Shown: positions 1-64,000 of the stretch, one piece after another
How the letters are laid out: every line of letters starts with the position of its first letter
Position numbering within the stretch: position 1 is the first letter of the stretch
NCBI RefSeq assembly: GCF_013388945.1
Contig: NZ_JACAEH010000004.1
Location: 124,001 to 188,000 of the forward strand
Direction: 5' to 3'
Length of the DNA stretch: 64,000 nucleotides
From: Nitrososphaera sp.
Lineage (GTDB): Archaea; Thermoproteota; Nitrososphaeria; Nitrososphaerales; Nitrososphaeraceae
Program-made: the position numbers and the translations under genes
The notes under the pieces: model-generated
The model's input: the letters and a program-made list of their open reading frames with translations, nothing else
Databases searched by the model: none
Told to the model about the DNA's origin: nothing

Positions 1-240
1 GCAGGCGACCCCGCAGTTCTCGCGGACTGCTTTGCGCAGCACGTCGCCTTTTACAGGCAGGACCACTTTTTTGGCCTGTACGGTCCGCTGAAAGAAGCTG
101 AATTAACGGCAGATATCAGGGCCGCGCTTGTCCGCAGGATGGTTATGGTCTGCTACAACAAAAAGAGCGAGAAAGAGCTGGGCACGCACCCGCTCATACC
201 GGTGTACGTCTGGTTCAGGGACCGTGCAGGGTTGAAATAG
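1..240 (+). CDS. C-terminal part of an unrecognised protein (5' truncated by the window)
   Basis: The frame is open from the first base of the window and stops with TAG at 238-240, giving 79 residues. The tail is rich in aromatic and basic residues and ends in FRDRAGLK. I do not recognise a family. Codon usage is GC-rich at third positions like the neighbouring genes, so it is probably the real end of a gene. It converges on the VWA-protein gene, whose stop lies 20 nt away. The start and any N-terminal domain are outside the window. Confidence 0.6.
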   Translation, partial: AGDPAVLADCFAQHVAFYRQDHFFGLYGPLKEAELTADIRAALVRRMVMVCYNKKSEKELGTHPLIPVYVWFRDRAGLK

Positions 241-259
241 AAAAAGGAAAGAGGGGAGG

Positions 260-1411
260 TCAGGCTACCGTCGAGTCGAACAGCGCTCCCTGGTCTACTG
301 CTGCAGCTCCGCTCTGGTCGTGCGGAACTGTCACCAGCACCTCGCCGGTGCACGAGCCGCCTGCTCCGTCGTCGGCGCTGAACATGATGTGGTACACCCT
401 GCCGTCGCCGGTGCCAGACCTCTCGGACCTTACTTCCGCGGTGCCCGTTCCAACTCCCGCGCCGTCAGGCGACTTGTCCCCGTCGCCAAGGCCGTTTGTG
501 GGCTCGTCCTGGAAGATGCCGGTTATGGTGACTGTCACCTCGTCGCCGTCTGCGTCAGTCACGCCTTCGATGGTCACGCTCTGCATCTTGTGGTTCGGCG
601 GCCACAGAGTGGCAACGCTTGGCGCCGCTGCGCTGCAGTCAGGCTCCTCGTTTGCGGTTCCGCAGGTCTCTATGATGGCAAGGATTGCGTCAGCAGTTCC
701 CGTGCCGTCGGCAGCAGTTGTTATGAACACGCCGCCGCTTGTCGTGGCGTCGTCTGCAAGTATGGCTGCCTGGCCCGCATAGTCGCCGGCTGTCGGGACG
801 AACACGTCGGATATCCTGATGCCAAGGCCGGCCGCAGTCACTGCCACGTCGTGCATCCTGGCAACGTCTGCCGGGTCGGTGACGTCGTCAAATCCGCCTG
901 GCGGGGCGTCGGTTATCAGGATGAGGATGTTCACTGCCCCTGCCCTCCACGGCTCGTCAAAGTCGCCTGTCTGTCCCGGCCTTGCAGCCAGATTGTTGAT
1001 TGCCGTGTTCTTGGCTTCGTCTGATGCCTCTGGCAGGCCGGCTCCGCCGCCTGCAACCGTGGCAGCTATTGATGCTTCAACCGCGGCAAGGCTGATTGTC
1101 AGCTCGTGGTGGACCGTCACGTCGTCCTTGAATGTTATGTATCCAAGACGCAGGTCGTCGTCTGCCGTGTCCGGCATGCCGTCAGGACCCGACGCTGCCT
1201 GCGCCTGGTCTATGATGGTCGGCAGCGACCCTACGACGTTGGCGATTGCGCCGCCCATGCTTCCGGTGTCGTCCAGTGCTATGGCTATGTCCATCGGCCC
1301 GCAGAATTTCTGCGCTTCTGCGTTCCTCGGGACAAATGCTGTCGCAAAGACTGCCCCCACCAGCAAGAGCGAGAGCAGCATCGTGCTTGAGAACGTAAGA
1401 TATTGCGTCAT
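260..1411 (-). CDS. Secreted von Willebrand factor A domain protein
   Basis: The 383-residue product starts at the ATG giving MTQYL. It carries a signal peptide (residues 1-34, hydrophobic core LLSLLLVGAVFATAF, likely cut after AEA). A VWA domain follows with a MIDAS-like motif DIAIALDDTGSMGG. The region LILITDAPPGGFDD, in the position of the fifth VWA strand, and a second Asp-rich loop fit metal-dependent ligand binding. After a Cys-containing linker comes an Ig/HYR-like module with the common LWPPNHKM motif and a GIFQDEP segment. There is no transmembrane tail and no PEFG-like sorting signal. The protein probably acts outside the cell in adhesion or envelope interactions; the ligand is unknown. 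A longer in-frame start at 1492 would add residues in front of the signal peptide and is less likely. Confidence 0.85.
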   Translation of the reverse strand: MTQYLTFSSTMLLSLLLVGAVFATAFVPRNAEAQKFCGPMDIAIALDDTGSMGGAIANVVGSLPTIIDQAQAASGPDGMPDTADDDLRLGYITFKDDVTVHHELTISLAAVEASIAATVAGGGAGLPEASDEAKNTAINNLAARPGQTGDFDEPWRAGAVNILILITDAPPGGFDDVTDPADVARMHDVAVTAAGLGIRISDVFVPTAGDYAGQAAILADDATTSGGVFITTAADGTGTADAILAIIETCGTANEEPDCSAAAPSVATLWPPNHKMQSVTIEGVTDADGDEVTVTITGIFQDEPTNGLGDGDKSPDGAGVGTGTAEVRSERSGTGDGRVYHIMFSADDGAGGSCTGEVLVTVPHDQSGAAAVDQGALFDSTVA

Positions 1412-1506
1412 CGGAAGTGACAGACGGTTGAAAATGAAATAAAGCTGGCTCACCTTGCCAATGCTCATTGGAAAAGTGAGTAACTTTTCCAAGCTACAAT
1501 GTTATG

Positions 1507-1809
1507 TCAGGTTGATGAAAGCAGTGCTGCCGCGCCATCGGTGAACTGCGTCCGGTAAAGATTCATCCCGCTTTCGCTCAAGGATATGACTTGAAAGCCT
1601 TCCTCGTCTTTTTCCCTCCTGATGAGGTCCAGCATGTCCATCCAGGCAAGGTAGAGCATGCACTTGTCATAGCCAAGGCCAGACTTCATGGCAAGGTGGG
1701 TCTTTTTCATCCGGGGGCTGGACTGCAGGATGATGATTATGCGTCGGACTATGCTCCACTCTATGCGCTTTAGCTCTCTCTTGCTGTCTCTCAGACCTGT
1801 GCCCTCCAA
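1507..1809 (-). CDS. Small winged-helix DNA-binding regulator (HTH_45-like)
   Basis: The core reads KRELKRIEWSIVRRIIIIL, then HLAMKSGLGYDKCMLYLAWMDML and a wing ending in LSESG. This is the pattern of the short archaeal winged-helix regulators (about 90-100 residues) that are greatly expanded in Thaumarchaeota. The open frame runs back to 2022, but that would overlap the opposite-strand gene starting at 1915. I therefore place the start at the TTG at 1809, which gives 100 residues and matches the family length. It is probably a transcription factor acting as a dimer; the target is unknown. The start codon is an inference. Confidence 0.7.
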   Translation of the reverse strand: MEGTGLRDSKRELKRIEWSIVRRIIIILQSSPRMKKTHLAMKSGLGYDKCMLYLAWMDMLDLIRREKDEEGFQVISLSESGMNLYRTQFTDGAAALLSST

Positions 1810-1914
1810 GGGGTATCTACTTGAGAAGTCGCTTGCTAAAGAAGTTTTTGGCAGGTGTGAACATGACAGAAAGGCAATCGCGTAGTGCAGCGATAATATA
1901 CTGAAAAACGTCAA

Positions 1915-2370
1915 ATGCTTGCGTTGCCTGCTCCAATGGTCAGGTTTTCCGAGTTTCTTGGAATCGGCTATTTTGGAGACGAAAGGCAGAGCGTTATTGC
2001 GCCGATTTTTGACTCCCGACACAACGCCGAAAAGGGATGGTCAAGAGTTGCCGACAGCCGGCCGGCGTTCCACGCCGTCTTTGTGCAGCACGAGCAAAAG
2101 TACGAGTTTATCGCCTACCCGCTTGAAATGGACGAGGGCAGGATAAACTACGTCCTGTACAGGTCGTTTTCAAGCCTCGGCAGCCTGCGCAGGTTCAAAG
2201 AGACGCTGGGCGGGCGCACGTTCATCAAGTTTGGCTGGCACGACCTGACAAAGCCCGAAAAATTCGACGTGATGCCGGCCTATGCCACAGTCGACGGCGT
2301 AGAGTTTGTCGCCCCAAATGACATCAAGCCCGGCTCGCTTGTCGACAGGATAAGGAAAAACGAGCTTTAA
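1915..2370 (+). CDS. Conserved-looking hypothetical protein, 151 aa
   Basis: The product is soluble and mixed alpha/beta, with no signal peptide or membrane segment. I recognise no family. Notable segments are GYFGDERQSVIAPIFDS, a QKYEFIAYPLEMDEGRINYVLYRSF strand pair, and a C-terminal FVAPNDIKPGSLVDRIRKNEL. Strong GC3 codon bias supports coding. The first ATG (1915) lies close to a second one at 1936, and either could be used. It is divergent from the winged-helix regulator, with about 105 bp between the two starts, so that regulator may control it; this is only a positional argument. A strong hairpin follows the stop. Confidence 0.65.
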   Translation: MLALPAPMVRFSEFLGIGYFGDERQSVIAPIFDSRHNAEKGWSRVADSRPAFHAVFVQHEQKYEFIAYPLEMDEGRINYVLYRSFSSLGSLRRFKETLGGRTFIKFGWHDLTKPEKFDVMPAYATVDGVEFVAPNDIKPGSLVDRIRKNEL

Positions 2371-2380
2371 GTGGTTAGGG

Positions 2381-2406
2381 CCCGCCCGGCTTTTGTTCCG
2401 GGCGGG
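2381..2406 (+). terminator. GC-rich hairpin just after the 151-aa gene
   Basis: A perfect 9-bp inverted repeat, CCCGCCCGG / CCGGGCGGG, with an 8-nt T-rich loop starts 10 nt after the stop codon at 2370. Position and stability suggest a 3'-end or transcript-stabilising structure. There is no U-tract after it, so it is not a classic bacterial-type terminator. Confidence 0.55.
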
Positions 2407-2418
2407 AGGTGATTTGAG

Positions 2419-2493
2419 ACTTGCTGGTTTACAACTGATATGCAGTGCGACCACAGTGGTCTCACGCTGCATACCAGTCGGAAACTTGCTGGT
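2419..2493. repeat. Hairpin bracketed by a 10-bp direct repeat
   Basis: ACTTGCTGGT occurs at 2419-2428 and again at 2484-2493. Between them lies a long imperfect palindrome (about 2434-2478). Its outer arms ACTG/CAGT and TATGCAG/CTGCATA and its inner arms CCAC/GTGG surround small internal loops. There is no coding potential. It could be a structured RNA, a small mobile-element remnant, or the 3' UTR of the upstream gene. Confidence 0.45.
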
Positions 2494-2520
2494 AGATGCC
2501 AACGCCAGTCTTCCTGGAAA

Positions 2521-2548
2521 TTAGGCATGCCTAATTAGGTCAGCCTAA
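2521..2548. promoter_or_regulatory. Tandem DtxR/IdeR-type iron boxes
   Basis: Two adjacent 14-bp sites are visible. TTAGGCATGCCTAA (2521-2534) is a perfect palindrome, and TTAGGTCAGCCTAA (2535-2548) is nearly so. Both match the TTAGGnnnnCCTAA core recognised by DtxR/IdeR metalloregulators in bacteria and by their archaeal relatives. They abut the TATA element at 2549-2556, so bound repressor would cover the TFB-recognition region and block initiation. The controlled gene is the one starting at 2655. The regulator itself is not in this window. Confidence 0.75.
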
Positions 2549-2556
2549 TATTTAAA
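2549..2556 (+). promoter_or_regulatory. TATA box of the iron-box gene
   Basis: TATTTAAA directly follows the tandem iron boxes. Transcription would start near 2575-2582. That is downstream of the TTG at 2571 and leaves about 75 nt of leader before the ATG at 2655, so the shorter start is favoured. Confidence 0.6.
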
Positions 2557-2654
2557 CGGTCCCAGCTTTCTTGCCCCAGAAAACCCTGCATGTATGCACG
2601 CAATCCGGGAAAATTCTTATCTCATACTCCAGCCAAAGATTGCTAACTGCAGCC

Positions 2655-3011
2655 ATGGCCGGGAAAAATGGTCTCTGCGAGAAGATAGGGGAGATGCGAA
2701 ACGTCCAGGCAGTGTTCCTTGTGCACGACGGAAGCATCGTGCAGTGGAAGGCCAGAAGGGGCGTCAGGACTCCGTCGCCGGAGCAGATGGACAACGTCGT
2801 GGTGCAGAGGCACATGATACTTGCGCTTGCGCGGGCGCACGAAGGCTTTCTCGGCAAGTTCCACTACAACCTGAGCCGGTACGACGACTCTGACATACTG
2901 CTCTTTGACACGCCGGCCGGGAAAAAATCGATGCTGATGGTCATGGTGAAAAAGCCGTACGAGCTTGACGGGCTCTTGCACGAGATTCGCGGCGCGCTAA
3001 GGGACTATTGA
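2655..3011 (+). CDS. Roadblock-like small protein under an iron-box promoter
   Basis: The 118-residue product begins MAGKNGLCEKIGEM. The order of predicted elements is helix, NVQAVFLVHDGSIV hairpin, long helix (MDNVVVQRHMILALARA), two or three strands (DILLFDTPAG, SMLMVMVKK) and a C-terminal helix. This resembles the Roadblock/LC7 fold common in archaea as GTPase or signalling partners, but no signature motif proves it. The frame extends to a TTG at 2571, but the TATA position argues for the ATG. The tandem DtxR-type boxes upstream suggest it is expressed according to iron status. The next gene (racemase-like) has its own TATA and follows after 37 nt. Confidence 0.65.
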   Translation: MAGKNGLCEKIGEMRNVQAVFLVHDGSIVQWKARRGVRTPSPEQMDNVVVQRHMILALARAHEGFLGKFHYNLSRYDDSDILLFDTPAGKKSMLMVMVKKPYELDGLLHEIRGALRDY

Positions 3012-3017
3012 TCTACG

Positions 3018-3023
3018 TTTATA
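3018..3023 (+). promoter_or_regulatory. TATA box for the racemase-like gene
   Basis: TTTATA is centred about 28 nt before the TTG at 3049. This spacing places the transcript start at or next to the start codon, i.e. a leaderless mRNA. Confidence 0.5.
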
Positions 3024-3048
3024 CCCTATTTGATAGATAGCATCACAG

Positions 3049-3849
3049 TTGACGAACAACCCGATAGCCGTGTTTGATTCCGGCATAGGCTCGCTTTCCA
3101 TAATCAAGGAGCTTCGGCGCGAGCTTCCTGCAGAGGACCTGCTGTACTTTGCCGACAGGGCGCACTTTCCGTACGGCAACATGTCGCACAAGGAGCTTTA
3201 CGAGATAGTCTTTAACACTATAAACTACCTGAAAAGGTTCAAGCCAAAGCTCATAGTCCTTGCGTCAAACACGCCGTCGGTGCAGGTGCTTGAAGAGGTA
3301 AAAAAGAGGGTGACAGACGTCCCGGTAATTGGCGTCAGGCCGCCGCTCAAAGAGGCTGCAAGGATGACAAAGAAGAAGCACATCGGGATACTTGCGACTG
3401 CCGGCACAGTGAACAGCAAGGAGCTTGAAGCCCAGATAAGGAAGGAGGTGCCGCAGCACATCCTTGTTACAAAGTTCAACGCGTCGCCCATCGTGCAGCT
3501 CGTGGAGCAGGGAGTGCACCTGACCGACGAGCGCAGGACGTTTGACGTGATTTCAAGGGTGCTCGGCGACGATGCCGACGAAAAGATAGACGTCATCACG
3601 CTTTCAAGCACGCACCTGCCCTTTGTCAAGCGCTACCTGAATGCGCTTTTGCCAACAGTCAGGTTCGTCGACCCCGCGCAGATGGTCGCAAAGGACGTGA
3701 GGAAATTCTTGAAGTTCTACAGGATGACAAAGAAGAGCGGGAGCGGGAAACTGCAGATCCTGGTTTCTGACGGCAAGCGCGAGTTTGAAAAGTCGGTGCG
3801 GGCCATGGGCGTGAGGGAGCCGGTCGAGGAAGTCTTTCTCACGTTCTAG
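3049..3849 (+). CDS. Asp/Glu racemase-fold protein (MurI-like) lacking both catalytic cysteines
   Basis: The 266 residues match glutamate racemase end to end: DSGIGSLS near the start, ADRAHFPYGNMS, an IGILATAGTV segment and a THLPF segment. The two catalytic motifs are altered. The usual CNTAS is SNTPS here (Ser73), and the usual GCTHYP is SSTHLP (Ser187). In family enzymes these two cysteines are the acid/base pair that moves the alpha proton, so ordinary racemisation is unlikely. Archaea of this group make no peptidoglycan, so a MurI role is not expected. The fold, substrate loop and length are kept, which suggests a selected function (ligand binding or different chemistry) rather than decay. 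The start is TTG; an upstream TATA implies a leaderless message. Confidence 0.85.
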   Translation: MTNNPIAVFDSGIGSLSIIKELRRELPAEDLLYFADRAHFPYGNMSHKELYEIVFNTINYLKRFKPKLIVLASNTPSVQVLEEVKKRVTDVPVIGVRPPLKEAARMTKKKHIGILATAGTVNSKELEAQIRKEVPQHILVTKFNASPIVQLVEQGVHLTDERRTFDVISRVLGDDADEKIDVITLSSTHLPFVKRYLNALLPTVRFVDPAQMVAKDVRKFLKFYRMTKKSGSGKLQILVSDGKREFEKSVRAMGVREPVEEVFLTF

Positions 3850-4075
3850 CAGACCCAGCTGCGCACGTAAAATTTGTAAAATAATAAAGATATTTTGATA
3901 TTAGTTCTGGATTTGTCTGAATGCCGATAGAGAATTACATCCATGTTCTTGCATTATGAAAACTATTGCAGCGTTGTTAGTGCTAATATGCCGTTGCTAC
4001 TAGGCCAAAGCCCGCAGTAGATTGCGCAATTGCATTTTACCAACCAATATCATCTGCATCTGCGAACTATAGGGC

Positions 4076-4447
4076 ATGTCGTCATTCCGGATCGGTGAAA
4101 CGCTCGAATCGCGCTATGTGCGGGACGGGGACGGGCTGTTTTTGGACAGGCCGGCGCATGCGCTGCAGAGCACTCTGCTCGACGAGAAGGCAAGGCTTGT
4201 TTGCAAGGAGCTCGGGCTCAGCTACAGCGCGATGAGCCCGGTCCAGAGGCTGTTCCTCACGCACTATAGGTGCTCCGTCTGCAAGCTCGTGCCGCTGTAC
4301 TTCCTTGACCTGGCGCACCCAAAGAAGGCCCGGTGCGGCAAGTGCGGGCATCTGGTGTCGTTCACAAGCTCGGGCAAGTACGGCAAGATGAGGAAAAAGC
4401 TGGCTCTTGTGCTGCAGATAAAGGGAGGCGGGGAAAGTGTTTCGTAA
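4076..4447 (+). CDS. Zinc-ribbon hypothetical protein, 123 aa
   Basis: An N-terminal helical part (residues 1-60) is followed by a four-cysteine ribbon, YRCSVC ... ARCGKC, near residues 65-92, and a basic tail (KYGKMRKKLALVL). The ribbon likely binds one zinc ion. Binding of nucleic acid or a protein partner is possible but not shown. The gene overlaps the next one by 11 nt, so the two are probably co-translated. The family was not recognised. Confidence 0.65.
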   Translation: MSSFRIGETLESRYVRDGDGLFLDRPAHALQSTLLDEKARLVCKELGLSYSAMSPVQRLFLTHYRCSVCKLVPLYFLDLAHPKKARCGKCGHLVSFTSSGKYGKMRKKLALVLQIKGGGESVS

Positions 4448-4697
4448 CAGCGTAGACGCGTTCCTCTATCTCCTTGACGGCAGGGAGCAGGAAGAGCACC
4501 CGGCGCACAGCGTGAAGAGCATAGAGGTGGATATCAAGTACATGGCAAACGGCATCAAGAGGTGCGGCGTTCAGGTCATGTATGACGACGGGGTTGGATA
4601 CGGCGTGGAGGCGTACGACAAGGAGGCAGACGAGCTGTACAGGGAGGCCAAGATCCGGTCCTGCCTCCGCAAGGCGCCCCTGCTGACTGTCACCTGA
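4437..4697 (+). CDS. Hypothetical protein, 86 aa, coupled to the zinc-ribbon gene
   Basis: It starts at GTG inside the 3' end of the preceding gene (11-nt overlap in another frame). It encodes a small acidic alpha/beta protein with the core KSIEVDIKYMANGIKRCGVQ. No known domain was recognised. The tight overlap suggests its product works with the zinc-ribbon protein. It ends 2 nt from the convergent cyclase gene. Confidence 0.6.
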   Translation: MFRNSVDAFLYLLDGREQEEHPAHSVKSIEVDIKYMANGIKRCGVQVMYDDGVGYGVEAYDKEADELYREAKIRSCLRKAPLLTVT

Positions 4698-4698
4698 C

Positions 4699-5889
4699 TT
4701 ACCATTCGAACCTGTACGACAGGCCCGGGGGCATCTCCTTCCGAGACCATTTTGCGATATTGCGACTGCCGGCCTTTGTTATTGCCGGCTGCACGCTGGT
4801 CTTCTTTTTCGCCTCCGTCTCGAGGCTCACCTCGTAAACGGTTGGCGCCTTCATGCCGGCGGGGTAGTCCATGGCGATGGCAAACTTGCCGCACGCAACC
4901 AAAAACGCGTTTTCAAAGTACCTTTCAGGCTCTTCCACGTCGTACTCCAAGACGTAGCGGCTGCGCTCGCCTTTTTCCACCGGCGTGTTGAAGAGTGTGG
5001 TGAACTCTTTTTGCCGCGGCTTGTCGATGCTGATGCTCGATATCTTCAGGTCGTGGCCGTGGTCGTCGTAGACTTTGATGTTCAGCTCGTCAAACGTCTT
5101 GTCCACGTCGGAAGTTATGCCGTGCAGGACGTGGTGTATCGGGTCGTCAGAGATGTTTTCTATCTCGTAGGTCCGCTTGTAGTGCATGAGCTGCGTCTTG
5201 GAGTTTTTCAGAGTCATATCCACCTGCACAAACGGGTATAATGCAGTCTTTACCAGTCGCGACGCTTCTCTGCCCATCTTGCTCCTCTGGAACGAGCCTT
5301 TCACCGGCGGCCTGGGGTTGCCAAAGCCGGTTCCGTACGCAGAGTAGAGCAAAAGCGCCTGCCCGTGCTTTATGGAATAGTCGTGGACAGGCTTTATCAT
5401 CCTCTTGTACTCGTCTGAAAGCTCGCGAAGGTCCTCTGCCATCCTGGTGCTCACAAGTATGTGGCCGTCGTCGCCAAGGTCCATGACGCGCCTTGCAATT
5501 ATTATGCCCGGTCCCCAGACGTTCTTGTTCCCAAGCACGTCGTTTACAACAAACACGTTGCCTGCGTGCATCCCCACCCTAACCCGCACGGTTTCCGAGG
5601 GGATCTTGTCCCGGTTGTACTGCGCAAGGCGCTTGTGGAGCTCTATTGCAAGCTGCAGCGGGAACTGGGGCCCCTGCAAGAATCCTATTGCCATGCCGTC
5701 GCCTGTCGGGAGCACGAGCATCAGCTCCTTCGGCGTCTCCTTGAAGGCGGCGCACTCCATGATGCACTTGTTCAGCGTCTCTATCTTTTTGATCTGGGTC
5801 TTGGTGGACATCGCAGGGTCCGAGAGGCCGACTATGTCAACGAAGAAGAAATTGGCATGGATGAGGTTGAGGTTGGAAAGGATTGTCAA
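4699..5889 (-). CDS. Class III nucleotidyl cyclase-domain protein
   Basis: The N-terminal ~190 residues form a cyclase homology domain. FFFVDIVGLSDPAM carries the first metal Asp, TGDGMAIGF the second, and VRVGMHAGNVF ... NVWGPGIIIARRVMDLGDDGHILVS the dimer-interface and late elements. Class III enzymes of this type make cyclic AMP or GMP as dimers. The C-terminal ~200 residues are a separate, mostly beta domain (LMHYKRTYEIENISDDPIHHV, ending in YRFEW) that I do not recognise; it may sense a ligand. There is no membrane segment, so the protein should be cytoplasmic. The start is TTG, with a TATA-like TACTATATC at 5905-5913 just upstream. Cyclases are uncommon in archaea and the second messenger is not predictable from sequence. 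Confidence 0.8.
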   Translation of the reverse strand: MTILSNLNLIHANFFFVDIVGLSDPAMSTKTQIKKIETLNKCIMECAAFKETPKELMLVLPTGDGMAIGFLQGPQFPLQLAIELHKRLAQYNRDKIPSETVRVRVGMHAGNVFVVNDVLGNKNVWGPGIIIARRVMDLGDDGHILVSTRMAEDLRELSDEYKRMIKPVHDYSIKHGQALLLYSAYGTGFGNPRPPVKGSFQRSKMGREASRLVKTALYPFVQVDMTLKNSKTQLMHYKRTYEIENISDDPIHHVLHGITSDVDKTFDELNIKVYDDHGHDLKISSISIDKPRQKEFTTLFNTPVEKGERSRYVLEYDVEEPERYFENAFLVACGKFAIAMDYPAGMKAPTVYEVSLETEAKKKTSVQPAITKAGSRNIAKWSRKEMPPGLSYRFEW

Positions 5890-5947
5890 GCGTGAAGATA
5901 CGCGTACTATATCCCGCTTTCAGATAAAGTTATTCGGCCAAAAGAGG

Positions 5948-8900
5948 TCACACCTTCAGCGCTTTCTGGAAGGCGTCTGACAGGGGCCACGGAGAGTCGA
6001 CGCCGCTCCAGACCATCACCAGAACTGTGTAGTTGCCGCGGCGAAGGTCTATTGTTTCAGAGACCTCCTGTTCGGCGCCCCTTTCAAGCGTGCCCGTCGA
6101 TACGTGGACGTACTGCGTGATGCCGGCCCTGTCAAGCACCTGAATTATCACCGCGTAGTCCTGGGAGAGCCTCTGCGCGTTCTTTACCGTCGTTGACAGG
6201 GCGATTTTTCCCTCGGCAGTCTTGCTTGCCAGCGGCTTGTCAGACACGATTGACATTTTCTTCAGAGGATAGGCCTCAAAGTACGAGTCTGGGTACGTGC
6301 CGTCGTCTATCACTGCCGCGACGACCGGCGAAAGCGAGGTGAGCTTTGCCCTGATAACCTTTGCATTAGTGTCGACGCTTACTGTCACGTCCTCCCACCC
6401 TGCGCCGGTGTAGTGCAGCAACCGCAATTCTGATTCTTGCGCAAACGGCGGGAGCAGCGAGGGGTCGTACGGTATGACAATCTCGATAGGCCCGGAGAAC
6501 GTGACGCCGGAAGTGTCGATTTCATAGACCGTGCCCACGGTTGCATAAGGCGTGCTTCCCTGGCTGCCTGCAACTACCACCTTGCCAGTGCTGCCAGAGA
6601 CCGATGAAAATATGCCGGGCATCTGTGAAGGTGTAGAAACGCTCACCCTCACGTTTCCGGTCGCCTGGATGCTGGCAAAGCTCAGCCCTATCGTCTTGCC
6701 GCCTACTGACACGGACGTGTTCACGTTGCTGCCAGAGCTGACAGGCGCCGCAGATGAGCTGGACGAGCCGGGTGTGCTTCCGCCGCCGGCTCCGGGGATG
6801 ATGCTCTGGAGCACGTTTGCGGTTATCTTGACGCCGCCGATTGCAAACTTGGACCAGTGTCCGGGCTCAAGCTCGTATCCGCAGTACTGGCCTGTGTCAA
6901 GGGACGGCACCCTAGTGGGCTTTGTTACCGTGGTCCACTGGTTCAGGCCCTCGTCAAAGAAAAAGAGCGAGACGTCGGGGCATCCGTCTGACAGCTTGTC
7001 GACGTTCAGGTTCCTGTCGACCAGAACCCTCACCTTGGGGGAGCCCTGGAACGCCGACGGGCTGGAAAAGTTGGTGCCTGAAAAGTCGCCGGCAAAGTCC
7101 ACCGTCAGAAACATCGCAGGCGTTTCCAGTATCGACGTGGGCGGGGCAGGCGTCCCTGAAGGGACGGTGTCTGTCACGCCGACGCTGAACGCGGCGTTGT
7201 CCACCGAGCCGGCGCTTGTAAAGGTCATCTCTACGTTCTTGAGCTGGCCCGAGCCTGTTGCAGTCGGGGTCAGGCTGTCAAACAGGACCGTCATGCCCGG
7301 CAGTGTCTTTTCCAAGACTGGCGTCATGACGAACTTGTTGTCAGAGCCCTGCTGCCCGATTACGATTGGCGGGATGATGTACACCTTGTTTGTAACAAGG
7401 TTCTGCTCCGGCGAGCCGTATGTGGGGATGGTGTAGGCCGACTTCAAGTCCTGTATGGAGGAGTTGGCAGGCGCTTCTGCTGCAAAAGAGATTGTCGGAA
7501 GTGTGGTGACCTCCGCGGGCGGGACTAGCAGTCCCTGCGGCAGGTCGTTCACGGTCTGGACAGGCGTGTTGTTGACGGCCGCCCCGCGGAGCACAAAGTT
7601 GTTGAACTCGACACTTGTCAGGTCAGGCGCAGGGATTTCAAGGGTCTGCTCTACCACCTGACCGGTAGGAATGTTTTCAAAGATGACGACTGGCGACTGC
7701 TGGGTCGCGTGCACGCTTGCAGTTATCTCCTCGACCACCCTTGCAAAGCCGGCCGGGACCTGGGTCTCTTCAATTGCAAAGGTGCCAAATTCCACGTTGT
7801 TGAGCAGTATGACGCCGTTTGTAGTGTTAGAGTCCTCCGGCATCCCGTCCTGCACCACAAGCGAAGACGTGAGGGTGAACGGGTTTGGAGTTATGGTAAA
7901 GCGCGCGCCCTCAAGCAGATTGGTCGTGCTCTGAAGCACCTTCTTTATCGTGAGCGTGCCTTTCCTGTCGTTCACTGTAACGTTTACGGTGTCCGGGGCG
8001 CTGTTGGCTTTGCCGTCGTTCACCACCAGCCGGAATGTCAGGGTGACTGTAGAGGTTATCGTCGGGGCGGTGAACGTGGGCGAGGCGGCGCTTGCGCTTG
8101 ACAGCGCCACTGCCGGGCCGCCGGTCTGCGTCCACGAAAAAGCCAGCGCGTCGTTATCAGGGTCGGAGCTTGCCGCCCCGTTGAGGGTCACCAAGTTGCC
8201 CTCGTCAACTGTCTGGTCTGCTCCTGCGTTTGCTACCGGCTGTCTGTTTTTCATTGCTGTTGTGCTGTCTGAAAAGCCCAGCTGGTCTGCAACAGCGCCG
8301 GGGATCGTGAACTTTGTGAAGAAAATTTCGTGACCACCGGCAGAAAGGTCTTCCCAGACTGCGTATACGGTATTCCCAGATATCGCCACCTCGGGGACCG
8401 TTGAATCGCCGGTGTTTTTGCTGAGGTTGAGTTTCACATCAAAAGTGGAGCCGCTGTTGGCGCTGTGGCGGAACAGTATTTCAGCAGGCGAGGACGCATC
8501 ATCCCACGTGACAGCAACGCTGCTGCCGGCCGAAGTGACAAAGGGGTCAAGCGAAGAGCCCGAGTTGCTGCTGAGGTTTACTGCCGAGCCGAACGTGGCG
8601 CCGCTGTCGGTGCTTTTGGAAAACATGATCTCGTCGTTTCCAGATGTATCGTCCTGCCATGCCAAGTAGACATTTGAGCCTGTAAAAGACACCCAGGGCC
8701 AGTCCGAAGAGCCCGAGTTGCTGCTGAGGTTTACCGGCGCACTGAACGACGTGCCGCTGTCGGTGCTCCTTGCATACATGATGTCAAAGTTGCCGGGAGT
8801 GTTGTCTGTCCATGCCACAATGACGTTGGTGCCCGATGCCGAAACGATTGGAAGCTCTGAGGTGCCAAGGTTTCCGCTCAGGTTTGCAGATGCGCTGAAG

Positions 8901-10942
8901 CTGGCGCCGCTGTCGGTGCTCCTTGAGAAAAATACCTCGTATTCCGCGGCTACCCCGGACTGCCAGGTTACGTAAACATTGGTGCCCAGAGCGGCCATGT
9001 GCGGGATGATGGAAAAATCTGAGTCGTTGCTGACGTTCACTGCCGAGCTGAACGTTTCCCCGTTGTCTGTGCTCTTTTTGAAGAGTATTTCGTGGTTTGT
9101 TGCAGACGTATAATCTTCCCACACAACATAGACGACGCTGCCGACTGCCACGACAAAGGGAATCGTGGAATCCGTGCTGTCGTTGCTGAGGTTTACCGGC
9201 GCACTGAACGACGTGCCGCTGTCGGTGCTCCTTGCATACATGATGTCAAAATCTCCCGCAGTGTCATCGTACCAGACCGCGTGGACGTAGGTGCCCGAAG
9301 CGGCGATGCTGGGGAGGAAGGAATCGCCTGCGTTATTGCTCAGGTTCAGCTTGCCCGTCATATCGTTGACAGAAATGTTCACCGTGTCTTGGCTCGAGCC
9401 GCTTGCGCTGCTGACAGTGAGCTGAAAGGTCAGTGTTGTAGCGCTGCTCACCTGCGGCGCGGTAAAGGTCGGGCTTGCCGTGCTGGCTCCTGAGAGGCTC
9501 ACCGATGGCCCTGCAGTCTGGGTCCATGAATACGTCAGGCTTTCGCCGACCGGCGCCGTGCTTGCTGCGCCATTGAGCGCTACTGTTACGCCCTCTATTG
9601 TGTTCTGGTCTGGCCCCGCGTTTGCCGACACGTCGGGGTCCCTTGCAAACATCACCTCGGCAGGCGAAGCGGCAGAATTCCATGCAATGTAAACCGTGTC
9701 AGTCGATGCAGCAGCGTGTAGATTAAAAGAATTGGCAGCATCATTGGTCAGGTTTACGGTGTCATCAAACGTCATGTTGTTGCCGTCGTGTGTTCCCTTC
9801 ATGTAGAGTATGTCGCAGACAGCGCCGACGCACTCTTCCCAGAACAGGTATACGGTGCTCCCGTACGCGGCCACCCTTGCAGTGGCAGCAACGCCTGTGG
9901 TGATGTCCCAGTTGGAGCTCCACGACGTGACAAAGCCGTTATTGCTGAGCGCGACCCTAGCGTCGCCGTTTCCAGAAGAGTCGTCCACCCAGGCTACGAA
10001 AGCGTTGTCCCCGGAAAGAAATATCGTCAGTTCGCTTGAATCCCCGGAATCAGATGAGAGGTTTGTGGGAAGATCAAACGTCGCGCCGCTGTCGTCGCTG
10101 AACGCGTGAAAGGTGTCAACATTACCGGGGCCATTGTCGAGCCACACTATGTGAACGTTGGTGCCGGTGGCCGCAACTTCAGGTCCCTCGCTGGTTCCAT
10201 TGCTTTCATCGAGATTCATCGTGGTACCATAGCTGGACCCCCTATCCGTGCTCATTCTAAAAAAAGTGAATGCGTCGATGCCGTCGTAGGACCTCCACGC
10301 GACATAAACGTTGAATCCTACAGCCGCTATTGAAGGCAGAGTGGACTCATCTGAATCGTTGCTGACGTTGACAGGAGTTCCAAAGGTTGCACCACTTCCT
10401 GTGCCAACTATGACAAAGATATCATGGTTGCCGCCGGTAGGGTCATCCCAAGCGACGTACACGTAGGTCCCCTCCGCAGCTATGCGCGGGTTGTCTGCCA
10501 AGACGGAACTTCCGCTCAGTTTGACCGGAGTGTTAAAATTTGTGCCGTTGTCCGTGCTACGAGTAAACCAGACCTCGCCGCTCTCACCTAGGTCTGAAAG
10601 CCAGATGACATATACGTTTGATCCGACGACTGCAACTTGTGGTTTTATGGACAGATTCGCGTCGTTGCTCAGGTTTACTGGCGAACTAAAGGACGCACCG
10701 CTGTTGATGCTTCTGGCAAAGAATACGTCGTGGTTTGCGTCTGCTTCTTCCCATACGGCGTAGACGTTGCCGCCGGAAAAAGCTAGCTGGTTGCCTTTAG
10801 TGGACGACAGCAACGAGTCGGTTGTGTTGTTGCTGAGGTTCTTGGGCGTCCCGAATCCCGCATAAGCCGGCTGGATGTGAGAAGCCAAGGGGAGGGCTGC
10901 GAGAAGCAGCACCGCTGCTAGCCATATCGCCCACCCCTTCAT
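5948..10942 (-). CDS. Giant secreted surface protein with BNR-like, PKD-like and SpaA-like domains
   Basis: The 1664-residue protein has a signal peptide (residues 1-28, MKGWAIWLAAVLLLAALPLA). About eight 43-44-residue BNR/sialidase-like repeats follow (to ~430), each with a VYVxW core and a STDxGxxF Asp-box-like turn. Then come a PKD/Ig-like domain (~434-525), seven more repeats (~530-880), a second PKD-like domain (~900-990) and a SpaA/Cna-B-like domain (~994-1095). A beta region, a Ser/Gly linker (~1385) and two C-terminal modules (~1390-1540 and ~1545-1664) complete it. The same C-terminal pair ends the proteins at 18226-19833 and 55170-59222. It has many N-glycosylation sequons (NLS, NVS). 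It is likely an envelope adhesin or S-layer-associated protein; enzymatic sialidase activity is not implied. Confidence 0.85.
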   Translation of the reverse strand: MKGWAIWLAAVLLLAALPLASHIQPAYAGFGTPKNLSNNTTDSLLSSTKGNQLAFSGGNVYAVWEEADANHDVFFARSINSGASFSSPVNLSNDANLSIKPQVAVVGSNVYVIWLSDLGESGEVWFTRSTDNGTNFNTPVKLSGSSVLADNPRIAAEGTYVYVAWDDPTGGNHDIFVIVGTGSGATFGTPVNVSNDSDESTLPSIAAVGFNVYVAWRSYDGIDAFTFFRMSTDRGSSYGTTMNLDESNGTSEGPEVAATGTNVHIVWLDNGPGNVDTFHAFSDDSGATFDLPTNLSSDSGDSSELTIFLSGDNAFVAWVDDSSGNGDARVALSNNGFVTSWSSNWDITTGVAATARVAAYGSTVYLFWEECVGAVCDILYMKGTHDGNNMTFDDTVNLTNDAANSFNLHAAASTDTVYIAWNSAASPAEVMFARDPDVSANAGPDQNTIEGVTVALNGAASTAPVGESLTYSWTQTAGPSVSLSGASTASPTFTAPQVSSATTLTFQLTVSSASGSSQDTVNISVNDMTGKLNLSNNAGDSFLPSIAASGTYVHAVWYDDTAGDFDIMYARSTDSGTSFSAPVNLSNDSTDSTIPFVVAVGSVVYVVWEDYTSATNHEILFKKSTDNGETFSSAVNVSNDSDFSIIPHMAALGTNVYVTWQSGVAAEYEVFFSRSTDSGASFSASANLSGNLGTSELPIVSASGTNVIVAWTDNTPGNFDIMYARSTDSGTSFSAPVNLSSNSGSSDWPWVSFTGSNVYLAWQDDTSGNDEIMFSKSTDSGATFGSAVNLSSNSGSSLDPFVTSAGSSVAVTWDDASSPAEILFRHSANSGSTFDVKLNLSKNTGDSTVPEVAISGNTVYAVWEDLSAGGHEIFFTKFTIPGAVADQLGFSDSTTAMKNRQPVANAGADQTVDEGNLVTLNGAASSDPDNDALAFSWTQTGGPAVALSSASAASPTFTAPTITSTVTLTFRLVVNDGKANSAPDTVNVTVNDRKGTLTIKKVLQSTTNLLEGARFTITPNPFTLTSSLVVQDGMPEDSNTTNGVILLNNVEFGTFAIEETQVPAGFARVVEEITASVHATQQSPVVIFENIPTGQVVEQTLEIPAPDLTSVEFNNFVLRGAAVNNTPVQTVNDLPQGLLVPPAEVTTLPTISFAAEAPANSSIQDLKSAYTIPTYGSPEQNLVTNKVYIIPPIVIGQQGSDNKFVMTPVLEKTLPGMTVLFDSLTPTATGSGQLKNVEMTFTSAGSVDNAAFSVGVTDTVPSGTPAPPTSILETPAMFLTVDFAGDFSGTNFSSPSAFQGSPKVRVLVDRNLNVDKLSDGCPDVSLFFFDEGLNQWTTVTKPTRVPSLDTGQYCGYELEPGHWSKFAIGGVKITANVLQSIIPGAGGGSTPGSSSSSAAPVSSGSNVNTSVSVGGKTIGLSFASIQATGNVRVSVSTPSQMPGIFSSVSGSTGKVVVAGSQGSTPYATVGTVYEIDTSGVTFSGPIEIVIPYDPSLLPPFAQESELRLLHYTGAGWEDVTVSVDTNAKVIRAKLTSLSPVVAAVIDDGTYPDSYFEAYPLKKMSIVSDKPLASKTAEGKIALSTTVKNAQRLSQDYAVIIQVLDRAGITQYVHVSTGTLERGAEQEVSETIDLRRGNYTVLVMVWSGVDSPWPLSDAFQKALKV
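8722..8788. repeat. 67-bp exact direct repeat, copy 1 (inside the giant surface gene)
   Basis: It is identical base for base to 9184-9250, at an offset of 462 bp (154 codons, in frame). It encodes the repeat core FDIMYARSTDSGTSFSAPVNLS. Other repeats of this protein differ at the DNA level, so this pair is recent or kept alike by gene conversion. Confidence 0.9.
9184..9250. repeat. 67-bp exact direct repeat, copy 2 (inside the giant surface gene)
   Basis: This is the second copy of the 8722-8788 sequence. Recombination between the two would remove or add exactly 154 codons without a frameshift. Confidence 0.9.
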
Positions 10943-11365
10943 GAGCTCATGAATCTAAAAGAATTATATAATAATACTAGTCGTTCGACGAATTTTCTAC
11001 CAGAAACAGGAAAAAGCTTATCCTTTGTTCCAGACTTGTCCTTATCAGATTAGCCTGCTCTCAGGACAGCAACCAGAGGCATTGTAGGTCAATGCAAAAC
11101 AAGCAACAGCGCTCCAAAGCTTGACTACTGTTTTCAATAGGCCAGACGTAAAGTATGCGCTGCGAAACGAAAGCCCCGGAACCTCGGGCCAGCATGACGA
11201 TGGCAAAGGAAAAAAGCTGACAGACGTACGACCGAGATAGCGGAAAAATGCAGATGGCAAAGTACTGGCAAAGGGTGGCGCAGGGCCTGCGGCTGCACAA
11301 TGGTGTGGTTTTGGGCCGGTTGCAACCGCGCCGCCTGCGAGGGTGGGACTTGAAGTCGTGCCGTT

Positions 11366-11386
11366 GATAACAGTGATTCTGTTAAC
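11366..11386 (+). repeat. Candidate left-end hairpin of the tnpB element
   Basis: TAACAG (11368-11373) and CTGTTA (11379-11384) form a 6-bp stem with a 5-nt loop, extended by a G-C pair past one mismatch. It lies about 80 nt upstream of tnpB. IS200/IS605-type ends carry such subterminal hairpins, but a short stem can also arise by chance. Confidence 0.3.
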
Positions 11387-11424
11387 TGCCAGCTCCTACC
11401 CCCTCCCCTAATGGTGCTACACTC

Positions 11425-11432
11425 TTTTAATA
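11425..11432 (+). promoter_or_regulatory. TATA box of tnpB
   Basis: TTTTAATA is centred 27 nt before the TTG at 11456. This supports that start codon and a leaderless transcript. Confidence 0.5.
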
Positions 11433-11455
11433 CAAAAGAATGAAATCGGTAATAG

Positions 11456-12673
11456 TTGGCCATAGTAACGGCTGTCAAATGCATCAATCAAGCTTGTTCG
11501 CTTAGTGAAGGAATGCTGGCGATGATGGAAACATTCAGACAGATGGTCAATGACTGCCTGAGAATTGGACTTGAGAATAATGCTTCAACTCTAAAGAGGC
11601 TGTCAAAACTCTGCTATCCTGCTCTTGCTAAGTATGACATCATATCCTACTACAAACTGAACGCTATCTCAAAGGCAGCCGGCATCCTTTCAAACAGAAA
11701 GCAGTCCATCAAACGAGGTTATCCTACTAGGACTCCATACATGAAGCGCGCATTGTTGATCTCAAGCTATGGCTTTAAAGTTGAAAATGGCGTCCTGCAG
11801 GTTCCGCTTGGTGACAGGCGGTATTTTGACATTCTCCTTAACTCCTACGTCAAGTGCATCCTGTCTGACGCTGCGGTAATAGTGCGTTCTTTCACTCTTG
11901 CAGCCAACAACACTGTAAGCATCGCTTATTCAAAGGAGGTAACAGAGATTGGATGTAACACGACAGCCGGGGTGGACAGGAATCTTGCGAATGTTGCTTA
12001 CGGTAATCATGATAGAGTCGTCATGTTTGATGTCTCGCAAGCAGTCAGGGTGGCAGAAAATACGTGTTCTATCACACGGTCTTTTAGACGCAATGATGTG
12101 CGAATTCGTAAGATGGTAACCGACAAGTACGGACGACGCAGGCGCAACAGGGTAAGTCAACTGTTGCACAAAGTCAGTAAAGCAATAGTACAAGATGCAA
12201 AGGAGCGCAAGGCTGCAATAGTATTCGAGGACATCACTTTCATTCGCAAGCTATACCAGAAAGGCAACTACCAAGGACGCGAATATCGGGGTCGGATGAA
12301 TTCGTGGTCCTTCTTTGAATTGAAAAGGCAAGTCGAATACAAGGCAGCATGGGAAGGCGTGAAAGTAATAACGTTGACGAAAAGCAAGACGAGAGGAACA
12401 TCGCAGCTCTGTCCTCGATGCGGAAAGAGAGTCCAAGAGGCAGAACGTGACAACCCGTTCTACAGGCGGCAGCTCTGGTGTCAAGACTGTCGAAAGTGGA
12501 TGGATCGTGACGTAGTTGCTGCGATGAACATAGCTAGGAGGGGCGCTGATGTGTTCCAGCGTCCAGAAGGGCTTGCAGGTGAAGCAATGGTACAGGAACT
12601 CGGGAGTGTGACGCCGGTAATCCTGAAAGTCGATGCAAGCAAGTTGACTTTAAGCCGTGAGCCGATAAGTTAA
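11456..12673 (+). CDS. tnpB: TnpB family RNA-guided endonuclease
   Basis: The 405-residue protein has the TnpB layout: a helical N-terminal lobe, then a split RuvC domain with a zinc finger. Catalytic residues are present: Asp174 in GVDRNLANV, Glu258 in IVFEDI, and Asp352 in MDRDVVAAMNI. The zinc finger is C319/C322 (CPRCG) with C342/C345 (CQDC). TnpB proteins cut DNA next to a short target-adjacent motif, guided by an RNA made from the element's right end. No frameshift or stop is seen, so it may be active. It starts at TTG with a TATA box 27 nt upstream. With no tnpA nearby it cannot transpose alone; it might be mobilised in trans or be kept for another role. Confidence 0.85.
   Translation: MAIVTAVKCINQACSLSEGMLAMMETFRQMVNDCLRIGLENNASTLKRLSKLCYPALAKYDIISYYKLNAISKAAGILSNRKQSIKRGYPTRTPYMKRALLISSYGFKVENGVLQVPLGDRRYFDILLNSYVKCILSDAAVIVRSFTLAANNTVSIAYSKEVTEIGCNTTAGVDRNLANVAYGNHDRVVMFDVSQAVRVAENTCSITRSFRRNDVRIRKMVTDKYGRRRRNRVSQLLHKVSKAIVQDAKERKAAIVFEDITFIRKLYQKGNYQGREYRGRMNSWSFFELKRQVEYKAAWEGVKVITLTKSKTRGTSQLCPRCGKRVQEAERDNPFYRRQLWCQDCRKWMDRDVVAAMNIARRGADVFQRPEGLAGEAMVQELGSVTPVILKVDASKLTLSREPIS
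12626..12651 (+). ncRNA. Candidate guide-RNA (omega/re-RNA) hairpin at the tnpB 3' end
   Basis: AAAGTCGA (12626-12633) pairs with TTGACTTT (12644-12651) over 8 bp including one G-U, around a 10-nt loop. It lies inside the last codons of tnpB, where the scaffold of TnpB guide RNAs is normally encoded. The guide would then be the sequence just past the element's right end, near 12676. No transcript evidence is available. Confidence 0.35.
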
Positions 12674-12696
12674 CAGAACCGGCGGGCCTTGCGCGT

Positions 12697-13131
12697 CTAT
12701 TTTACGACAAGGACCGGGATCCTGGCATTTTGCACAACCGACTGCGACACGCTTCCAAGCAAGAGCCTCCCTATCCTGCCCATCCCGCGGCTTCCAATCA
12801 CAATGATGTCCGCGCTGTTTTCCTTGGCTGCTGCAAGTATCTTTTCCCGCGCGTCGCCCGTCTCCAAGAGCGTCTCTATTTTAAAGCCGTGCTTTGTGCC
12901 AGCCTCCCATGCAAGGTCTGCAAGGATCCTGCTCCCCATGCTCAGGTAGGCCTTTTCCAGCCTTTCAAGCGTGGTGGGCGCAACCCCCTCTGCCACCGGG
13001 GGCGGCGGGACGACATGAACGGCAATAAGCCGGGCGCCTGTAGACTTGGCAAGCCATATCGCCGTCTTGAGCGCCCTTTTTGCGTTCTCTGACTGGTCGA
13101 CTGCGACAAGGATGGTGTAGGGCCTCTTCAA
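12697..13131 (-). CDS. Universal stress protein (UspA family)
   Basis: From the TTG start the product is 144 residues: YTILVAVDQSENAKRAL at the N-terminus, RLIAVHVVPPPP, and the ATP-binding motif GSRGMGRIGRLLLGSVS (G-x2-G-x9-G-S). The last strand is IPVLVVK. UspA domains bind ATP and dimerise; they act in stress tolerance in the cytoplasm. The open frame reaches an ATG at 13206. That would add 25 residues absent from the family and would place the AT-rich promoter inside the coding region, so I prefer TTG 13131. The gene is divergent from the cis-prenyltransferase gene. Confidence 0.85.
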   Translation of the reverse strand: MKRPYTILVAVDQSENAKRALKTAIWLAKSTGARLIAVHVVPPPPVAEGVAPTTLERLEKAYLSMGSRILADLAWEAGTKHGFKIETLLETGDAREKILAAAKENSADIIVIGSRGMGRIGRLLLGSVSQSVVQNARIPVLVVK

Positions 13132-13182
13132 CGGCCTTTCTTGCCAGACTCTGGCTATATTGTTGTCGCTGAGAGGGTCAGG

Positions 13183-13199
13183 TAATATCTTAAATAAAT
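13183..13199. promoter_or_regulatory. Shared AT-rich promoter between usp and the prenyltransferase gene
   Basis: TAATATCTTAAATAAAT is the only TATA-like stretch between the divergent genes. TTAAATA (13190-13196) is about 25 nt before the TTG at 13218. Read on the other strand, the same stretch offers TTTATTTAAG for usp. Confidence 0.45.
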
Positions 13200-13217
13200 G
13201 TCGCATTCCATGAATTA

Positions 13218-14045
13218 TTGAGGATGGGGCTCAGCGAGGACTTTGACAGGGGAGGCAGGGCCGTGATGGACGGCCTGCTCCATGCGAGCCGGATCTACTC
13301 GTACTACGAGCGCCGGCTGGAATCGGAGATATTGAAGTATCCGCTGCCAAACCACGTCGCAATCATACTTGACGGCAACAGGCGCTGGGCGCGCTACCAT
13401 TTCCTTGACAGCGAGCGGGGCCACCAGTACGGCGCCGACAGGGCAGAGGACCTGCTGAACTGGATACACGACCTTGGAGTCAGGATAACGACGCTCTACA
13501 TTCTTTCAACGGAGAACCTTGACCGGCAGGACGACGAGCTGCGCAACATCTACAGGCTTCTCGAGATAAAGCTGAACAAGCTGTACAGCGACGAGCGCGT
13601 GCACAGGCGACAGATGAGGATAAAGGCTATAGGCGACAGGCACAAGCTCCCGCACAGCATACAGGAGATCCTGACAAAACTCGAAGAGTCGACGGCAGAG
13701 TACAACAAGATGTTCTTGAACATCGCAATAGCGTACGGCGGCCAGAGGGAGCTCGTGGACGCGGTGAAAAAGATAGCAGGCATGGCAAAGAGGGGCGAGA
13801 TCCAGGTTGACGACATCGACGAAAAGACCATCGAGGCTTCTCTGTACACGTCGCACCTGCCGCAGTCGTCGCCCGACCTGATACTGAGGACCTCCGGCGA
13901 GAAGCGCCTGAGCGGGTTTCTCATCTGGCAGAGCGCATACTCTGAGCTTATGTTCATGGACGTGTTCTGGCCCGAGTTCCGCAAGATAGACCTGATGCGC
14001 GCAATAAGGACGTACCAGCGCAGGGTGCGAAGGTACGGCAAGTAA
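13218..14045 (+). CDS. uppS: Polyprenyl (cis-) diphosphate synthase
   Basis: The 275-residue cis-prenyltransferase has the family motifs in order: HVAIILDGNRRWAR (with the catalytic Asp), the LSTENLDRQDDE substrate loop, AIAYGGQRELVDAV, and the C-terminal PDLILRTSGEKRLSGFLIWQSAYSEL. It condenses isopentenyl diphosphate in cis onto an allylic starter to make the long polyprenyl (dolichyl-type) diphosphate that carries glycans across the archaeal membrane. That ties it functionally to the glycan island further right. The start is TTG 13218 or ATG 13224. An N-terminal extension of about 45 residues precedes the core, as is common in archaeal members. Confidence 0.93.
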   Translation: MRMGLSEDFDRGGRAVMDGLLHASRIYSYYERRLESEILKYPLPNHVAIILDGNRRWARYHFLDSERGHQYGADRAEDLLNWIHDLGVRITTLYILSTENLDRQDDELRNIYRLLEIKLNKLYSDERVHRRQMRIKAIGDRHKLPHSIQEILTKLEESTAEYNKMFLNIAIAYGGQRELVDAVKKIAGMAKRGEIQVDDIDEKTIEASLYTSHLPQSSPDLILRTSGEKRLSGFLIWQSAYSELMFMDVFWPEFRKIDLMRAIRTYQRRVRRYGK

Positions 14046-14076
14046 GACACAAGTACTCGTTTTTGCAATCTTTTTC

Positions 14077-14205
14077 GTGCCAGAAGAAAAAATATCGTGC
14101 CCCTACTGCCAGTCCGAGTTTGAGTCCAAGGAGGACCTGTCAAAGCACATAGACAGGATCCACGGAGGCTCGGGCCTGCTTGAAGGCGACAAGCGCAGGT
14201 GGTAG
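14077..14205 (+). CDS. Tiny C2H2 zinc-finger protein, 42 aa
   Basis: A GTG-started frame of 43 codons encodes CPYCQSEFESKEDLSKHIDRIH, i.e. C-x2-C-x12-H-x4-H, flanked by short charged ends. This is a classical C2H2 finger spacing, rare in bacteria but common in tiny archaeal proteins. It follows the prenyltransferase gene by 31 nt and may be co-transcribed. Such a small finger probably binds nucleic acid or a protein; the target is unknown. Confidence 0.75.
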   Translation: MPEEKISCPYCQSEFESKEDLSKHIDRIHGGSGLLEGDKRRW

Positions 14206-14209
14206 CCTG

Positions 14210-15148
14210 TCAGCCTACGGTCTTGCCTGCAAGGTCGACGTCTATCTCCCAGTACTTTGGATGGGCCGGAAGCGGCAGGCCCTTTGCCACGTCGACAAAG
14301 TCGTACGACGCCGTGACAAGCCTCGGGGCCACGGTATCTTCAAACGTGTCTACCTCGCCTCCAGAGACTGTGGTGACAGATACCATCACCTGCTCCTGCT
14401 CCTTCCATGCAGGCGCCGGCCCGGAGAACTGGGTGTAGTTGCCCGAGAGCCATCCGCTGGCAGCATTGGGCCAGAACAAAAAGGCGGCATCTGGCACATC
14501 TGTTCCTATGGATAGCCCCGTCTGGTACTCCTTGTCCGACGCGTCTTTTATCGCAAAGAACACCCGGGTGTCCTTCTGCGGGTTGGAGACCTTTAGCTCA
14601 AGCGGGTAGCCTTTGCCGGCCTGCTCGAGGCAGTTTTCAAAAGATTCAAGTTCCGTGGAATCTGGCTGGCTGATGGGCACTTTTTGGATGAGGTTTTTGG
14701 CAGTTATGGAATTCTCCTCAAGGCCCAGTATGTAGACTGTGGTTTCAAAGCCTGGGCCGGTTGGCACAGTGGACAGGTTGACGTTCCTTGAATCAAGCGT
14801 CGCCTGAGAATTTGCCGGCAGCGAGTCAGGGTTTGGGACCAGCCTGCCGCCGGTGTCGTTGACCCGAAAGTTTGCGACGACTATGCCCTGCGGCTCGCAG
14901 TTTTCGTCAAGGCCCTTTCTCACCACAAACGCCGCCGCGTTGTCAAGGGCTGGGCCCTTGTTTTCCACCTTTGCAAGGAACCTGCTGCTAGTGTCTTCCA
15001 GCACGTAAACCGTGAAATCGCCTGAAGAGTAGGATTTTGCCCCGATGGTTTGAAAAGAGTTTGCGTAGAAGGCCAGAATTATGCCTATCGCCGCTATTGC
15101 AGCGCCGCCAATTATGGCAAAATGTACAGTTTTCAACGCTGCACCCAT
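14210..15148 (-). CDS. Membrane-anchored extracytoplasmic protein, 312 aa
   Basis: One N-terminal transmembrane helix (about residues 8-30, HFAIIGGAAIAAIGIILAFYA) is followed by a soluble outer domain of mainly beta strands. It contains NVSL/NYT-type sequons and a Cys pair (ENCEPQG, ENCLEQAG) that could form a disulphide. No family was recognised. Its stop is 4 nt from that of the tiny zinc-finger gene (convergent), and it lies just downstream of nadE on the same strand (15-nt gap). The two may form an operon, although their functions look unrelated. Confidence 0.7.
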   Translation of the reverse strand: MGAALKTVHFAIIGGAAIAAIGIILAFYANSFQTIGAKSYSSGDFTVYVLEDTSSRFLAKVENKGPALDNAAAFVVRKGLDENCEPQGIVVANFRVNDTGGRLVPNPDSLPANSQATLDSRNVNLSTVPTGPGFETTVYILGLEENSITAKNLIQKVPISQPDSTELESFENCLEQAGKGYPLELKVSNPQKDTRVFFAIKDASDKEYQTGLSIGTDVPDAAFLFWPNAASGWLSGNYTQFSGPAPAWKEQEQVMVSVTTVSGGEVDTFEDTVAPRLVTASYDFVDVAKGLPLPAHPKYWEIDVDLAGKTVG

Positions 15149-15163
15149 AGGTTGCGCTTGTTA

Positions 15164-15955
15164 TTAATCGATGCGAGCGACGGGCGGCATAATCCTCTTG
15201 TGGGCGCTTGCCTTGATCATTGCTTCTACTTTTCGTACACTAGCTGGAGAGACGGCTAGCGCCTTTGCAGCCCGGGCGGGTTTCATCTTTTTGTCCACCA
15301 GACAGTAAAGGATCGGATCGATGGTGTCATAGCTCAATCCAAGCTCGTCTTCTGCAAGCTGGCCGGGCCACAGGCGGGGGCTGCTCTTTTTGTTGACTAT
15401 TTGCGCGGGGACGCCGAGGTGCCTTGCCAGCTCCCTGACCTGCGTCTTGTACAGCCCTGCAAGCGGCATGAGGTCAGAGCCGCCGTCGCCGTACTTGGTA
15501 AAGTATCCTATCATCAGTTCTGACCTGTCGCTCGTTCCTACCACAAGCGAATTGCGAGAAGCCGCAAAGTAGTACAGGATACCCATCCGCATGCGGGCGA
15601 CAAGGTTGCCCCTTGTCTTGTTGTCTGCCTCTGGCAGCAGCTTGGCATAATTCTCTATCAGAGGATCAATCGCGATTACTTTGCATTCGACCCCAAGACT
15701 CGACGCGTGGTTGACGGCGTCTGACACGTCGTCTTGTGGTGTGGAACTTGAAGGAAGGACCAGGCCGAGGACCTTCTTTGGCCCTGCAGCTTTTGCGCAC
15801 AGCTGTAAAGCAACGGCAGAGTCGAGGCCTCCGCTCAACCCTATTACCAGCCCCCGGGCGCCACTTGATTTCAAATAGCCGGAAATGAACCGCTGTATCT
15901 TGCTAGAGACCCTGGCAAAATCCTTTATCGCAAGGCCCGCCTGCGCCTGCTTCAC
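15164..15955 (-). CDS. nadE: NH3-dependent NAD(+) synthetase
   Basis: The 263-residue protein has the ATP-pyrophosphatase P-loop LSGGLDSAVAL, the LPSSSTPQDDVSDA loop, GTSDRSELMIGYFTKYGDGG and DLMPLAGLYKTQVRELA. All are diagnostic of NadE. It converts deamido-NAD plus ammonia and ATP to NAD. There is no glutaminase (nitrilase) domain, so it uses free ammonia, as fits a short archaeal NadE in an ammonia-rich physiology. The GTG start lies about 26 nt after a TATA-like AATAAATAC, suggesting a leaderless mRNA. The C-terminal ~50 residues include a helix-turn-helix-like ALAVSPASVRKVEAMI segment, which is usual for the family. Confidence 0.93.
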   Translation of the reverse strand: MKQAQAGLAIKDFARVSSKIQRFISGYLKSSGARGLVIGLSGGLDSAVALQLCAKAAGPKKVLGLVLPSSSTPQDDVSDAVNHASSLGVECKVIAIDPLIENYAKLLPEADNKTRGNLVARMRMGILYYFAASRNSLVVGTSDRSELMIGYFTKYGDGGSDLMPLAGLYKTQVRELARHLGVPAQIVNKKSSPRLWPGQLAEDELGLSYDTIDPILYCLVDKKMKPARAAKALAVSPASVRKVEAMIKASAHKRIMPPVARID

Positions 15956-16052
15956 AAGAGCAACTCGCTGCAGGCGTATTTATTGCTACTCGAGGTAGAG
16001 AGCATCTTCAGAATGCCTAAATACGATGATACGGGCGGTATGACCGTTACGC

Positions 16053-17048
16053 ATGACTGGAGGGGCTGCCATGGTCTTGCTATTGATCTTTATCGGCAGC
16101 ACCGGCGCTGCGTATGCCCAGACCGAGCTTGGCAGCAAGTACAGCGTCAGGACAGCGGGATTTGAGATCCAGTTTCCTGCCGGCTGGAACGGCACTCTGA
16201 CAAGCGAAGAATATGCCATAATGTATCCTGCCGGCGCCGAACCTGACGCTTTGATGACGGTTCTTGTGACAGACAGAATAGATGCCAGAAGGCTGATGAC
16301 GTCGGAGGTGGGAGTCGAGTTTGGCCGTGTCGCAATATACGAGGACGAGTCGTGCGACAGCATCGTGGACCAGATAATTCCGCTGAACGGCAACAGGGTT
16401 TTCCACACGGTACACGAATGCCCGGCTGAAGTGGGCTACAGCAAGACGGACACCTACGTGATCTTCACCCTGAGAAACGCCATCGCTGTGAGCCTTTCTG
16501 CCGCGTCCCCGGAAGCATACGAGAGGCATCTTCCCGAGTTTGAAAGTTCGCTCAAGTCCATCATTATTGAAGGGCCCATCGACTTTCGGACCGCCCTTGA
16601 GATCATCCTGGGCACGACGAGCATCTCTACCCAAGAGGTGGATTTCTCAGCCGGCGAGATCAGGCTGACTGCGGGCGCGTCGTCGAAAATAGTGGCAATT
16701 GACTTTGACGAGGAGTCAAGGTGCATCTCTGTCACAGTCGACGAGCAAAAGCGGTCCGAGGGCCACCTCCTGGTCCCGGCCCACCGCCTGCTTTTGGGGC
16801 CCTACCAGGTCTATGTCGACGGAGAGCCTTCCGACGACTATGTGGTGATAGGAGACGAGGGCGGCGCGACGCAGCTGATAGACGTATGGTACAAGCGGGG
16901 GGCGCACAAGATTGAGATTGCCGGCACCGAGGTCGTTCCAGAGTTTGACGCAGGTATCGCGTTGATCCTGGCCGCCTCGCTGTCGGCCGCATTGCTATAC
17001 CGGCGCATGGCCTCTCAGGCCACAAGGCCAGATTCGGCGCCTGCATAG
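16053..17048 (+). CDS. Secreted protein with a PEFG-CTERM-like sorting tail
   Basis: The 331 residues begin with a signal peptide (MTGGAAMVLLLIFIGSTGAAYA). A compact domain follows with FEIQFPAGWNGTL and repeated beta strands, then a beta-sandwich containing YQVYVDGEPSDDYVV. The end is VVPEFDAGIALILAASLSAALLYRRM: a PEF motif, a hydrophobic helix and a basic RR patch. This tripartite tail is the archaeosortase substrate signal (PEFG-CTERM), with Asp in place of the usual Gly. The protein is probably cut and lipid-anchored at the cell surface. A TATA-like CTAAATAC about 30 nt upstream supports the ATG. Part of its 3' end is duplicated beyond vapBC (17770-17838). The function of the body is unknown. 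Confidence 0.8.
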   Translation: MTGGAAMVLLLIFIGSTGAAYAQTELGSKYSVRTAGFEIQFPAGWNGTLTSEEYAIMYPAGAEPDALMTVLVTDRIDARRLMTSEVGVEFGRVAIYEDESCDSIVDQIIPLNGNRVFHTVHECPAEVGYSKTDTYVIFTLRNAIAVSLSAASPEAYERHLPEFESSLKSIIIEGPIDFRTALEIILGTTSISTQEVDFSAGEIRLTAGASSKIVAIDFDEESRCISVTVDEQKRSEGHLLVPAHRLLLGPYQVYVDGEPSDDYVVIGDEGGATQLIDVWYKRGAHKIEIAGTEVVPEFDAGIALILAASLSAALLYRRMASQATRPDSAPA

Positions 17049-17094
17049 TTCAGAAGATTCTCCGGGACGAAGATGGTTATTTGATCTGAAAGGG
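17010..17094. repeat. Direct repeat copy A flanking vapBC
   Basis: It covers the last codons (ASQATRPDSAPA, stop TAG) of the PEFG-tailed gene plus about 46 bp after it. It matches 17770-17838 with substitutions and a 16-bp length difference, ending in the common ...GAAAGGG. Confidence 0.75.
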
Positions 17095-17099
17095 CAAAC

Positions 17100-17486
17100 T
17101 TACTTTACGAACATTACTCCTTCGAGCTCCTTGAAATGCCGGTCTCCTGTAAGGAATGGGATTTGCATCTTTTTGGCAAGATAGTATCCAAGTGCATCAA
17201 CGTATGATATGTCCTTCCGCTTTTTCATCAGATCTTCTCTGAGTTTCATTGAGCCAGCAATGTCATCAATATCAAAGTCAACGAGATACCTGGAAAAGCG
17301 ATCGATAATCTGCCTTGCGGCCTCATGGCCATGGAGCTTACCGACCCTGAAGTAGATTTCCATCAAGTTTAGCTTCGTTAGTGCACCTGAAGATTTTTCC
17401 TCGAAGTATCTGGTGTAAGCCTTCTCACCGCTGATGTATGCAAGCACAGCGTAACTGTCATAGAAAAAAGTCCTGTCCCTACTCAC
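17100..17486 (-). CDS. vapC: VapC-type PIN-domain ribonuclease toxin
   Basis: The 128-residue PIN domain has its four acidic residues in place: FFYDSYAVLAYI, KLNLMEIYF, DISYVDALGYYLA and FLTGDRHF. These coordinate metal for RNA cleavage, typically of tRNA or rRNA, which arrests translation. Its start overlaps the 3' end of the AbrB-type antitoxin gene by 8 nt, which couples translation of the pair. The unit sits between imperfect direct repeats, suggesting arrival by insertion or local duplication. All motifs are intact. Confidence 0.88.
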   Translation of the reverse strand: MSRDRTFFYDSYAVLAYISGEKAYTRYFEEKSSGALTKLNLMEIYFRVGKLHGHEAARQIIDRFSRYLVDFDIDDIAGSMKLREDLMKKRKDISYVDALGYYLAKKMQIPFLTGDRHFKELEGVMFVK

Positions 17487-17688
17487 TGTCAGCCCATTCC
17501 CTGCGAAGTTCGTCCTTTATCTTTTGGATGTCGCCCATCGGGTATTTGCCAAATAGCTCCTTGATGTCGTTGCACTTCTTGAGCTGGTATTCGACCTCGT
17601 CTCCTTCCCGTAGCCCTTCCTTTGAAGCCAGATCCGCCGGGATTATAAGCCCAAGTGAGTTGCCCCACCTTTTCACCCTAGCCCTCAT
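17479..17688 (-). CDS. vapB: VapB-type AbrB/SpoVT-fold antitoxin
   Basis: The 69 residues start with the swapped-hairpin DNA-binding domain RARVKRWGNSLGLIIPADLASKEGL and GDEVEYQL, followed by an acidic/basic C-terminal helix that should wrap the toxin. The antitoxin neutralises VapC and, with it, usually represses their own promoter. A perfect inverted repeat lies 1 nt before the start codon (17690-17710), between the TATA box and the gene, and is the likely operator. Confidence 0.88.
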   Translation of the reverse strand: MRARVKRWGNSLGLIIPADLASKEGLREGDEVEYQLKKCNDIKELFGKYPMGDIQKIKDELRREWADSE

Positions 17689-17689
17689 C

Positions 17690-17710
17690 AGTTATACGTA
17701 ATGTATAACT
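17690..17710. promoter_or_regulatory. Palindromic operator of vapBC
   Basis: AGTTATAC and GTATAACT are perfect 8-bp arms around GTAAT. The site fills the gap between the TATA box (17713-17720) and the vapB ATG (17686-17688). A bound VapBC complex would block the transcription start. Confidence 0.75.
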
Positions 17711-17712
17711 CG

Positions 17713-17720
17713 TTAATAAA
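17713..17720 (-). promoter_or_regulatory. TATA box of vapBC
   Basis: On the minus strand TTTATTAA lies 25-32 nt before the vapB ATG, consistent with a leaderless transcript. Confidence 0.55.
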
Positions 17721-17769
17721 CAGAGCTGTTCGGCCACCGATCGCGGCGCCAAGTATCTCAAAAACACTA

Positions 17770-17838
17770 GCATCCCAAGCTGCAAAGCCAGATTCGACGC
17801 CTGCATGATTCAGGACGTGGCTATTTAATCCGAAAGGG
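17770..17838 (+). pseudogene. 3' remnant of a second PEFG-tail gene (repeat copy B)
   Basis: In frame it reads ASQAAKPDSTPA then TGA, nearly the same as the ASQATRPDSAPA end of the gene at 16053-17048. The similarity continues about 30 bp past the stop. No upstream body is left, so this is the tail of a lost paralogue or of a tandem duplication broken by vapBC. Confidence 0.6.
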
Positions 17839-17976
17839 AGGCGCCTTTCAGCCCGGGTTTTTTGAAAAGCCGGTCTGTCTCAATGAACCGAACCTGAGTG
17901 AAAGCTATTTCACATCCTGCTCTCTTTTCTTCTTGCACGCCACTATTATTGCAGACAAGCTCAAAGCAAATTCCCA

Positions 17977-18162
17977 ATGGCGGCTGTAGGACTCAGCAGG
18001 CTCTGTCACGAAAAGCTTTGCCGGAGCTGCGGAGGAAACATGATTTCAAGCAAGTTCTGCCTGTACTGCAGCGAGCCGAGTGCGTGGAGATGCCCCGAGT
18101 GCGGAAACGTTACCGACCTTGTGCATGCGCACAGATACGGCAACAAAGTCTTGCATTTCTGA
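17977..18162 (+). CDS. Small double zinc-ribbon protein, 61 aa
   Basis: The product has three Cys pairs and two His: LCRSCGG, FCLYCSE, then CPECG and HAHRYG. The first two pairs can form one rubredoxin-like knuckle site, and the last pair with HxH a second. There is no other domain. It probably binds nucleic acid or a protein as a small adaptor; the target is unknown. No TATA box was obvious. A longer frame from 17898 is in a different phase and lacks these features. Confidence 0.65.
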   Translation: MAAVGLSRLCHEKLCRSCGGNMISSKFCLYCSEPSAWRCPECGNVTDLVHAHRYGNKVLHF

Positions 18163-18225
18163 TTGGTCGCTTAACTTTCATAATTTACATTAGGACTGAA
18201 AAGAAAAGAGGGTAGGAAGAGCTAC

Positions 18226-19833
18226 CTAGGCGACAACAGTCAGGGTCTTGTCGTTGACTATGGACAGCGCAGTGGGCGTCTGGCTGATTCCGTCCCAGAC
18301 GAATATCCTCACCGTGTAGTTGCCCTCGTCTCCTGCGACCCACGATCTTGCAGCATTGGTGGTCTCGCCGGATGCAAGCGTGCCGGTTACCCAGCCTACA
18401 TCAGCGGTGAAGCCGTCCTTGTCGATCACCTGTATGATGATGGCGTAGTTCTGTGAGCTCTGCTGGTAGTTCTTGAAGGTAGCCTGGATGTCTATCTGTC
18501 CTCCAGTCCTCGCAGCCGCTACTGCCTGGCCGCTTGAGCCGATAAATGCCGTGCTCTGCACCTGGACCTTTGCCAGCGGGTTGTTCACGAAGTAGGAGTC
18601 TGGGTACGTCGGTGTCAGATCTATACCTGTTCCACCGCCTGTAGTTCCACCGCCGCCTCCGCCACCTACTGCTCCGCCTCCGCTAGGAGCCACAGACGTG
18701 TAGCCTGCGACAACCGGCGAGAGCGAGGTCAGCCTGCCTGTAATAGTGTTGGCAGCGGTATCTACGGTTAGTGTAACATCTACCCATGCAGTCCCTGTCC
18801 AGTGGAAGAACTTGACGTTTGCTTCGTTAAAGCCCGGAGGAAGCAGTGTAGGATCGTAGGGTATTGTGACATCGATCGTTGCACCTGAGCCCAGTGTTAT
18901 GGATGAGGTGTCTATCTCAAACACAGTGCCAATGGTGTTACCTGTGGAGGTTCCAATAGTGAGACTGGACGACGTTCCCACAGCAGAGAATATGCCCGGA
19001 TTGTCTGCTAGGAGCGTAGATGGAGATACCTGCTCTACAACTATCGTACCGCCGGTCTGGACGTTGCTAATAGTAACAGTGATCGGTGTTGATACGCCGG
19101 GCACGGTTATCGGCGGAAGGGAGACGTTAGTTCCAGAGCTTACCGGGATCTGGATTATTGCGGGGCTCGAATTGACAGTAAATGTCAATTGAGGAGCAAC
19201 AAGCTCGTCTACTCCGTTTCCTCCTGCATTGGTCTGAATCAATACATCAAGGGTGTGAGTGCCTGGAGGTATCAAACCCGAGTTGAGTTTCCCACTTATT
19301 GTTATGGTCACGGGCCCATAGTATCCGTTTACAACGTTTGTACCTGCTCCAATATTTTGGTAACCTAGATTGTTACCGCCAACAAATCCGTACGACGAAC
19401 TAAACGTGAAAGAATAAGGAGCCGAATAGGTTGTTCCCGTCGAAATCAAGCCAAAGCCATATCCATACCCGGAAGCACCAGCCGACGGGCTTATGGTAAG
19501 CGTGTTATCTTTGACAAGAGAAGGGTCACCGCTTGTTCTCTGACCGTTTGCGTTAAAAATGGCATGCTTGACACCTGCAATAGTGTTATCCATTGTTAAT
19601 TCAATTGAACTGATAGAAATTAATTCTCCAGCAGCAACCTCAACAGATACTTGAAAGTCACTGCCGCTTGCAGACTGCGTTATTGTGTTGCCAGTTGTAT
19701 TAGGAAGGCTGGTGGTAACAGTAAACGCTTCTGCATTTTGCAAGGGCACGAATATCACAGCAAGAATTATTCCGGCGACGGCAATTCCGAGAATCTGCTT
19801 GTGTTTGCGAATATCATCTAGACCGGATGCCAT
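18226..19833 (-). CDS. Secreted surface protein sharing the C-terminal display cassette
   Basis: The 535 residues start with a short basic N-terminus and a signal/anchor helix (about 14-36, ILGIAVAGIILAVIFVPL, cleavable after AEA). A beta domain with a Gly/Tyr/Ser-rich patch (SGYGYGFG) follows. From ~225 come module A (DVTIPYDPTLLPP, VKFFHWTGTAWVDVTLTVD, TSLSPVVAG), a poly-Gly linker (~395-410) and module B (YPDSYFVNNPLAKV ... NYAIIIQVID ... GNYTVRIFVWDG). Both modules recur in the giant proteins at 5948 and 55170. It resembles an abundant envelope protein. TTTTATATT at 19864-19872 (minus strand) is a good TATA box about 35 nt before the start. It is the last GC-rich gene before the glycan island. 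Confidence 0.82.
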   Translation of the reverse strand: MASGLDDIRKHKQILGIAVAGIILAVIFVPLQNAEAFTVTTSLPNTTGNTITQSASGSDFQVSVEVAAGELISISSIELTMDNTIAGVKHAIFNANGQRTSGDPSLVKDNTLTISPSAGASGYGYGFGLISTGTTYSAPYSFTFSSSYGFVGGNNLGYQNIGAGTNVVNGYYGPVTITISGKLNSGLIPPGTHTLDVLIQTNAGGNGVDELVAPQLTFTVNSSPAIIQIPVSSGTNVSLPPITVPGVSTPITVTISNVQTGGTIVVEQVSPSTLLADNPGIFSAVGTSSSLTIGTSTGNTIGTVFEIDTSSITLGSGATIDVTIPYDPTLLPPGFNEANVKFFHWTGTAWVDVTLTVDTAANTITGRLTSLSPVVAGYTSVAPSGGGAVGGGGGGGTTGGGTGIDLTPTYPDSYFVNNPLAKVQVQSTAFIGSSGQAVAAARTGGQIDIQATFKNYQQSSQNYAIIIQVIDKDGFTADVGWVTGTLASGETTNAARSWVAGDEGNYTVRIFVWDGISQTPTALSIVNDKTLTVVA

Positions 19834-19967
19834 CTACTATCTAGGTAGGACAGCGAACGGCAATATAAAAGGCTTCTTGTGCCCAAAAATGGAAAAGTCT
19901 CATAGTATAGCTCTATTCATGTCGGGTCATTTCTTATATATAACTCCAAGAGCATATCTACCAGCAG

Positions 19968-20729
19968 TTGCAAACGTCTTCCCCCCAGCCATTAAAGTCT
20001 GAGACTAAGTTATCCGTCATCATTCCTGTATACAACCAAGAGAAGAGGGTTGGCGTTTCACTTGCACGGATAAAACGGGTCTTGGGGTCCACGTTACAAG
20101 CTTATGAAATAGTCGTGGTCAATGACGGCAGTACTGACAAGACGCTCGATGTACTTCAGGAAGAGCAGGAAAAGGATCCCAGCATACACATAGTTTCCTA
20201 TCCCGTCAACAGAGGGAAGGGATACGCTGTTAGAGAAGGCGTAATGAGGTCAAAAGGAAGTACCGTCATATTTACCGACGGAGATCTGGACGTCTCGCCA
20301 GAAGTTATCAAAGACTACATCGATGAACTTGGCAGTTTCGATCTGGTGGTAGCATCAAAGCGTCATCCATTGTCAAGAGTAAAAGCGCCGCAATCCAGAA
20401 AGTTTCTTAGCAGGGCCTTTAGCCTCGTCGTTCGACTACTGGTTGGAATAAAGCTAAAGGACACGCAGGCGGGGTTGAAGGCGGGCAATGGCGACGCCCT
20501 GCGCTTGATTTTCAGCGTGATGCAGGTAAGGCGCTATGCGTTTGACGTGGAGCTGTTTGTGATTGCAGACTTGCTGCAATTGAGGATAAAGGAAATGCCA
20601 ATCGAGATCGAACTTGACAGGCGATTCAAGGTCCGCGATATTGCAAGGATGTTTGTGGACGTTTCAGGAATAGCCTACAGGCATCGCGTACGACACTGGT
20701 ATGCGAACCAGAGCAAAGGGCTCAAGTGA
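19968..20729 (+). CDS. GT2 glycosyltransferase, dolichyl-phosphate sugar synthase-like
   Basis: The 253 residues form a GT-A fold: LSVIIPVYNQEKRV, EIVVVNDGSTDKTLDVL, VNRGKGYAVREGVM, and the metal-binding FTDGDLDVSPEVI. TQAGLKAGNGDALR aligns with the acceptor region of ALG5/DPM1-type enzymes, and YAFDVELFVIADLL is also typical. It lacks C-terminal transmembrane helices. It probably moves glucose or mannose from a nucleotide sugar to dolichyl phosphate at the cytoplasmic face, making the donor for later lumen-side transfer. The TTG start follows CTTATATATAAC by about 27 nt. The next gene (PGI/PMI) begins 5 nt after the stop, so the two form an operon supplying activated hexose. Confidence 0.88.
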   Translation: MQTSSPQPLKSETKLSVIIPVYNQEKRVGVSLARIKRVLGSTLQAYEIVVVNDGSTDKTLDVLQEEQEKDPSIHIVSYPVNRGKGYAVREGVMRSKGSTVIFTDGDLDVSPEVIKDYIDELGSFDLVVASKRHPLSRVKAPQSRKFLSRAFSLVVRLLVGIKLKDTQAGLKAGNGDALRLIFSVMQVRRYAFDVELFVIADLLQLRIKEMPIEIELDRRFKVRDIARMFVDVSGIAYRHRVRHWYANQSKGLK

Positions 20730-20734
20730 GATAG

Positions 20735-21793
20735 ATGATTCTTGACGACCTTGCAATGTATGATTCTTCCTTCATGAAAGTGTATGACAATTGGTACGAC
20801 TATTCGCTCTCAGCCAATGCACAATCTGAGAATATTACCGATGACTTGAAAATAAGAAAAAGAGCCTATTCATCGATAGTATTTGCAGGAATGGGCGGCT
20901 CTGCTACTGTAGGAGACATTGCCTGCTCGGTATTGAAGATGAGTTCGCGTGTAGTTAGAGGGTCGACGCTTCCAGAAAGCGTAGACAAGAACTCGCTTGT
21001 AATTGCATCGAGCGTATCCGGCAATACCTATGAAACAATCGAGATTGTCAGGGAATGTGTGAGAAAGAAGATCGATACAATTGTACTGTCCGCAGGTGGC
21101 GCGTTGGAGACGTTGGCAAAAAAAGAGGGTCTTTCACACATTAATATTCAGAATCTTGGAGCACCTAGGCTGTCGCTGCCTTGTTTAGTCTATCCGGTGA
21201 TGAATATTCTAAGAGTGTTTGAGTATGGCATGGAAGAACAAATCGCATCATCGCTGGAAACATTACGGTCATTATCACATTCAGCCAGAAGCTCGTCTCC
21301 GACGAGTGTGAATATTGCAAAAAAGATTGCCCTGTTCATAGGCTGCACGCTTCCCATCTGCTATTACAACTCTGACCTCAGGGCGGCTGGAATAAGATTC
21401 AGGAATTCGCTTAATGAAAATGCCAAGACCCACGCGATCAGTGAGGACGTTGAAGAGGCGTGTCACAACAGCATAGTTCCTTTCTCCGATAAACAATCTT
21501 CTGAATGTAGCGTGGTATTGCTCCGTTCTCAGAAGGAACGCAATTCGGTATCTTCGAGGTTTCGGATTGTAAAGAATTTCCTTGAGACCAAAGGGATTCC
21601 GGTACTGGAATTGAAAGGCGAGGGCAATACTCTGCTTGCCAGCATCATGGGTTTGGTTTACCTCTTGGACTATTCAACTGTCTACCTGTCGTTGCTAAAT
21701 GGGCACGACCCCAACGCCACGGCAGCCATCGATTACGTAAAGTCCGCCATCAAGGAACAACTTCAGACCGACTTTGGGGATAAGAGCGACTAG
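20735..21793 (+). CDS. Bifunctional phosphoglucose/phosphomannose isomerase
   Basis: The 352-residue SIS-domain protein has FAGMGGSATVGDIA (sugar-phosphate loop), ASSVSGNTYETIEIV, the catalytic region NSLNENAKTHAISEDVEEACHN and the C-terminal NGHDPNATAAIDYVKSAI. These are hallmarks of the archaeal/Aquifex PGI/PMI family that interconverts fructose-6-phosphate with glucose-6-phosphate and mannose-6-phosphate. It feeds both UDP-glucose and GDP-mannose branches of glycan synthesis. It overlaps the convergent amidohydrolase gene by 4 nt. Confidence 0.9.
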   Translation: MILDDLAMYDSSFMKVYDNWYDYSLSANAQSENITDDLKIRKRAYSSIVFAGMGGSATVGDIACSVLKMSSRVVRGSTLPESVDKNSLVIASSVSGNTYETIEIVRECVRKKIDTIVLSAGGALETLAKKEGLSHINIQNLGAPRLSLPCLVYPVMNILRVFEYGMEEQIASSLETLRSLSHSARSSSPTSVNIAKKIALFIGCTLPICYYNSDLRAAGIRFRNSLNENAKTHAISEDVEEACHNSIVPFSDKQSSECSVVLLRSQKERNSVSSRFRIVKNFLETKGIPVLELKGEGNTLLASIMGLVYLLDYSTVYLSLLNGHDPNATAAIDYVKSAIKEQLQTDFGDKSD

Positions 21794-22512
21794 ATCATTT
21801 TATCCAAGTTGTCGTGTATTATGTTTTGAATGTCTGTTTCGTTGGTCAGGCTTTCTTTCACGGTTGCCAAGTTTGCGCTCATGGTTCCCCACGGAATGTC
21901 GGACCCGAGCAGGACTCTTTTTGACCCAAGGTCGCGGACAGCCCACCTGATTACAGACGGTATGCGGCAATTGCTCGTCTCCAGCCACAGGTTGTCTATG
22001 CCCTTGGAGTTCTCTATGGCAGCCTTGGCATTTTGAAGCTCGTTTCCTCCCATGTGGGCCATGACTACCCTCAGCTTTGGGTACGACTTTGCTATCTCTA
22101 TTGCAAACTCATAGCTGGCCATTTCTAGCCACCTCCCGGTATGTATCAAAGCTATGGCTCCCTTGTCATGGAGAATGTCAAAGACGTCGGAAAAAACAGG
22201 ATCCGTGACTTTGACCTTGTCGATGCTTGGATGATACTTTATGCCCACTATCTTGTCATCCAAAAGCTTTGGTAGATTTTGCTTGCACCACGAAACATTA
22301 GAGGGCGTCATCCTCATTAATGCATAGATTTCTTTGTGGGTTCTGGAATACTTGATTAGATCGGCATTGACTTTGTCTATTTCCGCGTTGCTTGCAAACG
22401 CCATGAGCTTCCTCACGCTAAATTTTTCAATGTATCTTTCCAGATCACTTATAGCGATAACTTCTTCCACCAAGGTATCCGGCCCGAAATGGACGTGGGC
22501 GTCGCAGATCAT
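21790..22512 (-). CDS. Amidohydrolase-superfamily metal hydrolase (Amidohydro_2-like)
   Basis: The 240-residue TIM-barrel protein has CDAHVHFGP (metal HxH), IALIHTGRW, VVMAHMGGNE and VLLGSDIPWGT, all positioned as metal ligands of amidohydrolases. The substrate is unknown; family members cleave amides, esters or decarboxylate. Its ATG overlaps the stop of the AsnB-like gene (ATGA, 4 nt), and that gene follows an ATP-grasp gene by 10 nt. The three are almost certainly one operon. An amide-forming pair plus an amide/ester hydrolase suggests making and trimming a substituent on a sugar acid; this is an inference. Confidence 0.8.
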   Translation of the reverse strand: MICDAHVHFGPDTLVEEVIAISDLERYIEKFSVRKLMAFASNAEIDKVNADLIKYSRTHKEIYALMRMTPSNVSWCKQNLPKLLDDKIVGIKYHPSIDKVKVTDPVFSDVFDILHDKGAIALIHTGRWLEMASYEFAIEIAKSYPKLRVVMAHMGGNELQNAKAAIENSKGIDNLWLETSNCRIPSVIRWAVRDLGSKRVLLGSDIPWGTMSANLATVKESLTNETDIQNIIHDNLDKMI

Positions 22513-23693
22513 AACGTTTGGTTAAGGGACATTGATTTAGTTATAAAGATTCTGTGCCATACTTCTAGTGCAAGGATGCCCAGCAGCTTGTTGACGTACC
22601 TGTGGCTGGCCTGCCTCTCCTGGCTGCCGAGGGTCCTGTCGATCCATTCCATACTGATCAGTCCCGCTTCAACAACTTCTGATTGATCCATGATATTTTC
22701 GAAGATCTCCTTGCCCTCCTTTTGCCACAACTTGATCGTATCAAATGCAAATCCCTGCTTGCCCTGGGCTGACAATTCCTGCAGGCCATAGCTTGCTAGC
22801 AAGTGTCGCAGTATCAATTTTCCTTTAGAGCTATTCCGGTCATACTTTAGAGATACAGGAATCCGTAGTGCAAAGCTTATCATCTCCTTGCTCAAGAAAG
22901 GCCTGAAGAGTTTGAGATTGAAAGCGTCGGCCCACCTTTGAAACATTGGGTGCCAGTCGTGGAGTAGCTTGCCGTTAAAGTCTGCGAGGAAGACCTGATC
23001 AAGAGGTTCCAGAGGGTTGTCAAAGTAGGGCACAAGGAGCGAGTATACAGAGTCCCAATCAAAGTTAATCGATTTACCAAAGAGATCTTTCTGGTCTGGA
23101 ACCCAATCACGACCGTGGCCATCCAGATAGCTTTTCACTCTGTCAATAGGACTGGCAAGATTCCCGTTGAGAAACTGTTGATATCTAAACGTATATCCGC
23201 CGAAGAGCTCGTCGCCCCCGTCGCCTGTGCAGAGGATGTCGCAGTACTTTGACGCATACTTTAGCAGGTAGTACGACCACATGTTCCACATTGGTTTTTG
23301 TACAAGCCAGATGTGGCGCGGCATCTCTTTGAATATCCTGTCAAGTACTATGTCATGATGGTCAGTCTCATAGTTGGCTATCATGCGTTCTAGCATCGGA
23401 TCTTTCTTGCCGTCCACAAGAACGCTGAATGTCACCAGGTTTTCCACCGACTTGGAAGCAGAATGCAAGAGAACTGAAGAGTCTATGCCGCCTGAAACTG
23501 TGAGCCCAAGCTTGTTCATCCCTGCAAAGGAACCCGACAGCATTTCATGGACTGTTCTGGAAGCGCCGTCAATCGTTACATTGTTTTTTGGGATAAAGTC
23601 TTGCCAGGTTTTTGCGTCATTGCTGAGTGGAACCGGGCTGTATCTGAGCGTAAGGATGTTTGTTATTTCCTTCTTGTCGGCGTCGGTGAGCAA
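22509..23693 (-). CDS. Asparagine synthetase-like amide ligase without glutaminase domain
   Basis: The 394 residues hold the AsnB C-terminal synthetase domain: PP-loop LTVSGGIDSSVLLHSAS, LVTFSVLVDGK, CTGDGGDELFGGYTFRYQ, and helical C-terminal parts (LFRPFLSKEMI, GKLILRHLL). The usual N-terminal class II glutaminase domain with Cys2 is absent; only ~60 residues precede the PP-loop. It should adenylate a carboxylate and transfer ammonia or another amine. AsnB homologues amidate uronic acids in some bacterial O-antigens (WbpS type), which fits this glycan locus. It is the middle gene of the ATP-grasp/AsnB/amidohydrolase operon. The start is TTG. Confidence 0.85.
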   Translation of the reverse strand: MLTDADKKEITNILTLRYSPVPLSNDAKTWQDFIPKNNVTIDGASRTVHEMLSGSFAGMNKLGLTVSGGIDSSVLLHSASKSVENLVTFSVLVDGKKDPMLERMIANYETDHHDIVLDRIFKEMPRHIWLVQKPMWNMWSYYLLKYASKYCDILCTGDGGDELFGGYTFRYQQFLNGNLASPIDRVKSYLDGHGRDWVPDQKDLFGKSINFDWDSVYSLLVPYFDNPLEPLDQVFLADFNGKLLHDWHPMFQRWADAFNLKLFRPFLSKEMISFALRIPVSLKYDRNSSKGKLILRHLLASYGLQELSAQGKQGFAFDTIKLWQKEGKEIFENIMDQSEVVEAGLISMEWIDRTLGSQERQASHRYVNKLLGILALEVWHRIFITKSMSLNQTL

Positions 23694-23703
23694 CTAGTGG
23701 GAC

Positions 23704-24768
23704 TTAGAGTACCTTTTCTTTAAGGTTATGCCAATCCGTTATCCACGCACCGCAGTCGATATGCCTCACCAGGTATATCTCTGGATAGATATCGTACTTG
23801 GGCATGTCCGGCACCTGCTTTTCCAGCCCAATAGAAAGGTAAAGGTTTGGCAGCGCGTAAATTGCGGGCAACTTTAGGTGTTTGATTGCGGCGTAACCCC
23901 AGAGACCAATGGTGGTATGGAATTTTCCCGAATCCACCTCCGTTATCATTGGCTTCCCGTCCTTTTCTTTCATGTCAACGGAATAGCAGCCATGGGGCGA
24001 GGGGTCTATTGCGCGTACCGCCTTTTCTGCGGCAAGGTTGACTTTATCCTCATGTATTACTCTGGCTACGGTGGGAGTGCCGGTTATGCCGGAAAGCGTA
24101 AGCTGGCTGAACGGGTATTCCAAGCGTTCTCTTGCATACGAGGTGACAAGCTTGCCTTCGTGCCACAGGCTGTCCCAAGCCATGTCACGCCCTTCCAGAA
24201 ATTCTTGGATGATAAAATCGCCCCATTTGGCACGGCCTTGGGAGACGCACAGCTTGATCCAGAGGAGCACGTCGTCGGCGCTGTGGCATTTGTTGCTCAG
24301 CCTCCCGCCGGCGCCTCGTCTTGCCCTCACCCAGACTGGGAAAGCGATTTTGCCTTCAATGTCATGTAAATCTGCTTCTGAACTAATCTCTATGGTTTTT
24401 GCGACATCGATGCCGTTTCTTTCCAGCACCCGCTGCTGGGCCAGCTTGTCTCGCAAAACAACCTCGGGGGCGGGAAGGTAGGTTTCGACGTCCAGCGCAT
24501 CCCTGTTCTTGGCTATTACCTGCAATTCAGGGGTTGGCTGCGGATGCAAAAAGTCAATATCGTTTCTTTCAATCACCTTTCGGAGCTCGTCAAGGTAGTT
24601 GTGATCAGAATGATTCGGGATTACTTCCATCTTATTTACGTTGGGAAAAAGAGTGTGGAACTTGTTTCTCTCGGTTCCGACAACGAAATACTTGTCTGAG
24701 AGCGTTATGGAACGGATAAAATTTACGCCCGCCGTTCCACCGGCGCCCGTGACTAAAATATTGTACAA
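23704..24768 (-). CDS. ATP-grasp ligase (CarB-like)
   Basis: The 354 residues begin with a Rossmann-like preATP-grasp domain (YNILVTGAGGTAGVNFIRSI). The ATP-grasp fold follows: FPVWVRARRGAGGRLS, FIIQEFLEGRDMAWDSLW, and the metal site MITEVDSGKFHTT. Such enzymes form amide or peptide bonds through an acyl-phosphate, usually joining a carboxylate to an amine or amino acid. It heads the operon with the AsnB-like and amidohydrolase genes. Its TTG start lies 28 nt after a TATA element (24794-24799, minus strand). The substrate is not deducible; a uronic-acid glycan precursor is the contextual guess. Confidence 0.82.
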   Translation of the reverse strand: MYNILVTGAGGTAGVNFIRSITLSDKYFVVGTERNKFHTLFPNVNKMEVIPNHSDHNYLDELRKVIERNDIDFLHPQPTPELQVIAKNRDALDVETYLPAPEVVLRDKLAQQRVLERNGIDVAKTIEISSEADLHDIEGKIAFPVWVRARRGAGGRLSNKCHSADDVLLWIKLCVSQGRAKWGDFIIQEFLEGRDMAWDSLWHEGKLVTSYARERLEYPFSQLTLSGITGTPTVARVIHEDKVNLAAEKAVRAIDPSPHGCYSVDMKEKDGKPMITEVDSGKFHTTIGLWGYAAIKHLKLPAIYALPNLYLSIGLEKQVPDMPKYDIYPEIYLVRHIDCGAWITDWHNLKEKVL

Positions 24769-24872
24769 TCAACTTTGGTTGAAGTTGCGATGTATATTTG
24801 CCTTTTTAGTCTATTTGCCTCTTGACAAGGATCTGCTTTATATTAACAAGATGATATCCAAATTGGAAGTGC

Positions 24873-24904
24873 GTTGATGCAAGTCTGCGAGTCGGCGCAT
24901 CAAC
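24873..24904 (+). other. Hairpin in the leader of the first FkbM gene
   Basis: GTTGATGC (24873-24880) and GCATCAAC (24897-24904) are perfect 8-bp arms around a 16-nt loop, between a TATA-like CTTTATATTAAC near 24835-24846 and the GTG at 24918. It would form in the mRNA just before the start codon and could affect translation. Confidence 0.4.
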
Positions 24905-24917
24905 AAGGTGAGAAATA

Positions 24918-25802
24918 GTGCCAATTTTAAAAAATATCCTTGGTAGCCTGTACAAAAGAGGCGAGCACATACTGGCCGGTCACGAGCTCGAAAAATACCG
25001 CGTCATACACGACTTTAACAAGTGGCTCATTCAAAGGCTGAAATCTGACAGTGTGGAAGTAAACGGGTATAGGATGTTTGTGGATTGGAGAGACTCTTTG
25101 CATCTATCAATTAACAAATCTTTCGAGCCTTTTCAGACGGAAATTGCAAAAAAAATGCTAAGACAGGGTGATGTCGCGGTAGACATCGGGGCCAACATAG
25201 GCTATTATTCGCTTCTATTTGCCGCGACGGTTGGATCAACCGGCAGGGTCTTTGCCTTTGAACCGGATCCTTATAATTTCGGCCTATTGAGAAAGAATGC
25301 TGAGATTAACAACTTTTCCAATATCACGATGTTCGATAAAGCAGTGTCGGACACGAACAGGCAGGGCAAGCTCTACAAGAGCGAGTACAACCTCGGCGAT
25401 CACAGGATATTCGCGCTGGACGACGACTACAAGTCTATTGACATTGAAGTGATAAGGCTTGATGATGTCTCTGAGCTGCGCGATGTAAAGATTTCTCTCA
25501 TAAAAATAGACATCCAAGGTTCGGAAGGCGCAGCAGTCACAGGCATGAAGCAACTGATTGCCAGACAGGACAGGCTTGTTTTAATGTGCGAATTCATACC
25601 TAGCTTGATCAAAGGCTCTGGTATGGAACCCGAGTCTTTCTTGACAATGTTAAGAGAGCTCGGGTTTAAGCTACATGAGATTGATGAAAAGGCGCAGAAG
25701 ATGATCCCAACAGATGTGGAAACTCTGTTAAGAAAATATCCTACTAAAAGTAGACTGTACACTAACCTTTTGTGCGTGAAAGGCTCGCTGCAGCCGTTGT
25801 AA
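24918..25802 (+). CDS. FkbM-family methyltransferase (1)
   Basis: The 294 residues include the SAM-binding VAVDIGANIGYYSLLFAA, FAFEPDPYNFGLL and ISLIKIDIQGSEGAAVTGM, the FkbM signature with its IDIQG/IDVEG motif. Family members O-methylate sugars of surface glycans or secondary metabolites. It starts at GTG. Its last 41 nt overlap the 3' end of the convergent flippase gene, an unusually long antisense overlap. It is one of two FkbM genes in the island (the other at 30613). Confidence 0.88.
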   Translation: MPILKNILGSLYKRGEHILAGHELEKYRVIHDFNKWLIQRLKSDSVEVNGYRMFVDWRDSLHLSINKSFEPFQTEIAKKMLRQGDVAVDIGANIGYYSLLFAATVGSTGRVFAFEPDPYNFGLLRKNAEINNFSNITMFDKAVSDTNRQGKLYKSEYNLGDHRIFALDDDYKSIDIEVIRLDDVSELRDVKISLIKIDIQGSEGAAVTGMKQLIARQDRLVLMCEFIPSLIKGSGMEPESFLTMLRELGFKLHEIDEKAQKMIPTDVETLLRKYPTKSRLYTNLLCVKGSLQPL

Positions 25803-26907
25803 ATCCTGCCTGAACAATGTTTGCGAGTAGGAATCCGATGGCCAGCCCTGCCAAGTCGAACAGCTTGCCCAAAAACACTACCCCTGCAAGCAGAGCGCCG
25901 ATGTAAATCAAGCTTCCAATGAACACATGACGTGCCTTTTCATGCGCTTGCAATTCGGCGTTCATTATCGCCGTAACTGTAATCGGAATGATAGCAATGC
26001 CCACGATTTGGACCGCAGTTTTCGCGTCAATGAACTGGGGAAAAAACACATCGATGACAGCTGGCGAAGCCAGGATTATGATGCCCGCCATTCCTATCGA
26101 GAGCGCGATGCCGACCAATGCGAGTGTTCTCGTGACGCCACCGGCCGACCTTCTCGGAAGCATGAATTGATATATGCTAATCGGGAGCATGCCGGCCATG
26201 GATACAAACTGCATCCCTATCTGGTATAGTCCTAAAGTTGTCAGGCCGTAAAGCCCGATTATCACGGTCTTGTCGAGAAACAAGGGTATGTTCTGTAACA
26301 CATTCCAGCCAGCGCTATATCCTGCAAAGTTGAATTTGGGTCGAAGAGCGTCAAAATCAAGGGACACCTTTCTGAGCGTCTGGTGGAACCTGAATGCAAG
26401 GGCAATGTGAGAAACCCCAAACCCGACAAGTATGCCAAGCGGTCCCATCAGAGTAAAGAACAGGAGGGACAAGCCAAGTCGCAGGCTGCGCTCTGCAATG
26501 ACGGTTATCGCATATTCTTTGTATCGTTGCGAGCCGAGGATCTCGCCTACACTCATTGCAAAGTATACAAGTCCGAGACACAGTATAGCCGCCTGCCAGT
26601 TAAAGAATGCAATAGCGGCAGCGCCGGCGGTAGACGCGATGAGAGTAAAGGAGAATGCTTGGTGAACCAGCTTTCTATCATTTTCTTTTCCGATAAAAGT
26701 CATAAGCAGGGTATCCATACCAAACAACGCGCCAAATGCGATCATCGTTGCTAGCGAAACGTAAAAGTTGACCTCGCCGTAGCTGTCAACCTGCATCATC
26801 GAAGCAAGGAAAAGCCATGTCAAACCGCCGATTACGTTTGAAACTAGGTTGCCTAGCGTAATGGTGGATAAACCGATTTGATTCTGGGTAAGCCTAGGTA
26901 ACTTCAA
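25762..26907 (-). CDS. Wzx-type lipid-linked oligosaccharide flippase
   Basis: The 381-residue polytopic protein has about ten to twelve transmembrane helices and the MATE/MOP (polysaccharide_synt) look: ITLGNLVSNVIGGLTWLFLA, then alternating hydrophobic helices with few charges (FNFAGYSAGWNVLQNIPLFLDK). It should move polyprenyl-linked glycans across the membrane for transfer to surface proteins. It is slightly short for the family, which often has about 420-480 residues. It lies head-to-tail with the GT2 gene upstream and overlaps the FkbM gene end on the other strand. Confidence 0.82.
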   Translation of the reverse strand: MKLPRLTQNQIGLSTITLGNLVSNVIGGLTWLFLASMMQVDSYGEVNFYVSLATMIAFGALFGMDTLLMTFIGKENDRKLVHQAFSFTLIASTAGAAAIAFFNWQAAILCLGLVYFAMSVGEILGSQRYKEYAITVIAERSLRLGLSLLFFTLMGPLGILVGFGVSHIALAFRFHQTLRKVSLDFDALRPKFNFAGYSAGWNVLQNIPLFLDKTVIIGLYGLTTLGLYQIGMQFVSMAGMLPISIYQFMLPRRSAGGVTRTLALVGIALSIGMAGIIILASPAVIDVFFPQFIDAKTAVQIVGIAIIPITVTAIMNAELQAHEKARHVFIGSLIYIGALLAGVVFLGKLFDLAGLAIGFLLANIVQAGFTTAAASLSRTKG

Positions 26908-26913
26908 TTAATA

Positions 26914-27057
26914 TTACTTCCATTCATAACCAGAAAACTTATGGATGTTAGAGTTTTGCAGATGCTTTTCACCAAGTTTTTGATGCCGTGGGTGGTCTGC
27001 AATTCCGGCAACGAAAAGCGTGGACGGCACTAATAGGCGGGAATAGGGTTCCCCCAT
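26914..27057 (-). CDS. Possible 47-aa small protein with its own promoter
   Basis: An ATG-started frame on the minus strand encodes MGEPYSRLLVPSTLF, then a His-rich middle (ADHPRHQKLGEKH) and a short tail ending in YEWK. CTATAATAG (about 27080-27088, minus strand) lies 27 nt before the ATG, as for the leaderless genes here. It sits between two island genes on the same strand. There is no known family. The promoter spacing is the main support; chance remains possible. Confidence 0.4.
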   Translation of the reverse strand: MGEPYSRLLVPSTLFVAGIADHPRHQKLGEKHLQNSNIHKFSGYEWK

Positions 27058-27112
27058 TCATAAAAACGAAGTATGTCTCCGCTCTATTATAGTTTGTCAG
27101 TCGAAGTTTACG

Positions 27113-28168
27113 TTAATTACTTTTAGGAGCTGTTTGGTCGGTTCCGCTTCTCATGGCACCTTTCGCGTATATCATCAAAGTCAACCAACACGCGATAACA
27201 TGAAATTTCCATGAATCGTCACGGAACTTTGCATAGCCTGAAAGCGCCTGCAAAAGCAGGGGTATCGTCGTAACAGTATAGACGATGAACTTCATTATCT
27301 GGAGCTTGTTTCTCTTTACCAGCCAAGGATATTTTCGCAGACCCCGGCTCTTGAAGAGCAGGTAATCGTTTATGCGTCTTCTTTGTTTCCGCTTGAAATC
27401 TTCGCTGTCTTTTCCGTAGAGGTGCACTATCCCAATCTTGACTTTGGCAACCTTGTTCTGCCCGATAGAGATGATGTTGCCGAGAAGTTCTATGTCAAAA
27501 AGATAATCTCCGACGTCGCTAACAAGATTCCGCTTTATCATGAAGCCGTTTGCCCCTATGGTCGGGACCTCTTTGCCAAGGCTGACCTTGATGTAGTTTC
27601 CCTGGTCAACCTGAGGTACGTGGAGGTTCGTCCACTTGCCGGTAAGCACGCAGTATCTGTCATAATTGCCCAGAAACAAGCAGAGCGGATCGTTCATCCC
27701 GAGCAACGCCGAATATCTGGTCAAAACGGGATCAGTTTCCCTATAAGTGTAGTAGAGAGGCTCGGTTGCGACTATCTCGCGATCTTCTATAAACGGCCAG
27801 ACCATTTTTCTGAGCCAGCTCTTTTCGGGCAGAATGTTGTCGCTGTCTATCAGAGCTATGATATCATTTTGTGCTTTTTTGACTCCCACCGCCTTGCCGG
27901 CTTCGCCGGTCTTGAGAGGATTGTTTGCGATGATATCGACGCCCGCATTTCTCGCTATTTCGAGCGTGTTGTCGCTTGACCCTCCATCTGCAATTATGAT
28001 CTCGATCTTGCTGCGCGGGTAATCTTGGGCAAGAATGCTTTTCAGGCATTCAGGCAGGTATTGTTGGGAGTTGTAGGTTGGTATGACTATGCTTATTGAA
28101 GGGAGACGCTCACCTTCCACTTCAGGAAGCTGACTGAATTCTCCCAAACCGTAAATTGGCTTGCCCAA
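27113..28168 (-). CDS. GT2 glycosyltransferase with C-terminal membrane helices
   Basis: The 351 residues start the GT-A domain with SISIVIPTYNSQQYLPECL, then IEIIIADGGSSDNTLEIA and ALIDSDNILPEKSWL (DxD-type metal site). A C-terminal hydrophobic part (FIVYTVTTIPLLLQAL and FHVIACWLTLMIYAKG) probably anchors it to the inner face of the membrane. It should extend the lipid-linked glycan from a nucleotide sugar. It is downstream of the UDP-glucose dehydrogenase gene on the same strand with a 33-nt gap, so it may use the UDP-uronate or UDP-pentose products made there. Confidence 0.85.
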   Translation of the reverse strand: MGKPIYGLGEFSQLPEVEGERLPSISIVIPTYNSQQYLPECLKSILAQDYPRSKIEIIIADGGSSDNTLEIARNAGVDIIANNPLKTGEAGKAVGVKKAQNDIIALIDSDNILPEKSWLRKMVWPFIEDREIVATEPLYYTYRETDPVLTRYSALLGMNDPLCLFLGNYDRYCVLTGKWTNLHVPQVDQGNYIKVSLGKEVPTIGANGFMIKRNLVSDVGDYLFDIELLGNIISIGQNKVAKVKIGIVHLYGKDSEDFKRKQRRRINDYLLFKSRGLRKYPWLVKRNKLQIMKFIVYTVTTIPLLLQALSGYAKFRDDSWKFHVIACWLTLMIYAKGAMRSGTDQTAPKSN

Positions 28169-28201
28169 TCAGCACTAGTCCCTTTGTCTATGGATATAAA
28201 T

Positions 28202-29557
28202 TCAATGTGAAGAAAGGGTTGCTTTGGTCTTGCCAATGGCAAGATACTTGATGTCAGCCGTCTCCTTTACTTGCAGGAATCGTTTCGTATCGATCACTGC
28301 GCATTTTGACGTGAATTTTCTTATCATTTTTTCGGTTATAACTCGATAATCGTCCCAGTCTGTCATCAGTACTACACAATCCGTGTTCTTCAGAGCGTTT
28401 GCCAATGAAGCTGGATATTCGATTTTGTTGCCGAATACTGTTCTCGTGTTGTCCATGGCCATCGGATCATGTATGCGCACAATGGCTCCAAGCTCCAATA
28501 ATTTGTCAATCACTCTTATCGATACGCTTTCTCTTATGTCGTCTGTGTTTTTCTTGAAAGATGTGCCCAGAACCGTAATCGATTTGCCGCTGATCGGTCC
28601 CAATCCATGTTTGACCAGATCTATCACGGCCTGTGCTTGAAGTTTGTTTACTCTGTCCGTAGCTTCCAGAAGTGTTGGATCAAGCCCCAGTGTCTTGCAG
28701 AACTGTATGAATCCTGAAACGTCTTTTGGAAAGCAAGAGCCGCCGTAGCCAGGTCCTGCAGAAAGGAACTGGGAACCTATCCTTGGGTCGGTCCCTATAG
28801 CGCCTGCGATGATATCTACGTCTGCGCCGGGAATCTTGTTGCACACATTTGCTATCGTGTTTATGAAGCTGATCTTTGTTGCCAAGAAGGAGTTGTTTGA
28901 GTATTTGATCAGTTCAGCTGTAACAATGTTTGTTTTCAATATCTTCGTTCGCGGGCCGTATAGATTTCTAAAGAAGCTGTGAACTCGTGAGTCTACTTTC
29001 TTGTCCCCGGTTCCAATTACTATGATGTGTGGATTCAGCGAGTCTTCGACGGCACTTCCTTCCCTAAGAAATTCAGGCGTCATTGCTATTCCAAAGTCGG
29101 TCGAACGCTGTTTGTTGCTCCCAGCTTCGATGTTCTTGGTTACCACGTTCCCGGTCGTTCCCGGAGGTACTGTGCTCTTTACGCAGAATACGTGATATTT
29201 TCTCGAGTCCTTGATGACTTGTCCGATCTGCAGGCTGACTCTTGCAACGTAGTCAAGGTTGACCGAGCCATCAGAATTCATCGGGGTGCCGACGCATATG
29301 AATGTCAGGTCAGAATTGTCGATTGCCTCGGCAATAGAGCTTGTTGGAACTAGTCGCTTTTGGGCAACTGCTCTTTTCACCAGGGCATCTAACTTTGGTT
29401 CAAAGAACGGCGCCCTCCCTTTCCTGATAATGTCTATCTTGTTCTCGTCGCTATCGACGCCGTACACGAGAGCGCCCTTCTTTGCAAAGACGGCCGCGGT
29501 TGTGAGGCCCACGAATCCCATTCCTATGATCGATACTTTGTGCGTCAATCCACTCAT
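28202..29557 (-). CDS. UDP-glucose 6-dehydrogenase
   Basis: From the ATG at 29557 the product is 451 residues. It has the NAD-binding VSIIGMGFVGLTTAAVFA, FICVGTPMNSDGSVNLDYV, STVPPGTTG, MTPEFLREGSAVEDSLNP, the catalytic-cysteine motif GPGYGGSCFPKDV, and GTSFKKNTDDIRESVS. These identify a UDP-glucose/GDP-mannose dehydrogenase, and FLREG with GSCFPKD favours UDP-glucose. It oxidises UDP-glucose twice to UDP-glucuronate. The upstream neighbour is a UDP-xylose synthase-like SDR and GalU is at 49283, completing a UDP-Glc to UDP-GlcA to UDP-Xyl route. The longer ATG (29581) would overlap the upstream stop by 19 nt; the shorter one starts 5 nt after it. Confidence 0.9.
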   Translation of the reverse strand: MSGLTHKVSIIGMGFVGLTTAAVFAKKGALVYGVDSDENKIDIIRKGRAPFFEPKLDALVKRAVAQKRLVPTSSIAEAIDNSDLTFICVGTPMNSDGSVNLDYVARVSLQIGQVIKDSRKYHVFCVKSTVPPGTTGNVVTKNIEAGSNKQRSTDFGIAMTPEFLREGSAVEDSLNPHIIVIGTGDKKVDSRVHSFFRNLYGPRTKILKTNIVTAELIKYSNNSFLATKISFINTIANVCNKIPGADVDIIAGAIGTDPRIGSQFLSAGPGYGGSCFPKDVSGFIQFCKTLGLDPTLLEATDRVNKLQAQAVIDLVKHGLGPISGKSITVLGTSFKKNTDDIRESVSIRVIDKLLELGAIVRIHDPMAMDNTRTVFGNKIEYPASLANALKNTDCVVLMTDWDDYRVITEKMIRKFTSKCAVIDTKRFLQVKETADIKYLAIGKTKATLSSH

Positions 29558-29562
29558 CTTTC

Positions 29563-30576
29563 CTATGAAGACGTGTTCCAATCTAGAGTCATTTGAATGC
29601 CCGTCTTGAGATCAATCTTGGGCGTCCAAGATAAAAGTTCATTTGCCTTTCTGATATCCGGGCAGCGTCTTTTCGGGTCGTCTGGTGCTGGAGGGGCGAA
29701 TACTACGTCGGACTTGCTGTTAGTCACCTCTTTGATGGCTTGTGCCAACTGCAGAATGGTCATTTCCTCTGGATTCCCGATGTTAATTACTTCGTTAACA
29801 AGAGTCGATTGCGCAAAATACAAGATTCCTCTTACAGTATCGCTTACAAAGCAAAATGATCGCGTCTGCTTGCCATCTCCAAAAATCGTGATATCCTTGT
29901 TGGATGACGCCTGCATCAGAAATCTTGAAACAGCCCTGCCATAGTATCCGTCAGCCCTCAATCTTGGTCCGTAGGTGTTGAAGATCCTGAATATTTTCAC
30001 GGGCACATTGTATTGTCTTGAATACGCCATGAAAAGCGCCTCTGCATACCTCTTGCCTTCATCGTAACACGACCTCAATCCGACCGGATTGACATTGCCC
30101 CAATATGATTCAGGAGTTGGTATTACCCGGGCATCACCGTATACTTCCGATGTGGAGGCAAACGCTATTGGTATGCCTCTTTCCTTGCAATAACTCAAGA
30201 GTTTCTGCGAACCTGTAGAGTTGGGGAGCAAAGATTCTACAGGATGTAGCTGATAGTCTTCTGGCGATGGTCTGCTTGCCAGATGAAAGACAAAATCACA
30301 GTTTATTGCTGATAGATCCGCGGTGACTATGTTTTCATGAATGAGATGAAAGTTTGGATGCTGGCGCAGATGATCCACGTTTGTTGCAGGGCTTGTGGAG
30401 AAATCGTCAACACAGTACACCGTGCCTCCAATCTTGCATATGGCCTCGGAGATCCAGCTTCCGAGAAAGCCGGCGCCGCCGGAAATCAGGAACGACTTTG
30501 ACCTGAAGAAATTAGTTTTGATTCCATCGTCCAATATGAGCGATAATGTCTTGTCTATCAGGTCTGCCCGGCGCAT
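29563..30576 (-). CDS. UDP-glucuronate decarboxylase-like extended SDR (UDP-xylose synthase)
   Basis: The 337 residues have the SDR nucleotide loop ISGGAGFLGSWISEAI and AFASTSEVYGDA. The diagnostic stretch is GNVNPVGLRSCYDEGKRYAE (YxxxK with the RSCYDEGKR motif), followed by GKQTRSFCFVSDTVRGI. RSCYDEGKR is typical of UDP-glucuronate decarboxylases, which make UDP-xylose through a 4-keto intermediate. The gene is immediately upstream of the UDP-glucose dehydrogenase gene, so the two steps are encoded together. A UDP-apiose synthase or epimerase is a less likely reading. Confidence 0.85.
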   Translation of the reverse strand: MRRADLIDKTLSLILDDGIKTNFFRSKSFLISGGAGFLGSWISEAICKIGGTVYCVDDFSTSPATNVDHLRQHPNFHLIHENIVTADLSAINCDFVFHLASRPSPEDYQLHPVESLLPNSTGSQKLLSYCKERGIPIAFASTSEVYGDARVIPTPESYWGNVNPVGLRSCYDEGKRYAEALFMAYSRQYNVPVKIFRIFNTYGPRLRADGYYGRAVSRFLMQASSNKDITIFGDGKQTRSFCFVSDTVRGILYFAQSTLVNEVINIGNPEEMTILQLAQAIKEVTNSKSDVVFAPPAPDDPKRRCPDIRKANELLSWTPKIDLKTGIQMTLDWNTSS

Positions 30577-30612
30577 GAAAGCAAGGTCGCCTGATATGTT
30601 AATAATCTTTTA

Positions 30613-31437
30613 TCAACCGGCTGCCCTTGCTGGAACGAAATTTGTGTTGATTGCATGTAGCACCCCTGTTCCTGAACTTGCTCCTCCTGTCCCTGGCTTG
30701 GGCCTTGTGCCCGGGGGCCCTATTTTGAAGACATATCTAAGATACTTCCTTGTGAGAAAGAAGCTGTTTTTGAACTCCCCAGCCAAGAAACTGCCGAAAT
30801 GTGAAGTGATGTTTCGGCGGATTCTAGAATAATCCACATCGGTTATGTCCTTAATTACAAAACCATTCCCGGTCAGTAACTCAGAGATTTCGTTTCGAAT
30901 TTCAGAAGAGTGAACTTCTATTATCATTTCCCGTATGGCTTTCCAGTGATGGAAGGCCTTCAGGACCTTCGCCTCGTATCCTTCTATGTCCATCTTGATT
31001 ACATTTACTTCTTTACAGTCGTCGCGCTCCAAAATCGCATCTAACGAGTCAGACTGGACCGGTTGGCCTTTTTCCGAAATTTTGGCGAGAGATGAGAGAC
31101 CGTCAATTTTTACTATTTCCATTTTGTCTGATACCGCCATATTGAATAGAGTGACATTTTTCAGACTGTTGTCTTTGACCGCTCTCTCTAAAACGCGAAA
31201 GTTGGATGGTTCGGGTTCAACTGCAATAACCTTCTTTACTCTGTCAGAGATGTGTATTGTAAACAATCCTATGTTGGCACCAAGGTCTATTACTACATCG
31301 TCTTCCTTCAAGGCAAATGGCCAGTATACATTGGCCAGTACGACCTCGGCGTATGCCCAGTAGTCCCAAGCATCCCTGAAAAGGTAGGTCTTGCCCGCGT
31401 GTTTGAGACTCACCAGTTTTTCGGGTCTGCCGTTCAT
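30613..31437 (-). CDS. FkbM-family methyltransferase (2)
   Basis: The 274 residues have VVIDLGANIGLFTIHISD, KKVIAVEPEPSNFRVLE and VIKMDIEGYEAKVLKAF, a clear FkbM core. The last ~35 residues form a Gly/Pro/Ser-rich tail (PPGTRPKPGTGGASSG) that the first FkbM protein lacks. The tail may be disordered, or read-on into former intergenic DNA after loss of an earlier stop. It likely O-methylates a sugar of the surface glycan. Confidence 0.87.
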   Translation of the reverse strand: MNGRPEKLVSLKHAGKTYLFRDAWDYWAYAEVVLANVYWPFALKEDDVVIDLGANIGLFTIHISDRVKKVIAVEPEPSNFRVLERAVKDNSLKNVTLFNMAVSDKMEIVKIDGLSSLAKISEKGQPVQSDSLDAILERDDCKEVNVIKMDIEGYEAKVLKAFHHWKAIREMIIEVHSSEIRNEISELLTGNGFVIKDITDVDYSRIRRNITSHFGSFLAGEFKNSFFLTRKYLRYVFKIGPPGTRPKPGTGGASSGTGVLHAINTNFVPARAAG

Positions 31438-31478
31438 TTAGTGAAGGAAACTAATCTAGTCTTATATGCATTCCGGGG

Positions 31479-32036
31479 TCAGATTATTTCTTGAAGTTCC
31501 CCGAGAGACATGAAAGGTATGCCACCTTCTCTTCGTACAAGGTATGCCTTGCATTGCAAAGTTGAGGCACTGTGATAGTCATGCGCTTTATCTCCTATCA
31601 CTAGGGTATCTTGTCCTAGAACGTTGAACTTCTTTAGGCAACGTGATATCTGTTCCAATCTGGGTACGACATCGTCACGTGTAACCACATAGTCGAATTT
31701 GTTGGATATTTCCAGTCGCTTCATGATTTCTGATGTGGGTTTTTTTCCCTGAAGAGTTACAAGACAAATAATGTAGTCTTTTTTCCTTGCTTTTTCAAGC
31801 ACGTTTCTGGCGTGGTCTTTTATTTTCAATGTATCGAGGGAGTTCAGTTCAAAATCATCCAGCATGGCGAATGCGGCCTTTCTGTCGTTTTCACCCAGCT
31901 TGCTGATGCTCTCCATTATGCGAGTAAAATCAGAGTTGAAATTGGCGCCCAATTCTTTCCGTAGCCGATCATAATCTATCTCAAACGAAACCAGCGTCCC
32001 ATGCAGATCAAAGATCATCATTCTGCGCCGTATCAT
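31479..32036 (-). CDS. HAD-superfamily hydrolase-like protein with DxH instead of DxD
   Basis: The 185 residues follow the HAD order. Motif I is MIFDLHGTLVSF, motif II CLVTLQGKKP (Thr), then a Lys-containing helix near motif III, and motif IV LVIGDKAHDYHSA (GDxxxD). Motif I keeps the nucleophile Asp, but the second Asp (general acid/base in phosphatases) is His. This position also varies in dehalogenases, phosphonatases and P-type ATPases, so activity may differ from plain phosphatase. In a glycan locus a sugar-phosphate phosphatase is the first guess. The start may be any of the Met codons within the first seven residues. Confidence 0.78.
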   Translation of the reverse strand: MIRRRMMIFDLHGTLVSFEIDYDRLRKELGANFNSDFTRIMESISKLGENDRKAAFAMLDDFELNSLDTLKIKDHARNVLEKARKKDYIICLVTLQGKKPTSEIMKRLEISNKFDYVVTRDDVVPRLEQISRCLKKFNVLGQDTLVIGDKAHDYHSASTLQCKAYLVRREGGIPFMSLGELQEII

Positions 32037-32077
32037 GCGTATTCGCTTGTTATCAGTTATGGAGGTATGAATATGTT

Positions 32078-33922
32078 TTACAGCTTAAATTCCAGATTGC
32101 CCACCGATCTTATGGCATACGTAAGAAGGCATGCGCTTACCAGAACCAGGAGAGACACTTTTACGTCATTTCGGATGCGCCTTGACTCCAGTATGCGAAC
32201 AATTCCAAATGCAGAAAGGATGTGTATAGGCATCATGTAAAAGATTCTCGCCTGGATGCCATAGTCTCCAAAAATGATGATAAGAGACGTCATGAATATG
32301 GCAGACATGACAAGCCTATCGAAGGTCTTCTTCCAGTTCATGCTCAATATTCCGATTAATGCTAGGGCTAGCAACACAAAGTTGGCATAGAATCCACCAA
32401 ACCATATTTGAAAGTTGTAGTAAAGACTCAACCACCTCAACCCAAAGTTTTCAAATGATATGGCGCTCGTTGCTCTCGATAGGTTCGTTTCAACGCCCGA
32501 GCTGGCGTTGAACACGCTGAGAAAGACTACGTCAAGAAGAAATGTGGGTAGAAGCAATAGCGCAACTACTATTGCCTTTTTTATTGTCGCCCTGTTCCGC
32601 TCGATGACCAGAGAGAGTCCCAAGAAGACGAGCACGGATACTGAAAGATATATCCAGGTATGCAGGTGCGCGAGCATCGATAGAAACGTCATTGCGACAA
32701 AGAGAAGATAGTAAAGTTTTCTTTCGCTGTTCCACGCCTTCAGGAGGAAGATGAAAGCGCCGTAATTGAAGATTACAGCCAACCAATTCGCAATAAATCC
32801 GGTGTACATGCCTATGACGACGTGATACGAGGCAACTGAGAAAAGCGCTGCGACAATTGCTGCTTTCTTGTTATTTGCAGTATGCCTTAGAAAAATGTAT
32901 GAAACCAGTGCGGTCATTGTTGTCAGGAGGATGGGAAAGAGTTGTATCAGGTGCTCGATCTGAATGTTTATCATTTTGTGTATTACGAAAAGCAACAAAA
33001 GCGTGAGAGGCCGGTCACCCCGCCCCACCGAGAGCTGGTCTCCGCTCAGACCCAGAAAAGACTTGTATATTACCTCTTGGGCACTATCTGATTGTTCAAG
33101 CGATTCTACCCAGTCAGAATAAAACGGAACATCAGTCGACCTAATCGATTGATCTGGATTGATTGAAGGCAGATATGGATAGAGAGGAACCAAGATCACG
33201 AATGCGGCGATGACACCAAACCATAAACGCTTGTAGCTGAAAACCTTGTCAGAAATATTTGAAGCATTGTAATCTTGAGTTTTTTTTGACCATAGCCTTC
33301 TGCTCGCATCCGTCAATGATGGGATAACGCCTATCTTGAGAAGGAAGGCGAACACTACCATCAGCAATACAGGGGGCGCCACAAAAGCAGTCACATAGAA
33401 AATCTGCCTTTCAAGTTCGACAATTTGCCATGACCAATCAGAAAAGTAGCTGGATGGAAAAGCAGGGTATACCATCAACCTAGCTAACGTATACACTTGT
33501 ACGACGGCTATGGTTAGGAAGAGGACTGCCAGATAGCTGTTGATTGAAAACTTGGGCTTGAAGGTGAACAGAAACGTGACGGCCAGAGGCAGAAGTGTCA
33601 GAGAAACTATGCTGACGGCCAGATCATTTGAGAGAAATGCTGCAGAGAAAGTGATGTAAAAACCAATTATTGGAAGCGAGATTTTCTTTGGACTTAACAT
33701 GAATATCGATGCCAGAGCGACGCCTTGGATCAGAAAGTTATCCATGCTTGCACTGCCAGTGAATGTATCAAAGAGGTGCCCATCCAGATACGTTACGCGG
33801 TTAATCGTAGGGTAGTAAACTATGCCGAGAACATTGAGCAGTCGTAGGATAGTAGTGAATGATAGAAGAGCCAACAATCCTTCAGAATAATACGAACGGC
33901 CAAGATTCGCATTAATTAGCAC
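32078..33922 (-). CDS. Polytopic membrane protein, GT-C glycosyltransferase-like, 614 aa
   Basis: There are about 13-15 transmembrane helices with two larger outer loops (around residues 180-200 and 270-320, PYLPSINPDQSIRSTDVPFYSDW). Helices rich in aromatic residues and HLHTW-type turns resemble GT-C transferases, which use dolichyl-phosphate sugars on the outer side of the membrane. No WWDYG motif is present, so it is not the oligosaccharyltransferase AglB. Acidic loop residues such as YSDW could be catalytic, but this is not established. It could alternatively be a polymerase (Wzy-like). Confidence 0.65.
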   Translation of the reverse strand: MLINANLGRSYYSEGLLALLSFTTILRLLNVLGIVYYPTINRVTYLDGHLFDTFTGSASMDNFLIQGVALASIFMLSPKKISLPIIGFYITFSAAFLSNDLAVSIVSLTLLPLAVTFLFTFKPKFSINSYLAVLFLTIAVVQVYTLARLMVYPAFPSSYFSDWSWQIVELERQIFYVTAFVAPPVLLMVVFAFLLKIGVIPSLTDASRRLWSKKTQDYNASNISDKVFSYKRLWFGVIAAFVILVPLYPYLPSINPDQSIRSTDVPFYSDWVESLEQSDSAQEVIYKSFLGLSGDQLSVGRGDRPLTLLLLFVIHKMINIQIEHLIQLFPILLTTMTALVSYIFLRHTANNKKAAIVAALFSVASYHVVIGMYTGFIANWLAVIFNYGAFIFLLKAWNSERKLYYLLFVAMTFLSMLAHLHTWIYLSVSVLVFLGLSLVIERNRATIKKAIVVALLLLPTFLLDVVFLSVFNASSGVETNLSRATSAISFENFGLRWLSLYYNFQIWFGGFYANFVLLALALIGILSMNWKKTFDRLVMSAIFMTSLIIIFGDYGIQARIFYMMPIHILSAFGIVRILESRRIRNDVKVSLLVLVSACLLTYAIRSVGNLEFKL

Positions 33923-33989
33923 TATTTTCAGACCGTAGTACCTACAAAAATACTTTTGACAAGTATCGAACCTTAAAAGACGGTCGTCA

Positions 33990-34724
33990 TCAAGAGGTGT
34001 TTTTCTTGCATACTACGTATATTATACTGGCCAGCTCTGGGAAGTCCGTGCCCAGCTTGTTGAGAGCCTTGAAATAGCGATCCCTTTGCTCATCATTTTC
34101 CCATAGCCCAGCGTTATACAGCCTGACCATCTGAGGTCCTGAGAGGGGTTTGAAGAATAATCCGCCTTGCCTAACTGGAACAAGACCAGCTTTCTTGACT
34201 GTTTTGATGAGACCATTCATATCAAAGACGATCTTATGCCCTATGGCTCTATCAGCATCATTAAGATCGGTGCAGTTGTTCAACAGGTTCATGTATTTTC
34301 CCAACCTCCTGTGAACCGAGTACGCGTTTGGAACGTGAATTATGATCTGGCCGTTTCCTTTCAACCATTTGCTGATCGTCGCAAGTTTCTTTACCGGTTC
34401 TTTGACGTGTTCCAAGACATTGATCATGAGGACTGTATCGAACTTCCTTGCAGGCTTGAAGTCTTCGATTGACGATTGAATGATGGTCGCGCCTTTAGCG
34501 TTTATTTTCGCTTTATTTAGCGCTACTGTTGATTCATCCACTCCTGTTACGTTCTTGAAATGTTTCAGTAGCTCCCGGGTAAGATAGCCGTCGCCGCATC
34601 CCACATCCAGAATTTCTTCTCCTCGACACATTTCTATTGCTGCTTGAATCTGAAAGAAGCCTAGGACGTCCTCGAATGGAGATTTTTCCCTTCTCCATAT
34701 CTCCCAATCAACATGTGACAACAT
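33990..34724 (-). CDS. Class I SAM-dependent methyltransferase
   Basis: The 244 residues have ILDVGCGDGYLTRELLKHF (motif I), VTGVDESTVALNKA, IQSSIEDF, TVLMINVLEHVKEP (motif IV/post) and IIIHVPNAYSVHRRLG. It belongs to the Methyltransf_11/23 group often found in glycan clusters. It likely methylates a sugar, but the exact substrate is unknown. It is followed by the 614-residue membrane protein and preceded by a small membrane protein on the same strand. Confidence 0.87.
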   Translation of the reverse strand: MLSHVDWEIWRREKSPFEDVLGFFQIQAAIEMCRGEEILDVGCGDGYLTRELLKHFKNVTGVDESTVALNKAKINAKGATIIQSSIEDFKPARKFDTVLMINVLEHVKEPVKKLATISKWLKGNGQIIIHVPNAYSVHRRLGKYMNLLNNCTDLNDADRAIGHKIVFDMNGLIKTVKKAGLVPVRQGGLFFKPLSGPQMVRLYNAGLWENDEQRDRYFKALNKLGTDFPELASIIYVVCKKNTS

Positions 34725-34771
34725 CTGTCAAGAAAATGGATTCTGATATAAGCATTGTTGTAAAAGCACTC

Positions 34772-34993
34772 TTATGAGCCTTTGATTATGTTAGGACGTA
34801 TGATAAGGATCGCAACCAGTGCGGCGAATCCTATCATCAAAAAAATATAGCTGTATTCTGCAAGCTGTTCTGTCGTAGAAAGATACTCGAAACGGACGAG
34901 TGCGAGGAGAGCAACGAATGGCGACAACAATGCAATCGCAATCCATGAATATCTGTGCTGGCAGAGTCTTGAGAGCAAATGAAGATTCATCAT
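34772..34993 (-). CDS. Small two-helix membrane protein, 73 aa
   Basis: Two hydrophobic helices, WIAIALLSPFVALLALV and YIFLMIGFAALVAILII, are separated by a short acidic loop (EYLSTTEQLAEY). No family was recognised. Same strand and close spacing to the GT4 gene upstream (17 nt) suggest co-expression; a helper of a membrane glycosyltransferase is possible. Confidence 0.55.
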   Translation of the reverse strand: MMNLHLLSRLCQHRYSWIAIALLSPFVALLALVRFEYLSTTEQLAEYSYIFLMIGFAALVAILIIRPNIIKGS

Positions 34994-35010
34994 ATAATTA
35001 GGAGCAGCTG

Positions 35011-36249
35011 CTATTTGTGTAAAACGATAGGATTATTCATTACAATATCCTGCCCTCGTAGTGCTGAATCAAATATATTCTGCCATTCGTATTTTGTTGC
35101 GAGTTTTCTAGCGTTTGCCGACATGATTTTGTATCGTTCGTTATCTGAGAGTATCTTTATCACGGTATCATACATTTCCTTCGGGCTCCACTCTATTGCG
35201 ATGCCGGCATTCTCATTTCTCACTTCGTAACTTATACCCATGCCAATAGTGCATATTATTGGCAAGCTTGCTCCTAACATTTCCATGGTGCTTGTGGTTG
35301 AGCCTAACACCTCCAATGCAGAATCCGCTTCCATGGTCTTGCGAAACTTTGTAGGAACGTATGCTGCGTAGCCTACGCTACATTCATTTACAATTTGTAG
35401 TGTTTCTTCGTGCGTCTTTTGACCATAAAACTTGACGTTATTTTCTACGCCTTTTTCTTTAGCCAACTGTTGCAGCGTAGGCAGATACTTGCCGGTGCCT
35501 ACAACTATGAACTCCAGATCAGGTATTACTTTGAGCAGGTCTGGCATGACCTCGATGAGTAATTGTATGCCTGCAGTTTCTGATGTGGCTTTAGCTGAAA
35601 CAATCTTGTGATTGTTTATCTTAGGCAGGGCATGGTTTTGGTTCAAGTATACTCCGTGAGGAACCATTACGATGGCTCTTTCCTTTATGTTCCCGTACTT
35701 TGCTAGAACGCCGTTTCGATGGTTTTCCCATCTATACCAAACATAATCTGCGGAAGTAAGGCAGCTTTTTACAACACGCGCGTAAAGCGCATTAAATAAA
35801 TTATTGTTGGAACGTAAGGGTGTTACATCGTTATAGTTTGCGTACACTGCTTTTTTGACCATGCCCATGTTTCTTAGTAGAGAGACAGAATAAGCACATA
35901 CAGGGTCCGCTCCTATGCCCACATCAAACTTCTTTCGACCAAATTGCGTCACTTGAGCAATTTTGAGTAGCGCTTTAATTTGATTTGTTATCTCCAAAAT
36001 AATGTCTGTAGCTTTATCACCATACCAGAATTCATCGTGTTCCCGTTTGATGTCAACTTTCTTCTCATACTCAAGGTTACCATTCGAATACAATGCGATC
36101 TCGAAGAATTGCTTTCTGGCAAAACCCAGAGGAAACCTGGCGGCAACGTATTTCTCCATTTCTTCTTTCAGATACCGATCCAAAGCTACGGGTGGACCGA
36201 AGTTATCCCCTCTATGGTAGAAAAAGATGCAGCTCTTGGGGTATTCCAA
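35011..36249 (-). CDS. GT4-family glycosyltransferase (1)
   Basis: The 412 residues have a GT-B fold. The C-terminal donor domain shows IEVMPDLLKVIPDLEFIVVGTGKYLPTL, VKFYGQKTHEETL and STTSTMEMLGASLPIICT, the position of the GT4 E-x7-E region in degenerate form (no second Glu is clear). The N-terminal half includes NFGPPVALDRYL and VPHGVYLNQN. It should add a sugar from a nucleotide donor on the cytoplasmic side. The divergent gene at 36372 starts 122 bp away. Confidence 0.8.
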   Translation of the reverse strand: MEYPKSCIFFYHRGDNFGPPVALDRYLKEEMEKYVAARFPLGFARKQFFEIALYSNGNLEYEKKVDIKREHDEFWYGDKATDIILEITNQIKALLKIAQVTQFGRKKFDVGIGADPVCAYSVSLLRNMGMVKKAVYANYNDVTPLRSNNNLFNALYARVVKSCLTSADYVWYRWENHRNGVLAKYGNIKERAIVMVPHGVYLNQNHALPKINNHKIVSAKATSETAGIQLLIEVMPDLLKVIPDLEFIVVGTGKYLPTLQQLAKEKGVENNVKFYGQKTHEETLQIVNECSVGYAAYVPTKFRKTMEADSALEVLGSTTSTMEMLGASLPIICTIGMGISYEVRNENAGIAIEWSPKEMYDTVIKILSDNERYKIMSANARKLATKYEWQNIFDSALRGQDIVMNNPIVLHK

Positions 36250-36371
36250 ACATGTTCAAACCGCTAATACTCTTATTTCTAGATTTAGAGCTTTTTCATG
36301 AATCGCACGGTATTACTCTCAAGAATACCAGCAAAACCTAAATCCCTATCGATTCATTCACATGTAAAAGT

Positions 36372-39254
36372 GTGCCTTCTAGACTTTTGATGCCATTCAA
36401 TACTATGGATCCAAACGTTGTCAGGCTGTTGTCCAAGCTGTTTCCATATGCTGTAATAATTACTTTGGCAGCGATACCGTTTGCTCTCTCTAACGAAGGT
36501 ATCATAGATTCTGTGGACGCGGCATTTCCGCTTCATCCGATTGAGACTCTGTTTTCAAAACAATGGACATGGGATACCACCCTGGGTTTCGGTGGGAACG
36601 CTTCTTTATCGAATCCCAACACCATCCCCTATCATCTTATTCTGGCTTTCCTTAGCTTATTTTTTCCTGTTGAATTGTTAAGCAAAGTTTGGTACATAGC
36701 AATTTTTGCACTGGGTGGTTGCTCCATGTACTGGTTTACGACCAGTTTTCTAAAGTCGGATTACAAGCAGATTGGTGGATTCATGGCGGCCATTTTCTTC
36801 ATGTTCAACCCGGTGCAAGTGCAGGCATTGGTTCACGGAATAAGCAATTTTCACTACACTTGGTATGCGCTGCCGCTCGTATTGGCCCTTTTCATCAAAG
36901 TATTCAATGTTGAGAGGCAGCGATTCCTTCTATATGCCATTATTTTTTCGCTGGCTTATACTATTCTGCAGACTACAACGGACATCCAAAACAGGCTGAT
37001 TATTATGATGCCGTACATTTTGTTCTTTGTATACGAACTTGCTAGAAACAAGGCAAGAAAGGAGGTTGCGGCTAGATTCCTTGCTTGCCTCGGGATTCTC
37101 TTTTTCTTCAATCTCTTTTGGATTATGCCCAGCATAGTTTCCCTCGGCGAAGTTTATGAAATTCAATCATCAGAACAAAAGACTTATCGCTCACTTGAGG
37201 GCGGAGGAGAAACTTTTCTAAATATCATACGACTTTCTGTAGCGCCTTCATTTGACTTGTATAAGGAGATCTGGCTTATTGAGGTAGGGATTGTAATATT
37301 TATCGCCGCTATGATAGGTTTGCTGCATTCCATAAGGATGCCTGAGATGAGATCTGTTGCAACATACTTGGGGATCTCTCTCTTTTTCTTTGCAATTCTT
37401 ACCAGAGGAGAAGAAAGCCCGTTTGGAGGAATCTACAGCGCTATCTTTAACGCGCCTTTTGGCGACGTGTTATTAACGAATGCTCCAGCAAAGTACATCT
37501 ATCTCCTGCTTGTCCCAATGTCTTTCTTTGTTGGAATCTTCGTATCATTCTTTGGCTCAAATATTGCAAAGCTTGTCAGAGGGCACAGAATAAGGCTCAT
37601 AATACATTCTAGTGCCTACATCGGCGTTTTCTTATTGATAGTTTCTGTGGCAACCCCAATGTTTACCCACCCTAACCTTGGCAATTTCGTTGTCTTTGAC
37701 TATATGGGCTCGGTAAAGGTCCCAGAATATTACTCAGAAGCTTATGATTGGCTTAAAAGCGACAAAAGCTCGTTCAGGGTGCTTGCAGTACCTTCTCCGG
37801 CTTGGCGCGGCTATTCGCATTATACATGGTCCCCCTACGATATGGCCGAGATCATTCCAACGGCTCTGGGACGACCAATAGTCATGGATCTCCCGGGTGT
37901 TGGAGAGTTCAGCACTATAGGCCAGTTACCCTTAACACGAACCATTGCTAACAACCTCGACATAGAACAAACTGAAGGGATACTAAATACGATGTCAAAG
38001 ACAAACATAAAATACGTGCTTGTAAGGAACGATCTGGCCGCGGGTGCTATGGGTCACCTGCATGTGAATAACTTTCCTGTCCTGAATCAAGAACGCACTG
38101 ATTTTGGTGCCTTGTCATTTTACAAGGTTCCACAGGGGGGCCGCGTTTATTTTCCCGACAGGATGGTGATACTGATCGGAAATACCAATCACATGTTATA
38201 CGCTAATGCTTTTCCATTTTTTGAAAAGGCTTCATACTATCTTGTGGGCACTGGCGATGTTGACCGTATTCCTTATTCAGTCGTAGAAAATGCGGATGCT
38301 ATCATTTATGGTTCATCAGGCAACAGGCTGGCGATGCTGGATAACAACACCCTTTCAGTTACCATTACCGCTTCCAGCAAGGGCGGCGACATACCCTACA
38401 ATATTTATGATATCACGAAAGGTGCGATAGTGATTTCAACGGGAACGGGAAGATACCTAGAGCCGTATCAGAGCATCACAAACACCTTCACACTGGATTA
38501 CCTTAACTCCGTTGGCCAAGTTCAGATTGACGAAGGGGACGAGATTGTCATAACAGGTATTGGCAGCGGATATGCAACCAATACCCTTACCATGGGACCT
38601 TCGCAGGATGGCGACGGTATACTGCCATCCTACATACAAGGAAGGATACAGGATGCGGCATTGAAATTTGGAATGATTATCCCGGGCAATTCCGCAAAAA
38701 TCGATATTCCAGTTGCCGGTTACTTTGAAGTTGCAGGTACCGACGACGATGGCTCCTTGCTGGGCTTATCCATCAGGTCTGATAACACACTGGAAATAAG
38801 CAGAGATGGATCACCCCGGATTTTCCTCAACAGAGGAACGTATGTTATTAACAATGTTAGCGGATCAATTCCTCCTTTCTTTATCAGAACAAGTCCACAA
38901 TTAGGACAGAATGGTTGGGCAGGAATCCAAGAAAATAGTAAGTTATCTTTCGTTGAAAATTCTCCCACCTCCATATCAATATACAATCCCTCCAAGGAAC
39001 CATACATCGCTGTACTTACAGATGGCAACTCGGCATTATGGAAGACGGACAGTAATGCTATTCGATTTGTTGCTGACGGTTATGCAAACGGTTTCATAAT
39101 TCCGGAGGGAAACACTATCAATATCTATTTTGAGCCGCAAACATACTTTACTGTCGGTTCAATCATATCGATTCTGGCGGTATTGGTATCCGTGGCATGG
39201 TTGACACGCGTGATCTTGAGGTTGAAAGTACTTCAAAGGCATGTCAGCCATTAA
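36372..39254 (+). CDS. Large GT-C-like membrane protein with outer beta domain, 960 aa
   Basis: The first ~430 residues contain about 12 transmembrane helices with an early outer loop bearing acidic residues (IIDSVDAAFPLHP). The following ~500 residues are an extracytoplasmic domain with mixed strands (VLAVPSPAWRGYSHYTWSPYDMAE) and a beta-sandwich part. A last helix (IISILAVLVSVAWLTRVIL) ends in a basic tail. The layout recalls AftD/YfhO-type GT-C glycosyltransferases, but homology is not certain. It starts at GTG. Its stop overlaps the convergent radical SAM gene by 11 nt. It probably transfers a lipid-linked sugar to the glycan on the outer face. Confidence 0.68.
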   Translation: MPSRLLMPFNTMDPNVVRLLSKLFPYAVIITLAAIPFALSNEGIIDSVDAAFPLHPIETLFSKQWTWDTTLGFGGNASLSNPNTIPYHLILAFLSLFFPVELLSKVWYIAIFALGGCSMYWFTTSFLKSDYKQIGGFMAAIFFMFNPVQVQALVHGISNFHYTWYALPLVLALFIKVFNVERQRFLLYAIIFSLAYTILQTTTDIQNRLIIMMPYILFFVYELARNKARKEVAARFLACLGILFFFNLFWIMPSIVSLGEVYEIQSSEQKTYRSLEGGGETFLNIIRLSVAPSFDLYKEIWLIEVGIVIFIAAMIGLLHSIRMPEMRSVATYLGISLFFFAILTRGEESPFGGIYSAIFNAPFGDVLLTNAPAKYIYLLLVPMSFFVGIFVSFFGSNIAKLVRGHRIRLIIHSSAYIGVFLLIVSVATPMFTHPNLGNFVVFDYMGSVKVPEYYSEAYDWLKSDKSSFRVLAVPSPAWRGYSHYTWSPYDMAEIIPTALGRPIVMDLPGVGEFSTIGQLPLTRTIANNLDIEQTEGILNTMSKTNIKYVLVRNDLAAGAMGHLHVNNFPVLNQERTDFGALSFYKVPQGGRVYFPDRMVILIGNTNHMLYANAFPFFEKASYYLVGTGDVDRIPYSVVENADAIIYGSSGNRLAMLDNNTLSVTITASSKGGDIPYNIYDITKGAIVISTGTGRYLEPYQSITNTFTLDYLNSVGQVQIDEGDEIVITGIGSGYATNTLTMGPSQDGDGILPSYIQGRIQDAALKFGMIIPGNSAKIDIPVAGYFEVAGTDDDGSLLGLSIRSDNTLEISRDGSPRIFLNRGTYVINNVSGSIPPFFIRTSPQLGQNGWAGIQENSKLSFVENSPTSISIYNPSKEPYIAVLTDGNSALWKTDSNAIRFVADGYANGFIIPEGNTINIYFEPQTYFTVGSIISILAVLVSVAWLTRVILRLKVLQRHVSH

Positions 39255-40752
39255 GAACATACTTGCCTTTCATTACGGCCTTGATTCCTGTGATGCTTCC
39301 TTTCAGTCCTCTGCGGCGGATCTGGAGCATCATGTTCTTGGGGTTCTTCATAGTCGTTTTGACCATGTGCTTGAACCAAGTGTCAACCGCGTACTGACGC
39401 AGCTCCTCGATTTCTTTAGATGAAAGGTTGGGATAGTTCAGCACCGCAGTTCTTTCGCCATCATACTGGGTCCAGTCGTACGTCCTTAACCATCCCTTGG
39501 CTTTTGCTTCCTCAAAGAACGGAGTTCCCGGGAATGGAGTTGCGATGGAGAATTGAGCGTTATCAACACCCAGATGCAACGCATAATCTACCATGTTATA
39601 GACCCCTTCCCTTGTATCGCTGGGCAGTCCAACTACAAAGCTGGCATGAGTCTTTATTCCCAGATTCTTGCATTTCTGTACGAAGGTGGTCACTTTGTCG
39701 GTGGTCACTGTGCCTTTATGAACAGCCTTGAGGGCCTGGGGCGTCACAGAGTCGACGCCAAACTTGATTCCGCAAAAGCCGGCATCGGCCATCATTTTCA
39801 GCGCATCTTCTGCAATAGTAATGTCGCCCATGCACGACCACGGCAGGTCCACTTTTCTATCTATGATTTCCTGGCAGACGGCCTGCACGTGCTTCTTGTT
39901 GATAACCATGGTATCGTCATCAAAGTATACCTGCCTTGCGCCGTACTTGTCCTTTACAAGGATCATTTCGTCCACGATTTCCTTTGGAGACCTGCGCCTG
40001 TACATTGAAGACGCAAACATGGTCTGGATTGGAACGCAGAATGTGCATCCAACGGGGCAGCCTCGCGAAGAGAGCATCTGAATGCAAGGAGTGTCCGCAA
40101 AGACCGCGTCTTCGTACCGCTGGGCAGGAAGATCTTCCCTGTCCGGGAAAGGCAATTGATCAAGCGGGTCTATCAGCATGCGCCGCTGGTTTACCTTCAC
40201 AGAATCGCCATGCCTGAAAGCCAAGCCGTGTATCTCTTCAAAACCTGATGGAAACTTGGAGTAGCTATTTACCAGCTCTCTCAGCGTCAGCTCATATTCT
40301 CCGACTAGGCCAAAGTCGATGAATTTGTATTCATTCATTGTATCCTCCGGAATACCGGTAATATGCGGACCGGATACCGCCAACTTGAAGCCAACCTCCT
40401 TTTTCAGTTCTCCTAGAATTGGCAGCATAAGGGGGAATGCCACGGTTGGCACTTCAACAAGAAGTATGTCTGGAGAATAGGATTTCACGTAGGAACGAAA
40501 GTCATTTACATCTAGGTCAAGGACACAAGGATCCCAGGCTTTTACAGTCCAGTCCGTGTCTCTTTTCAACAAGGCAGTAGAATACCCTATGTTGAAAGGG
40601 TATTCCATGTATTTCCACTCTGCAGCTCCCGGATCGCCTTTCCTTATCTTGTAGGTGGCGCTCCAGCGCTGGCTACCAGCCCCATTGTAATGGCGCTCAG
40701 GATCTTTTATATAGGCTGGAATATTGCTGAGCAGAATCTTCATGGAGTCCAT
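39244..40752 (-). CDS. Radical SAM protein with N-terminal B12-binding-like domain (1)
   Basis: The 502 residues begin with a Rossmann-like B12-binding region (DILLVEVPTVAFP, KLAVSGPHITGIPED, FGLVGEYELTLREL). The radical SAM barrel follows, with the standard cluster motif SSRGCPVGCTFCVP (C-x3-C-x2-C), then YFDDDTMVINK and FGVDSVTPQALKAV. Enzymes of this class methylate unactivated carbons or rearrange rings using S-adenosylmethionine and cobalamin. In this locus a C-methylated or otherwise modified sugar or lipid carrier is plausible. No DxHxxG B12 lower-ligand motif is visible, so base-off binding without His is likely. Confidence 0.85.
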   Translation of the reverse strand: MDSMKILLSNIPAYIKDPERHYNGAGSQRWSATYKIRKGDPGAAEWKYMEYPFNIGYSTALLKRDTDWTVKAWDPCVLDLDVNDFRSYVKSYSPDILLVEVPTVAFPLMLPILGELKKEVGFKLAVSGPHITGIPEDTMNEYKFIDFGLVGEYELTLRELVNSYSKFPSGFEEIHGLAFRHGDSVKVNQRRMLIDPLDQLPFPDREDLPAQRYEDAVFADTPCIQMLSSRGCPVGCTFCVPIQTMFASSMYRRRSPKEIVDEMILVKDKYGARQVYFDDDTMVINKKHVQAVCQEIIDRKVDLPWSCMGDITIAEDALKMMADAGFCGIKFGVDSVTPQALKAVHKGTVTTDKVTTFVQKCKNLGIKTHASFVVGLPSDTREGVYNMVDYALHLGVDNAQFSIATPFPGTPFFEEAKAKGWLRTYDWTQYDGERTAVLNYPNLSSKEIEELRQYAVDTWFKHMVKTTMKNPKNMMLQIRRRGLKGSITGIKAVMKGKYVLNG

Positions 40753-40810
40753 TCGGTGATGACAGGCTATTATTCTTTATGTCACAGTCTGGGTTATTCA
40801 GCCTAGAATA

Positions 40811-41965
40811 TCATGTGTTTGTATAAACGTCGACCAGTCGCTTTGCTATATTTTGCCACAGCAGATCTTTCTCGGCTATCTCCCTGCCCCTCATGCCCAT
40901 CTTCGCACTTTCTGCTTCACTCTGTAATAGCTTTATAACGGAATCGGCCATTCCCTCAACGTCGTCAACGGCACATGCGATGCCGCATTTGTCTTTCTCA
41001 ATTATCCTTTTGACTTCTCCCACCGCGTTTGAGACGACGGGGCGTCCTGCGCACAGATAATCGCCGAACCTTATTGGAAACCGGGCCTTCTCGATGTTAG
41101 AGTCTCTCATAGGCAGTAAGAAAATGTCGGCAGCACACAGGTACAGGTTGAACTTGTCTAACGGAACCTCTCCGGGGAGTATCACGCTGCTACCTAGCTC
41201 GTCAATCTTTTTCCTGAGAGAATCGTCAAGAACTATTCGCGAAAGCAGGATCAGTTTAGTTGCAGGATTGGACCGCAAAACTTTCTTGAACGCTTCTAGG
41301 AGAGAATCCATCGTATCGGCATAGGTGTGCCCCATGCTCAGCAGGAAAGGCCCCCGGCCCAGATTCAAAGCTTTTCTGCATTCATGTTTATCCAGCGGTA
41401 CAATTTCTGTTGAATTACACCCATTGGGTATGCGGACAATTCGCTTGGGGTCCACGCCTATGCTCTCTGCCTTGTTGTGAAGAAATTCGCTTGAGACGGT
41501 AACCATGTCGGCGTGCTTGGGCACATACAGCTCTGAGAAGCTCAGTATGTTGCGGACAGGGAACCGGTGGTAAAGTGCAAAGCCCTCGTGCCAGGCATCA
41601 TCCCAATCCACTATGAGCCGTTTTCCTCTGAGATACTTGGCTAGCAGTGCAGGAAACCCTATCTGGGGTTGCGCGACGGTGAAAGCATGCACTATGTCAT
41701 AATTGAAAGTCAGCGTCTGCCAGATGGATAGAAGTAATCTGATTTCCTGTCCGCTCATGTACTTGCCGTACTTGAATCGTGGGAGAGTGATGATTTCAAA
41801 ATTCTTGGCAATTTGCTTTTTCTTTATGCTTGTGTCGAGGTCTTCATCCGATGCGCAGACCATTGTGATGTCTAGTCCCAGTTCCGACGCGTGCTTTGCC
41901 AGATAGAATACGCGCCAGTAGGTGCCGTAACCTACAGGGTTATGATTAAGGAGCAGCACGCGCAA
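40811..41965 (-). CDS. GT4-family glycosyltransferase (2)
   Basis: The 384 residues form a GT-B enzyme: LLLNHNPVGYGTYWRVFYLA, DIVHAFTVAQPQIG, VRIPNGCNSTEIVPLD, then the donor domain LSMGHTYADTMDSLLEAFKKVL, and IRFGDYLCAGRPVVSN close to the GT4 nucleotide-sugar site. It likely transfers a sugar to the lipid-linked intermediate in the cytoplasm. It shares a divergent promoter region (103 bp) with the dehydrogenase gene at 42069. Confidence 0.87.
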   Translation of the reverse strand: MRVLLLNHNPVGYGTYWRVFYLAKHASELGLDITMVCASDEDLDTSIKKKQIAKNFEIITLPRFKYGKYMSGQEIRLLLSIWQTLTFNYDIVHAFTVAQPQIGFPALLAKYLRGKRLIVDWDDAWHEGFALYHRFPVRNILSFSELYVPKHADMVTVSSEFLHNKAESIGVDPKRIVRIPNGCNSTEIVPLDKHECRKALNLGRGPFLLSMGHTYADTMDSLLEAFKKVLRSNPATKLILLSRIVLDDSLRKKIDELGSSVILPGEVPLDKFNLYLCAADIFLLPMRDSNIEKARFPIRFGDYLCAGRPVVSNAVGEVKRIIEKDKCGIACAVDDVEGMADSVIKLLQSEAESAKMGMRGREIAEKDLLWQNIAKRLVDVYTNT

Positions 41966-42068
41966 AGCGTTGTCCTAAACCCGGCTAGGCTATAAAAGGT
42001 TGCACTATTTTTCACCTCGCGTGTCGTGTAATTACGTTTTTATCGGGATAGACTGATATCACTAGTTC

Positions 42069-43388
42069 GTGTCAGCAGTCGTAATAGGTCTAGGGTTTGT
42101 TGGTTTGACGCTAGCCCTTGCTCTCGCAGACAAAGGTGTGATGGTATTTGGAGTTGAGAGCAACAACGGCTCGTACAGGACCATCTCTGCTGGGAAGCCA
42201 ACGATTAACGAGAAGGGCATAGAGCTTTTTCTGCGCAGAAACCTTGGACGTACGTTCATGGTATTCGAGAAGCTGGAAGATGTGCCTGGCTCTGAGGTTG
42301 ACACGTACGTGATCTGTGTGGGAACTCCACTTCAATCAGGATCGCCATATATTGGATATCTGAAGTCGGCGACAGAATCCGTTGGCAAGCACATGAAAGG
42401 GAACGAGATGGTGATCGTGAGATCTACGGTTCCTATAGGGACCACGCGCAAAATAGTCCTGCCAATACTTCGAGGCGAATTGAAGAAAAGAGGCATAGAG
42501 ACGCAGGTGAACATCGCATTTGCTCCCGAACGAACGGCTGAAGGAGTGGCATTGCAGGAATTGTACGAGCTGCCCCAGATAGTGGGAGGAATAAACGAGG
42601 AGAGCGTCTCGAGGTCCATGAACCTGTTCCGGAGGCTGACCCCTACAGTCATAATGGTGTCATCTGTAGAGACCGCCGAAATGATCAAGTTGATAGACAA
42701 TTCGTACAGGGACGTGCGGTTTGCATATGCGAATGAGATTGCATTGATGTGCGAGAAACTGGGGATCGACGCCAATGAATGCATATCAAAATCAAATGTG
42801 CATTATCCTAGAAACAGCATACCGTTCCCAAGCCCCGGAGTAGGCGGTCCCTGTCTTTCAAAAGACCCGTACATACTTGCACAGGAGGAGCTAGTTGATT
42901 ACCTTCCTAACAAGCGTTCGCTGATCATCGCAGGACGGCGATTAAACGAAGCAATCCCGGAACTCTTGGCAGAAAAAATCAAGAGTAAAATTCGTTCAAA
43001 GAACAAATCTGCAAAAGATCTAAAGGTGTTCGTTATGGGTTTTGCTTTCAAGGGGCATCCCGAAACCAATGACACCAGGGACTCGCCAACTATTCCACTC
43101 GTAAACATCTTGAAAAAAGATTTCAATATCTACGGCCATGATCCAGCAGTTCCAAAAGATATCATAGAAGCTGCAGGCGCGACGCCCACCGACATCGAAT
43201 CAGGGTTCAAGAACGCGGCATGCGTTATAATCATGAATAATCACATGTCCTACAGAAACCTGGACGTGACATCGCTCGTTGAGAAGGCTGCAAGACCATT
43301 TATTTTTGTGGATTGCTGGAGGCTTTACGACAAAAAGATATTCGAGACTATGGATGGCGTGACATACACGGGTGTAGGCATTGTCTAA
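42069..43388 (+). CDS. UDP-ManNAc dehydrogenase-like nucleotide-sugar dehydrogenase
   Basis: The 439 residues begin VVIGLGFVGLTLALALADKG, then ICVGTPLQSGSPYIGYL, STVPIGTTRKIV, FAPERTAEGVALQELYELPQIVGG, GVGGPCLSKDPY (the catalytic Cys) and FAFKGHPETNDTRDSPT. The ERTAEGxAL and GGPCLSKDPY forms are those of the WecC/Cap5O type, which make UDP-N-acetylmannosaminuronate, not UDP-glucuronate. The 2-epimerase (WecB) that would make UDP-ManNAc was not found in the window. The start is GTG. It overlaps the next epimerase gene by 8 nt. Confidence 0.87.
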   Translation: MSAVVIGLGFVGLTLALALADKGVMVFGVESNNGSYRTISAGKPTINEKGIELFLRRNLGRTFMVFEKLEDVPGSEVDTYVICVGTPLQSGSPYIGYLKSATESVGKHMKGNEMVIVRSTVPIGTTRKIVLPILRGELKKRGIETQVNIAFAPERTAEGVALQELYELPQIVGGINEESVSRSMNLFRRLTPTVIMVSSVETAEMIKLIDNSYRDVRFAYANEIALMCEKLGIDANECISKSNVHYPRNSIPFPSPGVGGPCLSKDPYILAQEELVDYLPNKRSLIIAGRRLNEAIPELLAEKIKSKIRSKNKSAKDLKVFVMGFAFKGHPETNDTRDSPTIPLVNILKKDFNIYGHDPAVPKDIIEAAGATPTDIESGFKNAACVIIMNNHMSYRNLDVTSLVEKAARPFIFVDCWRLYDKKIFETMDGVTYTGVGIV

Positions 43389-44319
43389 GGTGCTCGTAAC
43401 AGGCGGAGCAGGCTTTATCGGCTCGAATCTGGTGAACAGGCTGGTTCAGAATTCCAAGGATGTCGTCATATTCGATAACGAATTTAGGGGTTCATTTAAT
43501 AACATTTCTGACAAGAAAGTCCAGCTGGTAAAAGGCGACATCACGAAACCCGAGGATTGGGAATGTCTGCCAAAGGGTATAACTTCAATATTCCACATGG
43601 GCGCTATCAATGGAACAAAGTTCTTTTACGAGATTCCTGAAAGGGTTCTTGAAGTAAATGTAAAGGGCGTCATCAACATGCTGGAATACGCTATCAAAAA
43701 CAATGTTGGTGAGGTCCTCTTCGCGTCCTCCTCTGAAGTCTATGGCATCCCTTCCCGTTTTCCTACCGGCGAGACAGAAATACTGAAGATACCTGATCCT
43801 CTTAACCCGCGATATTCCTACTCCGGGAGTAAGATCATAGGCGAACTTTTCTGTATCAATTACGGAAGAAAATATGGTCTCAAGAACACGATAGTAAGGT
43901 ATCATAATGTGTATGGGCCCAAGATGGGAAATGAACACGTCATACCACAGCTTATCAGGAAGCTGGTCAGAAAAGAAGAATTTGTGCTTGAAGGTGACGG
44001 CACCGAGACAAGGTCATTTTGTTACATTGATGACGCGGTTGAAGCGACTCTGATCGCAGGTAGAGACAAGAGTGTGAAAGATAGGATTTTCAATATCGGC
44101 AACCCGGAGGAAGTGTCCATTTCGTCTCTTGCACAACAACTGATCCAAATTTCCGGAGTAAAGGTGGTTCCCAAATACAGGCCAAAAGAGATGGCGGGGA
44201 CTAAACGAAGGGTTCCGGATATTACCAAGATAAGGTCGCTGGGATATACGCCCAAGGTGTTTCTCAAAGAAGGGCTCCGCATCACCTATGACTGGTATGC
44301 AAAACACTACTCTAGTTAA
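43381..44319 (+). CDS. NAD-dependent sugar epimerase/dehydratase (extended SDR) (1)
   Basis: The 312 residues have VLVTGGAGFIGSNLVNRL, FASSSEVYGIPSRFP, YSYSGSKIIGELF (YxxxK) and GDGTETRSFCYIDDAVEA. It starts at TTG 8 nt inside the preceding dehydrogenase gene, so translation is coupled. It probably epimerises or dehydrates a nucleotide sugar, perhaps a uronate made by its partner. It overlaps the convergent SDR gene by 8 nt. Confidence 0.88.
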   Translation: MSKVLVTGGAGFIGSNLVNRLVQNSKDVVIFDNEFRGSFNNISDKKVQLVKGDITKPEDWECLPKGITSIFHMGAINGTKFFYEIPERVLEVNVKGVINMLEYAIKNNVGEVLFASSSEVYGIPSRFPTGETEILKIPDPLNPRYSYSGSKIIGELFCINYGRKYGLKNTIVRYHNVYGPKMGNEHVIPQLIRKLVRKEEFVLEGDGTETRSFCYIDDAVEATLIAGRDKSVKDRIFNIGNPEEVSISSLAQQLIQISGVKVVPKYRPKEMAGTKRRVPDITKIRSLGYTPKVFLKEGLRITYDWYAKHYSS

Positions 44320-45190
44320 GCCGCATTTCTCTGGCGGTCTCGAGTAGTCCTCTTTCCAGATCAAATTTTGGGCGCCATCCAAGTTTCTTGATCCTTGTTA
44401 TGTCGGCCTGAAGGACTGGAATGGGGCCAGAAGACTCTTCCTGGGCATGCAGAGTAGCTGTATCTTTCCCTGTCACCCTCTTTGCCACTTCAAACACTTC
44501 TGCGATAGAATGAGTGATTCCGGTACCTATATTGACAATAACATCGTCTCCCTGAAATTCAGACAATTTTACTATCGCAGAAGCCACATCATCTACAAAT
44601 ACAAAGTCGCGTTTGCTTTGTATGTTGTTAATGGTTACGCTGTCTGAAGACACGAGCTGCGTTATGATGCTGGATATGACTCGGTATTTTGGCGAATTAG
44701 GGCCATAGGTATTGAACGGTCTTGCTATTCTGAGGCGGAAATTGTTAGCCTGAGACATCCCATGGCAGAGTTGTTCTGCGGCGCTTTTGGTGGCAGCATA
44801 AACGGTGATCGGATTTGGCGGGTGTGTTTCATTTATGGGCAATGATTTTGGCTTGCCGTAGACATCGCATGTGCTTATGTATATCAAGTCCGCGCCCCTC
44901 CTCTGGGCTACTTTTAGCATGTTAAGAGTGCCCAGGCAATTTGTGGCAAAAAATTGTTCATAGTTGTTGGCAGCCGACGGCCGCGTGTCGGTATAGGCTG
45001 CAGCGTGGATTATCAGGTCTATCGGGAATGATACCTTCTCCACGATGCGGGGGTCTGAGACGTCAGACTGTACGTCTCCTTTTGCACTTTCTCCTCGCGT
45101 TACAGAGAAAACCTCGTCTCCATGCTCTTGGAAAGCTTTTTTTATTCTGCTCCCGATGAAGCCCGAGCTGCCGGTTAGGAGTATTTTCAG
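44312..45190 (-). CDS. NAD-dependent sugar epimerase/dehydratase (extended SDR) (2), CTG start
   Basis: Starting at the first ATG (45043) would remove the nucleotide-binding loop. Upstream in the same frame the sequence reads KILLTGSSGFIGSRIKKAF, an intact SDR N-terminus. The only codon positioned as a start is CTG at 45190, since a TAA lies just upstream. That gives 292 residues, the normal SDR length, starting 11 nt after the stop of the DegT gene. Later motifs are YISTCDVYGKPKSLP, VYAATKSAAEQL (YxxxK) and SKRDFVFVDDVASAI. A rare CTG start, or a point change of an ATG/TTG, explains it. It probably acts on the same nucleotide sugar as the DegT enzyme. Confidence 0.82.
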   Translation of the reverse strand: MKILLTGSSGFIGSRIKKAFQEHGDEVFSVTRGESAKGDVQSDVSDPRIVEKVSFPIDLIIHAAAYTDTRPSAANNYEQFFATNCLGTLNMLKVAQRRGADLIYISTCDVYGKPKSLPINETHPPNPITVYAATKSAAEQLCHGMSQANNFRLRIARPFNTYGPNSPKYRVISSIITQLVSSDSVTINNIQSKRDFVFVDDVASAIVKLSEFQGDDVIVNIGTGITHSIAEVFEVAKRVTGKDTATLHAQEESSGPIPVLQADITRIKKLGWRPKFDLERGLLETAREMRLN

Positions 45191-45201
45191 CTTTGCGCAC
45201 C

Positions 45202-46473
45202 CTAGTTATATCTTGAAAAGAACTCCTCGAATGTGTCGGCCACGTATTCCCTTACTTTCTTGGTAATGCCGGTGTGGTTTCCTATCAGAAATGAATTCTT
45301 GGTTACATAGTCGGCATTTGGAAGCTTGCCTATTCTTCTGTACCGCATTTGAGTAAGTGCTGGCTGCCGCGCGATATTTCCTGTCATGACCGGCCTTGTT
45401 TCGATGCCTTTTTGTTCCAAAAATGATACCAGTTCTCGCTGCTTGAAAGGAGCCCTTGGTTTCAGGCTGATCGGGTAACAGAAGTACACGTGTCGTGCCC
45501 CAGGATTCTCGATGGGAAGGGAAATGAATCTCTCGTGCTTTGAAAGTCTTTCATTCCAGTAACTGGCGTTGTCCCGCCTAGTCTTTATTATGTTCTCCAG
45601 CTTTGGCAATTGAGTTGTCCCCAGCGCCCCTTGCATTTCCGTAGGGCGCACGTTGAATCCTGCCGTAATGAAAAGGAACCTCGGGTCTATAGAAGAGTGC
45701 TTCTTGGCTAGTTTTTCCTTGTCGCGCAGCTCTCTGACCCAGCCAAAAGCCCGCAATGCCTTTCCCAGTTCGTGATACTTGTCGTTGTTAGAAAGGATCA
45801 TGCCTCCCTCTATTGTGGATATATGGTGGGAGATGAAAAAACTGAATGTAGCCAGATCACCAAATGTGCCCACTTTCTTGCCATTCAATTCTGCTCCATG
45901 GGCTTCACAGCAATCCTCAATGAGAAAGAGATCATTAGCATCGGCTATCTCTTTAATCTCGTCTATCTTGCAGGGATTCCCCAGCAGGTGAACCGGCATG
46001 ATTGCCTTTGTCTTCTTTGTTATCGCTTTCTTGATCTGGTTTACATCTATGTTATAGCTGTCTTTGTCAATGTCTACCAGAACGGGTTTCGCGCTGACCA
46101 TGGAAATAGGAAACACGGTGGTAGCCCATGTGACGGCAGGTGTGATTATTTCGTCTCCGGGTTTCAGTCGCTCCTTCAAAGACGCATTGGTAAGAATCGA
46201 TAATGATAAGAGGTTGGCAGAAGACCCTGAATTTACCATTACGCCTGGATTCTTGCAACCAAGATAATCCGCGAATGCAGATTCGAAAGATTTTACCTTC
46301 TCTCCCATGCTCAGCGAGCCCGAAAGGAGCGTGTCTATTGCTGCAATATAATCATCGTAGTTGAATGGGGGCACTGCGAGAGGAACCTTGTTGTTAGATT
46401 TTTGTGATGCCTCCAGTATCTCGCGAATATTAGAATGTAGTGAGCCGTACATGTCCGTTAAACTGGAAGCCAT
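45202..46473 (-). CDS. DegT-fold PLP enzyme with His in place of the catalytic Lys (sugar 3-dehydratase-like)
   Basis: The 423 residues are clearly of the DegT/DnrJ/EryC1/StrS fold: MVNSGSSANLLSLSIL, EIITPAVTWATTVFP, PVHLLGNP, LIEDCCEAHGAE, GFNVRPTEMQGALG. The internal-aldimine Lys, normally in a SFxxxK-GEGG motif, is His216 here (SFFISHHISTIEGG). This Lys-to-His change is known in ColD and in the E1/RfbH 3-dehydratases, which use PMP to remove the 3-hydroxyl of 4-keto-6-deoxy sugars. The length (423) also suits RfbH-like enzymes. It should therefore make a 3-deoxy sugar rather than an amino sugar. The SDR gene follows after 11 nt. Confidence 0.87.
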   Translation of the reverse strand: MASSLTDMYGSLHSNIREILEASQKSNNKVPLAVPPFNYDDYIAAIDTLLSGSLSMGEKVKSFESAFADYLGCKNPGVMVNSGSSANLLSLSILTNASLKERLKPGDEIITPAVTWATTVFPISMVSAKPVLVDIDKDSYNIDVNQIKKAITKKTKAIMPVHLLGNPCKIDEIKEIADANDLFLIEDCCEAHGAELNGKKVGTFGDLATFSFFISHHISTIEGGMILSNNDKYHELGKALRAFGWVRELRDKEKLAKKHSSIDPRFLFITAGFNVRPTEMQGALGTTQLPKLENIIKTRRDNASYWNERLSKHERFISLPIENPGARHVYFCYPISLKPRAPFKQRELVSFLEQKGIETRPVMTGNIARQPALTQMRYRRIGKLPNADYVTKNSFLIGNHTGITKKVREYVADTFEEFFSRYN

Positions 46474-46547
46474 GTCTACCCTTCAATTATGGTATTTAAA
46501 ATAGTTTGTCGGACGGAAAGAAAATCTCTAAGACGGCGAGATAGCTG

Positions 46548-46688
46548 TCATGACAATTCTATCCCATGTTCGACCTTGTAGTGTTCGAAATATTTCTTTT
46601 CTGCCTCTTTGTATTCCCCTTTTGCATAGACGTTGTAGTAGAAGTGTTTACCGCAAATATCACAGACTAACCTTAGCTGATTTACCAT
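46548..46688 (-). CDS. Tiny C2H2-type zinc-finger protein, 46 aa
   Basis: The frame encodes VCDICGKHFYYN followed by a charged helix and FEHYKVEHG, i.e. C-x2-C with H-x4-H. The Cys pair to His pair distance is longer than a classical finger. It begins 28 nt after the radical SAM gene stop on the same strand, so it may be translated from the same mRNA. It resembles the tiny zinc-finger genes at 14077 and 50206 in size and context. A nucleic-acid or protein-binding role is likely; the target is unknown. Confidence 0.6.
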   Translation of the reverse strand: MVNQLRLVCDICGKHFYYNVYAKGEYKEAEKKYFEHYKVEHGIELS

Positions 46689-46716
46689 TTCAACCAACCT
46701 AGACTGCTTCCGGACA

Positions 46717-48222
46717 TCAAGAAGCCACTATCGGTTCTTCCTGCTTTCTCAGGGTGGCGGATATCTGCTCAGGCGCGAAGTCCTTGATATGGCCGAAGAT
46801 GTTCCTGGCGCCCCTCAACATGAACTTGAGGTCGTCAAAAGTCCTTATCATAGCGACCTTTCTCAGTATGAATTCAGGATCAAGCGCGACCTTGTACAGC
46901 TTTTGCACTATCTCCAGAACTTCCTCTTCTTTCATCTCTGTTTTCATAATAGGCTCGCGCATATCGTAGCGCTCCCAATCCTCGGTCCTCAACCAGCCGT
47001 TCATTTTTGCAAGGTCAAAGAGAGGCGTGCCGGGGTACGGAATAACAATTGTTACCTGCCAAGTCTTGGCGTAACCCTTCTTTATGAGCCATCTGCAGGT
47101 TTCCATCGTCTTCATGGCCTCTTTCCTAGTCTCCCAAGGATAGCCGAACATGATTGTAAGGTGCGGATCCAAGCCTGCCTTTGCGGCGTTGATGCAAGAG
47201 TCGATCTGCTCCTGCTCCTTCACGCCTTTGTTCAACATATCTATGGTTCTCTGATTTGCAGACTCGACGCCAAAGAGCATGAATCGAAAATTCGCCTTCT
47301 TCATCAGCTTGTATTCCTCAAAAGTAAGCGCACCGAAACGCATGTTGCAGCCAAAGTACAACTGTTCGTTGTATCCACGCTCTACCATTCCATTACAGAA
47401 TGTGTTGAGCCACGCGCCGATCGGGAAGGTGCCGGTATCATCGAAAATCTCTCGAATACCGTAGTTGTTTATCAGATGACCGACCTCGTCCAGAACGTTC
47501 CTAGGTGTCCTGACGGTAAACTGCGGGTAGTGAGTGGTCCACGAACAGAACGTGCAGCCGCCGTCGGTTCTGTACCAGCAATCCCTTCCTGCCATCGTGT
47601 ATGTACCTGGTGTTACCTTGTAGTTACCGTTATGAACGCTGTACAGCTTCCATTTTGTGAGATCCCTGTCGATGAATGGAAGGTCTGTCATGTCCTTCTT
47701 TTGTGTGAAGTCGCCAGAGTTCTTGATGCCTTTACCGTCCCTGAACCAGATTCCGCCGTCCATCTTGGCTTTTCCTTCAAGGCTATCAGCCAGCGACAAT
47801 ATGGTTCTGTCGTAGTCTCCGCCCCTTATGACATAGTCCACTTTGCTGTTCCGGAAAGATTCTACAGGCAGCGCCGTCACATGGTCGCCGTACAGTACCG
47901 TTTTTGTGCCAGGGCTTGCTTCCTTTATTGCATCTATTACTTTCCAATACCACTTTATGGTCGGAGTCTTGGTTTCTATACATATGAGGTCGGGAGGGTT
48001 GCTTTGTACCTCCCTGATCCAGGAGTCGTACGTCTTCTGCTCCGAGATAGCATCATCCCATATTGCCTCATGGCCTGCAAGGTGGCAGAGAGTCGCCGCA
48101 TATGCGGGAATAACGGGGTAAATAAAAGTCGGCTCGTTAAAGTACTGGAATTGTCTATTCTGAGACAGCAAGGGCGAGCCCTTGTCTGTTGGAATAGGAG
48201 GATAGGATATCGATACCTTCAA
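46717..48222 (-). CDS. Radical SAM/B12-type protein (2) with an extended cluster motif
   Basis: From the TTG at 48222 the product is 501 residues. The N-terminal half is a B12-binding-like domain (SYPPIPTDKGS, AYAATLCHLAGHEAIWDD, VLYGDHVTALPVES, VDYVIRGGDYDRTI). The cluster motif is RDCWYRTDGGCTFCSW, i.e. C-x7-C-x2-C instead of C-x3-C-x2-C. Later parts (IFDDTGTFPIG, FMLFGVESANQRTI, IPYPGTPLFDLAK) are normal radical SAM elements. An ATG at 48270 is upstream of the TATA box (TTATATA, 48246-48252) and cannot be in the mRNA; the TTG lies 27 nt after it. The reaction is unknown; carbon methylation or rearrangement of a glycan or lipid part is likely. Confidence 0.83.
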   Translation of the reverse strand: MKVSISYPPIPTDKGSPLLSQNRQFQYFNEPTFIYPVIPAYAATLCHLAGHEAIWDDAISEQKTYDSWIREVQSNPPDLICIETKTPTIKWYWKVIDAIKEASPGTKTVLYGDHVTALPVESFRNSKVDYVIRGGDYDRTILSLADSLEGKAKMDGGIWFRDGKGIKNSGDFTQKKDMTDLPFIDRDLTKWKLYSVHNGNYKVTPGTYTMAGRDCWYRTDGGCTFCSWTTHYPQFTVRTPRNVLDEVGHLINNYGIREIFDDTGTFPIGAWLNTFCNGMVERGYNEQLYFGCNMRFGALTFEEYKLMKKANFRFMLFGVESANQRTIDMLNKGVKEQEQIDSCINAAKAGLDPHLTIMFGYPWETRKEAMKTMETCRWLIKKGYAKTWQVTIVIPYPGTPLFDLAKMNGWLRTEDWERYDMREPIMKTEMKEEEVLEIVQKLYKVALDPEFILRKVAMIRTFDDLKFMLRGARNIFGHIKDFAPEQISATLRKQEEPIVAS

Positions 48223-48243
48223 AGTGTTTGAAATTCGTCCATG

Positions 48244-48290
48244 CAATATATAAGAATATGCAACATTCACACGTGGGAAGACGTTTATAA
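48244..48290. promoter_or_regulatory. Divergent promoters for radical SAM (2) and GT2
   Basis: On the minus strand TTATATA (48246-48252) is 27 nt from the TTG at 48222. On the plus strand TTTATAA (48284-48290) is 27 nt from the TTG at 48315. Both suggest leaderless mRNAs and fix both start codons. Confidence 0.6.
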
Positions 48291-48314
48291 TTCCCAGATC
48301 TCTGCAATAATCCG

Positions 48315-49286
48315 TTGGGCCCCGTTTCGCCTTTGGTCTCTATAATAATCCCTTGCAGACGAATAGAAGCGTATGAGAAGGAATCCATCGAGGGCTGTCT
48401 GGCTCTCAAGTGGACAAATATCGAGATACTCCTCCTTCCTGACGAGATCCAAGAAAGCTACGATTACCCATCGAAGGTAAGGATTATTCCTACAGGCAAA
48501 ATCAAGCCCGCTATCAAGCGTAACATCGGAATACAACACGCATCTGGAGAATACATTGCGTTTCTCGATTCAGACGCTTATCCCATCCCTGAGTGGCTGG
48601 AAAACGCCATTCCTCTTTTTTCAGACGAGAGAGTAGGATTGGTTGGAGGTCCTTCCCTGACCCCGCCAAATGATGACGTGAAAAGGCAGGCAAGCGGGCT
48701 TATTCTTGCTTCCAAAATAGGTGGTGGGGGTCTTGCGAATAGGTATCTCGCAGGCCGGCCAACATCGGTGGATGATATCCCTAGTAGCAACATGATAACC
48801 AAGAAATCAATTATGGATCAGCTTGGAGGATTCAACGCAGATTATTGGCCGGGAGAAGACACTTATCTTTGTCTACAGATAAAACGCGACCTCAATAAAG
48901 AGATCCTGTATTCGCCAGAAGTCGTCGTCTACCATCACAGAAGGCGCGTATTCAAGCCACACCTAAAACAAATCTGGGGATACGGGACTCATCGCGGCTA
49001 TTTTGCGAAAAAGTTCCCGGAAAACTCGCGACAGCTGACTTACTTTATACCGTCTTTGTTTGTGTTGTTTAATGCAATAGGGATACCCTTGGCTGTGATC
49101 CTTCCCAGTCTCTTCCTAATGCCGTTTCTTGTGATCATTGGAGCGTATTTCGCCGCGTGCATAGCTTCAGGATCGGCAACAAGAAATGCGAAGGTGGGTC
49201 TAATGGTGATTGCCGGTATACCCTTAACCCACGTTGTATATGGAATAGGATTCTTGAAAGGTCTCGTTTCAGAGCTCAAACACTAG
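48315..49286 (+). CDS. GT2 glycosyltransferase with membrane tail
   Basis: The 323 residues start with VSIIIPCRRIEAYEKESIEG, then VRIIPTGKIKPAIKRNIGI, IAFLDSDAYPIPEWLENAI (DxD metal site) and WPGEDTYLCLQIKR. The hydrophobic C-terminus (LFVLFNAIGIPLAVILPSLFL and further helices) should anchor it in the membrane. The ED motif of the acceptor-side loop is intact. It shares a short divergent promoter region with the radical SAM gene. It overlaps the end of galU by 4 nt. Confidence 0.86.
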   Translation: MGPVSPLVSIIIPCRRIEAYEKESIEGCLALKWTNIEILLLPDEIQESYDYPSKVRIIPTGKIKPAIKRNIGIQHASGEYIAFLDSDAYPIPEWLENAIPLFSDERVGLVGGPSLTPPNDDVKRQASGLILASKIGGGGLANRYLAGRPTSVDDIPSSNMITKKSIMDQLGGFNADYWPGEDTYLCLQIKRDLNKEILYSPEVVVYHHRRRVFKPHLKQIWGYGTHRGYFAKKFPENSRQLTYFIPSLFVLFNAIGIPLAVILPSLFLMPFLVIIGAYFAACIASGSATRNAKVGLMVIAGIPLTHVVYGIGFLKGLVSELKH

Positions 49287-50152
49287 GATTTCTTCGTTAC
49301 CTTGAATCTGTTGTACGTGCTTGACTGGGCCTCCCAGTATGTCTCTGGCGTGCCGACATCAATCCACATGTCATGCGAAGAAAGCTTGGATGCCATTACC
49401 TGCAGTCCTTGTTCCATTAATTTTTTTATGCCATCGGTTAGTTGTATCTCGTTTCCTTTTCCTGCCTGTGTTTCTGCTAGAGCCGAGAAAATCGCCGGAT
49501 CGAAGATGTAGACTGGCATGATCGCAAGGTTGGTCTTGGGTTTTGCAGGTTTTTCTTCAATGTCGGTAAGTTTGATCAGCCCGTCCTTACGGACATCTCC
49601 TGCGACCACACCGAACTGACGGGGGTCTTCCACCTCTCTGATCAGCAATGTGCAATGGTTCTTGTGCTTCACGTGACTTTCAAGCAGGGTCGTCAGGTGT
49701 CTGTTTTTTTCAGAAAAGATTACGGTGTCGCCTGCATGCACCAAGAAATGCTCATTTCCTATGAGGTTCTTTGCCAGATACACAGCATGACCGAACCCCA
49801 GAGGGGAGGGTTGGTTTATCCACGCGATGGTCGAAGATTCCAGTTTGTTATAAAAGTTCTCCAAGTCGCAGGCCTGCGAAGTTTTGCCCTTTCTTTCTAG
49901 ACTTTTTACAAATTCAAAGTCAGCCGTGAAGTGATCCTCGAGCGCACGCTTGCTTCTTCCAACTATGAAATAAAATTCCCGAAATCCTACGTCGTGTAGC
50001 TGCTCGAAAATGACCTGAACAATAGGTTTGACTGATAGGTCGCCGAGGTCATTCCCTGCAAAGATTGGCAGCATCTCTTTAGGTTGTTCTTTAGTCGCAG
50101 ACAATAGTCGTGTGCCAAGGCCGGCAGCTGGGATCACTACCTTTGATATCAT
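49283..50152 (-). CDS. galU: UTP-glucose-1-phosphate uridylyltransferase
   Basis: The 289 residues have VVIPAAGLGTRLLSATKEQPKEMLP (nucleotide-binding and Lys motifs), YFIVGRSKRALEDHF, QPSPLGFGHAVYLAKNLIG, IEEKPAKPKTNLAIMPVYIF and DMWIDVGTPETYWEA. This is the GalU order in full. It makes UDP-glucose from glucose-1-phosphate and UTP, feeding the UDP-glucose dehydrogenase at 28202. It is followed convergently by the GT2 gene. Confidence 0.92.
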   Translation of the reverse strand: MISKVVIPAAGLGTRLLSATKEQPKEMLPIFAGNDLGDLSVKPIVQVIFEQLHDVGFREFYFIVGRSKRALEDHFTADFEFVKSLERKGKTSQACDLENFYNKLESSTIAWINQPSPLGFGHAVYLAKNLIGNEHFLVHAGDTVIFSEKNRHLTTLLESHVKHKNHCTLLIREVEDPRQFGVVAGDVRKDGLIKLTDIEEKPAKPKTNLAIMPVYIFDPAIFSALAETQAGKGNEIQLTDGIKKLMEQGLQVMASKLSSHDMWIDVGTPETYWEAQSSTYNRFKVTKKS

Positions 50153-50205
50153 GCTTGTTTACGCGAATAGCGTCAGGCTGGTCTAGTATATAATAATAAG
50201 TGGAC

Positions 50206-50376
50206 TTATCGTTCCTTGGCGACGTGTTGCCATTTCCAGAACTCAGCCGTGCAATTTTGGCATAGTTCCATCTTCGCTGCATTCGAAGATTCAGGATAGT
50301 TTGAAAAATCATGGAATGTGATGAATCCTACAGGCTTGTCTACCATTTTGTTGCAACGCGAACAGCTGCTAGTCAT
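50206..50376 (-). CDS. Small four-cysteine zinc-ribbon protein, 56 aa
   Basis: The frame encodes SCSRCNKMVDKP, a middle strand pair (VGFITFHDF), and LCQNCTAEFWKW, i.e. CxxC-CxxC. TATA-like ATTTTATAGG (about 50404-50413, minus strand) lies about 30 nt upstream of the ATG, giving a leaderless transcript. It stands between galU and the Gfo/Idh gene. It probably binds one zinc ion; the partner is unknown. It is one of four tiny zinc proteins in the window. Confidence 0.65.
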   Translation of the reverse strand: MTSSCSRCNKMVDKPVGFITFHDFSNYPESSNAAKMELCQNCTAEFWKWQHVAKER

Positions 50377-50534
50377 GATTTATTGGATGTTTGTTGTGCC
50401 TATAAAATAATCGGAATGTTTTACCACATGTTTTGCAATGCCCGTGGAATTGGAGGATTCAAAATTTGTCGCGTCATTTGCAGTGATATGGTTCGACGAC
50501 GCGCTTATATTTTTGGCAATCAGAGGTCAATGCT

Positions 50535-51473
50535 GTGTCAAAGGTTGCAGTGATCGGGGTTGGTGGGTGGGGCAAGAACCACGCGAGAGTTCTCAACGAG
50601 CTTCAAGCTTTAAGCGTGATTTGCGATAAAGATGCGGTACTGGCAAAAGAGGCTGCCAAGAAATATGGAGTTAATTCCTATTCCAACATAGAAGAGATGC
50701 TGGAGAAAGAAAGCGAACTTGATGCATGCATGGTATGTACGCCCATCAAAACACATTATGAGATTACGAAAATGCTGATAGACAAGGGAATGCATGTGTT
50801 TGTAGAAAAACCGCTATCATTTTCTTCAGAAGAATGCGAAAAAATGATGAAGCAGGCATTGGAAAAGAACGTTGTCCTTACAGCGGGATACATTGAGAGA
50901 TTTAACCCGGCAGTTCAATATGCCAAGCGTCTCATAGATGAAAAGAAATACGGCGATCTATTTATGATGGAATTTCACAGGGAAAATAGAATGCCTGCTC
51001 AAAGCCTCGATGTAGGCATCATCTATGACATTACGGTGCACGACATTGATGCTGCAATGTTTCTTTTTGGTTCAAGACCGGAGGTTGTTTTCGCGCGAGC
51101 CGGAAAAAAGCTTCACCCGTACGAAGATTTCGCCACCATTATGCTGGGATTTAGTAACCAGAGGGTGGCGGTCATCGCTTCAAATTGGCTCACGCCAAAT
51201 AAAATCAGGACTTTTAGTGCTGTTTGCACGGATGGCATCATAACAGGGAATTACATTTTGCAGGAGGTGAAGATAGATCATGGCGAAGCTACAATTTTTC
51301 CGCGCATAGAACTAAAAGAGCCGTTAATGCTAGAATTATCCCATTTCCTTGATGTAATTGCAGGAAGAAGGAAAGAGCCTTTGGTTTCAGCCGCGGATGC
51401 AACGTATGTCACGAGGATTGCCGAGGCTGCCATTCTATCTAACCAGACAGGAAAGCCTATTTCCTTGAAGTAA
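50535..51473 (+). CDS. Gfo/Idh/MocA-family nucleotide-sugar dehydrogenase
   Basis: The 312 residues have VAVIGVGGWGKNHARVLNEL (NAD loop), CTPIKTHYEITKMLI, VFVEKPLSF (EKP motif), GYIERFNPAVQYAK, and YDITVHDIDAAMFLFG (active-site His). The GYIERFNPAV form is typical of archaeal and bacterial UDP-N-acetyl-hexosamine 3-dehydrogenases. It would oxidise a nucleotide sugar at C3, giving a keto intermediate for later amination or epimerisation. No classical DegT transaminase partner is in the window (the DegT here has His for Lys). GTG start; CTTATATTTT at 50504-50513 is the TATA. Confidence 0.85.
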   Translation: MSKVAVIGVGGWGKNHARVLNELQALSVICDKDAVLAKEAAKKYGVNSYSNIEEMLEKESELDACMVCTPIKTHYEITKMLIDKGMHVFVEKPLSFSSEECEKMMKQALEKNVVLTAGYIERFNPAVQYAKRLIDEKKYGDLFMMEFHRENRMPAQSLDVGIIYDITVHDIDAAMFLFGSRPEVVFARAGKKLHPYEDFATIMLGFSNQRVAVIASNWLTPNKIRTFSAVCTDGIITGNYILQEVKIDHGEATIFPRIELKEPLMLELSHFLDVIAGRRKEPLVSAADATYVTRIAEAAILSNQTGKPISLK

Positions 51474-51552
51474 TACGTAACTGGCCAAAAGTTGTAGAGC
51501 TTGATGCCTCTGCTGCCTTGACATTTTTAAGCAGGAAAACCGGCGTAATATC

Positions 51553-52377
51553 ATGCAATCATTAGGCAAGGTCATAGTAACAGGCGCGTCTCGTGGAATA
51601 GGTCTGGAGACGTCAAAAATGTTGGTCGAGAGTGGATATCAGGTATATGGTTTGTCAAGGACCCAGCCCGTATTTTCTCATGAACTGTTTACGCCAATCA
51701 TCTGCGACATTACAGATGCATCTGCATTGGATAGGACGTTGGGATTAATATCGGAAGATATGGGAGCAAATGATAATACAAGACTCGCGTCATTGATAAA
51801 TAATGCAGGATACGCCCAGGTTGGAAGCATCGAGGATGTCCCCGTGGACCTAGTCAGAAAGCAGTTTGAAACCAACGTATTTGCCCTGCTTGACATCACT
51901 AAGAAAGTTATTCCGATTTTCAAAAAGCAGGGGGAAGGAAAAGTGATTAATGTTGGCTCAGTTGTCGGTCACTTTGCAGGGCCTTTAGGTGGAGTGTATT
52001 CAGCAAGCAAGCATGCTCTGGAAGCTCTAAATGCTGCCATGAGGATGGAACTGCACAGGTATGGAATCAAAGTCATAGTTGTAAATCCAGGCCTTACAGA
52101 CACCGACTTCCATGCTACCGCTTTTACCACAATTGATGGATTCAAGGACGCCTCTGATTATGGACGGTGGTACAAACAATACGCTCGCAGGCACATGCAA
52201 GGGATTCCAGCCGCCGCAGTGGCAAGAATAATTTCGAACATAGTGTCAAACCCCAACCCAAAGCCACGCTATATAGTCGGCGGCAGAGAGCGGCTAGTTC
52301 TGCTTATGAGAAAGCTTTTGCCCGAAGGAATGTTCTATTCACAGGTAGAAGGGAGAGCTATGAAAATTGACAATTAG
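51553..52377 (+). CDS. Classical short-chain dehydrogenase/reductase
   Basis: The 274 residues have VIVTGASRGIGLETSKML, LINNAGYAQVGSIEDV, NVGSVVGHFAGPLGG and the catalytic YSASKHALEALNAAMRMEL (YxxxK). NPGLTDTDFHAT follows as the usual substrate loop. It is NAD(P)-dependent; the substrate may be a sugar, lipid or ketone and cannot be told from sequence. The C-terminal FYSQVEGR tail is basic. It stands alone on its strand between the Gfo/Idh gene and a membrane protein gene. Confidence 0.85.
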   Translation: MQSLGKVIVTGASRGIGLETSKMLVESGYQVYGLSRTQPVFSHELFTPIICDITDASALDRTLGLISEDMGANDNTRLASLINNAGYAQVGSIEDVPVDLVRKQFETNVFALLDITKKVIPIFKKQGEGKVINVGSVVGHFAGPLGGVYSASKHALEALNAAMRMELHRYGIKVIVVNPGLTDTDFHATAFTTIDGFKDASDYGRWYKQYARRHMQGIPAAAVARIISNIVSNPNPKPRYIVGGRERLVLLMRKLLPEGMFYSQVEGRAMKIDN

Positions 52378-52404
52378 GGATACGAATTATTCTGTATACC
52401 GATG

Positions 52405-53724
52405 CTAGTCTATACCCGGTAGTAGCAGCGGGAAAATCGTTGGCAGCAGGAAAAAGGCGACGATGCCAATTGATCCATAAAAAATCAAAGACCGTATTTT
52501 GGTAAAGTCAATGTGCAGCGCTTTTTCCTTAGCGGAGGCCAGCAGCGAACCGCATCCTATAGCGAAAAATGCTATTATTGGAATGGTGTTATGGGTTTCA
52601 TAGATGCCGTTGGTAAGGACGCCTACCGCGAAAGGCAGCGATATGGTGAACATTATTGAGAAAATTACCGAGTCTGCATATATCATACTCCTTGCCTTCA
52701 GGAATAGCCCTACCACTACAGGAAGCATGAACATGAAGAAGAATGGGCCGTCTACTCTCAGCAGCAAAGGAATTTGATTGAGCCTGCTTCCGATTGATTC
52801 CAGATTTGGTTCGAACGTCACCAGAGTTCCGGAAGCGACGGTCGCTATAGCGGCGGCAAGAAATATTCCGTAAATGATTAGAAGCTTCTTTGCTTTCGGA
52901 GCATCAGAGCGGTACAGTATGAAGAGCGTTATTGGTAAGAGAACCGCTGACAGCTGTTTTGAAAAGATGGACAGCGCAAATGTGAGTGGTGAGAGGTATG
53001 GTTGTCTGGAGAATAACAGGTATACCGACAAAAGGTAGAACGCAAACCAAAAGTTATCGTATGTGGCTGAACCGACAAATGTCAAGAATGTCTTGCTTTG
53101 TATCATCACGGCAAGAGATACTATCCCAGCTATGCGCTTTCCAGTAATCCTGTACGACAGCAGATAAACCAAAATCAGCACAAAGATGCTAGCCACGTAA
53201 GGCAGGAGTCGTATGTTTCCAAAAGCGGCCTGTGACAGAGAAATTAGAAAGAGCTTGACAACATGAAAGTATTCGAACCCCCGTATCTGACCAAGCCAGG
53301 CCCAGTTCTCGACGGCAGGTTTTATGTAGTTGACGTAGTCAGGCCACTGCTCTTCATGCAAGAGTTGTTCGTATGTAAATGTGAAAAAAATTCCAAACAA
53401 TATTGCGAGCATGATTGCGGTTATTGTTGGGGAAATTTCTGCCCTTGAAGCGTAGTTGAATGTTTTTACAATGAACTTGGGCAGCCGATTTACTTTGTTT
53501 AGAATTATCAGCGCCAAGGTAAAGATGTTTACAGAGATTATCGGCAGGAACCACGAGCCTAATTCGAATGGATTGGATGAGCTGGTTCGTCCCTGTGATG
53601 CAATAATACCTCCGTCGGAGCTGCGAACCTCTATTCCAAGCGTGTCGCCAAAAGCATGGTTAGCAGCCATGAAAAACGCCAGTATTACAATGGAGGTTGA
53701 GGACCGCCACAGTATGGCTTTCAA
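52405..53724 (-). CDS. Polytopic membrane protein, GT-C glycosyltransferase-like, 439 aa
   Basis: A signal-like first helix (TSIVILAFFMAANHAFG) precedes a short outer segment and about ten transmembrane helices. The loop after the third helix (YEQLLHEEQWPDYVNYIKPAV) is acidic and aromatic, as in GT-C catalytic loops (PMT/dolichyl-phosphate-sugar users). No other motif was seen. It probably acts on the outer side of the membrane at the last steps of glycan assembly. It is the rightmost complete gene of the glycan island. Confidence 0.65.
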   Translation of the reverse strand: MKAILWRSSTSIVILAFFMAANHAFGDTLGIEVRSSDGGIIASQGRTSSSNPFELGSWFLPIISVNIFTLALIILNKVNRLPKFIVKTFNYASRAEISPTITAIMLAILFGIFFTFTYEQLLHEEQWPDYVNYIKPAVENWAWLGQIRGFEYFHVVKLFLISLSQAAFGNIRLLPYVASIFVLILVYLLSYRITGKRIAGIVSLAVMIQSKTFLTFVGSATYDNFWFAFYLLSVYLLFSRQPYLSPLTFALSIFSKQLSAVLLPITLFILYRSDAPKAKKLLIIYGIFLAAAIATVASGTLVTFEPNLESIGSRLNQIPLLLRVDGPFFFMFMLPVVVGLFLKARSMIYADSVIFSIMFTISLPFAVGVLTNGIYETHNTIPIIAFFAIGCGSLLASAKEKALHIDFTKIRSLIFYGSIGIVAFFLLPTIFPLLLPGID

Positions 53725-53937
53725 CTACTGATTGGTACATTGTTCTATTAATAAGTTCTAGAGTCAGGTATATTTAACATCCCCAACACAAGCATAGACT
53801 TCAATGAGGATAGTCGGTCGCACTTTGTCTATAATGGTATTCAAAGTGCTCTTGTGTGCGGGCTATTTTTCCTGATTCTTTCGAGTCGAGGTCAATCAGC
53901 AATTTTATGGTTTAGCACATTACCTATTCCGAATATG

Positions 53938-54564
53938 ACAAAAGGAACAAGTATCAAGCTGTGGGCAGTGGTTGCAGTGGTAGTTTTTTCCCTAGGCACC
54001 ATTCCGCCTGCCCTTGGCGCGTACTTTAACGAAAGCGTAAGGCTGGCAAACTACTAGGCAGTAGAGTTTGAAGGAGCCGACGGCACCCCGCGTACAGAGA
54101 TGTTTGTCAGGCCGACAGACGAATTCGTAATGAAATACAAGATGCCTGACAATTCTACAGAAAGCTTTCTAGATACGAGGATATACGGCGGTTGGCCGCA
54201 AGTCAATTTCGGATTGTTTGCACCTTTCTTTGTGCAGATAGCCGCGCCTGAGCCTGCCACTGAGCAGAACCCGGCAATAAACAGCAACTATCTTGCTCTG
54301 GCCGGTGAATTCTGGAGCGAGGAAGGTGTGATTTCCAATCCTGTGCCACAATCTTTGCACCGCCAGTGGGCCTTTCAGAATGTAATGGAGCCTGACGGCA
54401 ACTCTACGCTTGTCATCTATTATGGCAAGATAGAGAACAATGAGAATGACAACGCGCCGTTAGAGCCAATAATGAGGCTGTCAAACAACGGCACGCTCTA
54501 CGTGCAGTGCATCAGGATAGTAAACGGCACGGGGCAAGCAACAGGCCAGTCGCTTGGATGCTAA
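53938..54564 (+). pseudogene. Secreted protein gene interrupted by an in-frame amber stop
   Basis: The frame opens with ATG and encodes a signal peptide (IKLWAVVAVVVFSLGTIPPALGA) and FNESVRLANY, then TAG at 54055-54057. The same frame continues AVEFEGADGTPRTE and runs another ~155 residues to TAA at 54562-54564, with coherent codon usage, N-glycosylation sequons (NGT, NST) and a Cys-containing end. Without the TAG it would be one 208-residue secreted protein. A single base change (for example CAG or TAC to TAG) is the simplest explanation. The next internal ATG (54100) would give a protein without signal peptide. The family was not recognised. Confidence 0.72.
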
Positions 54565-54580
54565 TGATGCCGGGCTCCTG

Positions 54581-55018
54581 CTAGAACTTCCAGCCGCACT
54601 TGGTGCAGAACGCGCTGTCCTCGCTTGCGCTCCCGCCGCAGTGGGAACACCGGCGAAAGATGCTGGAAGAGACCTGCCGGCCCTGCCCGCACCCGGCGCA
54701 GTATCCCGACACGCTGCCAGGGGCCCCGCAATGTCTGCAAAACACCGTGCAGTCTACCTTCAGGCTTTCTGACGCCTTTGGGCGGCTGGCTTTTTTCCTG
54801 ACAGTTGCGCCGAGCCCGGCCACGCCGACGCCGGCAAGTGCCGTGACAAGGAGCCCGAGTCGGACCTTTTGCAGGAGGTCTGTCATTGAGCTCTGCAAAA
54901 ACTCCCCGCCTGACTCGTAGCTGCCGATCTGCATGTTGAGCTGCCTGTCCATGTAGTAAAAGCCGCCCACGCCGACGGCTATCAGTACAAATCCAAGCGC
55001 AAAGTACTCGGGCTTCAT
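54581..55018 (-). CDS. Two-helix membrane protein with two zinc ribbons, 145 aa
   Basis: Two transmembrane helices (YFALGFVLIAVGVGGFYYM and LGLLVTALAGVGVAGLGATV) are followed by a cytoplasmic tail with two zinc-ribbon units: FCRHCGAP/YCAGCGQ and RRCSHCGG/FCTKCGWKF. Such zinc-ribbon membrane proteins are common in archaea and bacteria and their role is usually unknown; some bind nucleic acids or act as scaffolds. It lies convergent to the interrupted secreted gene. Confidence 0.75.
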   Translation of the reverse strand: MKPEYFALGFVLIAVGVGGFYYMDRQLNMQIGSYESGGEFLQSSMTDLLQKVRLGLLVTALAGVGVAGLGATVRKKASRPKASESLKVDCTVFCRHCGAPGSVSGYCAGCGQGRQVSSSIFRRCSHCGGSASEDSAFCTKCGWKF

Positions 55019-55169
55019 GCTCCGTCAATGCGTCAGATACTGCCGACGGCACGAAAAGATTTGTACGTCATGGGGGATACTTGCATCCTCCGATCTGATG
55101 CCTGTCAGAAACCGTGGAGGTGGGTCACGTCGTGTGTACGCAAGTCCCTTTTTGCGTAACCCATAGCTG

Positions 55170-58100
55170 TCAGACCGCTATCTGCAAGACGGTGCCGTCG
55201 GAGAGCGGCATGGCGCTGTCCTCTATGGTGTCCCACACGAATACCTGCACCCTGTATGTGCCGTCGGCATCCGCAAGCCAGCTGCTTGAGACCTCTATTA
55301 TCTGGCCGCGCTCTAGCGTTCCTTCTTGCCACGTCACGCTCTTGGTTATTCCGTCGCTGTCTGTTATCTGCACGATAAAGACGTATGTCTGGTCGATTCT
55401 CTGGGCGTTCTTGATAGTGGCAGACACCGTTATGGGCGGTCTGTCGTCCGGGACGCCTGCAAGTAGCCCTGAAGGCAGTTTGCCAGAGCCGATTGTGATG
55501 TCTGATAGCACCTTGCGCAGGGGATTGGCCTCGAAGTAAGAGTCGCCGAAGGTCCCGTCGTCTATGACTGCCGCCACGACTGGCGAGAGTGAACCCAGGC
55601 TCCCGGTCACCGTGTTTGCCTCCATGTCTATTGCCACCGTTACGTCCTCCCAGCCGTCCTGACTGTGGTGCAAAAAGCGCACGTTCTGCTCGTCGGAGGC
55701 AAGCGACTCGCTGTAAGGGATAGTTATCTTCACGGGGCCCGAATACGACGCCGTCGTGCTGACGTCAAACAGCGTCCCTGCGGTCGAGAACTGGCTGCCG
55801 CCAACCGAGCCGGTGCCCTGGCCGGTACCGGCGATCTGCGAAAACAGCCCTGGCTGCTGCGAGACGTTCATGGAATTGACACTCACCGTTCCGGGACCCT
55901 GCACAGATTCAAAGCTGACGTTCACGGTCTCGCCGCCGACATTTGCGGTCGTGCTTTCGTTGCTCGAGGAGACCTGAGGGCCGGATGTCCCTGACGGCGC
56001 AGAGCTTGATGCCGGGCTTGAAGAGCCGCCGGAACCTGAATAGCTGTTCGATGATCCTTGGACGACTACTGCGACCGCGTCGAGCACCAATCCTGATCCC
56101 GGCCGTGGAAGGCCTCCTCCGCCTCCCCCGGGATCCGCCGGGCACACGCCGGGTGTAGGAGGACCATTCAGCCCTAGCGCGTACTGGCCAAGAACAGTCG
56201 TGGTACCGGTCAGGGTCTTCTGGGCGGCGTCGTGTCCCGCCCCTCCCGTGAGGGTTATCTCTGCTTGGCAGGCGTTGCCGTTCATCCTGAACATCCGTAT
56301 GTTGGCAGGGTTGTCGCCGCTCATGAACATGGCATTTGCGTATGACATCGTCGGGCTTATCGTCGCCCCGGTGGCTAGCCTCGCATCCCTTAGCACCAGA
56401 CCATAGCTGTCCCCTACAGGGTGGATAAAGTTGGGAGGAGTGTAATCGACCAAATCCAGGGAGCCGGCCTCTACCACGTCTTCTATCACGACTCTGAACG
56501 GTGCCGTAAATTCCCCGTATGAGGCCTGCAGCGAGTCTCCCACCCCAGCACGCAGGACATCGCCTGACGAGCCTGAGGTGGAGACGAAAAAGTTACCCGT
56601 AAAGACGCCGGCGCCGGGGCTGACCTCAGTCAGGTTTATTGTGATGCCGGCTGGATCGGAAGTCGAGGTTATCTTTGCTACGACTGTCTCTGCTATCGCA
56701 CCATTCAGATTCTTGGTGGGATCGGTGACGGTCACAGGCAGCCCGCCGCCCAAAATTGTGGAGCTCCCTCCCAACGAAATTGCCTTATTCTGCGTAAAGT
56801 CAAATGTGATGTCGTTGTCGCCCACAAAGAGCTGCTTCCGCAGCCCACCTGCAGGAAGGGGATCGTGTAGAGCCGCGCCGACTACAAAGTCGGAAAAGCT
56901 GGATGTCTTGCCGGTGACCGTGTCCGCACTTGTGTCTCTTGACTCTGTGATGTCGACTGTGCCGGACGATCCGATATGGAAAATGCTCACCTCGTCTTCA
57001 GAGTGGCCGGCCGGGGTGGTTTTTCCGGCATATGAAACTGTGATGTGGGCAAACGAGTTTGGCGCCATCGTGACGGCAGGCGAAATGGTGAGGCACAGAT
57101 CCGTGTCAAGTTCAAGGTAGCGGGCGCTTGCCGGCGAATCGCATGCTGATACAAAGATAGAACCCGGCGTGACAACATTGTCAAACAGGATCGAGGCGCC
57201 AAAGCCGGTGAGTGCAATCGGCCCGGAGGGGGCGCCGGCAGGAACGGCAAACGAGGCTGCACCTGTTTCCACCGTGTCGTAAAAAACGGTGGCACTATCG
57301 GCCGCTGAATATGCGCCGTCGCCTGCAAATTGTGCCTGAACAGACAGCAGCGGCGATGCTGTGCCGGGCGAAGTGCCGGTAGAGGAGTATGCTCCTGAAG
57401 CAGTGATCACCGGCAAAAGGCCCGCGGCCCCCGTCCCCGTGAAGGTTACGCTCTTGCCGTCAAGCGCGGCAGAGGCGTCGGTGTCAGTAAGCGTGCCGGC
57501 CGCGGTTATGCTTGCACCCTTGACGACGCTTGCAATGGATCCTATGGTCAGGGATGTGGCATGCTTTTGCACGGTGATGCCAAGCGTGGCTGACGCCTTT
57601 TCCACTGAAGAAGAGTCGAGAAGGCGCGCCGTTATGGTCCTCGCGCCTGTAGCAGCCGACGCATAAGTATGCGAAATGGGTCCCCAGGAGCTTCCGCTCA
57701 CTCCTGCAGAGTCGGTGGAGCCGTCTCCCCAGTTGATCTCTATCGTGTCTGTAGATTCACCTGTAACTGCGCCGTTTACCTGAACTTGATCCAGCCCCCA
57801 TCTGGGAGTGGTGCTGCCGGAGGCTATCGAGATCGATATCGACCCTGGCTGGTCAACTATCAGCTTGAAGAGTATGTCATTGCTGCCCGACGTGCCGTCA
57901 ACCCAGACCGTGTACAGGTTGATTCCAGACGCTGCTATCTCGGGCGAGGTAGATTGTCCTGAGTTTAAGGAGATATTTACGGAACCTGACGGCGCGGTGC
58001 TGCCGCCATTGGTGCTGATTGACAGGAAAATGTCATTAGGGATGTTTTCCTGCCATACGATGTAGACATTGCTGCCGGAAGAGGCAATGCGCGGCGAGCT

Positions 58101-59222
58101 GGATGCAGTGGCAGTCGAGCTTAGATTTGTAGAATAATCTATGGTAAGCGAGCCGGCGGAAGTCGTCCCCTTTGCAAAAAAGATGTCGCCAGAGCCGGCA
58201 CTCGAGTCAGCCCAGGCAACGAAGAGGCTTGTGCCCGAGAGAAGGGCGTCGAATGTAGAAGCCGACCCGGACGAGCTGATTCTATTGTCAGAAGAATCCG
58301 CAGGCTTGTCAAACGACGCGCCGCCGTCGGCACTCTGCGCGTAATAGATGTTGTTGCAATAACCGTCTCCCCATACTACAAAGACATTTGCGCCTGAGGC
58401 CTGTACTATTGCATCTTGGGCATTAGCGAGACCGGAGCAAGATATGCCTGAACTCAGGTTTTCCGGACTCGAAAAGGTCAGGCTGCTGCCCGAGACCGTG
58501 CCTTTCCTAAAGAATGTGGTGGCAATAAGGCTGACAGTATCGTTTTCGTCCCATGCGACAAATACATCGCTGCCCGACACAACGACACTGGCAGACTCTG
58601 AAGTGACTGACGGAGTCGCGCTCAGGTTGTTGGTCACAGACGTGTCAAAGCTGGTTCCGCCGTCTGTGCTGAACGCGTAGAAAATGTCCTTGAAGCCTGA
58701 GACGGTCTCTTCCCACATAACCACGACGTTGCTACCAGACACGGATATGCGCGGATCTTCAGAAACGCCCGCGCTGTTGCTGAGAGGAATGGCGCTAGAC
58801 ATGGACAGGGTGCCGCCAGACACTGTTCCCTTTGCAAAGTAGATGTCCCCGCTTCCCACGCTGGTGTCAACCCATACAGCATAGATACTATCCCCGCTTG
58901 CTGCAATCCGCGGATTGGTCGATGCGTCGCCTGTGATGCTGATCTCGATGGGAGCATTGAAAGTTCCGCCATTGATGCTGTTTGCGACAAAAACCTTGCC
59001 CGACTGCACCCAGGCTGCAAACACGTTCTGCCCGGCGGCCGCTACTCGCGCTTCACTTGAGGCTCCGGGAGTATTGAGCGTCTGCGAGGTGCCGAAGCTA
59101 AAGGCAAATGCGGAGGGAAGCCAGTTGCCAGCGGACGCTATCAGGGCTATGAAAATCGCAACCCAGATCGCCTTGCGATGTTCTGGGTGATTTTTTCCAC
59201 AAGCATGTCCCTCAAATGACAA
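55170..59222 (-). CDS. Second giant secreted surface protein with the shared C-terminal cassette
   Basis: The 1350 residues have an N-terminal basic stretch and signal helix (IWVAIFIALIASAGNWLPSAFA), then about eight BNR-like repeats (~45-440, VFVAW cores with DGGxxF turns). Next are a PKD-like domain (~445-550), Ig-like domains, an all-beta part with a TVTDPTKNLNGAIAE module, and a Gly/Ser/Pro-rich linker (~1040-1080). The cassette ends the protein: module A (VKITIPYSESLASDEQNV, VRFLHHSQDGWEDVTVAID, LGSLSPVVAA) and module B (DSYFEANPLRKVLSD ... TYRVQVFVWDT). Its start is TTG, with CTTATATCTT on the minus strand near 59247-59256. It is divergent from the metalloprotease gene and may be its partner or substrate. 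Confidence 0.83.
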   Translation of the reverse strand: MSFEGHACGKNHPEHRKAIWVAIFIALIASAGNWLPSAFAFSFGTSQTLNTPGASSEARVAAAGQNVFAAWVQSGKVFVANSINGGTFNAPIEISITGDASTNPRIAASGDSIYAVWVDTSVGSGDIYFAKGTVSGGTLSMSSAIPLSNSAGVSEDPRISVSGSNVVVMWEETVSGFKDIFYAFSTDGGTSFDTSVTNNLSATPSVTSESASVVVSGSDVFVAWDENDTVSLIATTFFRKGTVSGSSLTFSSPENLSSGISCSGLANAQDAIVQASGANVFVVWGDGYCNNIYYAQSADGGASFDKPADSSDNRISSSGSASTFDALLSGTSLFVAWADSSAGSGDIFFAKGTTSAGSLTIDYSTNLSSTATASSSPRIASSGSNVYIVWQENIPNDIFLSISTNGGSTAPSGSVNISLNSGQSTSPEIAASGINLYTVWVDGTSGSNDILFKLIVDQPGSISISIASGSTTPRWGLDQVQVNGAVTGESTDTIEINWGDGSTDSAGVSGSSWGPISHTYASAATGARTITARLLDSSSVEKASATLGITVQKHATSLTIGSIASVVKGASITAAGTLTDTDASAALDGKSVTFTGTGAAGLLPVITASGAYSSTGTSPGTASPLLSVQAQFAGDGAYSAADSATVFYDTVETGAASFAVPAGAPSGPIALTGFGASILFDNVVTPGSIFVSACDSPASARYLELDTDLCLTISPAVTMAPNSFAHITVSYAGKTTPAGHSEDEVSIFHIGSSGTVDITESRDTSADTVTGKTSSFSDFVVGAALHDPLPAGGLRKQLFVGDNDITFDFTQNKAISLGGSSTILGGGLPVTVTDPTKNLNGAIAETVVAKITSTSDPAGITINLTEVSPGAGVFTGNFFVSTSGSSGDVLRAGVGDSLQASYGEFTAPFRVVIEDVVEAGSLDLVDYTPPNFIHPVGDSYGLVLRDARLATGATISPTMSYANAMFMSGDNPANIRMFRMNGNACQAEITLTGGAGHDAAQKTLTGTTTVLGQYALGLNGPPTPGVCPADPGGGGGGLPRPGSGLVLDAVAVVVQGSSNSYSGSGGSSSPASSSAPSGTSGPQVSSSNESTTANVGGETVNVSFESVQGPGTVSVNSMNVSQQPGLFSQIAGTGQGTGSVGGSQFSTAGTLFDVSTTASYSGPVKITIPYSESLASDEQNVRFLHHSQDGWEDVTVAIDMEANTVTGSLGSLSPVVAAVIDDGTFGDSYFEANPLRKVLSDITIGSGKLPSGLLAGVPDDRPPITVSATIKNAQRIDQTYVFIVQITDSDGITKSVTWQEGTLERGQIIEVSSSWLADADGTYRVQVFVWDTIEDSAMPLSDGTVLQIAV

Positions 59223-59370
59223 ACTTTCCTATTAGAGAGTGCCTTTGGGCAAGATATAAGATTACTCGATCATATTTTTATGAATCACTGTACCACGTGG
59301 CAGGTTTTATATCAAAAAAACGTGCCAATTGTGTAATACCACTATAAAATGTTTCAAGAAAATACTTAAG

Positions 59371-59378
59371 TATAAAAT
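59371..59378 (+). promoter_or_regulatory. TATA box of the metalloprotease gene
   Basis: TATAAAAT is centred about 27 nt before the ATG at 59401, consistent with a leaderless transcript. The opposite-strand gene has a separate TATA element near 59250. Confidence 0.6.
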
Positions 59379-59400
59379 AACCTACCCGTCAACTGGGGAA

Positions 59401-62400
59401 ATGGCTAGGAAATTTGCAATCTCAATAGCAATTGTACTGATCGTGGGGGCTATACTGCCAAGCTTGCCGCAGAATGCTTTTGCCACGCCGCCTGCAATCA
59501 TCATACTGCCAAGCTTGCCGCAGAATGCTTTTGACAACCTGACCCCAAACACCATTCAGGACCTCTATGAAAGTTCTCTGTCTGACGGAGATATCATATT
59601 CGTGGACAAAAATGAGGCAGAGGTCAAGCTTCCGATCATAGTTTATCCGGCTTCTAGCGTAACAATGTCGCAATTCCCCGGCGCTAAACTTGAAGCTAGA
59701 CCGGGAGCGTACCCTGTGTCAGTTGGCGTGTTCCAATTCAGCTGGCTCGTTGACAATGTGGTCATTTCTGATCCTAACACGCCGGCGATGTACGGCGTGA
59801 CTTTTACCGCAAAAAACGGCAATGAAGTTGCAGCAAAAAGCATCCTGATAGGAGTGGAGAGCAACCTGCGCGCCGCATTGTCACTTGACAGGACGGGATA
59901 CTCTGCCGGCGAAAACGCCACCATCACGGTCAGGGATCCGCATGCAAATAGAAACGCCTTTGCCGTTGACACTACTGTGGCCGAAGTTCGGTTCCACGGT
60001 CCGGGGACGCAATGGGAAAGTGTCACACTTACCGAAAGCCCCGACGACCCCGACGTGTTTGTGGGCAAGTTCACCGTCGGAAATGCAAACAGGTTATTCG
60101 TGCGGTACGGCAACGCGGATCCGGTCGACGCGGAGATTGGGAGATTCATCGCGTTTGACCAGAGCGTGTACCACGTGGGCGAAAGTGCAAAAATCACGCT
60201 GCGTGACGACAGGGTGAATCAGAGACTGGCCGAGGTTGATACGATACAGGTTACCGTTTCAAGCGGCACGCAGAGCATCCAGGTTCCGCTTTCTGAGACG
60301 AATATCAGTTCAGGGGTATTCGAAGGATACGTGCGGCTTGGCTCTGGCAGTGATGTTTCCATTCCCTTGCTGCAGGTGCTCCAGAACACCGGCGCAATTA
60401 GCGACAGGCTCGTAGTCACGCTCGGAGACCACGTTGCCAGAGCCAGTGTCATCGAGCCCCGGTTCGAGGTCAACCACAGCATCAGCGCAACCAGGGACAC
60501 AGACCTTGCTACCATAACGCTTGCTGACAAGAGCCGCAACCTTGACAGCAACGCAAGGGACACCGTCGAGGTTACAGTTTCAAGTGGCGGCTCGTCCATC
60601 GTGAACAGGCTTGTCGAGACGGGACGGGATACGGGCGTCTTTTGGAGCGCCAACAAGATAGTGCTCACAAGCGACCATGCCTTGGCTTCCGGATCGCCGC
60701 AGCATTCGCTGGTTGTCCAGGGCAACGTCATAGACGCGTCCTACCCCTCTATCCCGTCATCGCCCGGGAACAGCGCAAGCTTTCCGGTACAAGTCGAGCC
60801 TGCTCCTGTGGTCCCAGACAGGCTCAGAGGGATTGGAACGGATGGTTCGTCCCCCTTTCCCGGCGAGCCGATTTTCCCTGGAATTGTTCTTATCGAATGC
60901 AGTCAAATAGATCTGGATGGAGACGGCCTGCCTGATGGGGACGGCGACCTGGATGGAGACGGATTGTGCGATTCATGGGAACCCGGCAGCGGACCCCTGC
61001 GGATCCAGTACCCGTACGGAGGCGCTACCCACACATTCCATTCCAGCTGCACCCCAGAGTGTCCAAGCAGGTATACCAAAGATGTCTTTGTGGAAATAGA
61101 CTATGACCCCAATTACGCCCCCAATCAGCTTGCGCTGAATTATGTCATGGACAGGTTCAACCTCGCGCCTGTAGAGAATCCTGAATCAAGTGGCATCAAG
61201 CTTCACAACATATTGAGCGACCCCCTAGAGCCCCAGGATGTGCGCGAACTGACGTACATCTGGACAAAACATGAAGAACCCGGCGTGCAGGATCCGGCCG
61301 ATTCGTACACGGAGATCAAGAGCAAGTACTTTGGCATAAGCCATCCCAACCCCGCCGTTAAATTCCACCTTTCGGGCGAGCCGGAAAAGACTATGGCGTG
61401 GGCAAATGCGGTGCACTATTCATTGTGGATAAACAAGCAGCAGCACGCCCAGGGGTCGTCAGGCATAGCCGAAGTTGTCGGCAACGACATTATCGTGTCG
61501 CTTGGAAGCTTTACTCCCTACCCGATTGCTGTTGATAAGCAGCAGGGAACTTACATGCACGAGCTTGGGCACAACCTCGGGCTGGGGCACGGCGGCGCGC
61601 TTGTTCACACAGACAACAGCATAAACTGCAAGCCAAACTACCTGAGCTTGATGAGTTACTCGAGGCAGATGACCACTTACACAGGAAACAACCAGGATTA
61701 TTCCCGTGAAAACTGGCCGGCCAGCTTGAGCTTGAATGTAGGGAATCTGGACGAACACGTTCCTTCTGGAACGGCACTCCCTTACGAGCAGATAGTTTAT
61801 GGGGTTGGACCTATAACACCGACATCGCAGTACACATTCGACAATAATGCGAACGATGTCGTGAGTTCGAACAACCTTGACCTCAGGGGAAATCCGACTC
61901 CGGCTTTTGGCAGCTCTGGACCTTACGGGAGTTATATCATGTTCGATGGCTTGACCCAATCTGCGCAGGCAACCAACAATTCAGTCTATGATGTTGCAAT
62001 GCAGGATTTCTGGATGGCCGGGATGTTTTACAAGACTGGCGATAACCCCGGAGACGAATTGATTGTACATAAAGCAGCAACTAATGAAGGCAGTTATGCG
62101 CTCTTCATCAATCCTTCCAACATCCTGCGTGCGGTAATATCAGATGGAACACTGGAAATTCAAACTGGCGGGACAACCATCTCGCCAAATGCATGGTATA
62201 TCTGGGGTGTCAGCTATGAGCGCGGAAGCAGAATGACATTATACCTATACAATGTTTCAACTTCAACTCTTACGGCTGACTCTGCATATATCTGGCTAGT
62301 TAGATCTGCAACAAATAGTGGCAAGTTTACAGTGGCCAGCACTTCCGCTACCCCCGGCAGTTTCTTCCCAGGCTACATGGACAACCTCATCCCGCCACAG

Positions 62401-64000
62401 ATGGACAGCAAGCTCTCTCTGAACAGGTTCTACCGTCTAATCAGTCAGTTTATCTTTGGCACCGAGAACACTTACATTCCTGTTCCCATCGATCCCAGCA
62501 CAACATGGATAGACTGGAACGGAAACGACGTTCCTGACGTAGCTGCCAACGACATAACTGATATTGGCATCCAGGGATGTACTCCTTCTTCAAACCAGTT
62601 TGACCGTGCGATTCCCCTCCGTGACCACAATGACTGGCGGGATATCGTTGCAAGCTTGAACTTTAGATCCGCAAATCCAGCAGCGGTGTCAACCGGCTCG
62701 GCTATTCTGACGCATGGTCTGGCCATAAACGATCTGGTGGACTTTAGAAAGAACGGCATTTATGCCATCGACGCGGCAATCCAGAATATTGGCAACAGCT
62801 ACTTTAACGGCTCTGCGGAGATCATCAAGGCGAATTACAGAAAGGACCTTCTCGCGGGCGGTGGAAGCGTCCTATCGTTTGTCAGTTCCGGCGACATACA
62901 GAAGGCGGTTGCCAAGCTGGAAACAATAAGGGAGACGATGGACGGGCGGGCCGGAGGCAACCCTGCAGGGGACAAGATAAAAGTCAGCGCCCAGAACCTA
63001 GTCCTTCCCATACTGGACAACAACATAGCGGCGCTCAAATTAGAGCTGGACGCGCCCTACAAGGCTCCACACACGTTCCAGGTAAAGTCCTACTCAGGCA
63101 GCAAGGTCTACACGATAACCGGCAACTCCACCACCATCACGTCGGCGGTGAATACCTTCACGTTCAACAACGCGACAAAAACCATAGACCTCGACTTCAT
63201 AGGAAGCGGAGACGTACTCCTAGAGATTCCAAGCGAACTGGTCACGACAGTCACGGACGTTTCAAGAGCAGGACAGGAGATTGCGTTCACGTACACGAGC
63301 CCAAGCCCCACGGTCAAGGTGCTGATAAAAGATCTTCCCTACTATGCGAGATCGACTACCGTGAACGGGGGCGGCGTCGTCCAGCCGAAAAGCCCGCTGG
63401 ACGTGTCCCCGACGCAGGACGTCGGGCCCGCAGGGGAAGTCACCGTCAAGGTGTCTGACTGCGACGTCAATGCAAGCCCCAGCTTGAGGGATACAGTGAC
63501 AGGCAAGGTGGAAGTGGATACTGACAGGGGAAGCAGCGCCGACCTGACCGTAACGGAAACAGGTGCGAACACCTGCGTGTTCATCGGCACGATAACCCTG
63601 AACCCTGATTCCCACGCCGGCAGCCAGGGCTCCGGCACGGGCCATGCAACCATCAATGTGATCCCAGGCGATATCGTGAGCGTGAGGTACGAGTATGTTG
63701 AAGCGGGGACGAACACGGTCGCAGCAAGGGTATTTGAGGTCGAGAGCGAAGACCCCACGATGGAGACCGGCGCGACTATCTACACTGCAGGTGACATCAT
63801 CGGGCTAACAGTCACCGACTTTGACGCAAACACCGATCCAGCATTGTTTGACTCTATAGAGGTGAGAGTGACGTCGGACAGTGACGCCGTGGGCTTTGAC
63901 GTCATGGCAGTGGAAACAGGGCGCGACTCGGGAAGGTTTACTGCAGCCGTGCCCACGTCAACGAGTTCCAGCAGCGGATCCATCACTGTCAAGACCGGCG
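59401..64000 (+). CDS. Giant secreted metzincin-type metalloprotease (3' end outside the window)
   Basis: The frame is open from ATG 59401 to the window end: 1533 codons and still continuing. A signal peptide (AISIAIVLIVGAILPSLPQNAFA) is followed by a short tandem copy of its end. Then come beta-sandwich domains (~90-450), an Asp-rich calcium-binding run (DLDGDGLPDGDGDLDGDGL, ~505-520), and the catalytic part. HELGHNLGLGHGG (His720, Glu721, His724, His730) is the zinc motif and SLMSY (Met751) the Met-turn. A LamG/concanavalin-like domain (~869-991) and more beta domains with TVTD/SGRF motifs follow. It probably processes surface proteins outside the cell. Confidence 0.85.
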   Translation, partial: MARKFAISIAIVLIVGAILPSLPQNAFATPPAIIILPSLPQNAFDNLTPNTIQDLYESSLSDGDIIFVDKNEAEVKLPIIVYPASSVTMSQFPGAKLEARPGAYPVSVGVFQFSWLVDNVVISDPNTPAMYGVTFTAKNGNEVAAKSILIGVESNLRAALSLDRTGYSAGENATITVRDPHANRNAFAVDTTVAEVRFHGPGTQWESVTLTESPDDPDVFVGKFTVGNANRLFVRYGNADPVDAEIGRFIAFDQSVYHVGESAKITLRDDRVNQRLAEVDTIQVTVSSGTQSIQVPLSETNISSGVFEGYVRLGSGSDVSIPLLQVLQNTGAISDRLVVTLGDHVARASVIEPRFEVNHSISATRDTDLATITLADKSRNLDSNARDTVEVTVSSGGSSIVNRLVETGRDTGVFWSANKIVLTSDHALASGSPQHSLVVQGNVIDASYPSIPSSPGNSASFPVQVEPAPVVPDRLRGIGTDGSSPFPGEPIFPGIVLIECSQIDLDGDGLPDGDGDLDGDGLCDSWEPGSGPLRIQYPYGGATHTFHSSCTPECPSRYTKDVFVEIDYDPNYAPNQLALNYVMDRFNLAPVENPESSGIKLHNILSDPLEPQDVRELTYIWTKHEEPGVQDPADSYTEIKSKYFGISHPNPAVKFHLSGEPEKTMAWANAVHYSLWINKQQHAQGSSGIAEVVGNDIIVSLGSFTPYPIAVDKQQGTYMHELGHNLGLGHGGALVHTDNSINCKPNYLSLMSYSRQMTTYTGNNQDYSRENWPASLSLNVGNLDEHVPSGTALPYEQIVYGVGPITPTSQYTFDNNANDVVSSNNLDLRGNPTPAFGSSGPYGSYIMFDGLTQSAQATNNSVYDVAMQDFWMAGMFYKTGDNPGDELIVHKAATNEGSYALFINPSNILRAVISDGTLEIQTGGTTISPNAWYIWGVSYERGSRMTLYLYNVSTSTLTADSAYIWLVRSATNSGKFTVASTSATPGSFFPGYMDNLIPPQMDSKLSLNRFYRLISQFIFGTENTYIPVPIDPSTTWIDWNGNDVPDVAANDITDIGIQGCTPSSNQFDRAIPLRDHNDWRDIVASLNFRSANPAAVSTGSAILTHGLAINDLVDFRKNGIYAIDAAIQNIGNSYFNGSAEIIKANYRKDLLAGGGSVLSFVSSGDIQKAVAKLETIRETMDGRAGGNPAGDKIKVSAQNLVLPILDNNIAALKLELDAPYKAPHTFQVKSYSGSKVYTITGNSTTITSAVNTFTFNNATKTIDLDFIGSGDVLLEIPSELVTTVTDVSRAGQEIAFTYTSPSPTVKVLIKDLPYYARSTTVNGGGVVQPKSPLDVSPTQDVGPAGEVTVKVSDCDVNASPSLRDTVTGKVEVDTDRGSSADLTVTETGANTCVFIGTITLNPDSHAGSQGSGTGHATINVIPGDIVSVRYEYVEAGTNTVAARVFEVESEDPTMETGATIYTAGDIIGLTVTDFDANTDPALFDSIEVRVTSDSDAVGFDVMAVETGRDSGRFTAAVPTSTSSSSGSITVKTG
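59452..59481. repeat. 30-bp direct repeat in the metalloprotease signal peptide, copy 1
   Basis: It is identical to 59503-59532 (offset 51 bp, 17 codons). It encodes ILPSLPQNAF, the end of the signal peptide and its likely cleavage region. Confidence 0.9.
59503..59532. repeat. 30-bp direct repeat in the metalloprotease signal peptide, copy 2
   Basis: Second copy, in frame. The protein thus has two successive candidate signal-peptide ends; loss of one unit by slippage would remove exactly 17 codons. Confidence 0.9.

Follow-up and report, generated by a model that had tools for sequence, protein, structure and literature searches.

What might an ATP-grasp ligase, a protein resembling asparagine synthetase B (AsnB) and an amidohydrolase make together when their genes lie end to end within a glycan locus? 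Such an arrangement occurs in a 64,000-nucleotide stretch of DNA from Nitrososphaera sp., here called the window. The host genome carries archaeal amoA and so, by gene content, belongs to an ammonia oxidiser; judging by named relatives, the host is one of the Nitrososphaerales. To our knowledge, little work has characterised the glycans on the surface of ammonia-oxidising archaea. The evidence set out below suggests that the trio probably decorates an acidic sugar of the cell surface with amide and amino-acid groups. By analogy, the chemistry would resemble that of a known bacterial pathway; the enzyme set is new and is seen in one genome only.

The trio proved real: the three open reading frames, the 10-nt gap and the ATGA overlap were all confirmed (Table 1). 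The final 4 nt of the trio run into the 3′ end of a convergent phosphoglucose/phosphomannose isomerase gene (20735-21793). Each of the three proteins can be aligned from end to end with homologues from other genomes and keeps its catalytic residues. The GC content of the trio (0.47-0.51) is no different from that of the neighbouring genes, and recent transfer, as judged by base composition, was rejected on this ground.

Table 1. Features of the trio and of the surrounding locus (window coordinates).
Feature	Position	Strand	Remarks
Amidohydro_2 TIM-barrel metalloenzyme, trio gene 3	21790..22512	-	ATG start
ATGA start/stop overlap, AsnB-like and amidohydrolase genes	22509..22512	-	
Asn_synthase (PP-loop) protein, 394 aa, trio gene 2	22509..23693	-	TTG start, TGA stop
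10-nt gap, ATP-grasp stop to AsnB-like start	23694..23703	-	
ATP-grasp carboxylate-amine ligase (PRK12767 type), trio gene 1	23704..24768	-	TTG start, TAA stop
Intergenic stretch separating the trio from a divergent FkbM methyltransferase gene (+ strand)	24769..24917	.	Likely trio promoter (putative, from position)
Nucleotide-sugar dehydrogenase, UDP-glucose dehydrogenase-like (TuaD/AglM)	28202..29581	-	
HAD phosphatase, family accompanying the ATP-grasp gene elsewhere	31479..32036	-	7 kb from the trio, same locus
Nucleotide-sugar dehydrogenase, UDP-ManNAc dehydrogenase-like	42069..43388	+	NF040825, 236 bits (below equivalog cut-off of 750)
UDP-GlcNAc 3-dehydrogenase-like oxidoreductase	50535..51473	+	NF040723, 264 bits (below cut-off of 450)

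The first protein scores below all Pfam cut-offs (ATP-grasp_3 at 19.2 bits), but NCBIfam models of the PRK12767 type ("carbamoyl phosphate synthase-like") match it, with scores of up to 82.8 bits. Its structure model (pLDDT 94.7) has the ATP-grasp fold. Together with the residues conserved in homologues (K108, the RRGAGGR loop, E189, D265, and the E277 and D279 region), the fold places it in the ATP-grasp superfamily. The nearest fold is 2pn1, followed by the L-amino acid ligases RizA and BL00235, with BacD and GAR synthetase within the first ten. 2pn1, RizA, BL00235 and BacD share both the fold and the conserved ATP-grasp residues with the trio enzyme, although identity to 2pn1 and the L-amino acid ligases in the structure match is just 14-18%.

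Pfam recognises only an Asn_synthase domain (residues 61-381, 125.9 bits) in the second protein, which agrees with its prediction as an AsnB-like enzyme lacking the glutaminase. Both the SGGxDS and the GDGGDELFGGY motif are retained, as is the position of the catalytic lysine; where E. coli AsnB has the Asp of its VPFLD motif, this protein has Ser. The protein thus differs from asparagine synthetase B in having neither this conserved Asp nor a glutaminase domain. Every GATase_7 domain of the genome lies within a protein of 491-608 aa, and a search of the genome for a stand-alone glutaminase partner (PF13537) found none. With no glutaminase domain in the protein and no stand-alone one in the genome, we infer that free ammonia is the likely nitrogen donor. 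The view that two different amide-forming enzyme types are coupled here is upheld.

The third protein matches Amidohydro_2 (PF04909) at 46.9 bits, against a cut-off of 26.4. Residues H6, H8, K92, H124, H153 and D205 are conserved or nearly so in 12 homologues, and the structure model (pLDDT 92.3) is a TIM barrel with the metal-ligand residues present. The solved structures nearest in fold are mainly decarboxylases and lactonases, few of them acting on amides. The "trimming" that the original prediction thought possible is doubtful, as the protein falls in the decarboxylase/lactonase branch.

The surroundings of the trio form a large glycan locus with glycosyltransferases, sugar epimerases and two nucleotide-sugar dehydrogenases. 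Both dehydrogenases exceed the TIGR03026 cut-off (425.8 bits for the UDP-glucose dehydrogenase-like protein, 319 bits for the UDP-ManNAc dehydrogenase-like one). The original prediction that the locus makes uronic acids is supported. The UDP-GlcNAc 3-dehydrogenase-like oxidoreductase gives a hint of a 3-amino sugar. A complete 2,3-diamino-uronate pathway is not visible within the window. Despite the UDP-ManNAc dehydrogenase-like and UDP-GlcNAc 3-dehydrogenase-like genes, such a sugar is only a possible product here, because the window has no ordinary aminotransferase. The DegT-family protein at 45202-46473 is RfbH-like, with His-His at the expected position of the PLP lysine, as read from its sequence. 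This replacement means that it is not an ordinary aminotransferase, and its assignment as a WbpE-like aminotransferase was rejected; its likeness to RfbH suggests a 3-deoxy sugar. A normal DegT gene lies more than 200 kb beyond the window.

The N-acetylglutaminylglutamine amide (NAGGN) osmolyte trio also consists of an ATP-grasp enzyme, an AsnB and a hydrolase. The present genes could accordingly be read as a small-molecule pathway of this kind parked in a glycan locus, a reading that we regard as very improbable. The recipe of three enzyme types is the same, and the NAGGN amidotransferase model (TIGR03104) is the best NCBIfam match of the AsnB-like protein, but at 80.1 bits that match is far below the cut-off of 570.1. 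The protein has no glutaminase domain and the trio no acetyltransferase part. In the loci that were read, moreover, homologues of the AsnB-like and ATP-grasp genes sit mostly among glycosyltransferase, epimerase and dehydrogenase genes. Identity with the NAGGN trio was rejected on score and context.

Rare co-occurrence of the three genes in relatives was named with the original prediction as an outcome that would refute it. In a sample of 151 genomes from the order, matches were obtained in 16 with the amidohydrolase query (E≤1e-10), in 35 with the AsnB-like query (E≤1e-20) and in 30 with the ATP-grasp query (E≤1e-15). All three genes occur together in one genome, the window's own, and in the 69 other genomes of the family the ATP-grasp gene yielded a single, very weak and partial match. 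Co-occurrence of the three is thus rare and conservation of the whole trio was not borne out, but pairs of its parts do recur elsewhere. Being unique to one of 151 genomes, the trio is a local assembly and no conserved module. The trees agree with such an origin. The trio's AsnB-like copy is sister, with 100/100 support, to that of genome G061, which belongs to another family and lacks amoA, and a second AsnB-like copy of the same genome (contig 17) clusters with one from the same genus. The trio's ATP-grasp protein stands by itself on a long branch, amid homologues that are linked to the deacetylase. When plasmids were searched with the amidohydrolase and the AsnB-like protein, distant matches only were returned. 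The parts of the trio come from two conserved archaeal glycan modules; no description of either module was found in the literature searched.

One module is built around the AsnB-like gene. amoA is present in 34 of the 35 order genomes with this gene vs 41 of the 116 without it (Fisher p 8e-12, shared ancestry being ignored). In seven fetched loci from Nitrosopumilaceae-like genomes (a label read from features such as amoA and relatives), the AsnB-like gene lies directly 3′ of a nucleotide-sugar dehydrogenase gene. The two overlap in six, with offsets of -26 to +8 nt. Three of these dehydrogenases were scored, and UDP-ManNAc dehydrogenase models fit them better than UDP-glucose dehydrogenase models. 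Adjacency to a UDP-ManNAcA-type dehydrogenase in these relatives, members of a sister family, ties the AsnB-like enzyme to a uronic acid, and this pairing is the strongest evidence that its substrate may be one. In other genomes, the AsnB-like gene adjoins a GT2 glycosyltransferase gene.

The other module belongs to the ATP-grasp gene, with which amoA coincides in just one of 30 order genomes; the marine Nitrosopelagicus also carries it. Searching genome contigs with a single protein found no relative, while an alignment query did. Across 77 loci from GTDB genomes, a HAD phosphatase gene lies no more than two genes away in 55 and a deacetylase gene is present at at least 35, a six-frame search having added more. 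This partnership with a HAD phosphatase, often joined by a VimE-like deacetylase, is spread across TACK archaea. The deacetylase scores best against VimE, at 23-56 bits far under the model cut-off of 440, and weakly against Polysacc_deac_1 and WbmS-like models. The apparent absence of the deacetylase from loci L083, L145 and L151 (both genes in the case of L081) was dismissed as an ORF-calling artefact, the six-frame search having found otherwise. In Bathyarchaeota the neighbours of the ATP-grasp gene are HAD and DUF354 genes. A deep module of ATP-grasp and HAD genes, frequently accompanied by DUF354, was seen at loci L173-L217 in Bathyarchaeota, other TACK archaea and Asgard archaea.

The Nitrosopelagicus loci (L153-L155 and L161) combine the ATP-grasp/HAD pair with a divergent deacetylase. 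Their flanks, a radical SAM gene and the glycosyltransferase c17, are those of the dehydrogenase/AsnB-like pair in other Nitrosopumilaceae-like genomes, and the two pairs appear to be alternative cassettes of one glycan locus. A 3.2-kb contig (L150) assigned to a Phycisphaerae bacterium also carries an ATP-grasp/HAD/deacetylase set; it may be an archaeal contig placed in the wrong bin.

After the six-frame search, the deacetylase adjoins the ATP-grasp gene in 25 of 29 order loci. Two of the other four, the window and L096 in genome G008, carry an amidohydrolase (p about 0.02, a post hoc figure from two loci). The genes of L096 are DUF354, ATP-grasp, HAD, amidohydrolase and UDP-GlcNAc 2-epimerase, of which the middle three overlap; this operon has no deacetylase. 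An alignment of the ATP-grasp-linked deacetylases, used as a genome-wide query, found no match in the trio genome and one weak, distant match in G008. The window and L096 amidohydrolases share a GRW[LV]EM motif that is missing from other homologues. This pattern suggests that the amidohydrolase may replace the deacetylase. Genome G135 has an amidohydrolase gene in a glycan locus (L097), with the AsnB-like gene about 18-19 kb off. Most amidohydrolase matches elsewhere show 23-28% identity and lie beside unrelated genes, such as those for amino acid permeases.

Could the three genes be accidental neighbours in a fast-shuffling glycan locus? The AsnB-like enzyme would then amidate a uronic acid, the others acting on other sugars or on free sugar acids, the amidohydrolase for instance as a lactonase or decarboxylase. 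The combination is unique, the AsnB-like and ATP-grasp genes have histories of their own and distributions that nearly exclude each other, and the amidohydrolase is nearest in fold to lactonases and decarboxylases. All this speaks for the explanation, which we nonetheless hold to be somewhat unlikely. Tight coupling, through the 10-nt gap and the ATGA overlap, argues against it, and so does the ATP-grasp/HAD/amidohydrolase operon of G008, where two of the parts again occur side by side in one operon.

We tentatively favour, at a little less than even confidence, a glycan-modification cassette assembled by gene exchange and combining uronamide formation with amino-acid ligation, the amidohydrolase supplying or editing substrate. 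Families, catalytic residues, gene coupling and the partner genes in relatives are the observations from which this scheme starts; all substrates and the order of the steps are what we infer from them. The AsnB-like enzyme would adenylate the C6 carboxylate of a nucleotide- or lipid-linked uronic acid, of ManNAcA or GlcNAc(3N)A type, and turn it into the uronamide, likely with free ammonia. The ATP-grasp enzyme would activate an amino acid or another small acid as its acyl phosphate and couple the acid to an amine on that sugar. Substrate would be supplied or edited by the amidohydrolase. Most likely it would strip an acyl group from the nitrogen of the sugar, standing in for the VimE-like deacetylase found with the ATP-grasp gene in most relatives. 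This step is the weak one, decarboxylases and lactonases making up most of the enzyme's relatives in fold. The same module would include the HAD phosphatase encoded 7 kb away, which scores 130.7 bits when compared with a profile made from the ATP-grasp-linked HADs with this protein left out. Against the scheme stand the restriction of the trio to one genome, a deacetylase swap seen post hoc at two loci, the incomplete 2,3-diamino-uronate pathway in the window and the many Bathyarchaeal ATP-grasp loci with neither deacetylase nor amidohydrolase.

The original prediction did not recognise the modification system. The enzyme set is indeed new, but the logic resembles that of the published Wbp/Vim pathway, which makes the linking sugar of type IX secretion in Porphyromonas gingivalis, 2-N-seryl, 3-N-acetylglucuronamide (PMC7468200). 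There, VimE removes an acetyl group, VimA transfers the amino acid and WbpS, an AsnB relative, amidates the carboxyl (PMC7468200). The trio offers possible analogues of these three steps, mostly by non-homologous enzymes. Common to both would be uronamide formation by an AsnB-family protein, deacetylation followed by addition of an amino acid to the freed amine, and UDP-sugar dehydrogenases. VimE, a UDP-2,3-diacetamido-glucuronate deacetylase, is a distant relative of the deacetylase found beside the ATP-grasp gene in relatives. In contrast, VimA is a putative N-acetyltransferase where we propose an ATP-grasp enzyme, and an amidohydrolase stands at the place expected of a deacetylase, the genome-wide search having met no VimE-type one. 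Like the trio protein, WbpS/WbqG (TIGR03108, eps_aminotran_1) has an Asn_synthase domain and belongs to a uronic-acid polysaccharide locus. The trio protein nevertheless fails TIGR03108 (54.8 bits vs a cut-off of 816.9) and lacks the N-terminal glutaminase, with 394 aa vs the 628 positions of the model. The bacterial pathway further uses WbpA, WbpB, WbpE and WbpD (UDP-GlcNAc dehydrogenase, 3-dehydrogenase, aminotransferase and acetyltransferase); WbpA- and WbpB-like genes lie in the window, a DegT gene far outside it. As judged by the exosortase family (PF09721), of which this genome has no gene, a sortase-linked sugar was rejected.

A carboxyl-linked amino acid is the main chemical alternative. 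The ATP-grasp or the AsnB-like enzyme would then join the amino acid to the carboxyl of the uronic acid, not to a sugar amine, and the amidohydrolase would remove misplaced groups. An archaeal C6 amino-acid amide has a precedent in the Methanococcus N-glycan, with its threonine amide ManNAcA6Thr, for which no enzyme had been identified as of a 2010 review (PMC2952790). That glycan is likewise an archaeal surface sugar with an amide-linked amino acid, its linkage being at the carboxyl, unlike the amine linkage proposed for the trio. The amino-acid ligases nearest in fold to the ATP-grasp enzyme and the uronate dehydrogenases of the locus also favour this alternative. We consider it unlikely, as the deacetylase beside the ATP-grasp gene in relatives suggests a freed amine rather than a carboxyl, and a carboxyl amide is already accounted for by the AsnB-like enzyme. 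A literature search on the AglU threonine step and on ATP-grasp enzymes in uronic-acid amides gave nothing useful.

Two testable modules emerge: an ATP-grasp/HAD pair, often with a VimE-like deacetylase, across TACK archaea, and a UDP-sugar dehydrogenase with a glutaminase-free AsnB-like enzyme, nearly restricted to amoA carriers. If the cassette reading is right, these cells should carry uronamides and N-aminoacyl sugars, and ammonia would be used directly in glycan synthesis by organisms that live on it. In a bolder version, which we rate as decidedly unlikely, archaea would build a uronamide sugar with an N-aminoacyl group, a residue of the type by which bacteria anchor type IX secreted proteins, using the ATP-grasp ligase, the amidohydrolase and an ammonia-using AsnB-like enzyme peculiar to ammonia-oxidising archaea. 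If so, archaeal surface glycans could bear amine handles for the attachment of protein or lipid.

Some further genes of the region were noted. Two B12-binding radical SAM proteins (39244-40752 and 46717-48270) lie inside the glycan locus; both are HpnJ-like, at 236 and 144 bits, below the cut-off of 577.6. Near the locus, a small PIN-domain-like protein (17100-17486) is, from its sequence, a possible toxin of a toxin-antitoxin pair. Large repetitive secreted proteins are encoded on either side of the glycan locus (5948-10942 and 55170-59222) and cluster with the product of 18226-19833.
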